A DNA stretch of 64,000 nucleotides. It comes from Chloroflexota bacterium. GTDB lineage: Bacteria > Chloroflexota > Anaerolineae > Anaerolineales > UBA4823. Shown here piece after piece: positions 1 to 64,000 of the stretch. Made by a program: the position numbers and the translations under genes. The stretch is taken from positions 62,001 to 126,000 of the forward strand of contig JAJUJL010000006.1 of NCBI GenBank assembly GCA_029265355.1. The letters run 5' to 3'. The notes beneath the pieces are model-generated. The model worked only from the letters and a program-made list of their open reading frames with translations, was not told the origin of the DNA and did not search any database. Each line of letters begins with the position of its first letter. Within the stretch, counting starts at the first letter, position 1.

Positions 1-112
1 GTTTCGCCGGAAGTGTTTTTACAAAAATGTGAACGAGCACCGGCGAAACCCTGGAGTAAACCGCCGACGCGATGGCGGATTTACTCTAAACACTTTCGGC
101 GGTTTACTTAAC
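1..112. repeat. 112-bp structured dispersed repeat, copy 1
   Basis: This segment recurs at 48124-48235 with only two substitutions (positions 71 and 84 here). It holds several inverted repeats. GTTTCGCCGG (1-10) pairs with CCGGCGAAAC (40-49). GTAAACCGCCGA (56-67) pairs with TCGGCGGTTTAC (96-107). The ends are also imperfect inverted copies of each other: GCCGGAAGTGTTT at 6-18 pairs with 88-100 with one mismatch. It contains no credible coding sequence. It lies just past the 3' end of the HEAT-repeat gene. Because the window starts at base 1 of the element, it may extend upstream. A non-autonomous MITE- or REP-like element is the likeliest reading. Confidence 0.9.
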
Positions 113-129
113 GACATTGAGGTCTTTAT

Positions 130-795
130 TTAAGGGGACGATCTCGCCAGCGCATGGCGGGCTAGCTCAGCAACGGTGGTCAGTCTAAGTTCCTGGTTTT
201 GGTAGAACAGGAATGTATCCCCATCGTCCAGCATGCGGGTGAGCTGATCTCTGGCAAGGCCAGGTGCTACCCTACCGATGCTCCAGGCAGCCAGCCCCCG
301 TATTTGTGGAATGTGCTCGTGCAGGCAAGGCAATATATAGGGTATAGATCCCTGAACTTGCTCGCCGATCACTTGAGCTACCCGACCGATAGCCCACAGG
401 TAACCGGCGCGAAAGTGGACTGCGTCCTGTTCTTCCATGTCCAGCAAGGCAACCAGTATGGGAATGTAGTCCTGGAACACGGTGTGGCAATGCAGGAGGG
501 TCTCACCGATCAGCTCGGGAGCACGCCACCCGATGGAACCTGATTCATCCGACAATAACCAGATCAACCTGCGGAGATGATTGCGCACAAGCTGGGCATC
601 CTTGTTTGCGACCTGAGCTGCAGCGAGTCCATACGCTTCAACGGCGCGCCAGCTCACAAGAACATCCGAGTCGTAAGTCAATGCCAATAAATGGCTCAGA
701 ATGCGAGATTGTTGGCAGGCCTCAGCCTGGATTGCCTCGATTTCCCAGGCCTTCAACCATCCCCGCAAGGCGGCTTTGCGAGGATGCTCTGCCAT
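130..795 (-). CDS. HEAT-repeat protein, DVU0298-like
   Basis: This is a roughly 221-aa all-helical protein with HEAT-like repeats. The stretch around DESGSIGWRAPE and the later repeats ending in WAIGRVA and WSIGRVA recall the DVU0298-type family found beside radical SAM genes in sulfate reducers. The function is not known. The ATG at 795 overlaps the stop of the radical SAM gene in a TGATG arrangement, so the two are co-transcribed and translationally coupled. A GTG at 798 is an alternative start. HEAT proteins usually act as protein-binding scaffolds, so a partnership with the radical SAM enzyme is a fair inference. Family assignment is by recollection of motif, not by search. Confidence 0.72.
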   Translation of the reverse strand: MAEHPRKAALRGWLKAWEIEAIQAEACQQSRILSHLLALTYDSDVLVSWRAVEAYGLAAAQVANKDAQLVRNHLRRLIWLLSDESGSIGWRAPELIGETLLHCHTVFQDYIPILVALLDMEEQDAVHFRAGYLWAIGRVAQVIGEQVQGSIPYILPCLHEHIPQIRGLAAWSIGRVAPGLARDQLTRMLDDGDTFLFYQNQELRLTTVAELARHALARSSP

Positions 796-1889
796 CACAC
801 ACCATAAAGATAGTAACAGCTTCGGCAGCCTTCTGGAGCATCAGGAAGGGTCACGGGTTGGTCGTGGTTACCATTGAGCATGGAGGCGACAATACCATGG
901 TTGGCAGCGCGCAGGCGATCAATATATTTATTACGAAAGGCAAGATAATCTGGCTGTTGCCAGATGACCTCCAGCTTTTGCTCGCGAACGTTGCCGTATC
1001 GCTGGCAGGGCACGAACACCTTCTCGCCGTTGAAGACCCGGTTTTCCGCATAAGAAAGCGTGATGCAAGGAGACACATATCCCTGCCAGTTGATATACAG
1101 GCTACGCAGCGGGTCATGTTCGCAGATGACTTGTTCGATAGGGCGGAGGTTATAGGTGCGCAGACGAATGCCAAGAAGCTGTGCTTTGCGAGAGGCTTCA
1201 GCCAGGACCGCTTCGATTTCGGGGATGGGTTGCCCGTGGTGAGTGAATAATCGGCGCTCATTATCGCTAGATTTGAGTATTACATCCAGGTTCTTGGCGA
1301 TGACGTTCTCCACCCCAAGGCTGTGCGCCAGCTCAAGGTATGTGGGAAGCTGGTGATAGTTGGCAGAGTCAGGTCCCGCCATCAACACAAACACCATCAT
1401 CATGCGCGGATTCATTTTGCGCATGCGCAATTTGATAGCCCTAAGAGCGCGGATATTGGCGATGACACGATCAAAGTTCGAACCCTGGCGGATCTGGTTA
1501 TAGAGCTCGGCGGAAGCGGCGTCTATCGAGAATGAGATCCAGTCCAGTCCTGCGGCCACCAAACGTTCAGATAAGTCTGGGGTGAGGCGAAGTCCATTGG
1601 TGCTGAAGCCCACCGTGCAGCCGGCTTGCCTGGCAGCCTGTACCATTTCCAACAAGATGGGACTGAGCAGCGGTTCTCCTCCACCAGTCAGATCCACAGA
1701 CTTGGCCTGGGTGAGATAGGGCCGCAGGGCATCAAAGGTTGCCAGATCCATGGCGTTTCCTTCGCTGCGCAGCTCTGTCCAGGGGCACATCACACACGAC
1801 AGGTTGCACTGGAGGGTGGGTTCGATTTGAAGCAGTTTAAAGGGTCGTGCGTCCTTACTCGACAACCATGATTTGATCTGATTGAACAT
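795..1889 (-). CDS. Radical SAM protein with SPASM-like C-terminus
   Basis: This 364-aa enzyme has the radical SAM motif CNLSCVMC (CxxxCxxC) near residue 28, which binds the [4Fe-4S] cluster that cleaves S-adenosylmethionine. GGGEPLL follows as the usual glycine-rich SAM-contact strand. The C-terminal third carries further cysteines (around YVSPCITL, VPCQRYGN and GCRSCYYLYG), which fits an auxiliary-cluster SPASM or twitch domain. Enzymes of this build modify peptides or proteins or mature cofactors, but the substrate cannot be read from the sequence. It is the first gene of a two-gene unit with the HEAT protein. It is divergent from the membrane protein that starts at 1956. Confidence 0.85.
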   Translation of the reverse strand: MFNQIKSWLSSKDARPFKLLQIEPTLQCNLSCVMCPWTELRSEGNAMDLATFDALRPYLTQAKSVDLTGGGEPLLSPILLEMVQAARQAGCTVGFSTNGLRLTPDLSERLVAAGLDWISFSIDAASAELYNQIRQGSNFDRVIANIRALRAIKLRMRKMNPRMMMVFVLMAGPDSANYHQLPTYLELAHSLGVENVIAKNLDVILKSSDNERRLFTHHGQPIPEIEAVLAEASRKAQLLGIRLRTYNLRPIEQVICEHDPLRSLYINWQGYVSPCITLSYAENRVFNGEKVFVPCQRYGNVREQKLEVIWQQPDYLAFRNKYIDRLRAANHGIVASMLNGNHDQPVTLPDAPEGCRSCYYLYGV

Positions 1890-1955
1890 AATGATTTTCT
1901 GCGGCGCTATTGAGTTTCCTATAAATCATGTAAACTTATCGGTGAGGAGAACAAT

Positions 1956-2378
1956 ATGGCGAATAAAAAACGATACACGACTGGTTCAAGATCATCTTCC
2001 GCGCAAAAACCGAAACAAGAAGCTCGCTTCCTACGCCTGCTTTTGGCGCTGACCCTTGTGCCCTTGGTGATTGGAGGCCTGCTGATATTGGGCTGGGCGC
2101 TGGACATATTGCTCTGGGAAAATGCCACCCAGGTATATGTCGGGATATTATTTATTTTGGCCAGCTTTGCGGCTTCCAATGGCTTGCAAAAGCACTGGTA
2201 CGCCGCTTCAGGATGGGCTCTACTGGCAATATCTGACATGCTTCTGCTGGCCGTGGTCAATATATTTTCCCAAATCGCTGCGATTGTTCTCGGCGCAATG
2301 GGGTTGCTACTGCTCAGCATGGAATTCTACCGGCGTTGGAGAGAGCGATCTGGAGACCAGCATAAGCCTGTGAAATGA
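1956..2378 (+). CDS. Small integral membrane protein, unknown function
   Basis: This 140-aa protein has a basic, Ser/Lys/Arg-rich cytoplasmic N-terminus (about 24 residues). About four hydrophobic helices follow (roughly residues 26-48, 55-75, 83-100 and 103-120), then a charged tail. A ribosome-binding site (GGTGAGGAG) sits about 8 bases before the ATG. I do not recognise the family. It faces away from the radical SAM gene and is followed by a strong stem-loop at 2475, so it is probably a single-gene transcript. Confidence 0.7.
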   Translation: MANKKRYTTGSRSSSAQKPKQEARFLRLLLALTLVPLVIGGLLILGWALDILLWENATQVYVGILFILASFAASNGLQKHWYAASGWALLAISDMLLLAVVNIFSQIAAIVLGAMGLLLLSMEFYRRWRERSGDQHKPVK

Positions 2379-2795
2379 GCCCTCCGGTTGATTTGGATGC
2401 CCCATCGGTCACTTAAATTATTATAAGGCGATTTTTGCTTGCGCGCCTACAACGCTGGCGGGGGTAAGGCATTTCTTATCTGATCTAAGGCAAACCTTAG
2501 ATCAGATAAGACAACAGCCAATTTTTTTGACTTGTGAATAATTGTACAATAACTTTGTACTGTAGTTCTATATTTGTAATGACTCATTAAAGTTTGGTTT
2601 GTCACTCAAGTTCATCCAACTTTTGCGAGGAATAGGAGGTGAAAGGAGGAAGAATGAGTCTGGCGTGAGGAGCTGCCGGAGTGAGGCATTTTCCTGATAT
2701 TGCGCCTATATGGATGATCTATCGTATCTCGCTCGATCCATCGCTCACATTTGATTGAAAAGAACACCGGTCAAAAATCTGTAAGGAGACTCACA
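2379..2795. other. 417-bp non-coding interval before the sulfur cluster
   Basis: There is no convincing gene here. The interval contains the perfect 16-bp stem-loop at 2475-2510, a T-rich and A/T-rich stretch at 2520-2580, and the palindrome GTACAA-n5-TTGTAC (2544-2560), which could be an operator or part of a promoter. Purine-rich Shine-Dalgarno-like sequence lies at 2630-2652 before a five-codon open frame (2654-2668). The features suggest termination of the upstream gene followed by a regulated promoter for the sulfur cluster. Confidence 0.5.
2475..2510. terminator. Perfect 16-bp inverted repeat with 4-nt loop
   Basis: CTTATCTGATCTAAGG (2475-2490) and its exact reverse complement (2495-2510) are separated by CAAA. 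A run of seven T lies 11 bases beyond the stem (2522-2528). A terminator for the membrane-protein gene is the simplest reading. The perfect symmetry would also suit a regulator-binding site. Confidence 0.6.
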
Positions 2796-2894
2796 ATGAA
2801 ACTCACTGAAGATTGGCTGTCTGTAATTCTCGCCTTTGGACTGATGCTGCTGGCGGTCATTGGCTTGATCTCCCCGGCTCTGGTTACCTTCTAA
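2796..2894 (+). CDS. 32-aa single-span membrane peptide before the YeiH-type exporter
   Basis: An ATG at 2796 follows a good ribosome site (AAGGAGA) and opens a 32-codon frame that ends TAA at 2892-2894. The peptide begins MKLTEDWLSVIL and is nearly all one hydrophobic helix (residues about 8-29). It ends 31 bp before the YeiH-family gene. Its size, position and single helix resemble small accessory subunits of membrane transporters such as KdpF-type peptides. The link to the exporter is inferred from position only. Confidence 0.65.
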   Translation: MKLTEDWLSVILAFGLMLLAVIGLISPALVTF

Positions 2895-2925
2895 GCCGCG
2901 ACAACAGGAAACGGAGTAATGTAAC

Positions 2926-4023
2926 ATGTCCACTTCAACAGTAAACAAAGCCCCTGAAAAGTCCAACAATTTGGTTGGTTTCCTGGTCGGTCTGGCGTTG
3001 GTCGTGGCGCTGGCGTTCGTTGCCCGATGGGCGAAGTACCAGGTGTACGGCGCAACGCTGCCATTTAACATCCCAGGGAAAGTGCTTGAGTATCCGATTT
3101 GGGCTGCATTGATCGGTTTGGTGGCAAACTACCTGCTCAAGCTGTTCAAGGTGTATGACTTTGTCAAGCCAGGATTCCGCACCGAGTTGTTCCTGAAGAT
3201 CGGCCTGATCATGTTAGGTGCTGGGATCAGCTTCAAGGTAATCGTCACGGCTGCTGCCGGAGCCATTGTGCAAGGCGTGATCATGGTATCTGCCGTGTAT
3301 TTCTTCTCCTGGTGGTTAGCAGGAAAATTCGGCCTCCCGGATACGCTGCGCGCCGTGATGTCCACCGCCATTTCGATCTGCGGCGTCTCTGCGGCGATTG
3401 CTTCGGCTGGCGCAGTGCTTGCCAAGAAGGAAGAGATCACCTATGTCACTGCCCTGGTGATTGTCACGGCGTTGCCTTTGATGGTGATCGCTCCCTTGAT
3501 TGCCCAGGCCATTAACCTGCCCGAGCCAGTTGCGGGTGCATGGTTTGGCGGCAACGTGGATACGACCGCGGCAGTTGTGGGCGCCGGCACAATCTACGGT
3601 GAGACTGCCCAGAAAATTGCCAGCATTGTCAAGCAAACCCAGAATGCCCTGATCGGTGTGGTGGCGTTCGTGTTAGCGCTGTACTTCTCCACAGTGGTGG
3701 AAGGCAAGAAGGAACGCCCCAGCGCGATGATGATCTGGCATCGCTTCCCGAAATTCGTTCTGGGCTTCATCGTCGCCTCGCTCCTTTACACTTTCGGGGT
3801 AATTGTCAGTGGTTCGGATGGCGCCAAAGCTATCGCAGGTATGAAGGACTGGTTCTTTGCCCTGGCCTTCGTGTGCATGGGTCTGGAGCTCTCCGTGTCC
3901 GAATTCAAGAAGATGGGCTGGTCGCCAGTGATTGTGTACCTGATTGTCACCGTCTTCAACACGCTGCTGGCGCTGCTCGTTTCGTGGATTATCTTCGGCT
4001 ATTTGATGCCAATTAATCTGTAA
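2926..4023 (+). CDS. YeiH/UPF0324-family putative sulfate/sulfite exporter
   Basis: This 365-aa polytopic membrane protein has about 10 hydrophobic helices. The conserved glycine-rich core segments (around GLIMLGAGISFKVI, FGLPDTLRAVMSTAISICGVSAAIA and GAWFGGNVDTTAAVVGAG) are typical of the Cons_hypoth698 / YeiH family. Members are annotated as putative sulfate exporters, and a few have been linked to sulfonate or sulfite movement. Its place just before dsrA argues for movement of a sulfur oxyanion: either uptake of the electron acceptor or relief of sulfite stress. The direction and the exact ion are not shown by sequence. Confidence 0.85.
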   Translation: MSTSTVNKAPEKSNNLVGFLVGLALVVALAFVARWAKYQVYGATLPFNIPGKVLEYPIWAALIGLVANYLLKLFKVYDFVKPGFRTELFLKIGLIMLGAGISFKVIVTAAAGAIVQGVIMVSAVYFFSWWLAGKFGLPDTLRAVMSTAISICGVSAAIASAGAVLAKKEEITYVTALVIVTALPLMVIAPLIAQAINLPEPVAGAWFGGNVDTTAAVVGAGTIYGETAQKIASIVKQTQNALIGVVAFVLALYFSTVVEGKKERPSAMMIWHRFPKFVLGFIVASLLYTFGVIVSGSDGAKAIAGMKDWFFALAFVCMGLELSVSEFKKMGWSPVIVYLIVTVFNTLLALLVSWIIFGYLMPINL

Positions 4024-4049
4024 CAGCCGCTTTCTGTGATGGGTGGTCA

Positions 4050-4103
4050 GGGAGGCTGAAGCAGCTCTGTGCAGACGACACTCCGCGCTTCGCCTCCCTT
4101 TTT
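4050..4103 (+). terminator. Possible terminator or attenuator between the exporter gene and dsrA
   Basis: GGGAGGC (4050-4056) can pair with GCCTCCC (4092-4098), which is followed directly by TTTTT. The 35-base loop could itself fold. If real, it would lower read-through from the exporter gene into dsrA. Confidence 0.4.
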
Positions 4104-4151
4104 CACGGGCACGCTGCTGCAAACGACAATGAATACAGAAGGAGGTAATGA

Positions 4152-5336
4152 ATGACTGAAAGCGAGACCCCCTTGCTGGACGAACTGGAAAAAGGTCCCT
4201 GGCCCAGCTTTGTCACCGAGATGAAGCGCGCTGCCAAGAAGAAAGAGTCGGCGCACGACTTGCTGCGCCAATTGGAGCGCTCCTATAACGATCGTATTGG
4301 ACACTGGAAGCATGGGGGCATCGTGGGCGTAAGAGGCTACGGTGGCGGTGTGATCGGTCGCTATTCGGATTTACCGGAAGAATTTCCAGGAGTGGCCGAG
4401 TTCCATACACTGCGCGTCAACATGCCATCTGGTTGGTTTTACACCACCGAGAAGCTGCGCCAGCTATGCGACGTTTGGGATAAGCACGGCAGTGGGTTGA
4501 CCAATCTGCATGGCGCGACCGGCGACATCATCCTCTTAGGAGCGCCGACCGAAGCGCTACAACCCTGTTTCGACGATCTGGCAGAGATTGGTTTCGACCT
4601 GGGCGGCTCAGGCAGCGATATGCGCACGCCAAGCTGCTGCGTTGGTCCAGCGCGCTGCGAATACGCTTGCATCGACACCCTGGAGGTGCTTTACCAGATA
4701 ACGATGGAATTCCAGGATGAGCTTCACCGCCCGATGTTCCCCTACAAGTCGAAAATCAAAATTTCTGGCTGCCCCAATGATTGTGTGGCTGCCATTCCGC
4801 GCTCGGATATCGCAGTGGTTGGCACCTGGCGGGACAACATCCAGGTCGATCCGGCTGCGGTGGCAGCTTATGCCAATGATGGCATCGATATCCAGGAAGA
4901 AGTCGTTGATCTTTGTCCTACCCAATGTATGCACTGGGATGCTTCTACAAAGACTTTGACGATAGAGGATCGGGAATGCAATCGCTGTATGCACTGCATT
5001 AACTTGATGCCGAAAGCGCTCGCGGTGGGAAAGGAGCGTGGGGCGACCATCCTGGTAGGAGGCAAGGCTCCTATCGTTCACGGTGCGCTGCTTTCCTGGG
5101 TGGTGGTGCCATTCATGAAAATGGAACCGCCGTATGACGAGTTCAAGGACCTGGTGCGGCGTATCTGGGAATGGTGGGATGAAAACGGCAAGATGCGTGA
5201 ACGCCTGGGCGAGCTGATCAACCGCATGGGCATGCGCGCTTTCCTCAAGGCGATGAATTTGCCGCCTTCACCCGCGATGATACGCGCCCCACGCGCTAAT
5301 CCTTACTATTTCTGGGATCCTGAGGAGGTGAAATAA
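4152..5336 (+). CDS. dsrA: Dissimilatory sulfite reductase, alpha subunit
   Basis: DsrA, together with DsrB, reduces sulfite at a coupled siroheme-[4Fe-4S] centre in the cytoplasm and passes the sulfur to DsrC. The cluster motif is present: C163-x5-C169 with C207-x3-C211. An inserted ferredoxin domain follows, with C255 and the C276-x2-C279-x2-C282 group. At 394 aa it is somewhat shorter than the roughly 430-440 aa of deltaproteobacterial DsrA. The start follows GGAGGTA. Its stop overlaps the dsrB start by one base, preceded by GAGGAGGTG, so the two subunits are translated together. DsrD, DsrC and DsrMK follow. Confidence 0.97.
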
Positions 5337-6397
5337 TGGCGACCCGAACAGACTTCGGCCCTCCGTATTACAAAGATATGCTACCTCCCATAATTGAAAA
5401 AAATTATGGGAAGTGGAAGTACCACGAGCGGGTTAAGCCAGGCGTATTGCGGCACGTAGCCGAATCTGGTGAAGAGATCTACACCGTGCGGGTTGGCTCT
5501 GGACGTTTGGTCAGCACTGAGTGGATCCGCGAAGTGTGTGAGATTGCTGATCGCTTCTGTGAAGGACATCTGCGGTTTACCAGCCGCCATAACCTGGAAT
5601 TCCTGGTCTCGGATGCAGAGAAGGTCGAGCCATTACTGGCGTACTTGAACGAACACAATTACCCGGTTGGCGGCACGGGGCATGCCATCAGCAACCCGGT
5701 GCACACCCAGGGTTGGATCCACTGTCATACACCGGCTACGGATGCTTCTGGCATTGTCAAGGCGGTGATGGATGACCTGTATGAGTATTTTGTTGACTGG
5801 AAGCTCCCCGCCTATTGCCGCATTTCTTTGGCGTGTTGCTTGAACATGTGCGGGGCAGTGCATTGCTCTGATGTGGCGATCTTGGGTATCCATCGCAAGC
5901 CGCCGCACATTGATCATGATATCGTACGCGCCAAATGTGAGATCCCCAATGTCATTGCAGCTTGCCCCACTGGCGCAATTCGCCCCGATCCAAAGAATAA
6001 AACGCTGACTGTCAACGAAGAGAAGTGCATGTACTGCGGCAACTGCTATACCATGTGCCCAGGCATGCCCCTGGCAGATCCGGTCGGTGATGGGGTTTCC
6101 ATCTGGGTAGGCGGAAAGATTTCCAGCGCACGCTCTGCTCCAAAGTTCTCACGGCTGGCGATCCCCTTCTTGCCCAATAATCCCCCTCGTTGGCCAGAGG
6201 TCACCAGCGCGGTGCGCAATATCGTCGAAACCTGGGCCAGAAATGCCCGCAAACACGAACGCATGGGCGAGTGGATCGAGCGTGTCGGCTGGGAACGCTT
6301 CTTTGAGCTGACTGGCATTCCGTTCAGTGTGCAGTTGATCGATGATTTCACCCTTGCGCCTGAGACCTATCGCTCTACGCCAACATTCAAGTGGTAG
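5336..6397 (+). CDS. dsrB: Dissimilatory sulfite reductase, beta subunit
   Basis: This is a 353-aa subunit. The catalytic siroheme-[4Fe-4S] ligands C130, C167, C168 and C172 keep the spacing of characterised DsrB proteins (x36, adjacent pair, x3). A ferredoxin domain carries C210P and the C231-x2-C234-x2-C237-x3-C241 set. The siroheme-contacting basic residues in the N-terminal half ([12 protein letters not shown]) are present. DsrB bears the functional active site of the alpha2-beta2 enzyme, so this protein should be active. It lies directly after dsrA with a TAATG overlap. Confidence 0.97.
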
Positions 6398-6466
6398 CGG
6401 TGCAAGCCCTGTCAGAGCAGCAGATGCCGAGAGGTGTTGGAACCGCCAGGTGAGAAAGAGGTTTCT

Positions 6467-6679
6467 ATGGCAGACGAAGTAACTGAAGAGATCAAGACGC
6501 AAATCATCGATTTCTTCAAGCAAAAGAACAAGATGTTAACCAGCCGGGATGTTGCCAGCGGCTTGAACCTGGAAAACCGGGTGGTCAAGAAGGCGCTCAC
6601 AGAACTGGTGAATGCAGGCTTACTTGAGTTCACCTCATTTGGAGGGGCAACCTTCATCAAGCTACCTGAAGGTAGCTAG
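6467..6679 (+). CDS. dsrD: DsrD winged-helix protein
   Basis: This is a 70-aa protein starting at MADEVTEE. It has the compact winged-helix fold of DsrD, with the central segment ENRVVKKALTELVNAGLLEF as recognition helix and wing. DsrD is typical of organisms that use Dsr in the reductive direction and has been reported to stimulate DsrAB activity. It is encoded 69 bp behind dsrB, as in sulfate reducers. The ATG at 6467 was chosen over an upstream in-frame ATG (6434) because it matches the family N-terminus and has a nearby purine-rich ribosome site. Confidence 0.93.
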   Translation: MADEVTEEIKTQIIDFFKQKNKMLTSRDVASGLNLENRVVKKALTELVNAGLLEFTSFGGATFIKLPEGS

Positions 6680-6689
6680 AGAACGTGTG

Positions 6690-6722
6690 GCCAGGCGGGC
6701 GCATTCCCCCTGCTCGCCTGGC
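6690..6722 (+). terminator. GC-rich stem-loop between dsrD and dsrC
   Basis: GCCAGGCGGGC (6690-6700) pairs with GCTCGCCTGGC (6712-6722) with one G-T pair. No T-run follows, so it is more likely an RNA processing or stabilising stem than a full terminator. DsrC is usually made in excess over DsrAB, and a stem here could help set that ratio. Confidence 0.5.
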
Positions 6723-6760
6723 AGTCATCGTTGAACTAGAACGAAACAAGGAGGTATCGA

Positions 6761-7078
6761 ATGCCGGTTGTTGAGTTGAAAGGCATAAAAGTCGAAGTTG
6801 ATGAAGATGGCTTCATCCAGGAACCTGATTCCTGGTCGGAAGAGCTGGCTGCTGCCATTGCGTTGACCGAAGAAGTCGAGACGCTCACAGAGGATCACTG
6901 GAAAGTTATCCACTACCTGAGGGATTACTATCAGCAATTTGGCATCGCTCCCATGATCCGGAAACTGTGCAAAGACACAGGGTTCCAGCTCAAATACATC
7001 TATGAGCTTTTCCCCAGCGGACCCGCGAAGGGCGCGTGCAAGATTGCCGGATTGCCCAAGCCGACCGGATGTGTTTGA
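6761..7078 (+). CDS. dsrC: DsrC sulfur carrier protein
   Basis: This is a 105-aa TusE/DsrC protein with the flexible C-terminal arm ending GACKIAGLPKPTGCV. Both redox cysteines are present: C93 and the penultimate C104, at the same spacing as canonical DsrC. It can therefore form the trisulfide intermediate with DsrAB and be reduced by DsrMK, and it is not merely a TusE-like thiouridylation protein. The ribosome site is AAGGAGG. It lies 81 bp behind dsrD, beyond a GC-rich stem. Confidence 0.97.
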   Translation: MPVVELKGIKVEVDEDGFIQEPDSWSEELAAAIALTEEVETLTEDHWKVIHYLRDYYQQFGIAPMIRKLCKDTGFQLKYIYELFPSGPAKGACKIAGLPKPTGCV

Positions 7079-7360
7079 TCTGCCTGAATTGATCGCTGAA
7101 TTGCTTGCGTAGACGACGCAGGTGGAACGCCAGACAGAGAGGTCGTAGCCTCACCGGTCTACCGGTTACCGCATAGGTTGGCGACCAGCGCTGTAGAAAA
7201 AATGCCACCATCAATCAGGAGCGGGGGTCCAAGGAGCAGGTGCTGACATCCTATGTTCAGCAATGCGTTCACCGATTATGGATCGCCCGCTCCTTCGATT
7301 GTATCGGGGTCGAATATCAGTACCTGGCGCTCACGCGACCTGCTTTGCTGATGAGGTGAT
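7079..7360. other. 282-bp gap between dsrC and dsrM
   Basis: I see no gene, terminator or recognisable RNA here. Frames that cross this interval run into dsrM in another phase and have no homology that I recognise. The gap is longer than its neighbours in the cluster, so a secondary promoter for the dsrMKJ part is possible but not shown. Confidence 0.4.
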
Positions 7361-8113
7361 ATGGATACGGCAACGCCTTTGGGAACTTTGTTCTCGCTAT
7401 TCATCATCGGGCTTTCGTACTTTTGTGGCCTGGCTTTTATCATCGGCTTGCTCTGGCGATTGTTTGGCTATCTTCGCACACCGATGCCCTGGCCAGAAGC
7501 TATCACGCCAGCACCTACAACGGAGGGCGGGGCGTTGGCTCGTGTTTTGGGGGATGTTCTCATTTTTCCCAACTTGTTCAAAGCAGATAAAGCGCTCTGG
7601 GTGGGGGCATGGGTCTTTCACGTAGCGCTTGCGGCGATCTTATTTCGCCATTTACGTTATTTTACTTACCCTGTGCCTGGTCTCGTCCTGTATATGGAGA
7701 CGGTGGCTCTCTTCTTCGGTTATGTATTTGGGGCGGCTGCTCTGTATCTCTTCTGGCGGCGCCTGGCGCTGCCACGGACTTTGTACATTTCCAATGTGCC
7801 GGATTATTTTGCCCTGTTGCTGCTGGGTTTGATCGCCGGTTCAGGTATCCTGGTCAGCTATTGGGCGCACGTGTACATTGTGGATGTCAAGGCATTTATT
7901 TTGGGCTTATTGACGCTTCATCCGGTTGCTCCGCCGCTGCACCCCTTGTTTTTGACTCATTACTCTCTCGTACTGCTTCTGCTCTTGTACTTCCCGTTCA
8001 GTAAATTGCTGCATGCGGGAGGTATCTTCTTCAGCCCGTCGCGCAACCAACCCTACCAGGTGCAGATGCGCGGTAAAAGATATGTCAATCCCTGGGATAG
8101 CCCGGCAGGATGA
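7361..8113 (+). CDS. dsrM: DsrM, b-type cytochrome membrane subunit
   Basis: This 250-aa protein has about five transmembrane helices and resembles the gamma subunit of respiratory nitrate reductase. Histidines near helix ends (in WVFHVALAAILFRHL, ILVSYWAHVYIVD, FLTHYSLVL and KLLHAGGIF) are candidate heme b ligands. It should oxidise menaquinol and pass electrons to DsrK. It is shorter than the roughly 330 aa of many DsrM proteins. The ATG follows GAGGTGAT. It ends 3 bp before dsrK, so the two are coupled. Confidence 0.9.
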   Translation: MDTATPLGTLFSLFIIGLSYFCGLAFIIGLLWRLFGYLRTPMPWPEAITPAPTTEGGALARVLGDVLIFPNLFKADKALWVGAWVFHVALAAILFRHLRYFTYPVPGLVLYMETVALFFGYVFGAAALYLFWRRLALPRTLYISNVPDYFALLLLGLIAGSGILVSYWAHVYIVDVKAFILGLLTLHPVAPPLHPLFLTHYSLVLLLLLYFPFSKLLHAGGIFFSPSRNQPYQVQMRGKRYVNPWDSPAG

Positions 8114-8116
8114 AAA

Positions 8117-9565
8117 ATGGCCAAGTTCGATGAAACACCGATTGTCAAAGATGCTGCGAAAAACGGGGTTTTAGCGCCCCCGGAACTGCGGGAGCATGCC
8201 AGCAGCCGGGTGCGCTGCTGGCCCAGCAAAGCCAAAGACACCATACCGATTGGCTTGCCGCCCGAGCGTGTGCCGGACTGGCAGGAACGGGCGATTGCAA
8301 AGTTTGGTGAACTGCTGGAGCGGAACAAGGCGCTGCGTGTGTATATGGATATCTGCGTGCGCTGTGGTGCATGCACCGACAAGTGCCAGTTTTTCCTGGG
8401 TACTGGCGACCCTCAGAATTTCCCGGTAGCGCGCGCCGAGCTGATGCGCAAAGTCTACCGCCGCTATTTTACACCTGGGGGGCGCTACCTGAGGGATGCG
8501 AGCGAGGCAGCGGATTTCGATGAGGAGATGCTGGAGAAATGGTACACCTATTTCTACCAGTGTTCCGAATGCCGCCGTTGCTCGGTGTTCTGCCCGTACG
8601 GCATTGATACTGCTGAGATCACTATGGCTGCCCGCGAGATTCTCTGCAGCATTGGCGTCTCTACCAAGTATGTCACCGAGGTGGTTGCCAAAGTATATGA
8701 GACTGGTAACAACCTGGGAATCCCGTCTGCAGCGTGGAAGGACAACTGCGAGTTCCTGGAAGACGAGCTGCAGGAAGAAACCGGATTGCCCATCCGCTTC
8801 CCAGTGGATGATTATGGCGCTGAAGTGTTGCTGGTGCCTCCCTCAGCGGACAACTTTGCCAATGTGGATACGATGATCGGATATGGAAAGCTGTTTCATG
8901 CACTCGGCATACGCTGGACAACCAGCACCTATTGCAACGAGGGCGGCAACTTTGGTTTATTTTTGAATTATGCCAATCTCAAACGAGTCAATAAACGCAT
9001 TATCGATGCAGCCCGTATGCTGAATGTGAAAACGATCATCTGGGGCGAGTGCGGGCATGCCTGGCGAGGAGGTGTGCTCACACCCACGCTTAACGGGCCG
9101 ATGGATATGTTTGATCCACCTTATCCTTATCACATCAGCCAGTTTATCGTCGATATGCTCAATAAAGGCGCGCTGAATGGCAAAATCGATAAATCGGCAA
9201 ATGATCAATACCTGGTGACCTATCATGATCCGTGCAATCCTGCGCGCGCCGGGCAACTGTTAGAGGAGCCGCGCCAGATTTTGCGGGCGTGTGTCAATCG
9301 CTTTGTGGAGATGCCAGCCAATACCATTCGGGAGAAGACATATTGCTGCGGAGCTGGTGGGGGATTGTTGACGGACGAGGTCATGGCCATTCGCATGGCG
9401 GGCGGTAAGCCGCGCGCCATGGCGGTGAAGCACAGTGGAGCCAATTTCCTGGCGACGATTTGCGCCATCTGCAAAGCGCAATTGCCCGAAGCGATGAAGT
9501 ATTGGAAAGTTGATGTGGAAGTTGGCGGTGTCATTCAACTCTTGGGAAATGCGCTGAAATTGTGA
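8117..9565 (+). CDS. dsrK: DsrK, HdrD-like iron-sulfur catalytic subunit
   Basis: This is a 482-aa protein. Two [4Fe-4S] motifs (C80/C83/C86/C90 and C149/C152/C155/C159) are followed by two CCG domains (key segments ECGHAWRGG, YHDPCNPARAG, YCCGAGGGL and CAIC). These CCG domains build the special cubane cluster used by heterodisulfide reductases. DsrK is the proposed site where the DsrC trisulfide is reduced in the cytoplasm, with electrons from DsrM. It has no signal peptide, as expected. A paralogue lies at 18368. Confidence 0.95.
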   Translation: MAKFDETPIVKDAAKNGVLAPPELREHASSRVRCWPSKAKDTIPIGLPPERVPDWQERAIAKFGELLERNKALRVYMDICVRCGACTDKCQFFLGTGDPQNFPVARAELMRKVYRRYFTPGGRYLRDASEAADFDEEMLEKWYTYFYQCSECRRCSVFCPYGIDTAEITMAAREILCSIGVSTKYVTEVVAKVYETGNNLGIPSAAWKDNCEFLEDELQEETGLPIRFPVDDYGAEVLLVPPSADNFANVDTMIGYGKLFHALGIRWTTSTYCNEGGNFGLFLNYANLKRVNKRIIDAARMLNVKTIIWGECGHAWRGGVLTPTLNGPMDMFDPPYPYHISQFIVDMLNKGALNGKIDKSANDQYLVTYHDPCNPARAGQLLEEPRQILRACVNRFVEMPANTIREKTYCCGAGGGLLTDEVMAIRMAGGKPRAMAVKHSGANFLATICAICKAQLPEAMKYWKVDVEVGGVIQLLGNALKL

Positions 9566-9615
9566 ATGGTGGAGAGTCGAGGTGTTGAGACCGAGGAGGA
9601 TGGAGTAGAAACCTT

Positions 9616-9912
9616 ATGCGAAAAATGGCATTGCTCCTGGTGGTGATGGCAGCGCTCGTGTTGACGGTGATTTACTATCCGCGCTATGTGGAAAAGCCGG
9701 TCAAGGATGGTGATGGCCCTCTGGCCGTCTATATCAGCCCCCGCTACACAGCGCCAGAGTTCCACAGCCCGCTGGAATGGTACCAACGGTATCACAAGGA
9801 TGCACTCAACCGTGGAGACTTGATCCAGTCGGATTGTCTCTACTGCCATGAGCCTGAAAAATCCTGCAACAATTGTCATGCGTATGTTGGCGCCGCCGCG
9901 ATCCAGCCATGA
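9616..9912 (+). CDS. dsrJ: DsrJ-like cytochrome c, shortened to two hemes
   Basis: This 98-aa protein has an N-terminal signal/anchor helix (residues 4-20). Two c-heme sites follow, C74-LY-C77-H78 and C84-NN-C87-H88, in the context CLYCHEPEKSCNNCHAY, which matches DsrJ. Canonical DsrJ is a triheme protein with a third CxxCH close behind this segment. Here the frame ends 10 residues after the second heme, and no third site appears in any frame before the next gene. Position behind dsrMK supports the name. The missing heme is a real departure from the family. Confidence 0.82.
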   Translation: MRKMALLLVVMAALVLTVIYYPRYVEKPVKDGDGPLAVYISPRYTAPEFHSPLEWYQRYHKDALNRGDLIQSDCLYCHEPEKSCNNCHAYVGAAAIQP

Positions 9913-9928
9913 CTTTGGAGAGAAAAGT

Positions 9929-10393
9929 ATGCGTGAGACCCACGATCGTGAAGAACTGCAAGCTCAAAAACCCTCCGTATTCCTTTCTCGGCGGCAATTT
10001 ATCCAGCTTGGTATGGCTGGCTTAGGCGCGGCCTGGGCTGGTACTTTCGTTCAGGCGCGGCTTTTCCCAGCGCAAAGAAGTTCTCAGGAGGCCGTCCCGG
10101 TATCTTTTCCGCTCTCTGAGCTGCCAGTCGGCGCCACAAAGACGGTTACCTTCGCTGGCGTTCCTGTCATCGTGGTACGGACAGCGGTGAGCCTCAAGGC
10201 GTTCTCTCTGGTGTGCACGCACCTGGGTTGCCTGGTGCAGTGGCAACCTGGGAGCATGGAGTTTTATTGTCCTTGCCATGATGGGCGCTTCGATCAGTTT
10301 GGCGAGGTGATTGCCGGTCCCCCACCGGTGCCATTGGAGGAGATCACGGTGACTGTCGATGGTGATCGCGTTGTGGTAGGCGAGGCTGTGTAA
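9929..10393 (+). CDS. Rieske [2Fe-2S] protein with Tat signal
   Basis: This is a 154-aa protein. A twin-arginine signal-anchor (SRRQFIQLG, residues 20-28) precedes a Rieske domain with C96-T-H98-LGC101 and C114-P-C116-H117. C96, H98, C114 and H117 ligate the cluster, and C101 and C116 form the usual disulfide. It should face the outside of the membrane and take electrons from a quinol-oxidising subunit or from DsrJ. Rieske genes are not part of standard dsrMKJOP operons. The start at 9929 is preferred to an earlier in-frame ATG that lies inside dsrJ, because it gives a proper Tat leader after GGAGAG. Confidence 0.92.
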   Translation: MRETHDREELQAQKPSVFLSRRQFIQLGMAGLGAAWAGTFVQARLFPAQRSSQEAVPVSFPLSELPVGATKTVTFAGVPVIVVRTAVSLKAFSLVCTHLGCLVQWQPGSMEFYCPCHDGRFDQFGEVIAGPPPVPLEEITVTVDGDRVVVGEAV

Positions 10394-10455
10394 TGGTGAG
10401 ACAAAGTAATCTCTTCGCTGAGAGATCGAAAAATTTATCCAGGAGGCTGATAAAT

Positions 10456-10836
10456 ATGGCGACAGCCTGGAAAGTATGGCTCTGTTTATTGGCGATTTTT
10501 ATCGTGGCGCTGGTGAGCTTTGGGCAGCCGAATGCCACTGTGCGAGCCCTTCCAGAGTATTCAGCGCAGGTCGGTGAACCGTGCGCAACCTGTCACGTCA
10601 GCCCATCGGGAGGTGGTCCGCGCGGGCCGCGTGGCACTGCCTGGGTGGCGTCTTCTAAGCCAGGCGCAGTGCCCGATCTGCTCCAGGCATTGGAAATCCT
10701 GGGCGTCAGGCTGACGGTGGACCCGCTCGAATATCGCGCTGTAACGCAAGAGATTGACTCTGCCGCAGCGCCAGAAAAGACTTCTATCCCCTCGGCGGAA
10801 CTGCTGGAATACTTGCGCGATTACGAAGGAAATTGA
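10456..10836 (+). CDS. Monoheme cytochrome c, membrane-anchored
   Basis: This 126-aa protein has a hydrophobic leader (residues 5-23) and one heme site, C43-AT-C46-H47, followed by a Gly/Pro/Arg-rich loop (SPSGGGPRGPRG). The remainder is helical without further metal motifs. The ATG at 10456 follows AGGAGG; an earlier ATG at 10393 is less likely. It sits between the Rieske gene and the molybdopterin-fold subunit, so it probably relays electrons on the periplasmic side of the same complex. Confidence 0.85.
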   Translation: MATAWKVWLCLLAIFIVALVSFGQPNATVRALPEYSAQVGEPCATCHVSPSGGGPRGPRGTAWVASSKPGAVPDLLQALEILGVRLTVDPLEYRAVTQEIDSAAAPEKTSIPSAELLEYLRDYEGN

Positions 10837-10838
10837 GC

Positions 10839-13253
10839 ATGCCGGACAATCTGGATCTAAAGAAACCATCAGACAGCAGCGTAACGCGGCGCGACTTCAT
10901 CAAGATCGGCGCGACCGCTGCAGGTGTTGGCGCAGCACTTTGGGCGGGTAGCCGGCTACAAAAAGGTTCTGGCGTGAGTTCCGGGCCAGCCGGTGGAGCT
11001 GCCATCGCGGCGCAAAGCATGGAAGAAAGCCTGGTGCGCACAGCCTGCGCCATGTGTCCCGCAGGGTGCGGCCTGGAAGTGCGGGTGGTGGGCGGAAAGG
11101 CGGTGAAGGTTGAAGGAAACGCTATCCATCCTCTGAACCAGGGCGTTTGCTGCCTGAAAGGCCAGGCTTCCCTGGAGGTATTGTATAGCCCGGAGCGCAT
11201 TCGAAATCCCTGGCGGCAATTGGGTGCTCGTGGATCTGGCGATTGGGAAGAGATTTCCTGGGACGAAGCCATTGACCTGGTGGTAGAGAAGCTTGTTGCG
11301 CTGCGTCAGGCAGGTAAGCCACACAGCCTGGCATTGGTGCACGGAGAGCTGCGCGGCGAAATGCGTGGCCTGGTGAATCGCTTCATGCAAGTGTATGGCA
11401 GTCCGAATACCATCTCAACCTCCAGTCTGGGCGAGCAATCCGTGCGCCTGGCTTCGTACCTGACCCAGGGTGTGAATGGCCTTCCCGTCTATGACCTGAA
11501 TAACGCCAGCTATGTGATGGCTTTTGGCGGCAACCTGCTGGAATCCAGCCGCCATGTGATCAGCTACCTGGGATCCTTGGCTTTTATGCGCCGCGGTCGG
11601 CCTCAACGAGGAAAACTGGTTGCAGTTCATCCGCGGTTATCTTTGACTGGCATCAAGGCAGACGAATGGGTGCCTATTCGCCCGGGAACCTATGGGGCAT
11701 TGGCTCTGGGCATGGCCAATGTGATCATCAACAGCAACCTGTACGACCAGGATTTTGTGCGTGACTTTACCTTCGGCTTCGAGGATTTTGAGGATGCCGC
11801 CGGGAATTTACACAAAGGGTTCAAGAGCCTGGTGCTGGAAAGATACACGCTGGAGCGGGTGAGTGCGATCACGGGCATTGCTGGTGAAACGATCGCCCGC
11901 CTGGCAGGCGAGTTTGCCACGAACCGCCCGGCGGTTGCCATGCTGCCCACGGAGCCCGGAGAGCTGGGAAGCGGCAATAGCCTGTATTCTGCCATGGCTA
12001 TTCACAGCTTGAACGCCCTGGTCGGGTCGATCGATGCCCCGGGTGGTGTTTTGGTGCAGCGCTATCCAACGCTGGCGGAATGGCCAGAAATCAGCCTGGA
12101 TGGTACCGCGCTCACGGGGTTGGGGCAACCGCGCATCGATGGCGCGGGCCAGGCTGATATTCCCCTGGCGCTGTCTGCCTTGCAGCAGCTCCCTGATCGC
12201 ATTCTGCATGGCGAGCCTTACCCTGTGGAGGTACTGCTCCTGCTCAATGCCAACCCTGTATATGACCTGCCGCAAGGAGGGCGCACCGCTCAAGCGCTTC
12301 TGCAAGTGCCGTTTGTGGTCAGTTTCGCTTCAACGCTGGATGAAAGCGCTGCGCATGCCGACTTGATTTTACCGGCCAGCACATTCCTGGAGGTGTGGGG
12401 GGATGACTTTATGGAAGGGACGGGTTATGCTGGGGTGACGCTGCGCCGCCCGGTAGTCGAGACGTTGCACAATACGCGCGATCCGGGTGATGTTTTGCTG
12501 GCGCTGGCCAAGCACGTCGGAGGTGGGCTGGCTGAAGCGTTGCCCTGGAAGAGCTATTGGGAGCTGGTGCGTTATCGCTTATCAGCAATCGATACGGACT
12601 GGGAAATCTTCGAGAGCAACGGTAATTGGTCCGAAATGGTTTACTTCAACGCCTCCCCTGGCAGCGCCGCCTGGAATCGAGTCGTGGGAAGGGATCGTCG
12701 CCTTTCCCCAAAAGATGGTCGATACGACTTTTTCTCTCGCGAACTGTACTCACTGTTGGCCAACCCCCGTGACGAAGATTGCCTGCCGCATTTCGAATTA
12801 CCGGCGACCCTGGAAGATGTAGGGGAATTCGCCCAAGAATACCCGTTCTTGTTGGTGTCCCAAGCGCTGATCACGCAATCCCAGCATTGGCAAGGGGTTG
12901 TACCCACGCTGCAAGAAGCATACGGGTTGCAATCTCACGCGCGCTGGACAAGCTGGGTGGAGATGAACCCCCAGGCAGCAGAAGCCTTGGGTCTGGAAGA
13001 GAATGAAGTGGTGTGGATCGAGTCGCAATTTGGCAGGGTGCAGGCGCCGGTGCGCTTCTACCCCGGTTTGTGGCCGAATGCTGTTTTTCTACCAGCCGGT
13101 CTCGGGCACTCGAGCCGCGTGAAGTGGGGACGGGGTTCACCTGAGGCACTGGTGGTGGGAGTGAACCCCAATGTGCTGGTCCACATGCAAAGCGAGCTGC
13201 TGAGCGGGCAGGCGGCTTTCAACCCCACTCGGGTGAAAATTTACAAGGCTTAA
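10839..13253 (+). CDS. Molybdopterin oxidoreductase-family subunit, QrcB-like, with Tat signal
   Basis: This 804-aa protein carries a Tat leader (TRRDFIKIG, residues 17-25) and an N-terminal [4Fe-4S] site (C70-x2-C73-x3-C77, then C104 or C105). Molybdopterin-oxidoreductase domains follow, ending with the C-terminal dinucleotide-binding domain. At the usual Mo-ligand position, where PhsA/PsrA proteins have a cysteine after SPN...H, this sequence reads SPNTISTSSLGEQ (188-200) and lacks Cys or Sec. That recalls QrcB and ActB, which keep the fold but no molybdenum. Together with the following ferredoxin and NrfD subunits it should form a quinone-interacting periplasmic module. It is unlikely to be a catalytic sulfur reductase. 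Confidence 0.85.
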   Translation: MPDNLDLKKPSDSSVTRRDFIKIGATAAGVGAALWAGSRLQKGSGVSSGPAGGAAIAAQSMEESLVRTACAMCPAGCGLEVRVVGGKAVKVEGNAIHPLNQGVCCLKGQASLEVLYSPERIRNPWRQLGARGSGDWEEISWDEAIDLVVEKLVALRQAGKPHSLALVHGELRGEMRGLVNRFMQVYGSPNTISTSSLGEQSVRLASYLTQGVNGLPVYDLNNASYVMAFGGNLLESSRHVISYLGSLAFMRRGRPQRGKLVAVHPRLSLTGIKADEWVPIRPGTYGALALGMANVIINSNLYDQDFVRDFTFGFEDFEDAAGNLHKGFKSLVLERYTLERVSAITGIAGETIARLAGEFATNRPAVAMLPTEPGELGSGNSLYSAMAIHSLNALVGSIDAPGGVLVQRYPTLAEWPEISLDGTALTGLGQPRIDGAGQADIPLALSALQQLPDRILHGEPYPVEVLLLLNANPVYDLPQGGRTAQALLQVPFVVSFASTLDESAAHADLILPASTFLEVWGDDFMEGTGYAGVTLRRPVVETLHNTRDPGDVLLALAKHVGGGLAEALPWKSYWELVRYRLSAIDTDWEIFESNGNWSEMVYFNASPGSAAWNRVVGRDRRLSPKDGRYDFFSRELYSLLANPRDEDCLPHFELPATLEDVGEFAQEYPFLLVSQALITQSQHWQGVVPTLQEAYGLQSHARWTSWVEMNPQAAEALGLEENEVVWIESQFGRVQAPVRFYPGLWPNAVFLPAGLGHSSRVKWGRGSPEALVVGVNPNVLVHMQSELLSGQAAFNPTRVKIYKA

Positions 13254-13297
13254 CTTGTTTATGGACGGATTGAAACACGAGGATCATGGAGGTAGGT

Positions 13298-13984
13298 ATG
13301 CCCCGTTGGGGAATGGTGATCGACCTGGATAAGTGTTTTGCCTGCCAAAGCTGCACAGTGGCTTGCCGCATGGAAAACAACACCCCGGTTGCTGGGCCAG
13401 ACCAGGCTGGCAAGGGCAGGGCGATTTTATGGAATGAGGTGTTGCCATTCATCGAGGGGGAATATCCTCGCCTAGTGGCTACCATGATACCCAGGCCTTG
13501 TATGCATTGCGATTATCCGCCGTGTACCAAGGTCTGCCCGGTCAGGGCAACTTATAAGAACGAGGAAGGTATTGTGGTGGTGGACTACAACCGCTGCATT
13601 GGTTGCCGCATGTGCACGGTCGCCTGTCCCTATGGGGTGCGCTATTTCAACTGGTTTCCACCGGAATGGCCTGAAGAGTTGAAGCAGCACCTCAATCCAG
13701 ATCCAGAAGTGGCGCCGCGACCGAAAGGCGTGGTTGAGAAATGCAGCTTTTGCATCCAACGCCTGCACAAAGCACGCCAGAAAGCTGACGCGGAAGGCCG
13801 GGCTTTCATGGCCACCGATTATATCCCGGCCTGTGTACAGACCTGTACCGGGCATGCCCGCTACTTTGGCGATCTGGATGATCCGACGAGCCTGGTGCAC
13901 CAACTGGCTCACAGCCCCAGGGCTTTTCGCTTACTGGAGGAACTGGGCACAGAACCCAAGGTGTATTACCTTAAGCAAGGTTAA
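13298..13984 (+). CDS. Four-cluster ferredoxin subunit (QrcC/PsrB/DsrO type)
   Basis: This is a 228-aa protein with 16 cysteines in the four-cluster pattern. The first set is C13/C16/C19/C23. The CMHC...CTKVCP, CIGCRMCTVACP and CSFC groups follow. It links the molybdopterin-fold subunit to the membrane subunit. It has no signal peptide, so if periplasmic it must be exported together with the Tat-bearing partner, as in PsrAB and Qrc. DsrO proteins normally carry their own Tat signal, so this is closer to QrcC or PsrB. The ATG at 13298 follows GGAGGTAGGT. Confidence 0.9.
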   Translation: MPRWGMVIDLDKCFACQSCTVACRMENNTPVAGPDQAGKGRAILWNEVLPFIEGEYPRLVATMIPRPCMHCDYPPCTKVCPVRATYKNEEGIVVVDYNRCIGCRMCTVACPYGVRYFNWFPPEWPEELKQHLNPDPEVAPRPKGVVEKCSFCIQRLHKARQKADAEGRAFMATDYIPACVQTCTGHARYFGDLDDPTSLVHQLAHSPRAFRLLEELGTEPKVYYLKQG

Positions 13985-14022
13985 GCACAGAAAACTGGTT
14001 GTGGTATCAACCGGGGTGAAGC

Positions 14023-15357
14023 ATGCATCCTGAAAATAAAAATGAGACTGTCATCCTGAACCCGCTGCGAAAAGTTGGCCTGGCGGACAAATTGCTCTGG
14101 GCTACGCTCCTGGGGCTGCTGCTGCTTGGCATTGGCGTTTGGATACGCCAGTATGTGCTGGGATTGGGCATAACCGGTCTGAACCGACCGGTATATTGGG
14201 GTGTTTACCTGACCAACTTTGTGTTTTTCATCGGCCTGGCGCATTCGGGTACATTCATCTCCGCAATTTTGCGCCTGGCCGGGCAGGGTTGGCGCAAACC
14301 GCTGACGCGAGCCGCTGAAGCCATCACGCTCTTCAGTCTGCCATTCGGCGTGGCTTCTATCCTGGTCGATATGGGGCGCCCAGACCGGATTTTGAACCTG
14401 ATCTGGTTTGGCCGGTACGAGTCGCCAATTTTGTGGGATGTGACTGCGGTAGGCCTGTATCTGCTCTCCAGCATCGTGTTTTTCTATTTTTCCCTGATCC
14501 CAGATATCGCGCTGTGCCGAGACCGCCTGACTCAGGCGCCTGGATGGCAGCGGCGCATGTACACTATCCTCGCGCTGGGCTGGCGTGGCACACCGCAACA
14601 GTACCACCGCCTGGAACGGGTGTTGGATGGCATGGCAATTTTCATGACCATGCTGGTGGTGACAGTGCACACTGTGGTTTCCTGGCTATTTGGTATGACC
14701 CTGCAGCCCGGTTGGCATACAGCTTTGATTGGTCCATTCTTCTTGCTCGGCGCAATTCTGTCTGGCACCGCCGCAGTGGTCATCGTGCTGGCAATCCTGC
14801 GCAAGGTTTATCGCTTTCAACATGTCTTGCCTGTTAGCCTGTTCAATTCGCTGCGCAAACTGTTGATCACCTTTTTATTGGGCTGGCTGTATTTCATGAT
14901 TGCCGAGCACCTGACCATCGGATATGGAAACATGAAAGAGGAGATGGTCGTGCTCCAGGATAAGTTCAGCGGAAACTACGCCCTGATCTTTTGGAGCATG
15001 GCGGTATTGGTCTTCGGCGTACCCCTGTTGATATTCCTGATCAAGGGTAAAGACAGCATTGGCTGGATGGTCCTTGCCTGTGTACTGATCAATATCGGTA
15101 TGTGGATGGAACGTTACATTGTGATTGTGCCGACGCAGATCAGCCCACGCCTGCTCAGCGTATCGGGACAGGGGATCTACCTGCCAACCATGACAGAGGC
15201 GCTGATCACAGTGGCTTGCTTCGCAGGATTTACCCTGTTATATGCTGTCTTTACGCGGTACTTCCCCATCGTACCAGTGTGGGAAACGGCGGAATCGTTG
15301 CCGGTAGGGCACGAGGCTGAGCCAGCGCTTCAAACCGGGTCCGCAACAGCAGATTGA
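14023..15357 (+). CDS. NrfD-family quinone-interacting membrane subunit
   Basis: This 444-aa protein has about ten transmembrane helices and the NrfD/PsrC/DsrP architecture. It should bind menaquinone and exchange electrons with the preceding ferredoxin subunit, possibly coupled to charge movement. It occupies the dsrP position in the cluster, but its immediate partners (molybdopterin-fold subunit, signal-less ferredoxin) are those of Qrc- or ACIII-type complexes. The family is clear. The choice among DsrP, QrcD and ActC needs a tree. Confidence 0.9.
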   Translation: MHPENKNETVILNPLRKVGLADKLLWATLLGLLLLGIGVWIRQYVLGLGITGLNRPVYWGVYLTNFVFFIGLAHSGTFISAILRLAGQGWRKPLTRAAEAITLFSLPFGVASILVDMGRPDRILNLIWFGRYESPILWDVTAVGLYLLSSIVFFYFSLIPDIALCRDRLTQAPGWQRRMYTILALGWRGTPQQYHRLERVLDGMAIFMTMLVVTVHTVVSWLFGMTLQPGWHTALIGPFFLLGAILSGTAAVVIVLAILRKVYRFQHVLPVSLFNSLRKLLITFLLGWLYFMIAEHLTIGYGNMKEEMVVLQDKFSGNYALIFWSMAVLVFGVPLLIFLIKGKDSIGWMVLACVLINIGMWMERYIVIVPTQISPRLLSVSGQGIYLPTMTEALITVACFAGFTLLYAVFTRYFPIVPVWETAESLPVGHEAEPALQTGSATAD

Positions 15358-15373
15358 GAGCGGGAGGTTTGCA

Positions 15374-15514
15374 ATGGACATTGGAAATTTGCTATCCACT
15401 TTCTTCAAATCTGCCGGGCCAGGCGGCGCGCTAGCGACACTGGTGCTGAGCGGAGCGTTGCTATTGTATATCTTTCTGGCGCGTTGGATCATCGGCGATG
15501 ATCAACAACAATAA
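15374..15514 (+). CDS. 46-aa single-span membrane peptide
   Basis: An ATG at 15374 lies six bases after GGGAGG and opens a 46-codon frame that ends TAA at 15512-15514. The peptide starts MDIGNLLSTFF and has one hydrophobic helix (about residues 18-38), then a short charged tail ending DDQQQ. It follows the NrfD gene by 16 bp and precedes the monoheme repeat protein. It may be a small accessory subunit like ActD/ActF-type or Nqo-type peptides. No family is recognised. Confidence 0.65.
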   Translation: MDIGNLLSTFFKSAGPGGALATLVLSGALLLYIFLARWIIGDDQQQ

Positions 15515-15569
15515 AGACGAATATCTGCACAATGCTGGGAAAATGCTCAATCTTGAAGAGAGTAAGACT

Positions 15570-17699
15570 ATGAAACGTTGGTGGAACCTCTGGTTGTTTG
15601 CGCCGCTGCTGTTGATCCTGTTAAGCGCTGGACTCGCCCTGTCGAGCGATGCACATCGCGTTCGAGCTGCTCCGCCCATGCAGGCTGCCGGTGGAACGGG
15701 CGCGCGGTTTGCCGCTGAGGCGGGCAACTATTGCATCGGTTGCCACTCTGCAGATGACGCTGTGCTTCAACAAGCCATCGAATGGCGCGGCGGTGTGCAG
15801 ATGCAAGCGGTCAATCCTTGCCCGGCGATCCATACCATCGAGGAGCAGCTCTATTTCACTGAGCGCTTGATGCGAGCCATCCGCAGTTTACGCTCGCAGC
15901 TCCCCGACTCCGCCGCGACTCTGGCTTGGGAGGCGCGGTTCAGTGCGGCGGAACAATCGTATGGGCGACTGTTGGATATGCCGGTCACCAGCCTGGATGC
16001 ATTCGTCTCTGAGTCTCAAACCCTGCGCTATCAGATGGGGAAAATTTATGCCGGATTGAATGAAATCCAGGAAGCCTTGAGGGTGCAACGCATTTTGATC
16101 TGGGCCGGTATCGTTTCTGCAGTGATGTTGGGCTCGTTGATTTGGGGATACCTGAACTCGCTCCGGCTGGCGCCGGCAACGCGCTCTCTGCAGGGCATCA
16201 AGGCCAGTGGGCTGATAAAACCAGGGTTGCTTGTTTTGTTGATCTTCGCCCTGTTTTTACTGCCCATATTCCGTGATTTTCCAGCGCCAGTGGCAGCAGC
16301 CAGCGAGCGAGAACAGGAGAAGCAGCTCACTTTGGATGAGAGTTCGCGCGCTGCTACGGCGGCTGAACGAGCTGTCGCTCGTTCGTGGATGCTAGGTAGA
16401 ATTGGGGCGCGCTGGGCTGGCAATGATCCAGCGGCTGCAAATGAAATCCTCGCCGCTGCATTAGAGGCATCTGCTGAAGCGCAATTGAATGCGGCTGCGC
16501 TGTGGGGAGAGATGCTGGCCGCGCAGGAGGCTGCAGCGGGCTCAGCGGTGGACCAGGAGAAGGCGGCTCTGATTGCCGCCAGTTTGCAATCTGCGCAATC
16601 GCGGGTTTGGGGTTTGCGCATGATGGCGGAAGACTGGATGACGGTCGATACCCAGCGTGGGCAGGAACTGCTTGAGAAGGCTGTCGCGATGGCGGAGACA
16701 GGTTCGGGAATTTACCGCGACCTGGATTTAAGGGCGATAGCCGCCAGTTACTCTGGGATTGACTTACAGCGTTCTCTGGAGATCATCCACCGCATCGCTG
16801 ACCCTTTTGTGCGCGCCTGGGGATATCGAGAAGTAGCGATAAAAACTGGCAATCAGCAGTTGCTCGAAGAGGCATTGGCCACTGCCTCCCTGGTAGAAGA
16901 CCAGGTTCTTCGGGTTTACGCATTGACGAAGATTGCCGCGCTATTGGCGGATCCGAGTGTACATGAGGTGGCTTATCGTAGCCTGGAGGGTCTTCAGGGA
17001 GCGAGTTTGGCATACTCCCTGGCGAGATTGTCCGCAGCGTCTGGAAAGGTGGATTGGGTTGCCCAAATCGATAGAGACTATCCAGCGGCTGTGGCGTGGG
17101 CGTACTCTCGCCTGGGTGAATGGGCTGCAGCTTGGGATGCGGCTGTCCAAGTCGATGACCCCTTCGAGCGGGCTGCTGCGCAGGCTGCGATTGCCAGCGC
17201 ATGGGGCAAGGTTGAGAAAGCGCGTGAAATTGAGGTGCCGTTTTACCGCGACCGATCCTTGCGCATTGTCATGCAAATGACAGGAGATGTGACACTGGCG
17301 TCGGAAATTCAAAACAGCTATGATCGTGCGGTGGCCCTGGTAGCAGTTGGCGCGTACCAGGATGCTCTGGCGGTGGAGGGTTTGAAAGAGACGTATCCGT
17401 TGGTGGTGGCGGGTGTTGCCCTGTCTAAGGACGACCCTGCCCAGACGCAAACCATCCTGGAGCGCTTGCAACGCGAGGTGGATAAATCCGTTGTGCTGAA
17501 CGCCCTGGCAGGGGTAGACAGCGATGCACAATTCTTCACGGAGGCCCTGGATTTCGCGCTGGCTGCACGCAAGCGCGGTGATCCCCTGGCACCGATTATG
17601 GCTTCGCTGGACCTGGCTGAGGCGGTGAAAGACCCAGAATTGAGGGCACAGGCGCTGCAGCAGGCGCTGCAAGTGGCTGAAAGGATCGCAATCAAATAG
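15570..17699 (+). CDS. Monoheme c-type membrane protein with long helical-repeat domain
   Basis: This is a roughly 709-aa protein. It has an N-terminal signal helix (residues about 6-25), then one heme site CIGCH near residue 55 in a helical domain. Two membrane helices follow (about 175-195 and 210-230). The remaining ~450 aa are built from Ala-rich helical hairpins like TPR or HEAT repeats, and are probably extracytoplasmic. I know of no named family with this layout. It lies between the NrfD module and the second DsrMK-like pair, so it may be the electron-entry or docking subunit for that pair. The start at 15570 gives a proper signal peptide. Confidence 0.7.
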   Translation: MKRWWNLWLFAPLLLILLSAGLALSSDAHRVRAAPPMQAAGGTGARFAAEAGNYCIGCHSADDAVLQQAIEWRGGVQMQAVNPCPAIHTIEEQLYFTERLMRAIRSLRSQLPDSAATLAWEARFSAAEQSYGRLLDMPVTSLDAFVSESQTLRYQMGKIYAGLNEIQEALRVQRILIWAGIVSAVMLGSLIWGYLNSLRLAPATRSLQGIKASGLIKPGLLVLLIFALFLLPIFRDFPAPVAAASEREQEKQLTLDESSRAATAAERAVARSWMLGRIGARWAGNDPAAANEILAAALEASAEAQLNAAALWGEMLAAQEAAAGSAVDQEKAALIAASLQSAQSRVWGLRMMAEDWMTVDTQRGQELLEKAVAMAETGSGIYRDLDLRAIAASYSGIDLQRSLEIIHRIADPFVRAWGYREVAIKTGNQQLLEEALATASLVEDQVLRVYALTKIAALLADPSVHEVAYRSLEGLQGASLAYSLARLSAASGKVDWVAQIDRDYPAAVAWAYSRLGEWAAAWDAAVQVDDPFERAAAQAAIASAWGKVEKAREIEVPFYRDRSLRIVMQMTGDVTLASEIQNSYDRAVALVAVGAYQDALAVEGLKETYPLVVAGVALSKDDPAQTQTILERLQREVDKSVVLNALAGVDSDAQFFTEALDFALAARKRGDPLAPIMASLDLAEAVKDPELRAQALQQALQVAERIAIK

Positions 17700-17711
17700 G
17701 ATATCGAATCT

Positions 17712-18350
17712 ATGGCAGCTAATTGGATTTGGATCACACGTTGGATAGCGGTAATCGGGCTGGCAATTGGAGCTTTGGGGATCATATCCCGTTTGCAAGC
17801 GATCTTGAGCCGGCCTTTCAAGCAAGACCTGGCGCGACCGCGGGGCTCTATCCGCAGAGGGGTACTGTATGCTTTCACCCTGGGCATGGCGCCTTGGGAA
17901 AAAGAGAGCACCCGCCTGCACTGGCTGGCATATTTTAGAGGCATATTCTTCCACCTGGGTGTGTTCGCTGCCTTTGCGGTGCTTTTTGCCAGTCCCTGGT
18001 TGGCAGCAGCGCCTGGCTGGTTGCTTTGGGTGGCGCGTATATTCACCGGCGCTGGGGCGGTATTTGGCGTCGCCGGGATACCCATGCGTTGGATAGGCGA
18101 AAATGAGCGCAATTTGAGCACTCCAGATGATTACTTCGCTGTTTTGTTGACCTCTATATTCACCGCATTGGCCTTTGGCGTGTTGGTCGAAGCAGCTTTG
18201 CTGCCCATCTTTTACCTGGCAACTGCACTGCTTGCGATCTACATCCCGTTTGGCAAGATCCGGCACTGTGTCTACTTCTTCTTCTCGAAATTTTTCTTTG
18301 GGCTCACGTTTGGACGGCGAGGGGTTATCGGACAACCCGACGCGTCCTGA
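17712..18350 (+). CDS. DsrM-like (nitrate reductase gamma-like) membrane subunit, second copy
   Basis: This 212-aa protein has about five hydrophobic helices. Histidines in LHWLAYFRGIFFHLGVF and near the end in KIRHCVYFF are possible heme b ligands. Its size and its position directly before a DsrK-like gene mark it as the membrane partner of that protein. It is clearly diverged from the DsrM at 7361. HdrE- or TmcC-like roles are also possible. Confidence 0.8.
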   Translation: MAANWIWITRWIAVIGLAIGALGIISRLQAILSRPFKQDLARPRGSIRRGVLYAFTLGMAPWEKESTRLHWLAYFRGIFFHLGVFAAFAVLFASPWLAAAPGWLLWVARIFTGAGAVFGVAGIPMRWIGENERNLSTPDDYFAVLLTSIFTALAFGVLVEAALLPIFYLATALLAIYIPFGKIRHCVYFFFSKFFFGLTFGRRGVIGQPDAS

Positions 18351-18367
18351 TCTCGTTGAGGTATAGA

Positions 18368-19708
18368 ATGACAGACAACGGCAAGTTCACTGATGAACGT
18401 TTTCAGCTAACCGATGAGAAGACCGCTATCGCTTTAGATGTTCTCAGGAAGCGATTGAATCGCCAGCTTGACGCTGCTCTAGAAGTATGCGTTCGCTGCG
18501 GTCTGTGTGCCGATTCTTGCCACTATTATGTCGCCAACCCCAAACCAGAGCATGTGCCAGCTTTCCGAGCTGAACAACTGCGCAAGGTTTATCGCCGTTA
18601 TTTCGATCCCATCGGCAAGTTGGCGCCGGGTTGGGTAGGAGCGGCGGAACTCGATCAAGAGATGGTCGAGAAGCTGATCAATGCTGCTTTTGGTACGTGT
18701 ACGATGTGTGGCCGCTGTGTGATCAACTGCCCGATGGGAGTGGATACGCGGCAGATCATTCGCACTGCCCGAGCCATGCTGACCGCCATCGATATGACCC
18801 CCGAGGGGTTGAAAGCGACCGTCAACGTTCACCTGGAAGCAGGCAACAATATGGGGGTGAGCGAAGAAGATTTTGTTGAAACATTGGAGTGGATGGAAGA
18901 AGAGCTGCGAGCGGAGCTGGGTGATGCAAGCATCAAGATCCCGATCAATAAACCGCATGCCAGGGTGGTGTACACCTTCAACCCGCGGGAAGTCAAGTAT
19001 TTCCCTTATCTGATTCAAGCCGCGGCCAAGATTTTCAATGCTGCTGGCGAAGATTGGACGTTATCTACCGAAAGTTGGGATGCGACCAATTATGGACTGT
19101 TTTCTGGCGATGACGAGGCCAGTCGCAAGATCGCCAGCAATCTGGAAGCTGCGATCAACCACCTTGGGGCGGATGTGTTGGTGATGGCGGAATGCGGGCA
19201 TGGCTACCGATCGCAGCGCTGGGAAGCCGAGAACTGGCTCGGGCGGGCCTATCCATTCAAGGTGATGAGCTTTGTCGAGTTGCAGGCGCAATATATTCGC
19301 GATGGGCGTATTCGGCTGGATGCATCGGTCAATCCGAAGCGGGTGACATACCATGATCCGTGCAACCAGGCGCGCAATGGCGGCATCATCGACGAGCCGC
19401 GCTATATTCTCAAGCACGCAGTGATGGATTTTGTTGAGATGGAGCCGCATGGAGCAGAAAACTTCTGTTGCGGTGGGGGCGGGGGCATGCTCTCGATGAC
19501 CGAATTTGCCAAAGATCGCATCGCGGCTGGGAAGGTGAAAGCAGATCAAATCCTGGCAACCGGTGCAGAGATCGTGGCAACGTCTTGCCACAACTGCCTT
19601 GATCAATTGGATGAGATCCGCCGGCACTACAAATTGAAGGTGAAGATCCAGAATTTGAGCGAGCTGGTCGCTGCGGCGATCATCTGGCCCAGGCAGAGTG
19701 GTGAGTGA
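18368..19708 (+). CDS. DsrK/HdrD-like iron-sulfur protein, second copy
   Basis: This is a 446-aa protein. Two [4Fe-4S] motifs (CVRCGLCADSC and CTMCGRCVINCP) are followed by CCG-domain segments (ECGHGYRSQ, YHDPCNQARNGG, FCCGGGGGML and CHNC). The order and spacing parallel the DsrK at 8117, so this is a paralogue. It likely forms a DsrMK-like unit with the gene before it. The substrate may be a different disulfide, or it may deliver electrons to DsrC under other conditions. The ATG at 18368 was chosen for its closeness to GAGGTATAG. Confidence 0.9.
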   Translation: MTDNGKFTDERFQLTDEKTAIALDVLRKRLNRQLDAALEVCVRCGLCADSCHYYVANPKPEHVPAFRAEQLRKVYRRYFDPIGKLAPGWVGAAELDQEMVEKLINAAFGTCTMCGRCVINCPMGVDTRQIIRTARAMLTAIDMTPEGLKATVNVHLEAGNNMGVSEEDFVETLEWMEEELRAELGDASIKIPINKPHARVVYTFNPREVKYFPYLIQAAAKIFNAAGEDWTLSTESWDATNYGLFSGDDEASRKIASNLEAAINHLGADVLVMAECGHGYRSQRWEAENWLGRAYPFKVMSFVELQAQYIRDGRIRLDASVNPKRVTYHDPCNQARNGGIIDEPRYILKHAVMDFVEMEPHGAENFCCGGGGGMLSMTEFAKDRIAAGKVKADQILATGAEIVATSCHNCLDQLDEIRRHYKLKVKIQNLSELVAAAIIWPRQSGE

Positions 19709-19741
19709 CATGCGTGCGACAACGAGCCTGGAGAAAGAAAG

Positions 19742-20119
19742 ATGAAACTCAGTGAAAAAACGGTATTGATTGCCGCAACTTTCGGTCCTGATCATGTGGA
19801 AAGAACCCCCGCGCCATTTCTGTTTGCCACAGAGGCAGCCCGCATGGGCGCCAGGGTGGGAATCTGCTTTGTATTGCAGGCCCCGCGGTTATTGAAGCGG
19901 GGAATGGCAGAAAACCTGGCCGCAAAACCGGGCGGGCGGACGATCCGTGAATTCATCAACGAAGCCCTCGCGGCTGGCGTCACCTTCTATGTCTGCGATG
20001 CTGCTCTTGCGCTTTGCGATATGACACCCGAGGACCTCATCGAAGAGGTGGATGATTTGGTAGGACCGAGCTTTTTGATCACTCAGGGTTTGGATTCGGA
20101 TCTGGTGTTGAGCTTTTAA
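19742..20119 (+). CDS. DsrE-family protein
   Basis: This 125-aa protein has the DsrE/F-like sulfur-relay fold. A buried beta-strand start (TVLIAATFG) is followed by a Cys in YVCDAAL (C85), at the usual position of the sulfur-binding cysteine, and a second one at C92. No dsrF or dsrH follows, so this is not the DsrEFH complex of sulfur oxidisers. It is more like the stand-alone DsrE-type proteins found beside sulfur-transfer genes. It could handle persulfide sulfur from or to DsrC. Confidence 0.8.
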   Translation: MKLSEKTVLIAATFGPDHVERTPAPFLFATEAARMGARVGICFVLQAPRLLKRGMAENLAAKPGGRTIREFINEALAAGVTFYVCDAALALCDMTPEDLIEEVDDLVGPSFLITQGLDSDLVLSF

Positions 20120-20142
20120 TTGAAAAACCGACTGGAGGTAGT

Positions 20143-20343
20143 ATGTACATCGTAACCATCGATATTGAAAAATGCAAGGCATGTGGTGATTGCGTCGAGA
20201 ACTGTGCAGTACAAGCGCTGGCGATTGTCGAAGAAAATGGCAAAAAGTTCGCTATGTTCACCGGCAATCCTGACGACTGCCTGGGTTGTCTTTCCTGCGA
20301 AGAGGTTTGCGAAGAGGGGGCTGTCACGGTCACGGAGTATTGA
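20143..20343 (+). CDS. 2[4Fe-4S] ferredoxin
   Basis: This 66-aa protein has two cluster motifs: C11/C14/C17/C21 and C46/C49/C52/C56. Each set binds one cluster with the proline-less ends CVENCAVQ and CEEVCEEG. It starts after TGGAGGTAGT and lies 24 bp behind the DsrE-like gene. It is probably an electron donor for DsrAB or for the DsrK-type proteins. Confidence 0.9.
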   Translation: MYIVTIDIEKCKACGDCVENCAVQALAIVEENGKKFAMFTGNPDDCLGCLSCEEVCEEGAVTVTEY

Positions 20344-20345
20344 CC

Positions 20346-21812
20346 GTGCAGGTTGCTCGAACAAGCGCTCTGCCTCGCCTGGTGATTGGAGCGCCCCAAG
20401 GGCGAAGCGGCAAGACAACCGTCAGCCTGGGTTTGTGCGCGGCGTTGCGCCAGCGCGGGTTGAATGTGCAGCCGTTTAAGAAGGGTCCGGATTTTATCGA
20501 TCCTTCATGGCTGAGCGCGGCTGCCGGCCGGCCTTGCCGGACACTCGACCCGTTTTTTAATGCATACCCTGGCTCATCGTTGGGGGCGCGCCTGCGAGAA
20601 TCGTTCCTCCGGGGTATGCCGCCAGACGGTTTTGGGCTGGTGGAGGGGAATCACGGGCTATACGACAGCGCTGGGGATGAAACCGGCGAAGGTAGCACGG
20701 CCGCCCTGGCGCGCCATTTGAGCGCGCCGATCATTCTGGTTGTCAATGCTGCGCGCATGTCTCGCAGTGCGGCTGCCATGGTGCGCGGTTATCAGGTGTT
20801 TGAACCGGATACGCCGATCGCGGGCGTGATACTGAATCACGTCGCTGGAGCTGAAAATTCTTCCAGTCGTCACCTTGCCGGACTTCGCAGGGCAATAGAG
20901 CAATACTGCGGGATTCCGGTGCTGGGCGCTTTACCTGTAGAGGCCGCATGCAGCATTCCCGACCGGCACTTGGGCCTGGTGCCCCACGCAGAAGATGAGC
21001 ACCTGTTACCAGCGATAAGCGCTTGCCAACAAGCCATCGAACGTTATGTGGATGTTTCAGCAGTCATAAACCTGGCCAACCAATCCCCGCCTTTGCCAGT
21101 TGCTGAAGCTGCCACAAGTCCGCGCCTCTCACCGGTGAATGGCAGCGATCAGCCGCGGATTGGCGTGCTTCGCGATCGCTCTTTTTCGTTTTATTATCCA
21201 GAAAACCTGGAAGCTCTGGAAAAAAGCGGTGCGACTTTGGTTGGGGTGGATGCGTTGCGAGATCGCCGACTGCCTGGCGTGCAGGCTTTGTATATCGGCG
21301 GCGGGTTCCCTGAAATGTTCCTGTCGGAATTGGAAGCGAACCGAACCCTGCGGCAGGAGATCTTCAGCGCTGTTCAAGATGGAATGCCGGTTTACGCCGA
21401 GTGCGGTGGTTTGATGTATTTGTGTCGCAGCATCCGCTGGCGGGGCGAAACTGGCGAGATGGTGGGAGTGTTCCCATTCGATGTCGAGGTGTTGGATAGG
21501 CCACAAGGGCATGGCTATGTCGCGTTACAGGTGGATCGGGAAAATGCCTTCTTCTTGCCCGGCACGGCGCTGCGCGGTCACGAATTCCACCATTCTCGCC
21601 TGCAGGGCAGCCTGGATGGCTTCGAAACTGTCTACCGGCTGGAGCGTGGTGCGGGCCTGGGGAACAAACGCGATGGGTTGGTGTATAAGAATGTGCTGGC
21701 GGCGTATACCCATTTGCACTGTGATGGCGCTCCCGGCTGGGCGGCAAGCCTGGTGAGTCGGGCGAAGCAGTTTGGGCAACAGCGCGCTGCTGAGGAGTTG
21801 AGGCATGACTGA
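20346..21812 (+). CDS. dsrN: Cobyrinate a,c-diamide synthase-like amidase (DsrN/CbiA family)
   Basis: This is a 488-aa protein. The ATP-grasping dethiobiotin-synthetase-like domain carries the P-loop variant APQGRSGKTT at the N-terminus. The class I glutamine amidotransferase domain has its nucleophile in YAECGGLMYL. In dsr clusters this gene (dsrN) is thought to amidate siroheme to the form found in DsrAB. The GTG at 20346, three bases after the ferredoxin stop, fits the family N-terminus. Its end overlaps hemA by 8 bp. Confidence 0.88.
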   Translation: MQVARTSALPRLVIGAPQGRSGKTTVSLGLCAALRQRGLNVQPFKKGPDFIDPSWLSAAAGRPCRTLDPFFNAYPGSSLGARLRESFLRGMPPDGFGLVEGNHGLYDSAGDETGEGSTAALARHLSAPIILVVNAARMSRSAAAMVRGYQVFEPDTPIAGVILNHVAGAENSSSRHLAGLRRAIEQYCGIPVLGALPVEAACSIPDRHLGLVPHAEDEHLLPAISACQQAIERYVDVSAVINLANQSPPLPVAEAATSPRLSPVNGSDQPRIGVLRDRSFSFYYPENLEALEKSGATLVGVDALRDRRLPGVQALYIGGGFPEMFLSELEANRTLRQEIFSAVQDGMPVYAECGGLMYLCRSIRWRGETGEMVGVFPFDVEVLDRPQGHGYVALQVDRENAFFLPGTALRGHEFHHSRLQGSLDGFETVYRLERGAGLGNKRDGLVYKNVLAAYTHLHCDGAPGWAASLVSRAKQFGQQRAAEELRHD

Positions 21813-23154
21813 TCTGGGCATGCCAACGCTGCTCATGCTGGGCTTGAACTACCGCGCTGCGCCAATTGCACTGCGCGAAGCTTTAGCGATCTCTCCGGAA
21901 CGTTTGCAAGCGGCGCTGGTGGAGCTGCGCGATTATCTGGCGGAACCTGGCGTAGAGCTGGCAATTCTCTCCACCTGCAACCGGCATGAGATCTACCTGG
22001 GCACAAAAGATCCGTGTGGCATGCGGGAGCGCCTGGAGTCATGGTTGTCAGGCCGTTCGGGTATCTCGCAGCATAGGTTGGCGGAGGTGCTCTACTGCCT
22101 GCAGGGAGAATCTGCAGCCCGACACCTGCTGCGGGTGGCAGCCGGCCTGGATTCGTTAGTGGTTGGGGAGAGTGAAATCCAAGGACAGGTGCGCACCGCT
22201 TACGAGATTGCCAGGGCGGCTGGAACTGCCGGAACGCAGCTTTCGGCTGTCTTCCAGGCCGCGGCGCGCAGCGGGAAGCGTGTGCGCTGCGAGACAGAAT
22301 TGGGTCAAGCCAGGCGATCTGTTGCCTGCATGGTGGTCGATCTTGCCAGGCAGATCATGGGCGATCTGCACAGTCGAACAGCGCTGATCATTGGAGCCGG
22401 AAAGATCAGCACCCTTGCTGCTCGGGCGCTGGTGCAGGCAGGGCTGCATTGCGTACTGGTTGCCAATCGCACCTATCAACGGGCTTGTGAGCTGGCGCAA
22501 ACGCTGGGCAGGAGTGCACGTGCTGTGCACTTCGATGCGCTGCAACAGGTGCTGCAGGAAGCGGATATCATCATCTGCTCGACCAGCGCGCCGCACCTGG
22601 TATTGCATGAAGCGATGGTAGCTCAGGCCATGGAACAGCGAACCTCCCGAGAACTGCTGGTAGCCGACCTGGCGCTGCCGCGGGATGTCGACCCGAAAGT
22701 CGGAAATATTCCAGGGGTTCGCCTGGTCAATATCGATGACCTGGAAGAGCTGGTCATTTTGCATTATCCATTGGCGGCCAGTGTGCGCAGCGCGGCAGAG
22801 GGTATTGTGCAACAAGAACTGGATTGCTACCAGGAGTGGCTGCAGGCGCGGCGGGTTGCCCCGCTCATCGAGGCGTTGCGCGCTCAGGCGCGAGTGATTT
22901 GTGATCAACAGGTATCACTGACGCTACGGCGCATGGGTTCTATGAGCCGAGAGCAAGAAGCGCAACTGCACAAAATGGCGGAAGCCATTGCCTCGCATTT
23001 GCTACATGGACCAATCACCAGGCTCAGATCTGCCAGCCAGGACAAATGGCAAAACAGTTCAATCAGCCATGAAGACCTGAGCCAAATTGTGGAAATGCTT
23101 TTTGGTTTGCACGAAGCTGGTGATCCTGTAGATGAAATTGCCTCCAGGATCTAG
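21805..23154 (+). CDS. hemA: Glutamyl-tRNA reductase
   Basis: HemA makes glutamate-1-semialdehyde, the first committed step of tetrapyrrole synthesis by the C5 route. The 449-aa protein has the catalytic segment STCNRHEIY (with the active cysteine), the substrate-site motif ESEIQGQVR, an NADPH-binding domain (IGAGKIS) and the C-terminal dimerisation helix. It overlaps dsrN. Together with hemL (31643), cobA and the met8-like gene it makes most of a siroheme pathway within 12 kb of dsrAB. hemB, hemC and hemD are not in the window. Confidence 0.96.
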   Translation: MTDLGMPTLLMLGLNYRAAPIALREALAISPERLQAALVELRDYLAEPGVELAILSTCNRHEIYLGTKDPCGMRERLESWLSGRSGISQHRLAEVLYCLQGESAARHLLRVAAGLDSLVVGESEIQGQVRTAYEIARAAGTAGTQLSAVFQAAARSGKRVRCETELGQARRSVACMVVDLARQIMGDLHSRTALIIGAGKISTLAARALVQAGLHCVLVANRTYQRACELAQTLGRSARAVHFDALQQVLQEADIIICSTSAPHLVLHEAMVAQAMEQRTSRELLVADLALPRDVDPKVGNIPGVRLVNIDDLEELVILHYPLAASVRSAAEGIVQQELDCYQEWLQARRVAPLIEALRAQARVICDQQVSLTLRRMGSMSREQEAQLHKMAEAIASHLLHGPITRLRSASQDKWQNSSISHEDLSQIVEMLFGLHEAGDPVDEIASRI

Positions 23155-23155
23155 C

Positions 23156-23752
23156 ATGGCTGTGATCACAAGGCGGTGTGAGATTTCGGCTCCCGCAGAG
23201 CAAGTATTCGTCGTTCTGGCTGACCCGTTGCGCCTGATGCAACTGCGCTCAGATTGGGGAGAGTGGGCGCTGGAAAACATCGCCAGGAGCTATCCAGATC
23301 CGGGGAGCACATACTGGCTGCGTTCCATCAAAGAGGAGGCTTCCTCAATTTGTGGTCGGGTGCTGGAGATGCAGCCGAATAAAAAACTTGTTTTGGAATT
23401 CAGCAGCGGGGCAACCTCCCGGACGGAGTGGGTTTTACTGCCAACTCGTGCAGGCTGTTTACTTCTGCTCGAGATGCAGCTTGACGCAAACAGCGAACAG
23501 GCAATGCGCGGGGAGGAGGAACGTGCGCAGTCCTGGTTGGGAGCTATTAAGAGATATTGCGAGCTTGGTCACAGCGGCTGGGAGGGAGCGCTGCGATGGA
23601 TCCTGGATCGCCATGTTTTGAAGCTGCGCGCAGAGCAGCGGCGCATTATTTTCTTACTTTTGGCGCTGCAATTGATCACTCTGCTGAGCTTTGTGGCTGC
23701 ACTCCTTGGCATCGGCTTGGTCAGCCTGGTCGTCTCATGGTTTAGGGCTTGA
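23156..23752 (+). CDS. SRPBCC-domain protein with C-terminal membrane helix
   Basis: This is a 198-aa protein. Residues 1-150 look like a START/polyketide-cyclase (SRPBCC) ligand-binding domain (ITRRCEISAPAEQVFVVLADP...). The C-terminus is one or two hydrophobic helices (about 165-195). It begins one base after the hemA stop, so it is translated with hemA. A paralogue follows at 23852. Domains of this type bind hydrophobic molecules, and a porphyrin or quinone ligand would suit the context but is speculation. Confidence 0.75.
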   Translation: MAVITRRCEISAPAEQVFVVLADPLRLMQLRSDWGEWALENIARSYPDPGSTYWLRSIKEEASSICGRVLEMQPNKKLVLEFSSGATSRTEWVLLPTRAGCLLLLEMQLDANSEQAMRGEEERAQSWLGAIKRYCELGHSGWEGALRWILDRHVLKLRAEQRRIIFLLLALQLITLLSFVAALLGIGLVSLVVSWFRA

Positions 23753-23821
23753 TGAGAAATGAGATATTCTTAGATAAATTGATGTAAAATAAATTTGGTG
23801 TAACATTGCAGCATCTCGACG

Positions 23822-23842
23822 GCACCCAAGCGGGTGTTTTTT
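23822..23842 (+). terminator. Weak stem-loop with T-run after the first SRPBCC gene
   Basis: CACCC (23823-23827) pairs with GGGTG (23832-23836) and is followed by TTTTTT. The stem is short but has the terminator pattern, and it separates the two SRPBCC genes. Confidence 0.5.
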
Positions 23843-23851
23843 GTTAATTAG

Positions 23852-24454
23852 ATGGAGTGTAGCGTGATCTCACACGTGGTGGAATATGTCGATATTCGCG
23901 CCCCGAAGGATGAAGTGTTCGATCTCATCCTGAACCTGAAGCGCCGAATGCAGCTCAGCCCGCTGTGGGGACTGGCGAAAATCGATTTCATCAGCGCTGA
24001 TTACCCGCAGCCGGGTAGCCATTATGACGTGACCCTGGTTCAGGGGGATGGTTCGCATTACTCAACGGTAATTACAGAGAACCAGGCAGGCCGCAAGTTT
24101 GCCTACAGTCTGGATGTGGCGCGTGAAACCCGGGTCGCCTGGTTAGTCCAGAATTTGGCAGATGGAACGCGCCTGATCTACCAGGAGGATTTCCTGGTAG
24201 ATGAAGGCGAAGGAGATGAATTCTCCCAGGCGGTGCGCAAAGTGGTGCGCGACTGGCTAAAAAATATCAAGAATTACACAGAATTGCGCAACTCTGTACT
24301 GGGGCGGATTGTCCGTTGGGGATTGGACCGTTTCTTTCTGCAGCTCCGCAAAGACCAGCGCCAGGTTGTGGCAACCCTGCTGTTCATTCAAATCACTGGT
24401 TTTGTCTCGTTTGTCATGGCTGCGCTGGCATTGGGGGTGGCAGGACTTTTTTAG
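23852..24454 (+). CDS. SRPBCC-domain protein with C-terminal membrane helix, second copy
   Basis: This 200-aa protein shares its layout with the one at 23156: an SRPBCC domain (EYVDIRAPKDEVFDLILNL) and a hydrophobic C-terminal segment (about 168-198) after a basic helix ending QLRKDQRQVV. The pair arose by duplication. Its start could be the ATG at 23852 or the GTG four codons later. It is the last gene of the long plus-strand stretch and converges with the SUMF1-domain gene. The ligand is unknown. Confidence 0.73.
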   Translation: MECSVISHVVEYVDIRAPKDEVFDLILNLKRRMQLSPLWGLAKIDFISADYPQPGSHYDVTLVQGDGSHYSTVITENQAGRKFAYSLDVARETRVAWLVQNLADGTRLIYQEDFLVDEGEGDEFSQAVRKVVRDWLKNIKNYTELRNSVLGRIVRWGLDRFFLQLRKDQRQVVATLLFIQITGFVSFVMAALALGVAGLF

Positions 24455-24500
24455 GGAGTGCGGGTATCACCTGATCGACCCCATAACAACTCGGCAGCAA

Positions 24501-25298
24501 TTATTCTTCGTAAACGCAGCGAAAACCCGTATCATCGCTGCGGTGCATGGGGGCTGCCCAGCTGCGGTAGGCACAGCGGGCCTGGTGTTTTGATTCGCGC
24601 CAGGATGCCCCACGGATCATCGATTTATCGAAGCCAGCTTCCATCGAGTTCACCAGGGAGGTGCAGCCGGTTTCGTGAATCCTGGGGAGGGCGCTTTCGG
24701 GTTCCATTTCATAAACCAGGAGCTCGCGTCCATCGCTGGGGTCGTAGGGATAAGCGCCGAACAAAGATGAAATCCACTCCTGGACATTCCCGGCCATATC
24801 CGCCACATGGTACGGGCTATCCCCTTGGGGTGAGAAGCGATCAACCGGTGTGGTGGAGCCAATTTTGCTCTCGCGCGTATTGCACAACCCATCTCGCCAA
24901 TCATTACCCCAGGGGTAGATACGCCCATCTGGACCGCGGGCAGCTTTTTCCCACTCGGGCTCAGTAGGCAGGCGGAGAGGCAGGCCGGTGACTGTGCGCG
25001 CCCAGCGGCAGAAGGCGATGGCGTCGTGGTAGGAGACGCCCACGACAGGGTGCTGGTAAAGCGCTTCTGGGTATCGCCCTTCTTTCCAAAACAATGGAGG
25101 GCGATGCCCTGTAGCATGCACAAATTGCGCATACTGGGCATTGGTCACCGGGAAACGCATGATGTAAAAGTCGGTGACATGCAGGATGTGGGCGGGGAGT
25201 TCATCGGGTTGATGGCTGCGATCTCTGTGGGGATCGCTGCCGATGAGAAAATCACCTGCGGGGATTTTGACAAATTCAAGCTGAAGAGAATTTTCCAT
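24501..25298 (-). CDS. SUMF1/FGE-fold protein
   Basis: This 265-aa protein has the formylglycine-generating-enzyme fold: FVKIPAGDFLIGSD near the start, VTNAQYAQFVHATGH, LPLRLPTEPEWEKAARG, and GNVQEW followed by the terminal RGASWRESKHQARCAYR...TGFRCVYEE. True sulfatase-activating enzymes need a pair of cysteines in the GASWxC-x4-C segment. Only one Cys is present here, so this is probably a relative with another role, such as a binding or oxygenase-like function. It is the last gene of the minus-strand operon that includes the sensor kinase. Confidence 0.85.
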   Translation of the reverse strand: MENSLQLEFVKIPAGDFLIGSDPHRDRSHQPDELPAHILHVTDFYIMRFPVTNAQYAQFVHATGHRPPLFWKEGRYPEALYQHPVVGVSYHDAIAFCRWARTVTGLPLRLPTEPEWEKAARGPDGRIYPWGNDWRDGLCNTRESKIGSTTPVDRFSPQGDSPYHVADMAGNVQEWISSLFGAYPYDPSDGRELLVYEMEPESALPRIHETGCTSLVNSMEAGFDKSMIRGASWRESKHQARCAYRSWAAPMHRSDDTGFRCVYEE

Positions 25299-25316
25299 GA
25301 AGGCCCTCGAAATCGA

Positions 25317-25982
25317 TCAACCATTGGGATTTGCGCCGTTCTCCAGGATGCGGTGCTGGTTGACGTAATTCACCAATTCGATGCTGTTGTTAACATCCAA
25401 TTTTGCCATGATGTTACTGCGGTGGACGGAGACGGTTTTCGGGCTGATGTGCAGTGCGTGGGCAATTTCCTTGTTGCTCTTTCCGATGATTACCAGGCGG
25501 AGCACTTCGCGTTCTCGATCCGTAAGGGAAGGGGTAGTCGGGGCAGCTAAGGGGACCGGCTGCGCATAGCTTTCAAGGAGCTGGCGGGCAATGCTTGGTT
25601 CGAGGAAGGCGCCTTGCTCGTAAACATGGTGGATAGCGGTGAGCACTTCACGTCCACCGGAGCGTTTCAGAACATACCCAGATGCGCCGGCTTGCAGCAG
25701 GGGCTGGATATATTCGCGATCATCGTGCTGTGTCAGGATGAGAACCTTTACCCGGGGGTACAGCTCCTTAATCCGCTGGGTTGCCTCAATGCCATTCATG
25801 ACGGGCATGGCGATATCCATGAGCACGATATCGGGTGGATCAGCGCTTATTTTTTCTAACGCTTCCAATCCATTCGAGGCTTCACCAGTCACAATGATGC
25901 CGGGTTGCCTTTCGAGCAAAGAGCGTATGCCATCTCTCAAGATGGCATGATCATCTACCACCAGTACACGAATATCAGGCAT
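25317..25982 (-). CDS. NarL/LuxR-family response regulator
   Basis: This is a 221-aa protein. The receiver domain has the phospho-acceptor in DIVLMDIAMP, the switch Thr in LILTQHDD and Lys in YVLKRSGG. A LuxR-type helix-turn-helix follows (LTDREREVLRLVIIGKSNKEIAHALHIS). Its start overlaps the end of the kinase gene by 8 bp, so the two form a two-component system. The targets are unknown, but the operon also carries the siroheme genes. Confidence 0.93.
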   Translation of the reverse strand: MPDIRVLVVDDHAILRDGIRSLLERQPGIIVTGEASNGLEALEKISADPPDIVLMDIAMPVMNGIEATQRIKELYPRVKVLILTQHDDREYIQPLLQAGASGYVLKRSGGREVLTAIHHVYEQGAFLEPSIARQLLESYAQPVPLAAPTTPSLTDREREVLRLVIIGKSNKEIAHALHISPKTVSVHRSNIMAKLDVNNSIELVNYVNQHRILENGANPNG

Positions 25983-28869
25983 ATTCTAAATTCCCATCTG
26001 GCAGGGGAACCCTGAGATGAATTTGAGTTCCGTTGCCGGGTGCAGAATTGATTTCCAATTCGCCACCCAGTAAAGCGATTCGTTCTTCCATACCCAATAA
26101 ACCCAGGCCTCTCACCTGATCCTGACCATCACTGGCGTTAGCTAAGTCGAAACCAACACCATCATCTTCAACACCGATATGGATATCATAATCGCGAAAT
26201 CTCAACCAAACCAGTACATTTCGGGCAGCGGAATGGCGAGCGATATTGATAATCGCTTCCTGTAGAACGCGAAATATTGCGGTTTCCAATTCTGGGGGCA
26301 GGCGGCGTTGATCCGAGTTTACTTCGATGTTCGTGCGGATACCGCGCGGCTCCAACCAGGACTTTGCCAGCCAGCGCAGGGCAGGCACCAAACCCAGATG
26401 GTCCAGCATCGTGGGACGCAGATCGAAGATCACCTTGTGAACTCCATCCAGGGTGTGTTGGGCGAGATCGCGCACATCGATGAGCCTTTCGCGAATTTCT
26501 GCAGGATTGCTCATCTCCAGAATCTCTTCTGTGGAGTAGATTAAGGCGGCCAGGGCCTGGCTGGTGTCATCATGCAGATCGCGGGCGATGCGTTTACGTT
26601 CGTCTTCTTGGGCATTAATCGTGTTCTTGAACAACTCGCCACGTATCTGCTCTTTGTGTTGCACTTCGGCAAACAAACGGGCGTTCTCGATCGCTACTGC
26701 GATCTGGTTGCCAATGGCATTGAGAAGCTCCTGGTCTTCGGGGGTGAATTCGCGCGGTTCACACGTGCCGATACACATGCTGCCAAGCGTGAATCCTTTG
26801 GCAGTGAGCGGCACATGCACCAGGGTGTTCAGATTCTCTTTTCTCAAGGCGCGTGCTCGCCGCCCGCGGTAACGACGCAAGTCGGGGACAATGACAATCT
26901 GGCCTTTTTCCAGTACACCGCCGCAGGAGCCATCTAAAAGCCCCATCTGAGCCGCCAGAAGGGCGGTCTCCCGTGAAAGTCCCCGGTAAGCGACCAACTC
27001 TAGCGACCCTAAAACATCTCGCTGCAAGAATACAGCTCCGATGTCGATATCTGTCAGGCGCAAAACTTCCTCAAGTGTCCGCCCGAGGATTTGCTCCAGG
27101 TCCAGAGATTGGTTGACCGTGTTGGCAATGCTGTTCAAGATTGAGAGCTGCTGATTCTTACGCACCAGCGACTCGCGGATGCGCCGCTCTTCGGTGACAT
27201 CGCGCATCAACTCAACGATACGAGTGATCTGCCCGTTGGTGTTTCGCAAGGGGGAGGCGACGATATCGATGTATCGCTCTTCTCCGCTCTCGGGGTCGAC
27301 ATGAATATGGGTGACTTTCACCGATGCACCGGTTTGCTGAATCAGTTCACGCGGGCATTCACATTCGGGTGGTTTGCATGGCTTTCCATTGTGAAGAACT
27401 GCACAGCATGGTTGACCGATGAGTTGGGTTTCTGGCACACGGGTTGATTTGCGGCTATAGTTTTCCTGAGCGGCCTTGTTTAGCTGGAGTATTTGATCCG
27501 TGGCGATATCTACCACCACCAGGTCGTCGCTCAGTGCGTCGATAATGGCGCGTAAGTCATCGCGCGCCTCCTGCGCTTCTTGTTGGGCAGCCAGGGCTTC
27601 GCGGGTGCGGGCCTGCACCCGCGAATCCAGTTCGCGGTTCCAGGCCTGGATCTCATCCATAGATTGTTTCAGCCGCTGGCACATGACGCCAAAACTCTCT
27701 GCTAAAATGCCGATCTCGTCCCGGCGTGGCTTTGCAGCGATGCTGCTGAGATTGCCGGGCAATTCGCACGCACCATACAATTCGCCTTCAGCAATGCGAC
27801 GCGAGGCGCGGGTCAATTCTTGCACGGGTGCGATGACGCTGTTGGTTGTGACCCGCACCAATACCAACGCCCCGGCAACGCTCAACAAGCCCAGGCCGAG
27901 GTTCCACATGGTCAGTCGGCGAACAGGCGCGAAGGTGTCCGCTGCTCTCTGGCGCACCACAACGCCCAAGGGCACCTGGCTGAGCGGGGCAAAGCCAATG
28001 ACTTCGTCCTGGGCGCTGGCTTCGCTGCCGTAACATCCGATGCAGGTCGCGGCGCCCGGTTGACCGGCGTTGAAAAACTGGTTGACCAGCGGCGCCAGCT
28101 CCGGGTTTGTGGCATTATCGCTGCTCGGTTTACGCGCAGTGCTCAGAAGCACATGCCCGTGGGCATCGACCAGATCTACTTGCCCACTGTTTGCCAGGTT
28201 GACAGTCTCCCAAGCAGATTGGAACTCTGGACCGGCAAGGTCCACCACCCCCGCCAGGATGTGCACCAGGCGTCGCTTCTCGTCGCGCACAGGCGCCATG
28301 ATTGCGACCCAAGAATGGTTCAGGTTGCTGACTCCGCTCTGAGTGTGGGACTCTAACACCGTGATTCCAGATGGACGCCCATACAGGATTTCTTGGAAAG
28401 CGGGCATTGCCTGCCAGTCGGGCGCGAAGGTGCGGATTGAATATTCCACTGAAGATGCGGCATAAAGCACTTTGCCGCTCAGATCCAACAGGAAAATGCC
28501 ACGCGTCTGGCTGCTCAAACCTTGCAGCGCCGAGGCGTATTCCTGCGGTGTTGCGTCAGGTTTGAGAAGTATTTCCTCTCCAGCGGGCAGAACCAGTATT
28601 TTCATGATGTTGCTCAGGCGAGTATCCAGCAAGGTGGCGCTCAAACGCGCCAGGGTAATTCGCTCATCCAGCACCTGGCGGGTGGCCTGGCGCGCCGTGG
28701 CAATGCCCATCATGGTAAAGATCGCCATCAATCCAATCAGCCCTGCGCTGACCAAAAGCCCCATCTTGGTTTGCAGGCTGACATCGAACCATTTTTGGGC
28801 TAATAGCCGGCGCCATTGTGCGGCTACGAAGTTGCGAATTTTTATTGCAGGCAATTCAGGAATCTTCAT
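25975..28869 (-). CDS. NarX-type sensor histidine kinase with dCACHE, HAMP, PAS and GAF domains
   Basis: This is a 964-aa kinase. A membrane helix (about 36-58) is followed by a large extracytoplasmic sensor domain, a second helix (about 320-345), HAMP and a coiled coil. Next come a Cys-rich PAS domain (CCAVLHNGKPC...ECECP, around 480-500), a GAF domain and a HisKA_3 dimerisation domain with the phospho-His in ARDLHDDTSQ. An HATPase domain ends the protein. The sensor region contains CIGCYG, which resembles a c-heme site with Tyr in place of His. Paired cysteines in both sensor and PAS parts suggest redox or sulfur sensing. It is coupled to the regulator that follows and lies downstream of met8 and cobA. 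Confidence 0.92.
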   Translation of the reverse strand: MKIPELPAIKIRNFVAAQWRRLLAQKWFDVSLQTKMGLLVSAGLIGLMAIFTMMGIATARQATRQVLDERITLARLSATLLDTRLSNIMKILVLPAGEEILLKPDATPQEYASALQGLSSQTRGIFLLDLSGKVLYAASSVEYSIRTFAPDWQAMPAFQEILYGRPSGITVLESHTQSGVSNLNHSWVAIMAPVRDEKRRLVHILAGVVDLAGPEFQSAWETVNLANSGQVDLVDAHGHVLLSTARKPSSDNATNPELAPLVNQFFNAGQPGAATCIGCYGSEASAQDEVIGFAPLSQVPLGVVVRQRAADTFAPVRRLTMWNLGLGLLSVAGALVLVRVTTNSVIAPVQELTRASRRIAEGELYGACELPGNLSSIAAKPRRDEIGILAESFGVMCQRLKQSMDEIQAWNRELDSRVQARTREALAAQQEAQEARDDLRAIIDALSDDLVVVDIATDQILQLNKAAQENYSRKSTRVPETQLIGQPCCAVLHNGKPCKPPECECPRELIQQTGASVKVTHIHVDPESGEERYIDIVASPLRNTNGQITRIVELMRDVTEERRIRESLVRKNQQLSILNSIANTVNQSLDLEQILGRTLEEVLRLTDIDIGAVFLQRDVLGSLELVAYRGLSRETALLAAQMGLLDGSCGGVLEKGQIVIVPDLRRYRGRRARALRKENLNTLVHVPLTAKGFTLGSMCIGTCEPREFTPEDQELLNAIGNQIAVAIENARLFAEVQHKEQIRGELFKNTINAQEDERKRIARDLHDDTSQALAALIYSTEEILEMSNPAEIRERLIDVRDLAQHTLDGVHKVIFDLRPTMLDHLGLVPALRWLAKSWLEPRGIRTNIEVNSDQRRLPPELETAIFRVLQEAIINIARHSAARNVLVWLRFRDYDIHIGVEDDGVGFDLANASDGQDQVRGLGLLGMEERIALLGGELEINSAPGNGTQIHLRVPLPDGNLEYA

Positions 28870-28885
28870 AGGCTCAATTCCTGTG

Positions 28886-29983
28886 TCAATCGTGAACCGT
28901 TTGAGCTGCTTCTTTCAGCGGCGAAGGGGGCCATTCACAATAGCGGTTTCGTTTACAATACTTGCAGACCCCGTTCTCATCCAGATTCTCATTCACCCCC
29001 TCGAATTCTCCCATCGATTCATACCATTCGTAGGTGCGCCCGATCGTGATGCGCAAAGGTGTATTGGGAAGGTCGAAAGTTTGTCGAGCTTTGGAGCAGT
29101 CGTAATAAAAGGTCTGCGCTTCGAGTCGCAGGCGATCGCCGGTTAGCGGAACGGGACCGCTGGTTTGTGGTTGAAGCATGTCGGTCAACCCTGCCAGAAA
29201 CGCCACTTGCCAGCGAGGCATGACTTTGAGCTTCATGCCGCAACCAACGACATTGGCAATGGTCTGGTAGAGCTGCCGGTGCGTCATATTCTCACCCCCC
29301 AAGAGATAGCGCTCTCCAACTTCACCCTTATGCGCTGCTTCGATGTGACCCTGAGCTACATCACAAATTGGCACGACATTGATCCCGCCGGGAGGAATCA
29401 GCGGCGGAACGCAGTGCTTGACCACTTCAACCACCATTCCGCTGGAAACCTTGCGGATATCGCGCGGCCCGATCACGGTTGTTGGGCACACGATCACCAC
29501 CGGCAAGCCGCGCTTTGCAGCTTGCAAGACGATTTGCTCTGCCAGATACTTTGAGTGTCCATAGACGAAACGTTCTGGCTTGACGTTGAAAGAATAGGTT
29601 TCATCGACATATTCATTCGGGTGAATGCCCAAAGCGGCGGAGGAGCTGGTATGCACCACACGGTCTACCCGGGCTTTCAAAGCTGCTTCCATCACGTTGC
29701 GCGTGCCTTCGACATTGACAGCATACATGGTTTCTTTGCCCTGTCGCCAATAATCGACCACGCCGGCGGCGTGAAAAACGACGTCAATTCCGCGCATGGC
29801 GGAGGGAAGCGATTCGGGACAGAGGACGTCCCCTTCGACAAACTCAAAGGGGCCGCCTTCCAATAGCTCGTGGCTGGCGCCGGGCCGGGATAAGATGCGC
29901 ACTTGCCATCGACGCTCAATAAGCCGCAGCGCCAGGTTGGAACCCAAAAAACCTGTACCGCCAGTCACCAGGGCAGTAGTCAT
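28886..29983 (-). CDS. NAD-dependent epimerase/dehydratase-family SDR
   Basis: This is a 365-aa extended short-chain dehydrogenase. It has a Rossmann motif TGGTGFLGSNLA at residues 7-18 and the catalytic YGHSK (Tyr-x3-Lys). The N-terminal part resembles dihydroflavonol-4-reductase-like and sterol-dehydrogenase-like enzymes. The C-terminus has an added cysteine-rich end (VCKYCKRNRYCEW) that is not part of the SDR fold and could bind a metal. It sits between cobA and the kinase gene. The substrate is unknown. Confidence 0.8.
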   Translation of the reverse strand: MTTALVTGGTGFLGSNLALRLIERRWQVRILSRPGASHELLEGGPFEFVEGDVLCPESLPSAMRGIDVVFHAAGVVDYWRQGKETMYAVNVEGTRNVMEAALKARVDRVVHTSSSAALGIHPNEYVDETYSFNVKPERFVYGHSKYLAEQIVLQAAKRGLPVVIVCPTTVIGPRDIRKVSSGMVVEVVKHCVPPLIPPGGINVVPICDVAQGHIEAAHKGEVGERYLLGGENMTHRQLYQTIANVVGCGMKLKVMPRWQVAFLAGLTDMLQPQTSGPVPLTGDRLRLEAQTFYYDCSKARQTFDLPNTPLRITIGRTYEWYESMGEFEGVNENLDENGVCKYCKRNRYCEWPPSPLKEAAQTVHD

Positions 29984-29990
29984 CTATGCA

Positions 29991-30785
29991 TCAATCCAGC
30001 TCAACCTGAAGCTCCTTGCCTGGCTGGCATTCATACCAGTGCAGCGAATCAGCCAGGTTAACCACTTCTCCGACCACAATAATTGCTGGGGGATGGATGT
30101 GATGGGCCTGCGAGACGATATTTGCCAGGGTTCCGATAACGGTGTGCTGCGAGGGGCAAGTGCCTTGTTCGATGACCGCCACCGGCGTCTGTGGCGGGCG
30201 ACCTGCCTGCAGCACTTGCGTGATGATGCGCTCCAGGTTCTTTATACCCATCAAAAATACCAGGGTATCTGCGCCGCGTGCGGCGCGCAACCAATCTCCA
30301 TCGGGGTCTTCTGTGCAATCCGCGCGATGGCCGGTGATGATGGCAGCCGAACAGGCTAAGCCGCGATGGGTGATGGGAATGCCGGCATAGGCTGGAACTG
30401 CTACGGCGCTGGAGACGCCTGGGACAACTTCAAACGGGATGCCAGCCTGCACCAGGGCAAGGGCTTCTTCACCACCGCGTCCAAAGACAAACGGGTCGCC
30501 ACCCTTAAGGCGCACGACCAGATTGCCCGCTCGCGCCTCCTGTACCAGAATATCGTTGATCGCCTCTTGAGGAATGGGATGGTGGTCGGGGCGTTTGCCA
30601 ACATCGATGCGTCGAGCGTCAGGGCAGAGCTCCAGGAGCGCAAGGTTGACCAGGCGGTCATGCACGACCACATCGGCACGCCGAAGGCACTCTGCCCCTT
30701 TGAGAGTGAGCAAGCCAGGATCGCCTGGGCCAGCGCCGACCAGGTAAACTTTTCCAGGAGCAATGCGGTCCACCATTGTCATCAT
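29991..30785 (-). CDS. cobA: Uroporphyrinogen-III C-methyltransferase
   Basis: This 264-aa SUMT methylates uroporphyrinogen III twice to give precorrin-2. It has the SAM-binding segments VGAGPGDPGLLT and VVRLKGGDPFVFGRGGEE, and GVSSAVAVPAYAGIPITHRG. No hemD domain is fused. With the met8-like gene 3 bp upstream it provides the dedicated branch to siroheme, the cofactor of DsrAB. CobA could also supply cobalamin synthesis, but no other cob genes apart from dsrN are near. Confidence 0.95.
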   Translation of the reverse strand: MMTMVDRIAPGKVYLVGAGPGDPGLLTLKGAECLRRADVVVHDRLVNLALLELCPDARRIDVGKRPDHHPIPQEAINDILVQEARAGNLVVRLKGGDPFVFGRGGEEALALVQAGIPFEVVPGVSSAVAVPAYAGIPITHRGLACSAAIITGHRADCTEDPDGDWLRAARGADTLVFLMGIKNLERIITQVLQAGRPPQTPVAVIEQGTCPSQHTVIGTLANIVSQAHHIHPPAIIVVGEVVNLADSLHWYECQPGKELQVELD

Positions 30786-30788
30786 CCT

Positions 30789-31460
30789 CTACGAAATGGT
30801 CGTTGGAGTGATCTGCCAAAGTTGTTCAGCGTAGGCTTTTGCGGCTGCGTAGCCGCTACCTCGCAATACCTGAAGGATTTCAGAGTCGATCAAATTCAGC
30901 GCTGCCTGCAGGCGCGCTTCTCCAGGGGGAAAGTTTTCGATCAGCCTGGGTCTCAGTTCAGCCAATAACTGGATCAACAACTCGTACTCGGGTCCAATCT
31001 CGGCTTCCAGTTTTTCGCGTAAGCGGCGCGCCAGCGCCGGGCTGGCGCCGCCGGTCGAAATCGCAATGTTCAGGTCGCCGCGTCGCAACTGGGCTGGTAG
31101 GATGAAGTTCGAGTGTTGCGGATCGTCGACCACGTTGACCAGGATATGATTTTGCTCGGCCTCCGCAAATACGGCCTGATTGACCTGTGCATCATCCGTC
31201 GCAGCAATGACCAGGAACGCGTTTGCCAGATCGCCTTCCTGGTATGGTCGGGCTATCCAGCGGATAAGGCCTTGCGCGGCGAAGGATTGGATGGCATCAT
31301 CTAAAACCGGGCTGATCACGGTGACCGAAGCGCCGGCTTCGAGTAAACCCGCCACCTTGCGGGAAGCGACACTGCCGCCGCCAACCACAATGCACAGGCG
31401 TCGCTGCATACCGGTCAAGCATATCGTGTAAGTTTTCACAATATATTTATTTAACTCCAA
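30789..31460 (-). CDS. Precorrin-2 dehydrogenase / sirohydrochlorin ferrochelatase
   Basis: This is a 223-aa protein of the Met8 / CysG N-terminal family. The NAD-binding loop [11 protein letters not shown] lies near residue 25, and the family segment [32 protein letters not shown] follows later. It oxidises precorrin-2 to sirohydrochlorin and can insert iron to give siroheme. The start at 31460 preserves the strand that precedes the glycine-rich loop. It is the first gene of the minus-strand operon and diverges from hemL. Confidence 0.92.
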
Positions 31461-31488
31461 TAACCCAGCCGAGTCAAATGATGTTTGT

Positions 31489-31509
31489 CACATACACGGG
31501 GGGTATGTG
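31489..31509. promoter_or_regulatory. Inverted repeat between the siroheme operon and hemL
   Basis: CACATAC (31489-31495) and GTATGTG (31503-31509) flank a seven-base G-rich spacer. It lies between the start of the met8-like gene and the hemL promoter, where a regulator could control both directions. Confidence 0.4.
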
Positions 31510-31591
31510 TCAGGTTTCAATGGGAATTGGTCGAGTTCTACGTTTGCGAGCTTTGCTTTCAGTCATCTGTCTCAATCATGCATTTCGCAGA

Positions 31592-31597
31592 TATAAT
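31592..31597 (+). promoter_or_regulatory. Likely -10 element of hemL
   Basis: TATAAT lies 46 bases before the hemL start codon, with a weak match to a -35 element about 17 bases further upstream. Confidence 0.45.
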
Positions 31598-31642
31598 TCT
31601 CTGGAGCGGGCAGAAGCTCGCCCATTTTTTGCGGAGGAGCAG

Positions 31643-32926
31643 ATGATTATTTCACGATCAAAGGAACTATTTAGCGCCGCGCAAAAGCGCATTCCTGGGG
31701 GTGTGAACTCGCCAGTCAGGGCTTTTCGCGCGGTCGGAGGTCAACCGCTGTTTATCGAGAGGGGCGAAGGGGCATATCTGATTGATGTGGATGGCAACCG
31801 TTACGTGGATTACGTGCTCTCCTGGGGACCGCTGGTGCTGGGGCATGCGCACCCACAGGTGGTTAGAGCTTTACAGCGGGCTGTCGAACGAGGCACCAGC
31901 TACGGCGCTCCGACTGAGTTGGAAACCCGATTGGCGGAGATGATTGCCTCGCTGATGCCATCCGCGGAGATGGTGCGCTTCGTCAACTCTGGAACCGAGG
32001 CGACGATGAGCGCGCTGCGCCTGGCGCGCGCCTTCACCCGCCGAGATAAAATCATCAAATTCGAAGGCTGCTATCACGGGCACGCCGATAGTTTGCTGGT
32101 GAAGGCGGGCAGCGGTGTGGCGACGCTGGGCTTGCCAGATAGCCCGGGTGTGCCGCGCGGCGCAGCCCAGGATACACTGACAGCTCCATTCAATGATTTG
32201 AGCGCGGTGCGTGATTTGTTGGAGGCTAACCCGGAGCAGGTAGCTGCGGTGATCGTTGAGCCCGTTGCCGGCAATATGGGAGTGGTGTTGCCGCAAGCTG
32301 GCTTCCTGGCGGGACTGCGCCAGCTTACCGAGCAGCACGGCGCGCTGTTGATTTTCGATGAGGTGATGACTGGCTTTCGCGTACACCTGGGCGGCGCACA
32401 GGCATTGTTTGGCGTGACACCGGACCTGACCACGCTGGGCAAGGTGATCGGTGGGGGGCTTCCGGTGGGAGCCTATGCGGGGCGAGCGGATATTATGAAG
32501 CTGGTGGCGCCATCGGGCAGCATGTACCAGGCAGGGACGCTCTCCGGTAACCCGCTGGCGATGACTGCCGGCATCGAGACGCTGGAAATCCTGCGCCAAC
32601 CCGGAGTCTTCGAGAGCATGACCGCGACAACGCGCAGATTGGCAGATGGTTTTGCTGACGCAGCGCGCCGGGCAGGTGTGGCAATCACACAAAATCGGGC
32701 TGGTAGCATGTTTTGTTCGTTTTTCACTGCCAACGAGGTGGTTGACTGGACTTCTGCCAGCCGAAGCGACACTGCGCTGTATGGGCGTTTCTTCCGCGGT
32801 ATGCTGGATGGCGGCGTTTACCTGGCGCCTTCCCAGTTTGAGGCAGGCTTCTTATCCACGGCGCATGATCCAGAGGCAATCGAACAGACCCTGGCCGCAG
32901 CGCAGAGAGCTTTCCAGGCGCTTTGA
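31643..32926 (+). CDS. hemL: Glutamate-1-semialdehyde 2,1-aminomutase
   Basis: This 427-aa PLP enzyme turns glutamate-1-semialdehyde into 5-aminolevulinate, the step after HemA. It has the N-terminal signature [12 protein letters not shown], the strand [10 protein letters not shown] that contacts PLP, and the lysine in [16 protein letters not shown]. The ATG at 31643 follows GCGGAGGAGC and gives the usual length. It is monocistronic. Its end lies 3 bp from the convergent dCMP deaminase gene. Confidence 0.96.
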
Positions 32927-32929
32927 GTA

Positions 32930-33364
32930 CTAATCAGCCAGTACCGTTCCCATACGGCTCAGCTCGACGTTGGCCAGGTTGAAGAACTGCAACGTGTTCT
33001 CGTCGATGCGGTATTCGTTCTCGTAAACGATGCGCACCACGCCAGCGTTGATGAGCATTTTGGCGCAGACGATGCAGGGAAAGTGGGTGACGTAGCAGGT
33101 CGCGCCTTTGGTGGAGACGCCGTGCAGCGCTGCCTGGATGATGGCATTGGCTTCGGCGTGGATTGTGCGCAGGCAGTGACCATCTACCATCAAATGGCCG
33201 GCCTCGTCGCAGTGGGGTAGCCCGGCAGGTGAGCCGTTGAACCCGGTTGTCAGGATGCGCTTCTCACGCACCAGCACCGTACCGACATAAGCGCGATCGC
33301 AGGTGGAGCGAGCGGCGACATCGTGAGCGATTTTCATGAAGTAGGTGTCCCAATCGGGGCGCAT
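32930..33364 (-). CDS. dCMP deaminase (ComEB-like)
   Basis: This 144-aa zinc-dependent deaminase has the zinc and catalytic motif HAEANAI and the PCIVC pair. The extra Cys/His-rich region (GLPHCDEAG...GHCLRT) is typical of dCMP deaminases with a second zinc site. It provides dUMP for thymidylate synthesis. Confidence 0.92.
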   Translation of the reverse strand: MRPDWDTYFMKIAHDVAARSTCDRAYVGTVLVREKRILTTGFNGSPAGLPHCDEAGHLMVDGHCLRTIHAEANAIIQAALHGVSTKGATCYVTHFPCIVCAKMLINAGVVRIVYENEYRIDENTLQFFNLANVELSRMGTVLAD

Positions 33365-33433
33365 CTTTCACCTTCCAGGTAAGAAACTGTTGCCCCATTG
33401 TACCAACCTTCTTCATCACAGGATGAAGATTTT

Positions 33434-34576
33434 TCAATCATCATCATCATCATCATTGCTGTTGCCGCTGTTCTCGTCGTCATCACCGCTATCATCGTTG
33501 TCATTGTCGTCATTGGTATTTGAATCATCGTCGTTGGAATCATCACCGTTTGAGCTATTGCTCGAACTCGAATTGTCGCTCGCATCGTCCTCGTCTTCGT
33601 TATCGTTGATGTCCAGGTTTTCGTTAGCGGCGTCGTCATCGCTTGCATTTCGGTCCTCATCGACGTCTGGAGAGGAGAGCAGTTCGATTTCGCGCGCGGT
33701 CAAAGCGCCATTGATGTCGGAGAAGGCGTGCACTTTGACTTCGTCGCCTACCCTGATGTTACTTTCGATCTCAGTGCTAGAAAGGATCAGGATCGCTCTG
33801 CCGGCGATGACCCATTGGCTGTCGGCCATGCTTTCTACCACACCGGTGAACTCAATCTCAGTCGCATTTGGCTGTCCGGAAGTCAGTTGAAGGGCTTGCT
33901 GAAGCGCTGGGAGAGCGGTTTCAGGAGCCTGTGCAGTCAAGCCGGTTAGCGTTTGAGCATATTGCGATAGTGCATGGGTGATTTGACGTGCCAGGTCAGA
34001 TGCACGCTGAGGATCGGAAGCGGCTAAAACGCTCAGATTTTCCAGGGCGCGGTGAATCTGGTGCTGGAATTCTGCGGCAGCGGCGCTAATTTCAGCAGCA
34101 CGACCGGCGCGCATCAGACCGGCAATTTCATCCAGTCGGCGTTGCGCAAAACTCAGGTGAAGCTGGGCCTGGTCGTATGCATCCGCAGCGAGTCGCAATC
34201 GGGTGCTTTCGAGGCTGGTCTTAACCGGGTAGAGCACATCGCCGGGGAGGGAGGATTGGGCCGCCAGTACTGTTGCGCCTGCCCCGCCGAACAACAAGGT
34301 GATAATCACGATCAACGCCAGGATCGCTGAAAATGCAAATCTGCGCGGCGAGATTAACTGTCGTTTCTGCGCCGGAAAGAAGACCTGCAGCCATCCGGGC
34401 AAGCGCGAAACCGGTTGTTCTGGCGCAGAGTCAAAGAGAGTATCCAGCTCGGTCAAAAATCGTTTTCTACTGCCCATCTCATCTGCTGGATTGCGAGGAG
34501 GAACGTGCTCCAACAGCTCCAGCAGGTTTTGCAGACGGGGATCCTGGTATTCATTGGGTTCAATGGGGTTTTTCAT
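33434..34576 (-). CDS. DUF5667-type membrane protein with acidic Asp/Asn/Ser tail
   Basis: This is a 380-aa protein. A cytoplasmic N-terminal part (about 1-85) precedes one membrane helix (86-108). A DUF5667-like region (LPGDVLYPVKTSLESTRLRLAAD) and helical segments follow. A small beta domain like DUF5666 (TGVVESMADSQWVI) comes next, then a ~75-residue tail made almost only of Asp, Asn, Ser, Glu and Gly. The gene begins 3 bp after the ECF sigma gene, an arrangement common for sigma factor and membrane-bound regulator, so an anti-sigma role is plausible. The tail may bind cations outside the cell. Confidence 0.8.
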   Translation of the reverse strand: MKNPIEPNEYQDPRLQNLLELLEHVPPRNPADEMGSRKRFLTELDTLFDSAPEQPVSRLPGWLQVFFPAQKRQLISPRRFAFSAILALIVIITLLFGGAGATVLAAQSSLPGDVLYPVKTSLESTRLRLAADAYDQAQLHLSFAQRRLDEIAGLMRAGRAAEISAAAAEFQHQIHRALENLSVLAASDPQRASDLARQITHALSQYAQTLTGLTAQAPETALPALQQALQLTSGQPNATEIEFTGVVESMADSQWVIAGRAILILSSTEIESNIRVGDEVKVHAFSDINGALTAREIELLSSPDVDEDRNASDDDAANENLDINDNEDEDDASDNSSSSNSSNGDDSNDDDSNTNDDNDNDDSGDDDENSGNSNDDDDDD

Positions 34577-34579
34577 GTC

Positions 34580-35122
34580 TTATGCCTCTTGGTCATCTGC
34601 TAACAGTATTCGTCGCAGGGATTGGATCGCACGGTGCTGGAGCGCCCGGGTAGCTTCGACGCTTTTTCCCAGCGCATTGGCCACGTCTTCATGCGACCAA
34701 TGTTCTAATAATCGCAGTATGACCACTTTACGTTGATCCTCTGGGAGTGCCATGAGAGCTTTGCGCACTCTTTTCCTTTCCAAATCCTCCGCCACCAGAA
34801 GGGCTGGGTTGGATTGCGGATCGCTGTGCAGTTCAGCATCCAACTCGACAGTCTCCGCAGTGCGCTTGCGATACTGATCGGTAGCCCAATTGTGCGCCAT
34901 GCGATATAAGTAGCCCTGAACATTTTGATCGGGCCAACGGCCATTGCGCACCGAATGCAGAAAGCGGCTGAATGTTTCGGACACGCATTCTTCTGCCAGG
35001 TGGCGATCCCCGAGAAGGCGGTAGGCATAACGGTAAAGTCCTGGGCTGTGTTCTTCGTAGATGCCGACAAGTGCCTGTTTGGTGATGGGAGGGGCATTTT
35101 CGAGGGGTAAGGATTTCATCAT
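34580..35122 (-). CDS. ECF-type RNA polymerase sigma factor
   Basis: This is a roughly 180-aa sigma-70-family protein. Region 2 includes YRYAYRLLGDRHLAEECVSETFSRFL and NVQGYLYRMAHNWATDQYRKR. Region 4 includes ALPEDQRKVVILRLLEHWSHEDVANALGKSVEATRALQHRAIQSLRR. The frame runs up to 35260, but the part before the double Met at 35122 does not resemble sigma factors, so that start is preferred. Its partner is the DUF5667 protein behind it. Confidence 0.9.
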   Translation of the reverse strand: MMKSLPLENAPPITKQALVGIYEEHSPGLYRYAYRLLGDRHLAEECVSETFSRFLHSVRNGRWPDQNVQGYLYRMAHNWATDQYRKRTAETVELDAELHSDPQSNPALLVAEDLERKRVRKALMALPEDQRKVVILRLLEHWSHEDVANALGKSVEATRALQHRAIQSLRRILLADDQEA

Positions 35123-35293
35123 AAGCGTTATTCTCTGATAGGTAAAGACGAAGAACTTATCAAAATGTGATGGTGAGTTGGTCGAAGAATGGTTTGTGTT
35201 TAATATGAGCATGGATACGTGTCGCCAGGTGATTTGGATTGAATGCTGAAGGCGGGCCATCGGTCGACTGTGATTGGACTCCAGTAAGCAAAC

Positions 35294-35324
35294 GACCCCA
35301 AAGGTTATAAAAACCTCTGGGGTC
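35294..35324. terminator. Stem-loop between the thioredoxin and sigma-factor genes
   Basis: GACCCC (35294-35299) pairs with GGGGTC (35319-35324), and inside it AGGTT pairs with AACCT. On the minus strand it lies just past the thioredoxin gene stop. No strong T-run follows, but position and structure fit a terminator. Confidence 0.55.
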
Positions 35325-35347
35325 TGGAAACCGGCGCCAGGAATTTG

Positions 35348-35875
35348 TCAGGCCTGGCGCAATAGGGCTTTCAGGCGTGGGGCGATTGCCTGCCAGATTG
35401 GGCAGCGATCGTAAACGGCGCTGAAGAAGAGGATGCCGCTGAACGCCAACAGCAGCGGCGAGTTGCCCGAAGATATTCCCATCACAGCCAGAGTGGCAGC
35501 TACTGACAGGCGCAGCAGCCGCTGTGAAGCGCTCAAAGTTGGCCTGGGCGGGGTTTCGCCGCTGGCAACAGCCGAGAACAGGCTCTGTAAGTTGGGCAGA
35601 TCCTGTGCGCCGATTCGGCGTGCAATCTCCTGTCCGTTTTGGAAAACCAGCATGGTGGGTATCCCCAGCACATTCAGATCGCGCAGCAGCTCGGGGTGCT
35701 CATCGGCGTTGATGCGCATCAGGTTTACTTTGCCCTGGTACTCGGCGCTAACTTGCTCGAGCCAGGGCGCCATGCGCCGGCAAGGGGCGCACCACGGCGC
35801 CCAAAATTCGACCACAACGGGTGTACTGCTAAGGCGAACTTCGTTCAAGAGGTCTTGTTTGTTCATGAGTGGCAT
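35348..35875 (-). CDS. Thioredoxin fused to a DUF2892-like membrane segment
   Basis: This is a 175-aa protein. Residues 1-110 are a thioredoxin domain with the active site WAPWCAPC and the cis-Pro segment GIPTMLVF. Residues 115-175 hold two hydrophobic helices in a YgaP-like inner-membrane domain, ending with SAVYDRCPIW (DUF2892). DUF2892 normally accompanies rhodanese domains, so joining it to thioredoxin suggests a membrane-tethered thiol reductant on the cytoplasmic side. In this genome it might serve sulfur intermediates. Confidence 0.88.
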   Translation of the reverse strand: MPLMNKQDLLNEVRLSSTPVVVEFWAPWCAPCRRMAPWLEQVSAEYQGKVNLMRINADEHPELLRDLNVLGIPTMLVFQNGQEIARRIGAQDLPNLQSLFSAVASGETPPRPTLSASQRLLRLSVAATLAVMGISSGNSPLLLAFSGILFFSAVYDRCPIWQAIAPRLKALLRQA

Positions 35876-36043
35876 GATCTAAGAAAAATTTACTGGCAAC
35901 CTGTGCGGATTTTTTCTCTGTTTCTGTGCTGACGCGAAAGGTTTTCCTTTGCGCATCTGGAGACGATGCGGATAATGTTCTCCCTTTAGACGCGAAAAGG
36001 CGAAAAAGGTTGCAATTATCCGGCTGGTTACACCACGCCCGGT

Positions 36044-37357
36044 TCACGCCTGCGCGGCAGCTGTGGCGGCAATCCAGGCTGTGGTCCAGGCATTCTGGAA
36101 GTTGAATCCTCCGGTTAGACCATCAATATCCAGCACCTCGCCGGCGAAATACAGGCCTGGCATCAGGTGACTGTGCATGCGTTGAAAATCGACTTCTTTC
36201 AACGAAACACCGCCACAGGTGACAAATTCGTCTTTGAAGGCTGCTTTGCCCTGTAGAGGGTAACGCCCGGCAACCAATTCAAGCGCCAGGCGGCGCAGCA
36301 GATCCTTGCTCAAATCTGCCCAGCGCTGCTGTGAAGGGATACCGGCAGCTTCAACCAGCCTGCGCCATAAACGCTGGGGCAAGGCGGTGAATGCCTGTGG
36401 GCGGGAGACTACCTGTTGAGAGCGCGCTGCCCCCGTGCGCTGGGCATGAAGCGTTGCCAGCGCCTGGTTTAGATCCTGCGGGTAAATCCAGTTAATTTGC
36501 AGAACCGCCTGGTAATGATTTGCATGTAGCCAGCGAGCTGCCCAGGCGGAAAGACGCAACACTGCTGGACCGCTCAAACCCCAGTGTGTGATCAGCAGCG
36601 CACCGAGTTGGAGCTCCCCAGCCTGCCCAGCGGGCGGTTTTGCGCCGTCCAATAGCTGCAATCCAACGGTGGGTATGGAAACGCCAGCCAGGCCCATCAA
36701 TCGTGGGTCATTGATCCTGAAAGTGAACAAAGAGGGCACAGGGGGCTGCAGGGTGTGCCCCAAGGATTCGGCCAGGCGCATGCCGCCAGGACTGCCACCG
36801 GTGGCGAGCAGAACCTGGCGGGCGTGCAGTGTGCCAGGCATGCCTGGATCGTTTTTGTGGGCGCGCAGATGCAAGGTGAACGGGATGTTCGCGCCGGGTG
36901 TGTATTGGATGGCGGCCACTGCGCACCTCAACCAGACCTGGACACCCGCGCGAGCCGCGCTTTTCAACAGGCAGTTCACGATTTCTTGCGCCGAGTCGGA
37001 TACAGGGAAGATGCGCCCATCGGCCTCGGTTTTCAGCGACACGCCGCGCTGTTGAAACCATTCGATCGTATCCGCCGGTTGGAAACGACTGAAGGCGGAG
37101 TGCAGTTCTCTGGTGCCGCGCGGGTAGTGCTGCACCAGCTCGGCCGGATCGAAGCAGGCGTGTGTGAGGTTGCAGCGCCCACCGCCGGAGATGAGCACTT
37201 TGCCCAGCGCCTGAGAGGATTGTTCCAGGATGAGCACATGCGGCTTTTCACCGCGCTCCCGGCGCAATTCGGCGTAGCGGATGGCGGCGAAGAAGCCGGC
37301 CGCGCCGCCGCCAATGACAGCCAGGTCGAGGGGCGCTGAGGTTGAGCAAACTTGCAC
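36044..37357 (-). CDS. HI0933/BaiN-like FAD-dependent oxidoreductase
   Basis: This 437-aa flavoprotein has the FAD-binding motif VIGGGAAGFFAA near the N-terminus. It also has the family segments VLISGGGRCNLTHA, TGGSPGGMRLAESLGH and the C-terminal GLYFAGEVLDIDGLTGGFNFQNAW. The reaction is unknown; BaiN in clostridia reduces bile-acid enones. The frame stays open to 37435, but that part overlaps the 3' end of rnpB. The GTG at 37357, with AGGA nine bases upstream, gives the expected N-terminus. Confidence 0.85.
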   Translation of the reverse strand: MQVCSTSAPLDLAVIGGGAAGFFAAIRYAELRRERGEKPHVLILEQSSQALGKVLISGGGRCNLTHACFDPAELVQHYPRGTRELHSAFSRFQPADTIEWFQQRGVSLKTEADGRIFPVSDSAQEIVNCLLKSAARAGVQVWLRCAVAAIQYTPGANIPFTLHLRAHKNDPGMPGTLHARQVLLATGGSPGGMRLAESLGHTLQPPVPSLFTFRINDPRLMGLAGVSIPTVGLQLLDGAKPPAGQAGELQLGALLITHWGLSGPAVLRLSAWAARWLHANHYQAVLQINWIYPQDLNQALATLHAQRTGAARSQQVVSRPQAFTALPQRLWRRLVEAAGIPSQQRWADLSKDLLRRLALELVAGRYPLQGKAAFKDEFVTCGGVSLKEVDFQRMHSHLMPGLYFAGEVLDIDGLTGGFNFQNAWTTAWIAATAAAQA

Positions 37358-37412
37358 GAATACGGTCCTAGCGGGATCGGCCACTGACAGTGATGTGGCG
37401 CAGTGTGATTCC

Positions 37413-37838
37413 CCAGGCCGGCCTATAAGCCGCATTCTGTGGGCAGAGCATGCTCTGCCTGGCGATCATCTATCTGGGACGCGCCTCTCGGCGCGCCTCG
37501 AGCGGCCTACCCGGGGCTGCGCCCAGGCAGATCGCCTGGGCAGGGCGCGGGCAGCACCCCTCCTGCGAGCAGGAATTGTCCCTGTTTGGCCTTGCTCCCG
37601 GCGGGGGTTGCCTGGCCGCCAGCATTGCTGCCGGCGCCGGTGGTCTCTTACACCACCTTTTCACCCTTACGAGGTTGCCCTCGCGGTATGTTTCTGTGGC
37701 CCGATCCGGCAGGTAACCCGAGAAATTCGAGCCCCCGCCCCGGGTGTTACCCGGCGCCGTGCCCTGTGGAGTGCGGACTTTCCTCTGCGCAGTCCCATCC
37801 AAATGGATGGGAGCGCAGCGATCGCCCAGCCAGCCTGG
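37413..37838 (-). ncRNA. rnpB: RNase P RNA (type A)
   Basis: Read on the minus strand, this segment holds the conserved core GAGGAAAGTCCGCACTCC (37768-37785), the AGGGTGAAAAGGTG segment in the middle, and the 3' ACAGAATGCGGCTTATAGGCC (37420-37440). The ends pair as helix P1: CCAGGCTGGC at the 5' side with GCCGGCCTGG at the 3' side. The length, about 426 nt, suits a bacterial type A RNA. TATAAT lies just upstream of the 5' end. Confidence 0.95.
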
Positions 37839-37845
37839 GACTCTA

Positions 37846-37851
37846 ATTATA
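37846..37851 (-). promoter_or_regulatory. -10 element of rnpB
   Basis: TATAAT on the minus strand ends seven bases before the predicted 5' end of the RNA, the proper distance for transcription start. The -35 element is weak. Confidence 0.7.
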
Positions 37852-37956
37852 CTGCCAAGCGGTGTATTGCACCTGGAAATTCCCTGGCCGCCCACTATTA
37901 CACTAACCCTTGCATTATCTATGACGATTTTCTGACCTTCAGCCAAGAGTACGGAC

Positions 37957-37984
37957 AATATTCATTTGCCTAAAAATGAATATT
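37957..37984. repeat. AT-rich 11-bp inverted repeat between rnpB and rpsT
   Basis: AATATTCATTT (37957-37967) and AAATGAATATT (37974-37984) flank a six-base loop. The element lies between two divergent genes. It could be an operator or a cruciform site. Confidence 0.55.
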
Positions 37985-38063
37985 TTCTGGACAAAACGAC
38001 CGGAATCCAGTAAAATAATTCGCCGTGCAATAAATTGGAAACATTTGTTTTGGAGGCAGTGTC

Positions 38064-38330
38064 TTGACCAATATCAAGTCTCAAAAGAAGCGCAATCGGC
38101 AGAACGAGAAACGCCGCCTGCGCAACCGAGTTTTTCGTGGGCGCGCCCGCACCGAAGTGAAAAAGGCCCGCCTGGCAATCGCCGAAGGCGATCCCACCGC
38201 AGCTCGTGAAGCCACCCTTGAAGCCATCAGCGCTCTCGACAAGGCAGCTGAAAAAGGCATTCTTCACAAAAACAATGCTGCTCGTCGGAAAAGCCGCTTG
38301 ATGAAGCGGTTGGCTTCCCTGAGTCGCTGA
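38064..38330 (+). CDS. rpsT: 30S ribosomal protein S20
   Basis: This 88-aa, very basic helical protein has the S20 pattern ([17 protein letters not shown] at the start, then [30 protein letters not shown]). It binds 16S rRNA early in small-subunit assembly. The start is a TTG (38064) with GGAGG ten bases upstream. No ATG in frame would retain the conserved N-terminus. Confidence 0.96.
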
Positions 38331-38383
38331 TCGAGCCGGCATAGACCGGCATTCGGTCATTGTGCATTTCCCGAGTATTCTTG

Positions 38384-38421
38384 GCGGGAGCGGTCGCACC
38401 GCTCCCGCTTTCTGCGTTTTT
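38384..38421 (+). terminator. Rho-independent terminator of rpsT
   Basis: A perfect 11-bp GC-rich stem, GCGGGAGCGGT (38384-38394) with its complement at 38398-38408, has a three-base loop and is followed by TTTCTGCGTTTTT. Confidence 0.85.
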
Positions 38422-38523
38422 CAACAGCCGGAGAAGATGAGTTTCTACCGGCATGTTATAATGCCACCCTGGCGGGGATGCTTACCGCGCCGGGTTTAAT
38501 CCATGTACCAGGCAGGAGATGCA

Positions 38524-40350
38524 ATGTTTGAACATGAGCAGCAAAAAATCTCAGAGCGCATCCGCAGCTTCTGCGTCCAGAATGATCTTCCACAGCCGGT
38601 AGAAATTGCCTGGAGTCCGGTGCCCTTTTCCGGCGAGTGGGGGATTTCCACCTCGTTTTTTCAGCTCGCTGCTCAGGAGGCCCGGCAGATCAAGGAACGC
38701 ACAGGCCAGGGCGTCAATGTGCCTCAACGCGCCCAGGAGATCGCTGCCAGCGTGGCGGAATACCTGGGGAAAGTGCCAGGTTTCTCGCGCATCGAAGCGG
38801 TGAAGGGGTACCTGAACCTTTATTTTTCTTCCTCGGAGTATGCCCGCCGGGTGGTGGACACCGTGCTGGCGCAGGGGCGGCGCTTTGGCGCAGGGGAGCC
38901 CAAGAGCGATCGCGTGATGGTGGAATACGCCCAGCCGAATACGCACCACTCATTTCACATTGGACATGCCCGGAATGCTATCCTGGGCGAGGCGATGGCG
39001 CGGCTGGTGGAATTTGCCGGGTACGAAACGATTCGCGCCACCTACCCGGGGGATATCGGCCTGGGTGTGATTACTGTCTTGTGGGCTTACGATAGGTTTT
39101 ATAAGGGGCAGGAACCGCAAGGCATCCACGAACGCGGGCAATGGTTATTGAAGATTTACGTGGAAGCCACCAGCTTGTTGGAAAAGAAAGAAGACGAAAC
39201 TGAAGAGGATAAGAAGCGGCGCGAAAGCTATGAGCAGGAACGCCGTGAGATGTTGCGCAAGTGGGACGCTGGCGATCCGTATGTGCGCCAGCTATGGAAG
39301 GAAACGCGCCAGTGGAGCCTGGATGAGTTGGAGGATATCTTCGATATTTTAGGTATCCACATGGATGTATGGTTCTTCGAGAGCGATGTCGATGAGCCAT
39401 CGAAAGCGATTGTCGATGAGCTGATTCGCTTGGGTATTGCGGAGGATGAACGTCCCTTCGGTGGGGCAGTGATCGTCAAAATTGATGAGAAGCTGGGGCT
39501 GAAGAAGGAAAAATACCGCACCAATGTAATTTTGCGCAGCGATGGGACCACGCTGTACCTGACCAAGGACCTGGCTTTGGCGAAAGTGAAGTTCGAGCGC
39601 TATCACGTCGATCGCTCGGTGTACGTGATCGACGTGCGCCAAAGCCTGTACATGCAGCAAGTTTTCAAGATCTTGGAGTTGTGGGGTTTTCCCCAGGCAG
39701 CCAAGTGCCATCACCTGGGCTATGGTTTTGTCAGTCTTCCAGAAGGAGCCATGTCTGCACGGCGCGGGCGAGTGGTGCTGTTCAAGGATGTGCTGGATGA
39801 CGCCGAGCGGCGCGTGTTGTCGGTGATTGCCGAGAAAAATCCGAGCCTCTCGGGCGAGGTGCGCCAGGAAGTAGCGCGCCAGGTCGGGTTGGGAGCGCTG
39901 AAATATGCCATGCTTTCGGTCGACAACAATAAAGATATCGTCTTCGATTGGGATGCGGCCCTGAACTTCGATGGGCACACCGGTCCGTACATCCAGTATG
40001 CTGCTGTGCGCTGCAACTCGATCTTGAGAAAAGCGTCTGCTGAGGGGATCGAGCTTCAAGAGGATGTCGCCTTTGATTATGCGCTGGATGCGGCGGAAGT
40101 CCAACTCATCGACCTGATCTCACGCATGCCCTCCGAGGTGCAGCGAGCGGCGAATGAGTATAAGCCGCTGACGATCGCCAACCTGGCGTACGACCTGGCC
40201 CGGGCGCTGAATGATTTTTACGATCGCTGTCCGGTACTGAAAGCCGAACCCGATATTCGCCTGGCGCGCCTGCGCCTGGTGATGGCGGCTCGCCAGGCGA
40301 TCGTCAATACCCTGGCAATTCTTGGAATTGAAACGCCGGACGCCATGTGA
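38524..40350 (+). CDS. argS: Arginyl-tRNA synthetase
   Basis: This 608-aa class I synthetase has an N-terminal Add-1 tRNA-binding domain and the HIGH-type motif HIGHARNAILGEAMA. The KMSKS-type loop reads GAMSARRGRVV, as in many ArgS proteins. The C-terminal anticodon-binding domain ends with the usual DFYDRCPVL segment. The ATG at 38524 is preceded by GGCAGGAGAT, better than the in-frame ATG 21 bases earlier. Confidence 0.96.
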   Translation: MFEHEQQKISERIRSFCVQNDLPQPVEIAWSPVPFSGEWGISTSFFQLAAQEARQIKERTGQGVNVPQRAQEIAASVAEYLGKVPGFSRIEAVKGYLNLYFSSSEYARRVVDTVLAQGRRFGAGEPKSDRVMVEYAQPNTHHSFHIGHARNAILGEAMARLVEFAGYETIRATYPGDIGLGVITVLWAYDRFYKGQEPQGIHERGQWLLKIYVEATSLLEKKEDETEEDKKRRESYEQERREMLRKWDAGDPYVRQLWKETRQWSLDELEDIFDILGIHMDVWFFESDVDEPSKAIVDELIRLGIAEDERPFGGAVIVKIDEKLGLKKEKYRTNVILRSDGTTLYLTKDLALAKVKFERYHVDRSVYVIDVRQSLYMQQVFKILELWGFPQAAKCHHLGYGFVSLPEGAMSARRGRVVLFKDVLDDAERRVLSVIAEKNPSLSGEVRQEVARQVGLGALKYAMLSVDNNKDIVFDWDAALNFDGHTGPYIQYAAVRCNSILRKASAEGIELQEDVAFDYALDAAEVQLIDLISRMPSEVQRAANEYKPLTIANLAYDLARALNDFYDRCPVLKAEPDIRLARLRLVMAARQAIVNTLAILGIETPDAM

Positions 40351-40406
40351 GCAAACCGGCGCTACCTTAAACCGTTCAACTTTCGATAAGGAGCACTGCA
40401 ATTTCT

Positions 40407-41726
40407 ATGAGTCCGATACGCACGATCATCATGGGCGCCGCGGGGCGTGACTTCCACAACTTCAACGTTGCCTTCCGCAATAACCCGGAATACGAGGTGG
40501 TAGCTTTTACCGCCACTCAAATACCGGATATCGCGGGCCGCATCTACCCGCCAGAACTGGCTGGTCCGCTGTACCCGGCGGGTATCCCGATTCGGGCCGA
40601 ACAAGAGCTGGATGATCTCATTCGTGATCAGAAAGCCGATCAAGTGATCTTTGCCTACAGCGATGTGCCCCACGAGTACGTGATGCACAAGGCTTCCCAG
40701 GTTTTGGCAGCTGGCGCCGACTTTCGGTTGATGGGCGCGAAAGCCACGCAGATCAGATCCAGTAAACCAGTGGTTTCGGTGTGCGCAGTGCGCACCGGCA
40801 GCGGCAAGAGCCAGACCACTCGCCGTGTTTCGAAGGTGCTGCGCAGCATGGGGATGAAGGTGGCTGCCATTCGCCACCCGATGCCATACGGCGACCTGGC
40901 GAAACAGGCAGTGCAGCGTTTTGCAGAATACGCCGACCTGGACCGGCATGACTGCACGATCGAAGAGCGCGAGGAGTATGAGCCCCACCTGGATAACGGC
41001 GTGATCGTTTACGCCGGGGTAGATTACGAACGCATCCTGCGCCAGGCGGAGCAGGAAGTGGATATTGTCCTTTGGGATGGCGGTAACAATGACTTCCCAT
41101 TTTACGTCTCGGATTTCAAGATTGTGGTTGCTGACCCGCATCGCCCGGGCCACGAAATCAGCTATCACCCCGGCGAGACCAATGCGCGAGACGCAGATGT
41201 GATTGTGATCAACAAAGTGGATACTGCCAGCGCCGAGAATGTAATGCAGGTGCGTGAAAATCTGCGGGCAGTCAATCCCAATGCAATCGTCGTGGAAGCT
41301 GCTTCCCCGCTGTTCGTGGATGATCCGTCAGCCATTCGCGGCAAGCGGGTGCTGGTTATCGAAGATGGCCCAACCTTGACGCACGGTGAGATGGCGTACG
41401 GCGCGGGATGGGTGGCGGCGCGCCGCTTCGGGGCAAAGGAAATCGTCGATCCTCGCCCGTACGCTGTGCGCTCGATCAAGGCCACCTATGAAAAGTATCC
41501 CAACACCGGACCTGTGTTGCCTGCCATGGGCTACGGTGAAGCCCAAACCAAGGATCTGGAGGAAACGATCAACAACGCCGATGTCGACCTGGTAATCATC
41601 GGCACGCCAATCGACCTTAACCGCATTGTGCGTATCCAAAAGCCCAGCCAGCGTGTGCGCTATGAGCTGCAAGAAATAGGGCAGCCCACGCTGGAAGATT
41701 TGTTGAAGAGCAAATTCGGTAAGTAG
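40407..41726 (+). CDS. Cyclic 2,3-diphosphoglycerate synthetase-like GTPase
   Basis: This 439-aa protein is of the family usually named cyclic 2,3-diphosphoglycerate synthetase. The N-terminal Rossmann-like part (IMGAAGRDFHNFN) is followed by a P-loop (CAVRTGSGKSQTTR), a G3-like segment (DGGNNDFPFY) and NKVD as the G4 motif. The archaeal enzyme cyclises diphosphoglycerate, but bacterial members have no proven role, so a GTP-dependent metabolic or maturation function is also possible. Confidence 0.8.
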   Translation: MSPIRTIIMGAAGRDFHNFNVAFRNNPEYEVVAFTATQIPDIAGRIYPPELAGPLYPAGIPIRAEQELDDLIRDQKADQVIFAYSDVPHEYVMHKASQVLAAGADFRLMGAKATQIRSSKPVVSVCAVRTGSGKSQTTRRVSKVLRSMGMKVAAIRHPMPYGDLAKQAVQRFAEYADLDRHDCTIEEREEYEPHLDNGVIVYAGVDYERILRQAEQEVDIVLWDGGNNDFPFYVSDFKIVVADPHRPGHEISYHPGETNARDADVIVINKVDTASAENVMQVRENLRAVNPNAIVVEAASPLFVDDPSAIRGKRVLVIEDGPTLTHGEMAYGAGWVAARRFGAKEIVDPRPYAVRSIKATYEKYPNTGPVLPAMGYGEAQTKDLEETINNADVDLVIIGTPIDLNRIVRIQKPSQRVRYELQEIGQPTLEDLLKSKFGK

Positions 41727-41738
41727 CGCGATGGCTGC

Positions 41739-41771
41739 AACGGGATCAGACCCGGATGGTTTGATCCCGTT
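41739..41771 (+). terminator. Stem-loop after the CPGS-like gene
   Basis: AACGGGATCA (41739-41748) pairs exactly with TGATCCCGTT (41762-41771), followed by GTGTTTCTG. Its place directly behind the stop codon suits a terminator. Confidence 0.7.
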
Positions 41772-41806
41772 GTGTTTCTGCCAGCGAATGCCTTAGGGTG
41801 CTGCTT

Positions 41807-43066
41807 ATGCCGGTGTTATGTTGGCCTGGCAAACAAACGCCACAACCTGAACCAGCCAAGCTGGCTTTGGAGAGCCTTGTGTTTCCGCAGGGCGTCGGTT
41901 ACCTGGAACACCTGGCGAGCGGTCAAACGCGCCTGCCGAATCGATTGATTTGGGGTGAAAACCTGGCGGTGATGGCGGCATTGCTCCCTGAGTACCAGGG
42001 AAAAATTGACCTGATCTATGCTGATCCGCCATTCTTCAGCAACCGGCGTTACCCAGCGCGGGTTGGACGAAATGAAGACTCGCGCAAGCCAGGCGAATGG
42101 AAGCTGGCAGAGGGCTATGGCGATCACTGGGTGGATCTGGAATCCTACCTGGATATGCTCTTTCCCAGGTTGGTGTTGATGCATCGCCTGCTTTCTCCAA
42201 CCGGAAGCCTGTACCTGCACCTCGACTGGCATGCCAATGCTTATGCGCGCGTCTTGCTAGACGAAATTTTTGGGCAAGACCGCTTGCTCAACGAGGTTGT
42301 TTGGCTTTATCATGGTCCTTCCCCAATTCGATCCGCTTTCAACCGCAAGCACGATACCATCCTGGTATATACCAAGAGCGACCGGTACACCTTCAACGTG
42401 GATGAAGTGCGCACACCTTACAATGACAACACGGTTAAAACCTTCGCCTCGTCTTCAAAAGCCGGGTTTGGCAAAATACCTGACCTGGCGCGCGGCAAGG
42501 TTCCTGAGGATTGGTGGTATTTCCCGGTCGTGGCGCGGCTGCACAGCGAACGTTCAGGCTATCCCACCCAAAAACCTGAAGCGCTGCTAGAACGAATTGT
42601 GCGAGCTTCTTCCAATCCTGGCGACCTGGTGGCAGATTTTTTCTGCGGATCGGGGACTGCTCCATTGGTTGCCGCGCGACTGCAGCGTAACTTCATTGCC
42701 GTAGACAGCCAGCGGCGCGCCGTGCACACTGCCCGCCACCGGTTGGTGGCGGCTGGCGTCTCGCCATTCCAGATGGAAACGGCTAGCGGTTTGCATCCTG
42801 AACTCGACAATTCAGCAGCGCCGGTGTTGGGCTGGTCTGCAGAGGATGTGTTTTTCAAGCATCCCGGGGGTGAGCTGGATTATTGGGAGTTGGACCTTGC
42901 TTGGGATGGAGTGATCTTCCGCAGCGCGGCGCAAGCCTTCCGGGCGCACCGCAACGATCAATTGCCGGAACGCCTTTCGATGCAAGGTGTGCGAGGCAAA
43001 CGACGAATCTGTGTGCGTTATGTGCTCTCGAATGGAGGGGAAGGACAGCTCAGTTTATTCGATTAA
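41807..43066 (+). CDS. DNA methyltransferase, N6-adenine/N4-cytosine type (beta group)
   Basis: This roughly 419-aa protein has catalytic motif IV as YADPPFFSN near residue 70. Motif I follows near the C-terminal half as DFFCGSGTAPLVAARL. The order (IV before I) is that of beta-group enzymes, like the Mod subunits of type III systems. No restriction partner is adjacent, so it could be an orphan regulatory methylase. The start is uncertain: GTG at 41798 or ATG at 41807. It ends in a convergent overlap with the pseudo-response regulator. Confidence 0.85.
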   Translation: MPVLCWPGKQTPQPEPAKLALESLVFPQGVGYLEHLASGQTRLPNRLIWGENLAVMAALLPEYQGKIDLIYADPPFFSNRRYPARVGRNEDSRKPGEWKLAEGYGDHWVDLESYLDMLFPRLVLMHRLLSPTGSLYLHLDWHANAYARVLLDEIFGQDRLLNEVVWLYHGPSPIRSAFNRKHDTILVYTKSDRYTFNVDEVRTPYNDNTVKTFASSSKAGFGKIPDLARGKVPEDWWYFPVVARLHSERSGYPTQKPEALLERIVRASSNPGDLVADFFCGSGTAPLVAARLQRNFIAVDSQRRAVHTARHRLVAAGVSPFQMETASGLHPELDNSAAPVLGWSAEDVFFKHPGGELDYWELDLAWDGVIFRSAAQAFRAHRNDQLPERLSMQGVRGKRRICVRYVLSNGGEGQLSLFD

Positions 43067-43719
43067 ACGTCCAGGCGATAGCCTAGACCGCGGACGGTCT
43101 TAATATAACGTGGCATGCGCGGATTTTCTTCGATTGCCTGGCGCAACCAGCTAATGTGTACATCCAGAGTGCGTGTATCGCCGAAATAAGCCGTGTTCCA
43201 TACTTGCTGGAAGATGTGTTCACGTTCCACCACTTCACCAGCATGGCGGATTAAGATTTCCAGGAGTTGCGACAATCGTGGTGTCAGGCGAGCTTCACGC
43301 TCTCCGCATGTGACCTGTTTGCGATCGATATCCAGGGAAATCGTGCCCGCGCGCAGCACGTTCTCTCGTTCCGTCGGCAAAAGCGGTGTGATGCGGTTGA
43401 TCAGTTTGCGGGAGGTGAAAGGCAACACTAATATTTCATTGGCGCAGGCGTCGCTGGCAACCTGCCGCCCAGGATTGGTGATGATTACAATCGGAAGCCC
43501 TTCAGCCAGTTCGCGCAACGATTTGCAGATGCGCGCTCCTGAAGTGCGCATAGAAGCCGCGTTGAGCACTACCAGGTCAGGCTGATTTTCCTTCATCCGG
43601 CTTAACGCCGCCGCACCCGTCGAGACGACTTCGACTGAATGGCCTTTCCGGCGCAGGCTGGCGACTAACGATGGGCCTTCGGTGTGTTTGTCTTCGATCC
43701 AGAGAATTCTGGCTTTCAT
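43063..43719 (-). CDS. OmpR/PhoB-type regulator with atypical receiver
   Basis: This 218-aa protein has a receiver-like domain and a C-terminal winged helix (RLTPRLSQLLEILIRHAGEVVEREHIFQQVW...VHISWLRQAIEENP). The phospho-acceptor position reads DLVVLNAASM, with Asn in place of Asp, so ordinary phosphorylation is unlikely. No kinase gene is next to it. The start at MKARILW is preferred to an upstream Met at 43782. It probably acts independently of phosphorylation. Confidence 0.88.
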   Translation of the reverse strand: MKARILWIEDKHTEGPSLVASLRRKGHSVEVVSTGAAALSRMKENQPDLVVLNAASMRTSGARICKSLRELAEGLPIVIITNPGRQVASDACANEILVLPFTSRKLINRITPLLPTERENVLRAGTISLDIDRKQVTCGEREARLTPRLSQLLEILIRHAGEVVEREHIFQQVWNTAYFGDTRTLDVHISWLRQAIEENPRMPRYIKTVRGLGYRLDV

Positions 43720-43987
43720 TCTGGGTTCAATCGCCAATCGGGAAAAAATTAATGCCAAATTAAGTGGGTGTATTATACCCATTATTCTTAAAAACGGGGC
43801 CTAAATCCGGGTTAGCTTTTTTAACATTGCCTCAGGATTCGGTTGCGCCTGAGCATGCGGCGTGTTAGAATACATTCGCTGAGCCAATTCTGTCCCGGAA
43901 GGGCAGGTAAAAAGCAAAGCAGATGATTCCCTTGGCGAGACAGGGATCAATGATCACCAGTTAATTGGCAGCAGGGAAGAGTGTGCT

Positions 43988-44560
43988 ATGTCCGATATGG
44001 TTGAAGTCGTAATTGACAGCATCCGGGTTAGCTTGATGTCGCAGCAGCGGATTGTCATTTTGCGCGAGGTGAATGCTGAACGTTATCTGCCAATTTGGAT
44101 TGGTGTGTATGAGGCAGAGGCGATCACGATTGCTCTCCAGGAGGTGGAGGTTGCCCGGCCTCTCACCCACGATTTGTTGAAGAACGTATTTGGCGCTCTG
44201 AATGCACGAGTCATTCGTGTTGAAGTGAATGCATTGCGTGACGATACTTTTTATGGAAATATCGTTGCTGAGGTGAATGGACGAACCCTGAACATCGACT
44301 CGCGCCCCTCTGATGCCCTTAACCTGGCTGTACGGGTGCACGTTCCCATACTGGTAGCGCGTTCGGTCATGGATTCGGCGGGTATTATTCCGGAAGAAGA
44401 TATCCAGGCAGAGGGTCAAGCAGAAGAGGCGCGTGAGGCGCCTGAGCCAGAGGCCGGAGAAGATCGCCTGTCTGTTTTCGAGGATTTCCTGGAAGGTTTG
44501 TCATTGGATGACAGTGAAGATGACGATGACGAGGAAAAGCCGGGAAAATCTAAAAAATAA
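43988..44560 (+). CDS. DUF151 / bifunctional nuclease family protein
   Basis: This is a 190-aa protein. Residues 1-140 match the BFN/DUF151 fold (VVIDSIRV...LPIWIGVYEAEAI...RPLTHDLLKNV...DSRPSDALNLAVRV). A highly acidic tail follows (DSEDDDDEE). Plant BFN proteins have nuclease activity; the bacterial role is unsettled. It lies just before dnaB. The 200-bp region before it contains a short hairpin (CTGTCC/GGGCAG near 43890) but no gene. Confidence 0.88.
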   Translation: MSDMVEVVIDSIRVSLMSQQRIVILREVNAERYLPIWIGVYEAEAITIALQEVEVARPLTHDLLKNVFGALNARVIRVEVNALRDDTFYGNIVAEVNGRTLNIDSRPSDALNLAVRVHVPILVARSVMDSAGIIPEEDIQAEGQAEEAREAPEPEAGEDRLSVFEDFLEGLSLDDSEDDDDEEKPGKSKK

Positions 44561-44645
44561 TGCGCAGGGAATGCGAGCCAGCCGGGGTGCACCGTTTTCC
44601 TTGTTCGGGAAGCGGGCCAGCTTCCCCGGTTTTTAATCTTAATGG

Positions 44646-46028
44646 ATGCTAATGGACGAAACTCTTCCACCCGTATCGAACGAAGAAGCCATTGACAGCG
44701 CTCCCTATCAGCGAGAGGCCGAGGAAGCTGTCATCGGATCGATCTTGATCGATCCCGAGTCGTACTACGACGTAGCCCAGTTCTTGCGAGAGGAAGATTT
44801 CTATATTCACCGCAATCGTTGGATCTGGCAGGCTTTTGTGCGCCTGTATGAGCGTCGCCAATCGATCGATGTGCTGACGGTCACGGACGAGCTTGAACAG
44901 ATGGGGAAGCTGGCCGAGGTGGGTGGCTCGGCCTATCTGACAGCCCTGGTAGGGAACACACCCACCGCCTTGCACGCACAGGCCTATGGTCGCATCGTGG
45001 AAGAGAAAGCCATCCGCCGGCGGATGTTGGAGGCGGCCAACGATGTGGCTCGTCTGGCATACAAAACCGAGGTGAGCCTGGAGGAAGTGCTGGATGGCGC
45101 GGAGCGGGCTATTTTTGGAGTAAGCGAACGACGCCTGACGCGCGACTTACAGACCATTCAGCAAGCGCTTAGCAACTACTACGACCGGATCGATAATCTC
45201 TCCCGAAGACCGGAACAATTTTTTGGTGTTCCAACTGGTTTCATTGACCTGGATCGACTGCTGATGGGTTTGCAGCCCTCGGACCTGATCATCATCGCTG
45301 GGCGCCCCGGCATGGGCAAAACGGCTTTTATGCTCTCAGCAGCCAAGAATGCTGCCCAAATTCACAAAAAACATGTGGCTATTTTTTCCTTGGAAATGTC
45401 GAACGAGCAGTTGGTGCAGCGTCTGATCTCGCAAGAAACCGGCATCGATTCACAGCGCTTGCGCACCGGCAAGCTGACTGACGAAGAATGGCCGCGATTT
45501 ACCCATGCAATCGAGGTCTTGAGCGATACGCTCATTTTCCTGGATGATACACCGGCCCTGACGCCGCTGCAGATGCGCACCAAATGTCGCCGTCTGCACG
45601 CTGAGTTTCAACTAGACCTGGTCGTGGTGGATTATCTGCAGTTGATGAGCAGCGGTACACGTGTTGAAAACCGCGTTCAAGAAGTGTCGTATATCTCGCG
45701 CAACCTCAAGGTCCTGGCGCGCGAGCTGAATGTGCCTGTTCTCGCTGCGGCCCAGTTGTCGCGAGCTGTCGAGCAACGCGCCGATAAAGACCCGCAACTC
45801 TCCGACCTGCGCGAGTCTGGGTCGCTTGAACAAGATGCTGATATCGTCATCTTCTTGCACAGGCCAGAGATGTACGAAAAAGATACGCTGAAGCAAAATA
45901 TTGCCCAGGTCAAGGTTGCCAAACACCGCAACGGACCGACAGGAATGGTCGAGCTGGTGTTTCGCAGTCAATTGGCGAAGTTTGAAAACGCTGCGACGCG
46001 TGTGGTTGATCTCTCGCAGGTGCCCTGA
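44646..46028 (+). CDS. dnaB: Replicative DNA helicase
   Basis: This is a 460-aa RecA-fold hexameric helicase. The N-terminal helical domain begins with PYQREAEEAVIGSIL. The ATPase has Walker A GRPGMGKTAF, Walker B VVVDYLQLM and the terminal RESGSLEQDADIVIFLHRPEMY segment. It overlaps the DnaD-like gene by one base. An ATG at 44652 is an alternative start. With the two genes behind it, it makes a replication-initiation operon. Confidence 0.96.
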   Translation: MLMDETLPPVSNEEAIDSAPYQREAEEAVIGSILIDPESYYDVAQFLREEDFYIHRNRWIWQAFVRLYERRQSIDVLTVTDELEQMGKLAEVGGSAYLTALVGNTPTALHAQAYGRIVEEKAIRRRMLEAANDVARLAYKTEVSLEEVLDGAERAIFGVSERRLTRDLQTIQQALSNYYDRIDNLSRRPEQFFGVPTGFIDLDRLLMGLQPSDLIIIAGRPGMGKTAFMLSAAKNAAQIHKKHVAIFSLEMSNEQLVQRLISQETGIDSQRLRTGKLTDEEWPRFTHAIEVLSDTLIFLDDTPALTPLQMRTKCRRLHAEFQLDLVVVDYLQLMSSGTRVENRVQEVSYISRNLKVLARELNVPVLAAAQLSRAVEQRADKDPQLSDLRESGSLEQDADIVIFLHRPEMYEKDTLKQNIAQVKVAKHRNGPTGMVELVFRSQLAKFENAATRVVDLSQVP

Positions 46029-46729
46029 TGGCTAAGCCCAGTTTTGAAGGTTTTCCGGATAAACCCCAACGACAAACCTCCTTGCCCGAAGCGGTGTTCC
46101 GGGAATTGCTGGTTGAAATCGACGACATCAATGTCTTAAAGCTGAGCCTGTATTTCTTCTGGCGTTTAGAACGCATGGAGGGAGATTTTCGTTACCTGCG
46201 CCGCCAGGATATTGTGGAGGACGACGTATTCATGCGCAGCCTGGGCAATGCAGACCCCCAGGCTGCATTGGACGATGCTTTGCAAGGCGCAGTAAACCAC
46301 AAAATTCTGCTGCGAGTATTGGCGCCAACCGATAAAACAGCGCAACCATTTTATTTCTTAAACAATTCCCGAGGTCGCGCCGCCGAACAGGCGATTCGCA
46401 CAGGAACCTGGCGACCAGGAGCCACGCTGGGGCTTTCTCATCGCCTGGAGGTTCCGCCAAATGTGTTCACGCTTTACGAGCAGAATATCGGGCCGTTGAC
46501 ACCGATGATTGCTGACCTGCTGCGCGATGCGGAGCAGAGCTATCCAGCGGATTGGATCGAAGAAGCGGTGCAAATTGCTGTGGAGAAGAACGTGCGCAAC
46601 TGGCGCTATGTCAGTGCAATTCTAGAACGGTGGCAGCAGGAAGGACGCCATGAGCAAAAAGATCGACGAGACACTGCGCAAAATCGCCAGCGGTATGCAG
46701 ACTGGGACAGCAAGGGACGACGCCGGTAA
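46028..46729 (+). CDS. DnaD-domain replication protein
   Basis: This is a 233-aa protein with an N-terminal winged-helix-like part and a C-terminal DnaD (DDBH2) domain, identified by ADWIEEAVQIAVEKNVRNWRYVSAILERW. DnaD proteins remodel DNA during primosome assembly. It is co-transcribed with dnaB, and its last 80 bases overlap the helicase-loader gene in another frame. Confidence 0.85.
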   Translation: MAKPSFEGFPDKPQRQTSLPEAVFRELLVEIDDINVLKLSLYFFWRLERMEGDFRYLRRQDIVEDDVFMRSLGNADPQAALDDALQGAVNHKILLRVLAPTDKTAQPFYFLNNSRGRAAEQAIRTGTWRPGATLGLSHRLEVPPNVFTLYEQNIGPLTPMIADLLRDAEQSYPADWIEEAVQIAVEKNVRNWRYVSAILERWQQEGRHEQKDRRDTAQNRQRYADWDSKGRRR

Positions 46730-48080
46730 TCCTATCGAGGAATTCAACTCAGCGAATGCTGGGTTGGCTGGGGATCCGAACTGCCCGTATTGCGCCGGGC
46801 TCGGGTATTTGCGTAGAGATCTACCCCTGGGGCATCCGGATTTCGGCAAGCTGGAGCCCTGTTCCTGCCGGCATGCAAAAATCAGTGATCAGGTACACAA
46901 ACGCTTATTTGCGCTCAGCAACCTGCACCAGTTGAGCAACCTGACTTTCGAGAACTTCAACCCACGCGGGCATATCGGTTTATACCGTTACCAGGTGGAG
47001 TCTTTAGAGCGCGCTTATAGCCAGGCGCAATACTTTGCCCAACACCTGAATGGTTGGCTGGTGCTGCTGGGCGGCTATGGCTGCGGTAAAACACACCTGG
47101 CCGCGGCGATCGCCAATTTCGCGGTTGGAATGGGCGTACCCACGCTCTTTATCACCGTTCCCGATTTGCTAGATTCGCTGCGATTTTCGTACCAGGATGG
47201 AGAAACGACGTTTGAGCAGCGTTTTGAGGAAATTCGCACTGCCAGCTTGTTAGTGTTGGACGATTTCGGAACGCAAAATGCGACTGCCTGGGCGCAGGAG
47301 AAGTTGTTCCAGATCATCAATTATCGTTACATCAACCGGCTGCCGGTGGTCGTGACCAGCAACCTGGAGCTGCGGGATATCGAAGGGCGCATTCGCTCGC
47401 GCCTGGAAGACCCGGAGCTGAGCATCATCCTGGACATCAAAGCGCCAGACTACCGCCGCCCTTCGGGTGAGAGCGGGAATTATGAGCTGGCTACGTATGG
47501 ATTTTTGAGCCGCTGCACCTTCGATACCTTTGACTTGAGAAAAAAGGAAGCTCTGAAGCCGGAGGAGCAGCAAAGCCTGGAGAGGGCGTTCAAAGCGGCG
47601 CAAGAGTTTGCGCGAAATCCAGAAGGCTGGATGGTGTTCATGGGCACGTATGGCTGTGGAAAAACCCACCTGGCTGCTGCGATAGCAAACTACCAGGCAG
47701 AGCACGGACGCCCGCCGCTTTTTGTGGTTGTGCCTGATTTATTGGATCACCTGCGGGCCACTTTTTCCCCCAATAGCACGGTGACACTCGATCGCCGGTT
47801 CGAACAGGTGCGCTCAGCGCCATTGTTGATCCTGGACGATCTAGGAACACAGGCAACCTCAGCTTGGGCGCGAGAAAAGTTGTACCAGTTATTCAATCAC
47901 CGCTACAATTCAGAGCTACCCACGGTGATTACGACTGCCAATTTTCCTGATGAAATGGATCCGCGCTTGCGCAGCCGTATGGAGGACACGCATTTATGCA
48001 CCATCTGCGCGATCACTGCGCCAGCTTATCGCGGCGCCTCGCAAAAACCGGCGCGCAGCACGAGGCGTAAGCGCACATGA
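46650..48080 (+). CDS. Tandem DnaC/IstB-like AAA+ helicase loader
   Basis: This 476-aa protein has two complete ATPase units. Unit 1 has Walker A GGYGCGKTHLAAAIAN (about residue 138) and Walker B LLVLDDFGTQN. Unit 2 has GTYGCGKTHLAAAIAN (about residue 335) and LLILDDLGTQA. A zinc-like group, CPYC...CSC, lies near the N-terminus. DnaC-type loaders normally have one ATPase unit, so this is an internal duplication. The start overlaps the DnaD-like gene by 80 bp. The context (dnaB, DnaD) makes helicase loading the likely task. Confidence 0.88.
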   Translation: MSKKIDETLRKIASGMQTGTARDDAGNPIEEFNSANAGLAGDPNCPYCAGLGYLRRDLPLGHPDFGKLEPCSCRHAKISDQVHKRLFALSNLHQLSNLTFENFNPRGHIGLYRYQVESLERAYSQAQYFAQHLNGWLVLLGGYGCGKTHLAAAIANFAVGMGVPTLFITVPDLLDSLRFSYQDGETTFEQRFEEIRTASLLVLDDFGTQNATAWAQEKLFQIINYRYINRLPVVVTSNLELRDIEGRIRSRLEDPELSIILDIKAPDYRRPSGESGNYELATYGFLSRCTFDTFDLRKKEALKPEEQQSLERAFKAAQEFARNPEGWMVFMGTYGCGKTHLAAAIANYQAEHGRPPLFVVVPDLLDHLRATFSPNSTVTLDRRFEQVRSAPLLILDDLGTQATSAWAREKLYQLFNHRYNSELPTVITTANFPDEMDPRLRSRMEDTHLCTICAITAPAYRGASQKPARSTRRKRT

Positions 48081-48123
48081 CTTCTTGGTCCATCCAGAAA
48101 ATGAGAATATCCCGCTGCTAGGT

Positions 48124-48235
48124 GTTTCGCCGGAAGTGTTTTTACAAAAATGTGAACGAGCACCGGCGAAACCCTGGAGTAAACCGCCGACGCAATGGCG
48201 GATTTATTCTAAACACTTTCGGCGGTTTACTTAAC
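48124..48235. repeat. 112-bp structured dispersed repeat, copy 2
   Basis: This is 98 percent identical to 1-112 and in the same orientation. It lies 43 bp behind the helicase-loader gene and 19 bp before a small zinc-ribbon gene. Its sharp end, matching copy 1 at base 112, defines the right boundary of the element. Its left boundary matches base 1 of the window, which suggests the window begins at or near the true end. Confidence 0.92.
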
Positions 48236-48254
48236 TCCAGGAGTTAATAATACG

Positions 48255-48455
48255 ATGAGCGATCAGACCCCACAATGCTTATATTGTCAAATAGAAGAGA
48301 CCGTAGCCCCTTTAATTTCGGTGCGCTACCGTCAGTCTGAATATTGGATCTGCCCACAGCATTTGCCGCTGCTCATTCATCAGCCCGCAAAATTGGCTGG
48401 AATTCTACCTGGCATCGAACAGATTCAGGGTAGAGGAGAGCACCATCCAGAATAA
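48255..48455 (+). CDS. Small zinc-ribbon-like protein
   Basis: This 66-aa protein has CLYC near residue 8 and CPQH near residue 33, a possible single zinc site. Leu/Ile-rich segments and a charged end follow. A ribosome site (CAGGAGT) lies upstream of the ATG. I do not know the family. It comes just before the promoter of the isochorismatase-type gene. Confidence 0.6.
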   Translation: MSDQTPQCLYCQIEETVAPLISVRYRQSEYWICPQHLPLLIHQPAKLAGILPGIEQIQGRGEHHPE

Positions 48456-48495
48456 GCTCCCCGGGCAAAGCGAATGAGATGACTCGATACCAGGG

Positions 48496-48523
48496 TTGAC
48501 AGGCAGGTGCGGGCCGATATAAT
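48496..48523 (+). promoter_or_regulatory. Near-consensus sigma-70-type promoter
   Basis: TTGACA (48496-48501) and TATAAT (48518-48523) are separated by 16 bases and lie 41 bases before the start codon of the isochorismatase-type gene. Confidence 0.8.
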
Positions 48524-48544
48524 TAGTGTAAATATTACACTAAT
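48522..48544. promoter_or_regulatory. Operator palindrome over the transcription start
   Basis: ATTAGTGTAA (48522-48531) and its exact complement TTACACTAAT (48535-48544) flank three bases. The site covers the end of the -10 box and the likely +1, where a TetR/MarR-type repressor would block transcription. Confidence 0.75.
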
Positions 48545-48563
48545 ATGCTGCTCCGGAGGTGCC

Positions 48564-49604
48564 ATGCATAGCCCGCGACACAGCACGAGCAAAAGTGATT
48601 TACCCATACCTTCGCATTTTGTTGAATCGAGGGTTGGTGAGTTATGGCGTGTTCCATACCAGGAACGGGCAAAAGAAGCACGCCTCTGGGCAGATCGACA
48701 CCAAATCCCGCCTGCTGCTGCGGATCGTTTCAAAATTGCCCTGGTATTGATCGATGTCCAAAATACTTTTTGCCTGCCAGATTTTGAGCTGTTCGTCGCG
48801 GGCGAATCAGGTCATGGGGCTGTGGATGACAATGTTCGCCTGTGCCGTTTTATCTATCAGAATTTGGGCGTAATAACCAGATTCTTTATCACCATGGACA
48901 CTCACCATGCGACTCAGATCTTCCATCCATTGTTTCTGGTTGACGCCCGGGGAAACCATCCAGAGGCCCATACGCGAATCACCTACCAGGATATTGAGCA
49001 GGGTCGCTGGCAATTCAATTCAGCAATCGCCCCACGTCTGGGGATTACACCAGAGCAAGGCAGGCAACACTTGCTGCATTACACAAAGGCGCTGGCACAA
49101 AAAGGGAAATACGATCTAACGATCTGGCCTTACCATGCCATGCTAGGCGGCGTAGGTCATGCGTTGGTTCCTGCGGTCGAGGAAGCCATCTTCTTTCACA
49201 GTATTGCACGCAGCACAGCGCCCGAATTTTTTATCAAGGGACAGGAGGAGCTGACAGAATTCTACTCTGCAATCGGACCAGAAGTACCCAGAGACGCTCA
49301 GGGTCGTGAATTGGCGCCAAACAATCGTGCTTTCCTGAAGATGGTGCAAGAATATGATAGTGTTGTAATCACCGGGCAGGCCAAAAGCCATTGTGTCGCC
49401 TGGACGGTGTCGGATTTATTGGATGAGATACAGGCTGTTGATAGCAGCTTGACAGGCAAGATCTACCTCCTTGAGGATTGCACTTCACCAGTGGTGGTTC
49501 CGGGAGTCGTGGACTACTCACAGGAAGCCGAAGATGCTTTTGCCAGATTCGAAGCCGCCGGTATGCACCGCATACGCACAACGGATAAGAACTGGATAGG
49601 GTGA
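48564..49604 (+). CDS. Isochorismatase-family cysteine hydrolase
   Basis: This 346-aa protein has the family start LVLIDVQNTFC (catalytic Asp) and a central strand with FFITMDTH. The nucleophile Cys lies in ITGQAKSHCVAWTVSDLL. Nicotinamidases share this layout, but the protein is longer than the usual ~200 aa because of inserts between residues 100 and 230. The start at 48564 follows CCGGAGGTGCC. The strong promoter with an operator implies tight repression until a signal is present. Confidence 0.85.
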   Translation: MHSPRHSTSKSDLPIPSHFVESRVGELWRVPYQERAKEARLWADRHQIPPAAADRFKIALVLIDVQNTFCLPDFELFVAGESGHGAVDDNVRLCRFIYQNLGVITRFFITMDTHHATQIFHPLFLVDARGNHPEAHTRITYQDIEQGRWQFNSAIAPRLGITPEQGRQHLLHYTKALAQKGKYDLTIWPYHAMLGGVGHALVPAVEEAIFFHSIARSTAPEFFIKGQEELTEFYSAIGPEVPRDAQGRELAPNNRAFLKMVQEYDSVVITGQAKSHCVAWTVSDLLDEIQAVDSSLTGKIYLLEDCTSPVVVPGVVDYSQEAEDAFARFEAAGMHRIRTTDKNWIG

Positions 49605-49631
49605 TTTAATTCCCGAGAAATACAATCTCTA

Positions 49632-49660
49632 TTGACAGATTGTAACACTTATGTCATACT
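49632..49660 (+). promoter_or_regulatory. Promoter candidate for the 18-codon peptide gene
   Basis: TTGACA (49632-49637) and CATACT (49655-49660) are 17 bases apart, about 70 bases before the small open frame. Confidence 0.55.
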
Positions 49661-49727
49661 CTTTATTGAGATTAACAAAAATAATCTCACTTCCTCTGCT
49701 ATCCCACCTACGAGGAGGTGATGTCCA

Positions 49728-49784
49728 ATGGCAAGTAGTAGTAAGACGTCAGGCGCTGCGGCATCCCTCCTTATCGAAGGATAG
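49728..49784 (+). CDS. 18-aa peptide gene with strong ribosome site
   Basis: An ATG at 49728 is preceded by GAGGAGGTGATGTCC and opens an 18-codon frame ending TAG. The peptide begins MASSSKTSGAA and ends LLIEG. The second half of the frame is part of a long hairpin (49752-49797). It may be a true micropeptide, a leader peptide, or a chance frame in a small RNA. It lies in the 382-bp gap before a two-component system and has no homologue that I recognise. Confidence 0.45.
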   Translation: MASSSKTSGAAASLLIEG

Positions 49785-49827
49785 GATCCGCAGCGCCACA
49801 AGAAGCCGTCTATCAGACGGCTTCTTG
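49752..49827 (+). terminator. Two consecutive perfect hairpins after the peptide frame
   Basis: GGCGCTGCGG (49752-49761) pairs with CCGCAGCGCC (49788-49797), with inner ATCC/GGAT and CCTT/AAGG pairs. CAAGAAGCCGTCT (49799-49811) pairs with AGACGGCTTCTTG (49815-49827). The second has terminator form, although the T-run is short. No coding frame is seen from 49828 to 49986. Confidence 0.65.
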
Positions 49828-49986
49828 TCGATTGAAGATTAGTGTAGATGTAGGATTTTTGATTCTTGGTTAAGCGGGGTTGTGCCAGCAAGACATCAAG
49901 GACCTCTCCGTCGGCTCCGGTGTAAAAATCCCTGGTAGTTTTTCACGCAAGCTCGAAATTCTGACGATATTGATTGGTGTGCAAGT

Positions 49987-51462
49987 GTGAAACTGATTTA
50001 TAATGAAACCGATATGAAATCGTCCAAAGATCGATACCCAACCTTGAACATGCCTCCTCAACCGCCAAAAGATTGGGCGGTGCGAATGAGTGAGGGCTTG
50101 CTCGCCTGGCGATGGTGGTTGATGGGGTTGATTTCGCTGTTAGTCATCCTGGTTGAGGTCGATGAGCACATTGAAGCGCTAAGCTCTGGTTATCCACCGG
50201 ATTTCTTGCGCGAGACCTTGATTTTTGGTTTGATAATTCCGCTCTTGAATGGCATGGTGTTGACGCTTCTGGCGCGAACCCGAGCCGACAAAAATTTGGC
50301 GGAGAGGGACTTGAGCCAGGCATATTCGTTGAGCCAGGCATTGGCGCAGTCGAAAACCTGGGAGGAACTCACTTCGGTAATTGTCGAGTTCCCATCCAAA
50401 ATTCTCTCTTTGGCAGGCGCGTCCTTGTATGTGATGGATAGCAACCAAGAGAAATATGAGTTGGAAGCGAGTTGGATGCAAGAAGAGCAGCGTCCCTTGA
50501 AACCGCTCACCAGCCTTCAGGGAGAACTGTGCCGCTCTTGCGAATTGAACACGCGTTTGTCGGTGCGCTACTTGATGCCATGTACTCACCAGGATGTCCC
50601 CCAGCCGAACAGCGGTTTGCGCAGTTATTGTATGCCGCTCATCCATCGCGATGTGACGGTCGGCTTGCTGATCCTCTATTTCCCTCACGATTTGACGGTC
50701 ATGAACAGCCAGGTCAGACAGTTGCTTGGCGCATCTCCTGAAATTGCGTTAGCCCTGGAAAGCGCCCGTTTGCAGCGCAACGCGCTCAGCCAGGAAAGGG
50801 TTACCGGGGCCGAGCGGCGGCGAATTGCCCGGAATTTGCATGATACACTCGGGCAAAATATCAGCTACCTGCGCTTCAAATTGGACCAGTTAACTGCAGG
50901 GGATATGTTGAAAGAAATCGGAGAGATCCGACACGATCTGGAGCGCATGCGCGCCATCGCTGATGAAGCCTACGGGCAAATGCGGGCAACGCTGGAAGAT
51001 TTGCAGATAGGCTCAGATTTGGACCTGGGAAAAGCTATCCTGGAATATGCTGACCTGTTGGGCAGGCGAGCTGGTTTTCAGGTGCACCTGGCAGTTAACG
51101 GGCGACCACATGTTTTGAGGGATGAGGTTAAGCGCCAGTTACTCTACATCAGCCGAGAAGCATTGAATAATATCGAAAAACATGCCCAGGCAAGTAATGT
51201 TCATATCGAACTGTTATGGATGCAGGATGGGCTTTCGATGTCGATCTCAGACGATGGTCGAGGCTTCGATAGCAGTGTAGCGCCGCCGGAAGGTCATTTT
51301 GGATTAAAAATCATGAAAGAGAGGGCCAGTGACATTCAAGCTACCCTACAAATGTCCTCTCGCAGTGGGTTTGGCACTCAGGTAAACCTTTGGCTTCCTT
51401 TGTCTCCCAAGCCAGACGCCCACAAAACACTTTCCACTGAAAAGCATGCTAATAAATTATGA
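49987..51462 (+). CDS. NarL-partner sensor histidine kinase with GAF domain
   Basis: This is a 491-aa kinase with two N-terminal membrane helices (about 42-60 and 75-95). A GAF-like domain contains a cysteine cluster (CRSCELN, C about residue 200, SYC). The HisKA_3 motif has its phospho-His in ARNLHDTLGQNI, and an HATPase domain ends it (ISREALNNIEKHAQ, SDDGRGF). The Cys-rich GAF could hold an iron-sulfur cluster or act as a thiol switch. It overlaps the regulator gene by 4 bp. Confidence 0.92.
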   Translation: MKLIYNETDMKSSKDRYPTLNMPPQPPKDWAVRMSEGLLAWRWWLMGLISLLVILVEVDEHIEALSSGYPPDFLRETLIFGLIIPLLNGMVLTLLARTRADKNLAERDLSQAYSLSQALAQSKTWEELTSVIVEFPSKILSLAGASLYVMDSNQEKYELEASWMQEEQRPLKPLTSLQGELCRSCELNTRLSVRYLMPCTHQDVPQPNSGLRSYCMPLIHRDVTVGLLILYFPHDLTVMNSQVRQLLGASPEIALALESARLQRNALSQERVTGAERRRIARNLHDTLGQNISYLRFKLDQLTAGDMLKEIGEIRHDLERMRAIADEAYGQMRATLEDLQIGSDLDLGKAILEYADLLGRRAGFQVHLAVNGRPHVLRDEVKRQLLYISREALNNIEKHAQASNVHIELLWMQDGLSMSISDDGRGFDSSVAPPEGHFGLKIMKERASDIQATLQMSSRSGFGTQVNLWLPLSPKPDAHKTLSTEKHANKL

Positions 51463-52145
51463 TCAACATTCTAATCGTCGACGACCACGTGCTATTCCGT
51501 GAGGGATTATCCAGCCTGTTTCGTTCCCAACCGGATTTCAATGTATTGGGGGAGGCTGGATCTGTTAGGGAAGCTATCGCGCTGGCATTGCATCTCCGTC
51601 CGGATGTGATCTTGATGGATTTCTCTATGCCCGATGGCACGGGGTTGGATGCAACTCGGGAAATCTTGGTGGAACATCCCAAGGCAAAGATCGTATTTCT
51701 CACGATGCACGAAGACGATGAAAGATTGTTTGCCGCGATTCGCGCCGGCGCAAAAGGTTTTTTGGTGAAAAACATACCGGTCATGCAGTTGTTGGAGTCA
51801 CTGCGAGGCCTGCAAGTCGGCGAGGCGCCGATTTCTCGGACCATGACCGCCCGCATTTTGGAGGCATTTTCTCAAACCGACAGCCAGAAAGCCGATGATG
51901 CGTCTGCTCTGGAACTTCTCACCGATCGCGAAAGAGAGGTACTGATCGAACTCGGTAGAGGAGGGACCAACCGAGAAATTGCCAATCGATTGTTCATCTC
52001 GGATAACACGGTGAAGAACCACATACATAACATTTTGGAGAAGTTAGGCCTGAGCAATCGGCGAGAAGTGATCCGTTACGCTCAACAGAGGGGATTGATC
52101 AGCTCCTCTCAGCCGACAAACCCTTGGCATAAACCATCACGATAA
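51459..52145 (+). CDS. NarL/LuxR-family response regulator
   Basis: This 228-aa protein has a receiver with the acidic pocket (IVDDH), phospho-Asp in DVILMDFSMPDGTG and Lys in GFLVKNIP. A LuxR-type helix-turn-helix follows (LTDREREVLIELGRGGTNREIANRLFIS). It is the partner of the kinase just before it, overlapping by ATGA. Possible targets are the receiver-like gene and the secreted operon downstream. Confidence 0.94.
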   Translation: MINILIVDDHVLFREGLSSLFRSQPDFNVLGEAGSVREAIALALHLRPDVILMDFSMPDGTGLDATREILVEHPKAKIVFLTMHEDDERLFAAIRAGAKGFLVKNIPVMQLLESLRGLQVGEAPISRTMTARILEAFSQTDSQKADDASALELLTDREREVLIELGRGGTNREIANRLFISDNTVKNHIHNILEKLGLSNRREVIRYAQQRGLISSSQPTNPWHKPSR

Positions 52146-52505
52146 ACATTGATGATTTAGTCGTTACGTACCTGGGTTAGATACGTATAAGGGGGTATTT
52201 GCGATCAAATCTTTCCAGCTTCCCGCCAACCGCAATACTTTTTATACGATATCCCGCTGCAGCTTATTCAAGAGCTGCAGCGCTTTATTTTATGCGAGAA
52301 GTATGCGTAAATAGTCAGGAAATAATAGTACTTTTCCTAGTCCTTGGCAATAAAAATAGTAAATAGATAGCCTGCTTAAAGCGCATGGGTGGATAGACAG
52401 GCGAAAAAAACATTGTTATTATCACATTATTGTAATGCCGGCGCAATTCTTTGATCAGAGGAAAGCGTTGATAGATTCCTTTCTAGACGGAAATCGAAGC
52501 ATACT
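52146..52505. other. 360-bp non-coding interval with a terminator
   Basis: A 10-bp stem, CGCTGCAGCT (52255-52264) with its complement at 52273-52282, is followed by TTTATTTTAT and probably ends the two-component transcript. The remainder is A/T-rich, with TACGTA-containing repeats near 52165-52190 that could be regulator sites. I see no gene. Confidence 0.55.
52255..52292 (+). terminator. Terminator after the two-component system
   Basis: A perfect 10-bp stem with an eight-base loop is followed by a T-rich stretch, 110 bases beyond the regulator stop codon. Confidence 0.7.
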
Positions 52506-52850
52506 ATGGATGCCCAAAGAAAAGCGAAGCGAATTTTGGTGGTAGAGAGTGAAACCTTGCTTTCTCAGGGCCTGATCAGTCTGCTCCGCTCCCGGCCGGG
52601 TCTGGAAGTGAAAGGAGTGTATTATGCCGGGTTGAACCATCTGGTTTCAGAGATCGAATCGTTTTTTCCCGATGTTATCTTGATCCGGCAACAATGTTTG
52701 GCAGAGTATTTTCGTGATCTGCTGCCAGTATTGATGGTCCACCCTGAATTACGCTTGGTCAGCTTCAATCCTGAGAATAATTTCTTGCATGTTTATGCAC
52801 GGCAAGAAGTGATGGTGAAAGAATCGGCCGATTTTTTTGCCAGCCTGTAA
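52506..52850 (+). CDS. Stand-alone pseudo-receiver protein
   Basis: This 114-aa protein looks like the N-terminal receiver of a LuxR-type regulator (ILVVESETLLSQGLISLLRSRPGLEVKG). The phospho-acceptor strand reads DVILIRQQC, without Asp, and the output domain is missing. It ends 31 bp before the start of the giant secreted protein and could modulate the kinase or regulator upstream. It may also be a decayed regulator gene. Confidence 0.7.
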   Translation: MDAQRKAKRILVVESETLLSQGLISLLRSRPGLEVKGVYYAGLNHLVSEIESFFPDVILIRQQCLAEYFRDLLPVLMVHPELRLVSFNPENNFLHVYARQEVMVKESADFFASL

Positions 52851-52881
52851 AGAACTACTGACAATCCACCTGGAGGTAGGC

Positions 52882-55800
52882 ATGAGACATCGAAATTTAG
52901 TACGATCCACCCTGTTTCGCTTACTGCTTCTGCTGGTGCTGCTGAGCGGATTTTTTCCCGCGACTGCGAAACCTGCTGCGGCAGCCGCCCCGGCGCAAGC
53001 TGCCCCGCAGGCCGCGCCTGAGGCAGTTCGTGCATTGACCAATACCATTGCGCTGAAAGTGGTCAGTGCACGCACCGAGCCTTATTGGCGGGAGAATCCC
53101 GGTACACCGATCACGCAGACGGTGGGTATTCAGAAGGGCGACCCGATCTCGGTGTACAACTACATCATCAATGTTGATAACACCGGCGATCCATTCCAAC
53201 CCCGCTATCCAGATTGTCATCCTTATCTGGATCCGCCGACCAACTCGGTTATCAATCCCAATTACCCGGATAGTTGTAACTACCCGGGTATTCGTGCTGT
53301 TCCGAGCCATGCTCCCATCGTTACACAGGGAGATCAGAACTGGCTGAGCGAGGCAAACACCCTGACGCTTGCAGACGGTAGTTATCTCATCTCCGTTTCA
53401 TCGCAAGATTTCAAGGTCTCAGGCCAGTGGTTTACCCTGCCGATGGAGGAAGATACGCCTGGATCCGGCGTTGCCACCGTGCTGGTCGAGATGCAACCTT
53501 ACCCGTTGCCGGCCGCAACGATCCGCGTTAAAGTCTTCAATGATAACGCGCCTACCAACTGGGGGCCGGACATCCCCGCAGAGGATGGGCTGGAAGGCTT
53601 TGTCGGTCATGTGGCTGACTGGGGCGGTGAAATAACCACCGACCTGTTTGGCAACCCCCTGTGCACCGAGTATTACACTGCGACCAACACTTTGCATGGC
53701 TACTTGTACGATGCAGATGGCAATCCTGTACCGATACCTGGCACTGGTGGCGTTTGTAAGAGCGATGCCAATGGCGACCTGATCATCCCGAACATGGGCA
53801 CAAACCGCTTCGAGGTGTGGGTCGTGCCACCAGATGGCACGGATTGGACACAGACCACCACCCTGGAAGGCAATAAGCCCTGGGATACCTGGGTGATGGA
53901 AGGCAGCACCGGCTTCGATTATGAATTTGTCAACGCCGGAGAACCATTTCCGATCACTATTTTTGGCTTTGTGCGCCCAACAGACTTGCTAACCGATACT
54001 AATGTGACCGGTGAGATCAATGGTGTTATCGCTGCAGCAGAGGTCTATGTGCCCTTCGCAGGGGGCTTGCCCTATCTGGGTAGCCTGTGGGGAGGCTTTG
54101 CCGGCGCAAAGACGTCTTATATGATTGACCGGCCATGGGTTGCGCTGGCTGACTTGCAAGCTGGCGACACTGCAGTTTACGTTGGACGCGGCAACCCCGA
54201 TGGCTCTTTCAGCATCAAGAATGTACCGGACGGCGATTACTTCTTGAGCTGGTGGGATGATGCCAACCTGTACCTGTTAGACTGGATGCAGGTCAGCGTG
54301 CGCAACGGCGAGGTCGTCGACCTGGGCTTGCTCTTCCTGACCGGATGGTTCACTCGAATTTCTGGGTATGTGTTCGTTGATGAGAATGAAAACGGCATTT
54401 TTGACCCAGGCGAGCATGGCATCAATGATTACCCCATCCTGATGCGTCGCCGTGAAAACTCTGAGATGGACCGCGGCGCAATCCTGGTGACCACGCTTCC
54501 CGGTGGTTACTATGAGATGGAAAATGTTTACCCGATCAACAACTGGATCATCATGGAGGCCTACCTGGATACGTACTACACGACAGGTGTGACCTTCCAG
54601 AGTTTCAACCAACCTGAACCGACTACGTTCCTGGGTTCTGGTGTGGATATCGGTATCATGCCGGTGATTGGCAACTCGGCCCGCGTGGACTGGGGTGTCA
54701 AGCCTTACGCACCCGGCACCAACGGCGGCATTGCCGGCACGGTGTTCTATGAAACGACCCGCAACGAGCTGGAAGGCTACTTGCAGGCGGTTGAGCCCTG
54801 GTCGGTGGGTATTCCAGGTCTGACATTGAACCTGTATGCTCCTGTGCCCTGCAACTCCGGTGCGGGCGATACCTGCGATGCCAGCGGCAAGTACAAACTG
54901 GCCCCTGATGGCTCCTTCGAGAAAGGCGCCTGGCTGAACAGCACCGTGACCGAGAGCTGGGAGCGCCCAGTGGACTGCACCGCCCGCACCGTGGACGGCG
55001 ATCCGCTGGTTGGTCCTACGGTCTTACCCCCCGCGACGGGCGGCTATGACTGCCTGGAACCCATTATGATGGGCACCCAGGTGCAAAATGGCTTTGCGAC
55101 CGTGGATGGCAACTTCGGGTTTGCCGATATCTACCTGCCTTCTTACGATACCCCAGGAGCGATCTCTCAGACGATGCCGATTGGCGATTACCTGGTGGAG
55201 GTTGTAGTTCCCAACGATTCAATCACTGGCGAACCGGTCTACCAGGTGGTGCGCGAAGAGGATGTCAATGTATTTGGTGGCGCTTCTTGGGTGCCGCAGA
55301 TCCCGCCACCTCCCTGCGCAGGCAAACTGCACACGGTCGATGTGGCAGGTGTTGGCACGGATGGACCTGAGGCGGTCGATAACCCCAGCTTCGCGGCTGA
55401 GGGCGGCAGCCCATTCGAAGGGCAGCAGAAGCACTTGTGCGACATGAAGCTGATCACGGTCAGCGAGGGACGCTCGGTTGCTCCCGCTTTCAACTTCTTC
55501 ACCAAGACGCCAATCCCGGGTCGCCACTGGGGCCTGATCCTGGATGACCTGACGATCTCCACCGATCCGTTCGAGATGACCTATGGTGAAAAAGCCGGTA
55601 TCCCCAATGCACCCGTGGGCATCTACGATTTCACCAACAAGCTGGTCAAAGTGACCCACTCTGACCCGCACGGTTACTTCCAGGCGTTGCTGCCCTCCAC
55701 GGAGAATGTCAACACGCCCAGCCCTTCAGGCGTCTCGGCGAATATGTACTACTACGTAGGCAATGATCCGGGGCAGCCTGGCGCTCTGAATCCGTATTAC

Positions 55801-58074
55801 ACACCGCAATACCGCACGATCGCAGCGCCGTTCGAGGTGTATCCAGGCGTCGGCGTCATTGCTGACCTGGCGCCCACCCAGATCGGTATCCAGATCCAGG
55901 CGCCGGGAGCGCAAGGCACTCATCCGCCGTCCTGCAAGTTGGAAGATACGCAGCCGGAGTTCTTTGCTGCCGATAAGGCGCATGCCAGCAATGTTGGCAG
56001 CAATACCGAACGCACGGTTACCATCAAGGGCAAAGGTTTTGGCGCCACGCGTGGCACTGGTCGTGTCCGCCTGGATACCATCACCATGCCCATCATCTCC
56101 TGGTCGGATACCCAGATTGTCTTCCGGATTCCTTACAATCTGACTGCCAAGCCATACCAACTGGAGATCCGCGCCAGCAATAACAAGACCACCATCAACG
56201 GATTGACCTTCCACCTGATCGGCGCCAACTATAACCCGACAGTCTTCGAGGTTGGTCCAGGACGCGCTTACACCACGATTCAGAGCGCTCTCGAGGCAGC
56301 CGCGCCATTAGCTCAAGCGCTGGTGATCGTCTACCCGGGAACTCCGGAACTGTGGAATCCGTACGGCGTGTACTATGAGAACCTGGTGATCCACTCGCCG
56401 GTTAAACTGCAAGGCATCGGTCCTGGCGGCGTGTACGCGGATGGGACGCAGGTTGCTGGTACGGTCGTGAGCGGCATTGGCTTCGCTGGCGATGGGCAAA
56501 TTGCCGCCGATTGGCAGGCGCTGGTCGCCAGCCTGGATTGGGTGGGCAACCAGTTTGTCTACGAAGGCGCGGTCATGACCGTCTTTGCCGAGACCACCAC
56601 CCAGTTCACCGAAGCCTTCAAGGCATCCATCGATGGCTTCACCATCGAGGGCGGCAACCAGCAGGGCTTTCCAGCGAATATCAACCTGATCGGTGGTACG
56701 CAGAACGGTGCGACGCCGAACGTGGTGATCCAGGGCGGCGGCATCTTCGTCAACGGCTATGCGCGCTGGCTGCAAATCAAGAACAACAAGCTGCAGAGTA
56801 ACGGCGGCGCTTACGGCGGGGCAATTCGCCTGGGCACGCCTAACCTGCCAACCGGCGACCCGAACAAGGATGCGCAGAACGATAACATCGTGATCTCACG
56901 CAACCTGATCTTCGCTAACGGCGGCACCAACCTGGCTGGAGCCATCGGTATCTTCGATGGCGCTCAGAACTACGAGGTGTCGTACAACGATATTTGCGGC
57001 AACTACTCGGCAGAGTACGGCGGCGGCATCAGCCACTACGGCTACAGCCCGAATGGCGACATCTTCAACAACCGCATCTACTTCAACCAGTCCTACGACG
57101 AGGGCGGCGGTATCATGATCGCTGGCGAACTGCCGGCTGATCCAGTGACCACCCTCTCGCCAGGTGCAGGCCGCGTCAATATCTACAACAACATCATCCA
57201 GGGCAACCTGGCGAACGACGACGGCGGCGGCTTGCGCTTCCTGATGGCGGGCAACTTCAGGTTCAACGTGTACAACAACATCATCGTGAACAATGTCTCC
57301 ACGCACGAAGGCGGCGGCGTCTCGATCAACGATGCTCCGGATGTGCGCTTCTACAACAACACGGTGATGAAGAACCTGACGACTGCCACGGCGCTGACCA
57401 GCACAGGCGCGCCGGCTCCAGCGGGCCTCTCCACCAGCCGCAACAGCGATCTGTTGCAGGCCAGCTTGCCGCCGGGTTCTCCGGTCTTCAGCGAGCCGCT
57501 CCTGTTCAACAACATCTTCTGGGACAACCGTTCCGGCTCCTGGGATGGGTTGGGCATCCACGGCCTGGGTCTGCAAGGCGACACTGCCCCGATCAACTAC
57601 TGGGATATGGGCTTGAGCGACTTGACCTTGCCGCTACACCCGGCGTACTCGATCTACTCGAGCACTATCGGAACCGTTGATAATGGCACCAACCTTATCG
57701 GTCAAAATCCGAATGTACGCTCGACCTATGACACTTCCATCATCATCCTGCCTTGGCGCGGCAATCCTCGTTTCGTTGGCATCAACCTGGTGGCGATCGA
57801 CAGCCCGCCAACGCTGATGGGCAACTACCATCTGACAGCGCTGACAACCACCTCGTCACCTGCGATCAATGCTGGCGCAGTGTCGTACAACGGTGTGAAT
57901 GCCCCTGCTCGCGACATCGATGGCGACCGGCGCGTCTACATCCCTGGGGTGGAAGGGTATGAGATCGGCGCAGACGAGCGTGGTATCCTGTCAGGCTACT
58001 TCCTGGCGCTGCCCGGCGAAGGTGAACAGACCTTGTTGAATGAGCTGTGGCTGCCGTTCGTGGTTGTGAAGTGA
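52882..58074 (+). CDS. Giant secreted protein with SdrD-B-like, IPT/TIG-like and beta-helix domains
   Basis: This is a 1730-aa protein. A signal peptide (residues 1 to ~32, ending with an Ala/Pro-rich stretch) leads into several beta-rich modules. One, near residue 491, is SdrD-B-like (GYVFVDENENGIFDPGE). An IPT/TIG-like domain spans about 1036-1110 (KGKGFGATRG...WSDTQIVF). A right-handed beta-helix runs from about 1120 to 1680, with many NNI and GGG turns such as IYNNIIQGN. The end resembles a choice-of-anchor Q region (NAGAVSYNGV...YEIGADE), then LWLPFVVVK at the extreme C-terminus. It is probably an extracellular or cell-surface structural protein. The ATG at 52882 follows TGGAGGTAGG. It leads the cupredoxin operon. 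Confidence 0.88.
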   Translation: MRHRNLVRSTLFRLLLLLVLLSGFFPATAKPAAAAAPAQAAPQAAPEAVRALTNTIALKVVSARTEPYWRENPGTPITQTVGIQKGDPISVYNYIINVDNTGDPFQPRYPDCHPYLDPPTNSVINPNYPDSCNYPGIRAVPSHAPIVTQGDQNWLSEANTLTLADGSYLISVSSQDFKVSGQWFTLPMEEDTPGSGVATVLVEMQPYPLPAATIRVKVFNDNAPTNWGPDIPAEDGLEGFVGHVADWGGEITTDLFGNPLCTEYYTATNTLHGYLYDADGNPVPIPGTGGVCKSDANGDLIIPNMGTNRFEVWVVPPDGTDWTQTTTLEGNKPWDTWVMEGSTGFDYEFVNAGEPFPITIFGFVRPTDLLTDTNVTGEINGVIAAAEVYVPFAGGLPYLGSLWGGFAGAKTSYMIDRPWVALADLQAGDTAVYVGRGNPDGSFSIKNVPDGDYFLSWWDDANLYLLDWMQVSVRNGEVVDLGLLFLTGWFTRISGYVFVDENENGIFDPGEHGINDYPILMRRRENSEMDRGAILVTTLPGGYYEMENVYPINNWIIMEAYLDTYYTTGVTFQSFNQPEPTTFLGSGVDIGIMPVIGNSARVDWGVKPYAPGTNGGIAGTVFYETTRNELEGYLQAVEPWSVGIPGLTLNLYAPVPCNSGAGDTCDASGKYKLAPDGSFEKGAWLNSTVTESWERPVDCTARTVDGDPLVGPTVLPPATGGYDCLEPIMMGTQVQNGFATVDGNFGFADIYLPSYDTPGAISQTMPIGDYLVEVVVPNDSITGEPVYQVVREEDVNVFGGASWVPQIPPPPCAGKLHTVDVAGVGTDGPEAVDNPSFAAEGGSPFEGQQKHLCDMKLITVSEGRSVAPAFNFFTKTPIPGRHWGLILDDLTISTDPFEMTYGEKAGIPNAPVGIYDFTNKLVKVTHSDPHGYFQALLPSTENVNTPSPSGVSANMYYYVGNDPGQPGALNPYYTPQYRTIAAPFEVYPGVGVIADLAPTQIGIQIQAPGAQGTHPPSCKLEDTQPEFFAADKAHASNVGSNTERTVTIKGKGFGATRGTGRVRLDTITMPIISWSDTQIVFRIPYNLTAKPYQLEIRASNNKTTINGLTFHLIGANYNPTVFEVGPGRAYTTIQSALEAAAPLAQALVIVYPGTPELWNPYGVYYENLVIHSPVKLQGIGPGGVYADGTQVAGTVVSGIGFAGDGQIAADWQALVASLDWVGNQFVYEGAVMTVFAETTTQFTEAFKASIDGFTIEGGNQQGFPANINLIGGTQNGATPNVVIQGGGIFVNGYARWLQIKNNKLQSNGGAYGGAIRLGTPNLPTGDPNKDAQNDNIVISRNLIFANGGTNLAGAIGIFDGAQNYEVSYNDICGNYSAEYGGGISHYGYSPNGDIFNNRIYFNQSYDEGGGIMIAGELPADPVTTLSPGAGRVNIYNNIIQGNLANDDGGGLRFLMAGNFRFNVYNNIIVNNVSTHEGGGVSINDAPDVRFYNNTVMKNLTTATALTSTGAPAPAGLSTSRNSDLLQASLPPGSPVFSEPLLFNNIFWDNRSGSWDGLGIHGLGLQGDTAPINYWDMGLSDLTLPLHPAYSIYSSTIGTVDNGTNLIGQNPNVRSTYDTSIIILPWRGNPRFVGINLVAIDSPPTLMGNYHLTALTTTSSPAINAGAVSYNGVNAPARDIDGDRRVYIPGVEGYEIGADERGILSGYFLALPGEGEQTLLNELWLPFVVVK

Positions 58075-58117
58075 GAGAGGCATCGGATTAGTGAGCATTC
58101 ACAGGGAGGAGGGCCGC

Positions 58118-58140
58118 CAGGCTCGCCCTGAAAGCCCTCC
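58118..58140 (+). terminator. Stem-loop between the giant gene and the first copper-oxidase gene
   Basis: GGAGGGC (58118-58124) pairs with GCCCTCC (58134-58140). No T-run follows, so partial termination or RNA processing is more likely than full termination. Confidence 0.45.
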
Positions 58141-58157
58141 CCCCGCTTCAAGGAGAT

Positions 58158-59507
58158 ATGACCATGTTGATAAGACGATCGAAATTAACTCGACGCGAGT
58201 TCCTGAAGTGGAGCAGCGGTTTAATGGCAGGTGTACTGGCCAGCCGTGTCTTTCGGCGGCCGCTGGCAAAATCCGGCGAAATCGCGCTGGCGGCTTCCCC
58301 GTCTGCTCCCTCCGCAGTGCCGGACATCCACCTGGCAGCCACGGATGGCTGGATCTACCTGCCCGGCCAGGTGCCGATACCAGGCACGAGCGGACAGTAT
58401 TACAACCCGGATCCCTGGGCGCCGGATGGTTTGACCACGTATATGTTCGGTTTCCGCAATGTAACCGGCATGACGACGCAGCAAATGTTCTCCCAAAAGA
58501 TGCATTCCCAGGCCTCAGCTCCGCTGTGGTGGGTGAATGAGTTGCAGGATTATCGCCTGCGCCTCAGCAACCTGGGTTTGCAGATGCGCCCGGACCTGAT
58601 CGATGAGCACACGGTGCACTGGCACGGCTTCCGCAACGCCTGGCCCGTGTTCGACGGCGAGCCGCACTCCTCGCTGGCAGTTCCCATCGGCCGCAGCCTG
58701 GACTTGTTCTACAAGCCGCGTGATCCAGGTTCCTATATGTACCACTGCCACTTTGAGGAGACCGAGCATGTGCACATGGGCATGACCGGCATGGTTTTCG
58801 TTCGCCCGGCGCAGGATGGTAATCCTTACACTCACAATGGGCGCACGTTCACCAAGTTTGCTTACAACGATGGCGACGGCTCAACGGGTTACGACCGTGA
58901 GTTTACCATCACGCTGACCGATGTGTGGGCAGAGGCACACTGGGACGACGCCCACGTGCAGCTCCCGGATTGGACCAGCTTCAGGGCTGACTACAACCTG
59001 ATGAACGGCCGTGTTTACCCTGATACGCTGGCGCCTAACGGCAATTCTGAGACTAACCCCTGGGCTTACGATGCGAATGGTTACCTGATCCCGCCGCCTG
59101 GACGCCCAGAGCTGCAGTGGCAGCCGCTATCATCGTTGATCGAGGGAGAATCCGGAGAGCGTATCCTGATTCGTCTGGTGAACCTGTCCTTCTTCACGCA
59201 CACGATGTCCACGCCCGGCCTGAAGATGCGAGTGGTCGGCAAAGATGCGACCTTCTTGCGCAGCGCTACCGCAGACTTCACCTTTGAGACATCCCACTAC
59301 ATCTTCGGCACCGGAGAAACAGCGGATATCATCATCCAACTGCCCACGGTCAGCACCACCACCAAGTACCTGCTGCACAACCGTGACCTGCGACGCTTGA
59401 AGAATCCCGGCATTAACGGGCTGGGTGGTCACATGACCGAGATCCGGGTGCATCCCACCGGAACTCTGGCGCCGCAGACAATCCCGAATACCAACCCGCG
59501 CCCCTAG
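58158..59507 (+). CDS. Tat-exported multicopper oxidase-like protein with amino-terminal copper motifs
   Basis: This 449-aa protein has a Tat leader (TRREFLKW, residues 11-18). The first cupredoxin domain holds HTVHWHG (H154, H156) and YHCHFEETEHVHMGM (H196, C197, H198 and onward). This pattern offers one type 1 copper site and half of a trinuclear site. In the second cupredoxin domain the expected HPxHxHG segment reads FFTHTMSTPGLKMR, and no terminal HCH motif is found. The trinuclear site therefore seems incomplete in this chain alone. Two related genes follow directly. Confidence 0.85.
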   Translation: MTMLIRRSKLTRREFLKWSSGLMAGVLASRVFRRPLAKSGEIALAASPSAPSAVPDIHLAATDGWIYLPGQVPIPGTSGQYYNPDPWAPDGLTTYMFGFRNVTGMTTQQMFSQKMHSQASAPLWWVNELQDYRLRLSNLGLQMRPDLIDEHTVHWHGFRNAWPVFDGEPHSSLAVPIGRSLDLFYKPRDPGSYMYHCHFEETEHVHMGMTGMVFVRPAQDGNPYTHNGRTFTKFAYNDGDGSTGYDREFTITLTDVWAEAHWDDAHVQLPDWTSFRADYNLMNGRVYPDTLAPNGNSETNPWAYDANGYLIPPPGRPELQWQPLSSLIEGESGERILIRLVNLSFFTHTMSTPGLKMRVVGKDATFLRSATADFTFETSHYIFGTGETADIIIQLPTVSTTTKYLLHNRDLRRLKNPGINGLGGHMTEIRVHPTGTLAPQTIPNTNPRP

Positions 59508-59552
59508 TTGGCGGTCCAAAAGCTGCCAAACAGCGTTGAAAGGAGTTTATCA

Positions 59553-60851
59553 ATGAGACTGACCAACCATCTCAACCAGTTACGGCGAGTGCTGGTGCTA
59601 GGGATTGCCCTGGTGATGATGTTCATCCCAATGGGCGGCGCCCTGACAGCGCCCGATGATCATGCTGGACCAGCGCCCTCCGTTGGATTGGTGTGTGAAA
59701 CTGATCCCAATGCTACCTTTACACTGAGCGCCCTGCCTGGTTATATCAGCATGGCGGACGGCAACACGATCTTCATGTGGAGCTATGGAGTAGGTCGAGA
59801 TGACTTCCAGTTCCCCGGACCGGTGCTGTGCGTCAATGAAGGACAAACGGTAACCATCGTGCTGCACAACGACCTGCCAGTTCCCACCTCGATGGTCTTT
59901 CCGGGCCAGGTCGGCGTAATGGCCAATGGTGTTCCCTCTGCTGCGCAGTTCGACGGAAGCGGCAAGTTGACCTCGCTGGCGCAGACAGTAGCTCCGGGAG
60001 GCTCCATCACCTACAGCTTCGTAGCGTCTCGCCCTGGTACCTTCCTGTATCAGTCGGGCACAAACCCAGGCATCCAGGTGCAGATGGGTCTGCACGGCGC
60101 GCTGGTAGTTCGCCCGGCGTTGGGCGCCAATTTCGCCTACAACGACCCAGAGACGGAATTCGACCCCGAAGATGAGTACTTGATGATGCTGGGTGAAATC
60201 GACCCGCTGCTGCATCAGGCGATCGAGCGCGGCGAAACCTTCGACATGCGCAACTACAAAGCGCGCTATTTCTTGATCAATGGTCGAACCTTCCCGGATA
60301 CGCTGGCGCCAAACTATGCCTCCTGGTTGCCAACGCAGCCCTACGGCTCACTGGCGCATATCTATCCCTATGATCCGGTGACCAATCCTCTACCGGCCTT
60401 GTCTCGCTACATCGGTGTGGGCACGGAAATTTATCCCTTCCACCCGCACGCCTTCAACAGCGATATCATTGGTCGAGATGGTTTCCCGGTCAAGGGTCCC
60501 GGTGGTGAGAACCTGTGGGAAGAGAAATTCTCGATCCCGATCGGACCGGTGCAGACAACGGATGCACTGTGGAGCTGGAGGGATACCGAGAACTGGTCGG
60601 ATACCAATCCGGTGCCGATCGACATACCCAGCGACCAGAACTTAACCTTCGGCTTATTCTGGGGTGGTACACCCTACCTGGGTAATACGGATACGCTTCC
60701 TACAGGGACGACCACCTTTAACCAGTGCGGCGAGTTCTACCATATCGCACACAACCACGCACTGCAGCAGATTACCGGTTGGGGTGTGGTGTTGATCGGG
60801 CAGGTCACCTTCACCCGCATCGACCCGCCGCTGCCCAATAACTGCCCGTAA
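59553..60851 (+). CDS. Multicopper oxidase-like protein with carboxy-terminal copper motifs only
   Basis: This 432-aa secreted protein (signal peptide about 1-30) has two or three cupredoxin domains. In the first domain the HWHG position reads SMVFPGQ, without copper ligands. The last domain keeps HPH (H297, H299) and, near the end, YHIAHNH (H397, H400, H402), which correspond in position to the HPxHLHG and HCHxxxH segments of oxidases. The ATG at 59553 follows AAGGAGT. With its neighbour at 58158 it could supply the missing half of a trinuclear site. Confidence 0.78.
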   Translation: MRLTNHLNQLRRVLVLGIALVMMFIPMGGALTAPDDHAGPAPSVGLVCETDPNATFTLSALPGYISMADGNTIFMWSYGVGRDDFQFPGPVLCVNEGQTVTIVLHNDLPVPTSMVFPGQVGVMANGVPSAAQFDGSGKLTSLAQTVAPGGSITYSFVASRPGTFLYQSGTNPGIQVQMGLHGALVVRPALGANFAYNDPETEFDPEDEYLMMLGEIDPLLHQAIERGETFDMRNYKARYFLINGRTFPDTLAPNYASWLPTQPYGSLAHIYPYDPVTNPLPALSRYIGVGTEIYPFHPHAFNSDIIGRDGFPVKGPGGENLWEEKFSIPIGPVQTTDALWSWRDTENWSDTNPVPIDIPSDQNLTFGLFWGGTPYLGNTDTLPTGTTTFNQCGEFYHIAHNHALQQITGWGVVLIGQVTFTRIDPPLPNNCP

Positions 60852-60881
60852 CCGGGGCGCGTTCGGTTGATAGGAGATGAA

Positions 60882-63800
60882 ATGATGAAGACGACGCAAC
60901 GGAAACTCACGCGGGCTGCACTGCTGACCCTGGTGATCTTCTTGCTTGGCCTGGTGTTCAACACCACGGCGTTGGCTGGTTCTGGTCCAGCGGTGTTTGA
61001 AGACCCGCTGCCAGACCTGCCCGATAGCGGTTGGGCGGCGCCAGACATGCCAACAGGTATTGATGGCGTGCTGCCCGCGACGACCTGCTCAATATACCTG
61101 ACATACCGGGCCTGCATTATTTGGGTAAACCCGACAACACTTTCTTTGCCGGATGGTTCTACGCTGCCAACCTGGGGTTTTGCGCCAAATGGCTGGAGCA
61201 CGCCCACCATCCCCGGTCCCACGATCATTGCCAATCAAGGCGAGCAGTTGCTAATTGTTCTGCGCTCCACGCTTCCTGAGGCTGTTGGTCTGAACTTCCC
61301 AGGGCATAACCTGGTTCCCGATATGGTCGGCGTGTTGCCCAACCCAGCGTGGGGATTCGGTGAAAAGCGATATACCTTCACCGTCGATCAGCCGGGCACC
61401 TACATTTACGAAGCCGGTTTTACGCCCAATGGCGCACGCCAGACGGCTGGTGGTATGTATGGCACCCTGATCGTGCGACCGGCTGCGCCGCTGCAGGCCT
61501 ACCTGGATGCTGGATCTGCCTACACCGACGAAGCGGTGTTGGTGTTCAGTGAAGTGGATGTCGAACTGTTCAATGACCGCACGGGTTTTGAACTGACTGA
61601 ATATGCTCCCGAATATCGCCTGGTGAACGGCAAGGCCTACAACCAGGTGCCAAATATCCCTGTCACTCCCGGTAGCAAGTTGCTGCTGCGCCTGGTGAAC
61701 GCCGGGATCGAAGAGCGCTCCGTGGGTGTCTTGGGCCTCAACATGGTGCAGTTGGCGATGAATGGCAGCCGTTTGCCTTTCGATTACGGGTTCTTTGCTC
61801 GCCCGATAGGCGCCGGTTCAACCATGGACGTCTTAGTCGACATTCCAGCGGATGCGCCGGTAGGAACGAAGTACCCGGTGATCAACACCGCCATGCAACA
61901 ACTCCACAACAACGGTGCGCTGGCGGGTGATGGCAGTGTTGCCTTCGGTGGGGCGATCACCTTTATCGAGGTGACCGGCGGCACAGCCGTTGGAGATGCG
62001 GGTCCCTTGGTGAGCAATGTTTCAGTCTCGCCTGATCCAGCCTCTGCTGCCAGCACGCTGACGCTAAGCGCCACGCTGGATGAAACCACCACGGGCGGCG
62101 AGCAGGTTGTCGCGGCTGAATGGTTCACCGAAACCGCGGGTACGCCTGGAACCGGATTTCCCTTCACCTTTGTTCCTGGCGTCTCGGTGGTGGTGAGCAC
62201 GACCATCCCATCCTCTACCCTGACCACCTGGCCGGCTGGCGATGTGACCTTCTATGTGCGCGGCCAGGACGCAGATGGCACCTGGGGCCCAGTTGGCTCC
62301 ACAGTGCTCGACCTGGTGAAAGCTGGCCCGGTCATCCGCGGCCTGAGCACGACGCCCGCGGTCACCAACGGCAGCAAGGCAGTTGTCTTCCGTGGCACCG
62401 CTGATGACACTGCAACAGGTTCAGTCAATGTCACTGCGTTGGAATACTTCCTGGATGGGACAGGCGCTAATGGCACCGGCTTACCGGTTTCTCAGAACAA
62501 GGTGGCGCCGATCGTGGGTATCTCTGGCATCGTTCCCACTACCACGCTGCAAACCCTGGCTGAGGGTGCGCATGTGCTCTACATCCACGGTGTGGATGAG
62601 CTGAATAACTGGGGTGCCTTCACGCCGATCACCTTCACCGTCGACTTGACTGGGCCGACTGCAACTGGCGTGGATGTGAGACCCAATCCCAACAATGGGC
62701 GTCAGCAACTGAACTCGTCGATGTATGTGATGCGAGCTCGCGCCTCCTTGCTGGACAGCGCCAAGATCACCAAGGCCGAAGGCTTCTTTGATGCGCCTGG
62801 CGCTACCGGCACAGGGTTTGCCTGGATCCCATCGGATGGTTTGTACAACGGCACCTCGGAATCGATTTACGTGGACATCCCCTTGACCACTGTCGCTCAG
62901 TTTACCGAGGGCCCGCACACAATCTATGTGCATGGCCAGGACGAGGCTGGAAACTGGGGCGCTTTTGCGACGCTCGAGTTTGTGATCGATAAAACTGGGC
63001 CGGCGATCAGTGCGCCGACGGTATCTCCCAATCCCACCAATGGCGCTGCACTCGTGGCGCTGGGCGGCATTGCTACGGATCCTGTCAACGGCGCTGCACC
63101 TGGCTCCAACATCGTGGCAGCCGAATGGTTCGAAGGCTTTGACCCAGGCATGGGCTGGGGTACTCCCTTGCTTGCCCTGGATGGATCGTTTGACAGCGCC
63201 AGCGAGGTGCTGGCAGCCACAATCAATGTCAGTGGCTGGACCAACGGCGACCACCTCCTCTCGATGCGTGCTAAAGACGCCGCCGGCAACTGGGGCGCTG
63301 TGGTGCAGGTCACGCTCACGGTGAGCGGCAACTTGATGAACCACGTGCTGATGGATGACTTCGAGTCAGGCAACCTGATGAGCGCCTGGAACTACGCCAC
63401 GGCTGATGTGTACAACTCTTACTCAGCAGCTCTGGATGGCAGCAAGGGTCTGCGCATCATGCTGAGGAATGGACAACCCTCCTTCCTGGTGGACCGTACA
63501 CCCACCGGCGAAGCCAGCTACCGGGCGAGCTTCCTGATCAATGCAGCGAGCCTGGATACGAAGGGTGATGCGCTTGGCTTCTTGACGGGCGAGTCTGCCG
63601 GCGAAGAGGCGCTGTTCGGCCTCGAGTATGCTCGAAGTTCAAACGGCGGCCAATTGCGCGCCTGGGTGCTTTCGGGCGGGCAGCGCAGTTACACCGGTTG
63701 GAGCAGCCTGACGGATGGCGTCCAGAAGGTGGAACTGGTTTGGGAAGCCAGTGGTAATGCGAACGTTTACTTGATGGTGAATGGTGTCTCCGTCTCGGCT

Positions 63801-63983
63801 ATCCGCGGCATTGACACCAGCGCCTACCGGCTGGAAACAGTCAAGTTGGGTGTCAGAGAAGCCTACTCGACCAGCCTTTTTGGCTCGCTGTTCTTTGATA
63901 ACTTTGAGTCCTACAGGCAACTGCCGGCCGCACCGCAGTTCAAGGTGTTCATGCCCTCAGTCGTTAGCAAAGTTACCCCGTAA
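60882..63983 (+). CDS. Secreted cupredoxin-like protein with Ig-like repeats
   Basis: This is a 1033-aa protein. After a signal peptide (about 1-32), residues ~50-370 resemble two cupredoxin domains of the multicopper oxidase family (TPTIPGPTIIANQGEQLLIVL, FPGHNLVPD, GTYIYEAGF), but the copper histidines are largely gone. Repeated Ig-like modules of ~100 residues follow; each contains a form of GxHxxxxHGxDExxNWGAF and ends in FxVDxxGP. A lectin-like domain (MDDFESGNLMSAW) and the tail FKVFMPSVVSKVTP finish it. The tail resembles that of the giant protein. The ATG at 60882 follows TAGGAG. Confidence 0.8.
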   Translation: MMKTTQRKLTRAALLTLVIFLLGLVFNTTALAGSGPAVFEDPLPDLPDSGWAAPDMPTGIDGVLPATTCSIYLTYRACIIWVNPTTLSLPDGSTLPTWGFAPNGWSTPTIPGPTIIANQGEQLLIVLRSTLPEAVGLNFPGHNLVPDMVGVLPNPAWGFGEKRYTFTVDQPGTYIYEAGFTPNGARQTAGGMYGTLIVRPAAPLQAYLDAGSAYTDEAVLVFSEVDVELFNDRTGFELTEYAPEYRLVNGKAYNQVPNIPVTPGSKLLLRLVNAGIEERSVGVLGLNMVQLAMNGSRLPFDYGFFARPIGAGSTMDVLVDIPADAPVGTKYPVINTAMQQLHNNGALAGDGSVAFGGAITFIEVTGGTAVGDAGPLVSNVSVSPDPASAASTLTLSATLDETTTGGEQVVAAEWFTETAGTPGTGFPFTFVPGVSVVVSTTIPSSTLTTWPAGDVTFYVRGQDADGTWGPVGSTVLDLVKAGPVIRGLSTTPAVTNGSKAVVFRGTADDTATGSVNVTALEYFLDGTGANGTGLPVSQNKVAPIVGISGIVPTTTLQTLAEGAHVLYIHGVDELNNWGAFTPITFTVDLTGPTATGVDVRPNPNNGRQQLNSSMYVMRARASLLDSAKITKAEGFFDAPGATGTGFAWIPSDGLYNGTSESIYVDIPLTTVAQFTEGPHTIYVHGQDEAGNWGAFATLEFVIDKTGPAISAPTVSPNPTNGAALVALGGIATDPVNGAAPGSNIVAAEWFEGFDPGMGWGTPLLALDGSFDSASEVLAATINVSGWTNGDHLLSMRAKDAAGNWGAVVQVTLTVSGNLMNHVLMDDFESGNLMSAWNYATADVYNSYSAALDGSKGLRIMLRNGQPSFLVDRTPTGEASYRASFLINAASLDTKGDALGFLTGESAGEEALFGLEYARSSNGGQLRAWVLSGGQRSYTGWSSLTDGVQKVELVWEASGNANVYLMVNGVSVSAIRGIDTSAYRLETVKLGVREAYSTSLFGSLFFDNFESYRQLPAAPQFKVFMPSVVSKVTP

Positions 63984-64000
63984 ATAGGGTACAATTGACG

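Follow-up and report, generated by a model that had tools for sequence, protein, structure and literature searches.

DsrMKJOP is the membrane complex from which sulfite reduction normally receives its electrons, DsrOP being the quinone-handling half on the periplasmic side. In sulfur respiration it is still debated how this complex links quinones and periplasmic carriers with DsrC. Both the alternative complex III (ACIII, ActABCDEF) and the Rieske/cytochrome b complexes are quinol oxidisers; AioA has a Rieske partner, and no protein ligand to its Mo. In dsr operons, the presence of dsrD marks the reductive kind. Qrc works electrogenically and can be reversed (PMC6303296), and its QrcB subunit reportedly contains no redox cofactor (PMC13059093). 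ActB of ACIII has been described as exclusively involved in aerobic respiration (PMC10100899). The locus analysed here carries a rearrangement of the dsrMKJ region for which no earlier description was found in the available literature, and which is apparently undescribed yet widely conserved in a group of uncultured Chloroflexota.

Layout of the dsr locus

The window, i.e. the whole 64,000-nucleotide stretch analysed, hosts a dsr cluster (Table 1) in which no gap from dsrM to the NrfD gene exceeds 50 bases. Canonical dsrOP are missing at the cluster. Downstream of dsrJ (9616) come, in this order, genes for a Rieske protein with a Tat signal, a monoheme cytochrome, a protein of the molybdopterin (MopB) fold, an Fe-S protein with 16 Cys and an NrfD protein. 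The initial annotation had positioned all genes correctly and its gene set holds, but the cluster extends further than it had stated, with dsrD on the upstream side and, past the NrfD gene, the 733-aa cytochrome/solenoid protein and another DsrMK-like pair. Two starts are corrected. The Rieske reading frame opens at 9848, within dsrJ, and the ATG at 9926, served by the ribosome-binding site GGAGAG, yields 155 aa; the large protein, read as 804 aa, begins at the ATG at 10839. Foldseek searches with the 733-aa protein retrieved generic helical repeats only, and promoter and terminator scans performed no better than on shuffled sequence.

Table 1. Conserved genes of the dsr cluster, with positions in the window
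Feature	Position	Strand	Remarks
YeiH-type membrane transporter	2926..4023	+	first gene of the cluster; PF03601; syntenic in relatives
dsrA	4152..5336	+	homologs syntenic in relatives
dsrB	5336..6397	+	syntenic in relatives
dsrD	6467..6679	+	PF08679, match at 6491-6670, 27.7 bits (cut-off 24.2)
dsrC	6761..7078	+	both C-terminal Cys present
dsrM	7361..8113	+	250 aa; NCBIfam DsrM 157 bits, under cut-off 300
dsrK	8117..9565	+	NCBIfam DsrK 518 bits (cut-off 400)
DsrJ-like two-heme cytochrome	9616..9912	+	compared with canonical DsrJ, third heme and axial Cys absent
Tat-signal Rieske [2Fe-2S] protein	9926..10393	+	CTHLGC / CPCHDGRFD; PF00355 48 bits
Monoheme c-type cytochrome	10393..10836	+	other possible start 10456
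MopB-fold large subunit	10839..13253	+	Tat signal; [4Fe-4S] motif present; Mo-ligand Cys absent
Four-cluster Fe-S subunit, QrcC-like	13286..13984	+	signal peptide absent
NrfD-family membrane subunit, ActC-like	14023..15357	+	
733-aa protein	15498..17699	+	CXXCH domain, transmembrane helices, alpha-solenoid; cluster-conserved
Second DsrM/TmcC/HmcE-like membrane protein	17712..18350	+	
Second DsrK/HmcF/TmcB-like protein	18356..19708	+	
Lone DsrE-family protein	19742..20119	+	
CbiA/DsrN-type amidase (siroheme amidation)	20286..21812	+	
HemA-like (glutamyl-tRNA reductase)	21805..23154	+	last conserved gene; sequence-based name; syntenic

The dsrJ gene lies where it had been placed, but does not encode an unaltered DsrJ. 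Canonical DsrJ is a triheme cytochrome with a His/Cys-ligated heme; the window protein is a shortened form with two CXXCH motifs, in which the Cys ligand is changed to His. Every aligned relative from clusters of this type likewise lacks the axial Cys and a third CXXCH. No NCBIfam or Pfam model matched the window protein; the DsrJ of a genome with canonical DsrOP (L202) scored 157 with the DsrJ model.

Subunits encoded downstream of dsrJ

The proposed loss of the Mo-ligand Cys in the large subunit proved correct. The Cys found in the large subunits of PsrABC and ArrAB is replaced by Gly in the window, and by Gly, Ala, Asp, Ser or Asn in orthologs, or is deleted (L135, L198), while the [4Fe-4S] motif is conserved. 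The dsr-linked large subunits form a single clade with 100/100 support, in a tree built without characterised QrcB/QrcD sequences; neither a grouping with PsrA nor another Mo ligand emerged from the tree and the alignment of orthologs. Judging from these features, the large subunit is very likely non-catalytic. It retains nevertheless the full fold (TM 0.80 to ArrA), the pterin-binding domain (PF01568, 51 bits) and the [4Fe-4S] motif. These features, and the precedent of AioA, would suit a catalytic molybdoenzyme devoid of a protein Mo ligand, acting on a sulfur oxyanion or a metalloid with the Rieske protein as small subunit. This was rejected as the main reading because the ligand position varies, or is deleted, among close orthologs. 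Moreover, the large subunit scored 21 bits with the AioA model (cut-off 359), the window Rieske 28.5 bits with the AioAB Rieske model (cut-off 95.65), and AioAB lacks Fe-S and NrfD partners; such an enzyme is very improbable here.

The Fe-S subunit carries 16 Cys and no signal, as had been noted. It scored 185 bits with the DsrO model (cut-off 200), lacks a Tat export signal, and ActB is its nearest solved structure. The NrfD protein matched 6lod chain C with an E value of 9e-63, and is 32-34% identical to ActC and 21-24% to DsrP. With the DsrP model, the window NrfD reached 96 bits and the survey of 19 dsr genomes 85 bits at best, none exceeding the cut-off of 350 (Desulfosporosinus, the control, scored 490 bits); the QrcD model found no match in the window NrfD at E 0.01. 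In a tree, again without characterised QrcB/QrcD, the window NrfD stands apart from DsrP. Unlike DsrP, it keeps 13/13 residues of the cytoplasmic-side (N-side) proton half-channel of ActC plus E394/R395. Most quinone-site and proton-path residues are retained; two quinone-site residues of ActC are changed, His139 to Asp and Asp253 to Leu. By its sequence, the protein is ActC-like, not DsrP-like. The suggested kinship of the last three subunits to Qrc or ACIII stands, except that NrfD is of the ActC and not of the QrcD type.

The top family models for the large and the Fe-S subunit are QrcB (305 bits, under the cut-off of 440) and QrcC (269 bits, under 400), and kindred MopB/Fe-S/NrfD sets, accompanied by cytochromes and free of dsr, occur in relatives (L038, L039, L076, L199). 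An independent Qrc-like menaquinone reductase could thus share the operon, passing electrons from periplasmic hydrogenases or cytochromes through the monoheme cytochrome and the Rieske protein to menaquinone; DsrMK would use the menaquinol, and no contact with DsrJ would be needed. The reversible, electrogenic nature of Qrc is in line with this arrangement. Yet NrfD is not QrcD-like, the dsr-linked large subunits make a clade of their own, and, in the comparison with Qrc, the sole cytochrome of the cluster at this slot is monoheme, multiheme QrcA and cytochrome c3 being absent. Furthermore, the slot appears replaced, rather than added to, because DsrP is missing. Overall, we consider a separate reductase rather unlikely. 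A DsrO-like Fe-S protein encoded on contig C4 (216 bits, over the NCBIfam cut-off) was examined as a sign of dsrOP elsewhere in the genome, and discarded: its NrfD partner is QrcD/HmcC-like, and its neighbours are multiheme cytochromes, not dsr genes.

The Rieske protein is of the bc type, and lacks the Ser and Tyr which raise the potential. The potential of bc-type Rieske proteins is usually well above that of menaquinone, which is awkward for sulfite reduction. In a tree of Rieske proteins, the alignment was too short to settle how the cytochrome-b type and the window type join.

Recurrence in Chloroflexota and direction of the dsr system

The adjacency of dsrJ and Rieske genes recurs in 16 Chloroflexota genomes from at least five families (f1, f12, f45, f53, f59), named MAGs included, and is therefore not a chance arrangement. 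In a survey of 396 genomes of the class, it was found in 12 of the 15 with a strong DsrK. The five genes are not scattered in relatives but form a set conserved with dsrMKJ; the initial annotation was right in viewing them as standing in place of dsrOP. In one genome (L196/L133) the module has no adjoining Rieske gene, and the break is flanked by runs of N. The same slot hosts three different modules: DsrOP (L202, L203), the module of the window and, in one genome from another class of the phylum (L200), Rieske, cytochrome b6 and subunit IV. The latter association of Rieske and cytochrome b suggests where the Rieske protein belongs. All three modules presumably feature a quinone site at the periplasmic side.

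The locus carries dsrD, found in 12/12 tested genomes with this dsr type, the cytochrome-b lineage included, and aprA is absent, which suggests sulfite reduction. Chloroflexota have also been judged reductive (PMC10591310). The system might alternatively run in the oxidative direction in a sulfur oxidiser or disproportionator, electrons going from DsrC thiols through DsrK, DsrM and menaquinone to NrfD and the Fe-S subunit, and then to the cytochrome and Rieske proteins and a higher-potential acceptor, as in ACIII or bc1. The quinol-oxidising activity of ACIII and Rieske/cytochrome b complexes fits this scheme, as do the DsrE-family protein in the cluster and the reported sister relationship of Chloroflexi DsrMK and DsrN to oxidative types (PMC10504309). 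However, DsrE is alone, full DsrEFH and DsrL are not in the cluster, and dsrD and the lack of aprA point the other way; oxidative functioning is accordingly improbable.

Proposed electron path and comparison with known systems

With somewhat better than even confidence, we propose that in a reductive dsr system a Rieske protein and a monoheme cytochrome have taken the place of DsrOP, together with three unfused ACIII/Qrc-like subunits: a non-catalytic MopB scaffold, a four-cluster Fe-S protein and an ActC-type NrfD. In the putative complex, the slot would be filled by a quinone module of the periplasmic side, exchangeable in evolution and connected to DsrMKJ. On the periplasmic face, NrfD and menaquinone would exchange electrons, protons moving from or to the cytoplasmic side. 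Electrons may go from the Fe-S subunit to the [4Fe-4S] cluster of MopB, and via the monoheme cytochrome and the Rieske protein to two-heme DsrJ, which would contact DsrMK; DsrK would reduce the DsrC trisulfide in sulfite reduction. The least secure point is the direction of this flow: electrons may pass from menaquinol to DsrJ or, with about the same likelihood, from periplasmic donors to menaquinone, as in Qrc. There is an even chance that the membrane complex of sulfite reduction has a further architecture, in which DsrMKJ is combined with a swappable periplasmic quinone module derived from a Rieske/cytochrome b or an ACIII-like complex; the MopB/Fe-S pair, unfused and with its [4Fe-4S] motif kept, may also resemble a precursor of ActB.

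If the OP half has been swapped twice for other periplasmic quinone oxidoreductases, the role of OP would be periplasmic-side quinone chemistry wired to DsrJ. Surveys scoring dsrMKJOP by DsrP would label these genomes as incomplete.

The order DsrM, DsrK, DsrJ-like cytochrome is that of DsrMKJOP, and here too a periplasmic-side Fe-S protein and a membrane protein of the NrfD family come after it; the window differs in the two-heme DsrJ without the Cys ligand, in lacking a Tat-exported DsrO, in the ActC-like NrfD, and in the additional Rieske protein, monoheme cytochrome and MopB scaffold. The bc-type Rieske protein, and the cytochrome b6 and subunit IV in the slot of L200, recall bc1/b6f, but the window cluster has an ActC-type NrfD module and no cytochrome b. 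With QrcABCD it shares a very likely non-catalytic MopB, a four-cluster Fe-S protein and an NrfD encoded by separate genes, and the best family models; it differs from Qrc in the lack of multiheme QrcA, the NrfD type, the extra Rieske protein and the linkage to dsrMKJ, and its MopB keeps the [4Fe-4S] motif, unlike QrcB as reported. An ActC-type NrfD with proton-path residues, a very likely non-catalytic MopB and a monoheme cytochrome are shared with ACIII. Pentaheme ActA, ActD, the second NrfD protein ActF and a fused ActB are absent from the window cluster; MopB and Fe-S protein are unfused, and the third Fe-S motif is complete (16 Cys, 15 in ActB). Unlike ACIII, the module resides in a sulfite-reduction locus, and ACIII would thus gain relatives in loci of this kind.

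The locus and its conservation

The locus holds a real and conserved variant of the DsrMKJOP complex, apparently undescribed so far. The host genome (5.05 Mb, completeness 98%) has Chloroflexota MAGs, Anaerolineales included, as closest named relatives. In the cluster, genes for a YeiH transporter, dsrA, dsrB, dsrD, dsrC, dsrM, dsrK and a DsrJ-like gene are followed by those for a Rieske protein, a monoheme cytochrome, a MopB-fold large subunit, an Fe-S protein and an NrfD protein (the module), and then by genes for a cytochrome/solenoid protein, a second DsrM/DsrK-like pair, a DsrE-family protein, a CbiA/DsrN-type amidase and a HemA-like protein. From dsrM to NrfD, genes overlap or are spaced by 50 bases at most; 9926 is the better placement for the Rieske start. 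The initial annotation had proposed that such genes continue dsrMKJ instead of dsrOP, and this observation on gene content holds.

Orthologous clusters were collected from relatives found via P0010, named MAGs and a class-wide search with a DsrK model, in which 15 of 396 genomes scored over the cut-off. The dsrJ-Rieske adjacency occurs in 16 genomes (loci: window, L070 of G023, L037, L071, L072, L128, L129, L130, L131, L132, L134, L135, L136, L137, L139 and L140); in the survey, 12 of the 15 genomes whose DsrK is strong have it on one contig. In G170 a contig ends after dsrJ (L138), and another starts inside the Rieske gene (L197). In G289 the break between L133 and L196 may be an assembly effect, because runs of N flank it on both sides. 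G189 hosts a divergent dsr locus (L127) without the module, and a standalone set elsewhere in the genome (L199). About 11 Rieske genes reside in the window's genome; by a rough estimate, which ignores shared ancestry, the recurrent position of Rieske behind dsrJ in five families is not due to chance. Most clusters whose flanking sequence extends far enough retain the second DsrM/DsrK-like pair close to the module.

In the MopB tree, dsr-linked proteins form one clade (support 100/100), whose sister group comprises standalone sets that carry a two-heme cytochrome. In alignment, the monoheme cytochrome corresponds to the N-terminal half of this two-heme protein, and Gly-Asn terminates both proteins.

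No account of an arrangement of dsrJ with Rieske, MopB, Fe-S and NrfD genes was found in the main texts of open-licence papers. A chimeric Chloroflexi dsr system has been described (PMC10504309), and the available parts of that account do not mention the module. A Dehalococcoidia cell is reported to carry dsrABCMK and to lack dsrJOP (PMC4959651).

Coordinates of the cluster and of related features
Feature	Location	Description
dsr cluster	window 2926-23154	19 genes on a single strand, YeiH transporter through HemA-like protein
NrfD gene	window 14023-15357	last gene of the module
Cytochrome/solenoid protein	window 15498-17699	conserved, 733 aa; one CXXCH, invariant further Cys (C108), transmembrane helices, alpha-solenoid; no family match
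Second DsrM/DsrK-like pair	window 17712-19708	resembles TmcC/HmcE and HmcF/TmcB
Tetrapyrrole genes	window 29991-32926	tetrapyrrole methylase, siroheme synthase-type dehydrogenase, class-III aminotransferase (HemL-like); a probable source of siroheme for DsrAB
DsrJ-like protein of G189	L127:5560-6354	extra C-terminal domain, no Rieske module after it
DsrO-scoring protein, window's genome (G000:C4)	L050:9086-11187	Tat-signal Fe-S protein over the NCBIfam DsrO cut-off (216 vs 200); partners QrcD/HmcC-like NrfD and multiheme cytochromes; apart from dsr
Hmc-like set, window's genome (G000:C46)	L053:9493-14276	DsrK-like protein (307 bits), membrane protein, Fe-S protein, NrfD joined to a six-heme domain (608 aa)
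Standalone sets (Chloroflexota, Planctomycetota)	L076:9167-14758; L077:9417-14510	pentaheme cytochrome, MopB, Fe-S, NrfD; Qrc-like, outside Desulfobacterota; fourth cluster-motif Cys missing from L077 MopB

Subunits of the module

Family models rank QrcB first for the MopB protein (305 bits, under the cut-off of 440), PhsA and ArrA next, and the predicted fold (pLDDT 87) matches ArrA (TM 0.80) and PsrA. The four-Cys [4Fe-4S] motif is kept in all dsr-linked members, while orthologs and their nearest relatives have G, A, D, S or N in place of the Mo ligand, and L135 and L198 have a deletion there. This variation or loss next to a maintained cluster motif argues strongly that the protein would be non-catalytic. 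Loss of the ligand residue alone is no proof of a pterin-free state, because the Mo of arsenite oxidase is bound with no ligand from the protein.

The Fe-S subunit has 16 Cys and no signal, and is presumably exported together with MopB, which carries a Tat signal. A Tyr between Cys residues (CPY) is the apparent counterpart of QrcC Y113, an essential residue (PMC13059093). Among solved structures ActC is nearest to NrfD, which keeps all 13 listed residues of the cytoplasmic-side proton path, plus E394/R395. Two of the four quinone-site residues are changed (His139 to Asp, Asp253 to Leu); DsrP also has Asp at the His139 position. Identity values and tree conflict point to exchange of the NrfD gene within the slot: window and L140 share 42% identity in NrfD vs 65% in MopB, L140 and L073 43% vs 76%, and dsr clusters fall into two ActC-like NrfD subclades at odds with the MopB tree.

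The Rieske protein carries the disulfide-bearing motifs typical of its family, but with CHDGRF in place of the CHGS.Y of high-potential Rieske proteins, which makes a lower potential likely. Hemes 1 and 2 of canonical DsrJ have aligned counterparts in the DsrJ-like protein. A Cys that is an unusual axial heme ligand in canonical DsrJ is changed to His here, and the protein lacks the third heme. The 733-aa protein may be the cytochrome c of the complex, because its counterpart in L200, a cytochrome b6/subunit IV version of the cluster, is divided into separate cytochrome and solenoid parts.

Absence of DsrP and proposed role

Both dsrO and dsrP are lacking: of 19 dsr-bearing Chloroflexota genomes, not one reached the DsrP model's cut-off of 350 (highest score 85 bits), while the Desulfosporosinus control scored 490 bits. 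Other Chloroflexota (L202, with DsrJ 157 bits and DsrP 395 bits, and L203) carry canonical DsrMKJOP sets that include DsrP and a triheme DsrJ; two systems therefore occur within one phylum. The NCBIfam DsrO model can over-call DsrO.

The composition and conservation of the module are well supported; assembly into one complex, electron direction and cofactor content are tentative. By the favoured reading, the module would supply the periplasmic-side quinone chemistry which is normally the job of DsrOP, and would be linked to the altered DsrJ by way of Fe-S clusters, heme and the Rieske protein. Since the window and every tested genome with this dsr type carry dsrD, and AprA gave no match over cut-off, the acceptor is likely to be sulfite and not sulfate, in agreement with the reading of Chloroflexota as reductive (PMC10591310). 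The module is compatible with electron flow either way, sequence not fixing the direction; Qrc is reversible and electrogenic (PMC6303296).

A cytochrome b version of the cluster

G451, which belongs to another class, has dsrA, B, C, M, K and a two-heme dsrJ, followed by Rieske, cytochrome b6 (PF00033, 180 bits) and subunit IV (PF00032, 78 bits), and then by a cytochrome/solenoid protein split into two genes, a second DsrM/DsrK pair and CbiA. The dsrJ, Rieske and cytochrome b genes overlap. Among 29 genomes searched in this class, DsrK of this kind was found in G451 only, and the other DsrK-bearing genomes host canonical or partial sets. The Rieske tree of the cytochrome b and window types has no resolved branching. 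Alternative complex III is a known functional substitute of bc1; here the slot after a Rieske gene is taken either by an alternative complex III-like set or by a cytochrome b set.
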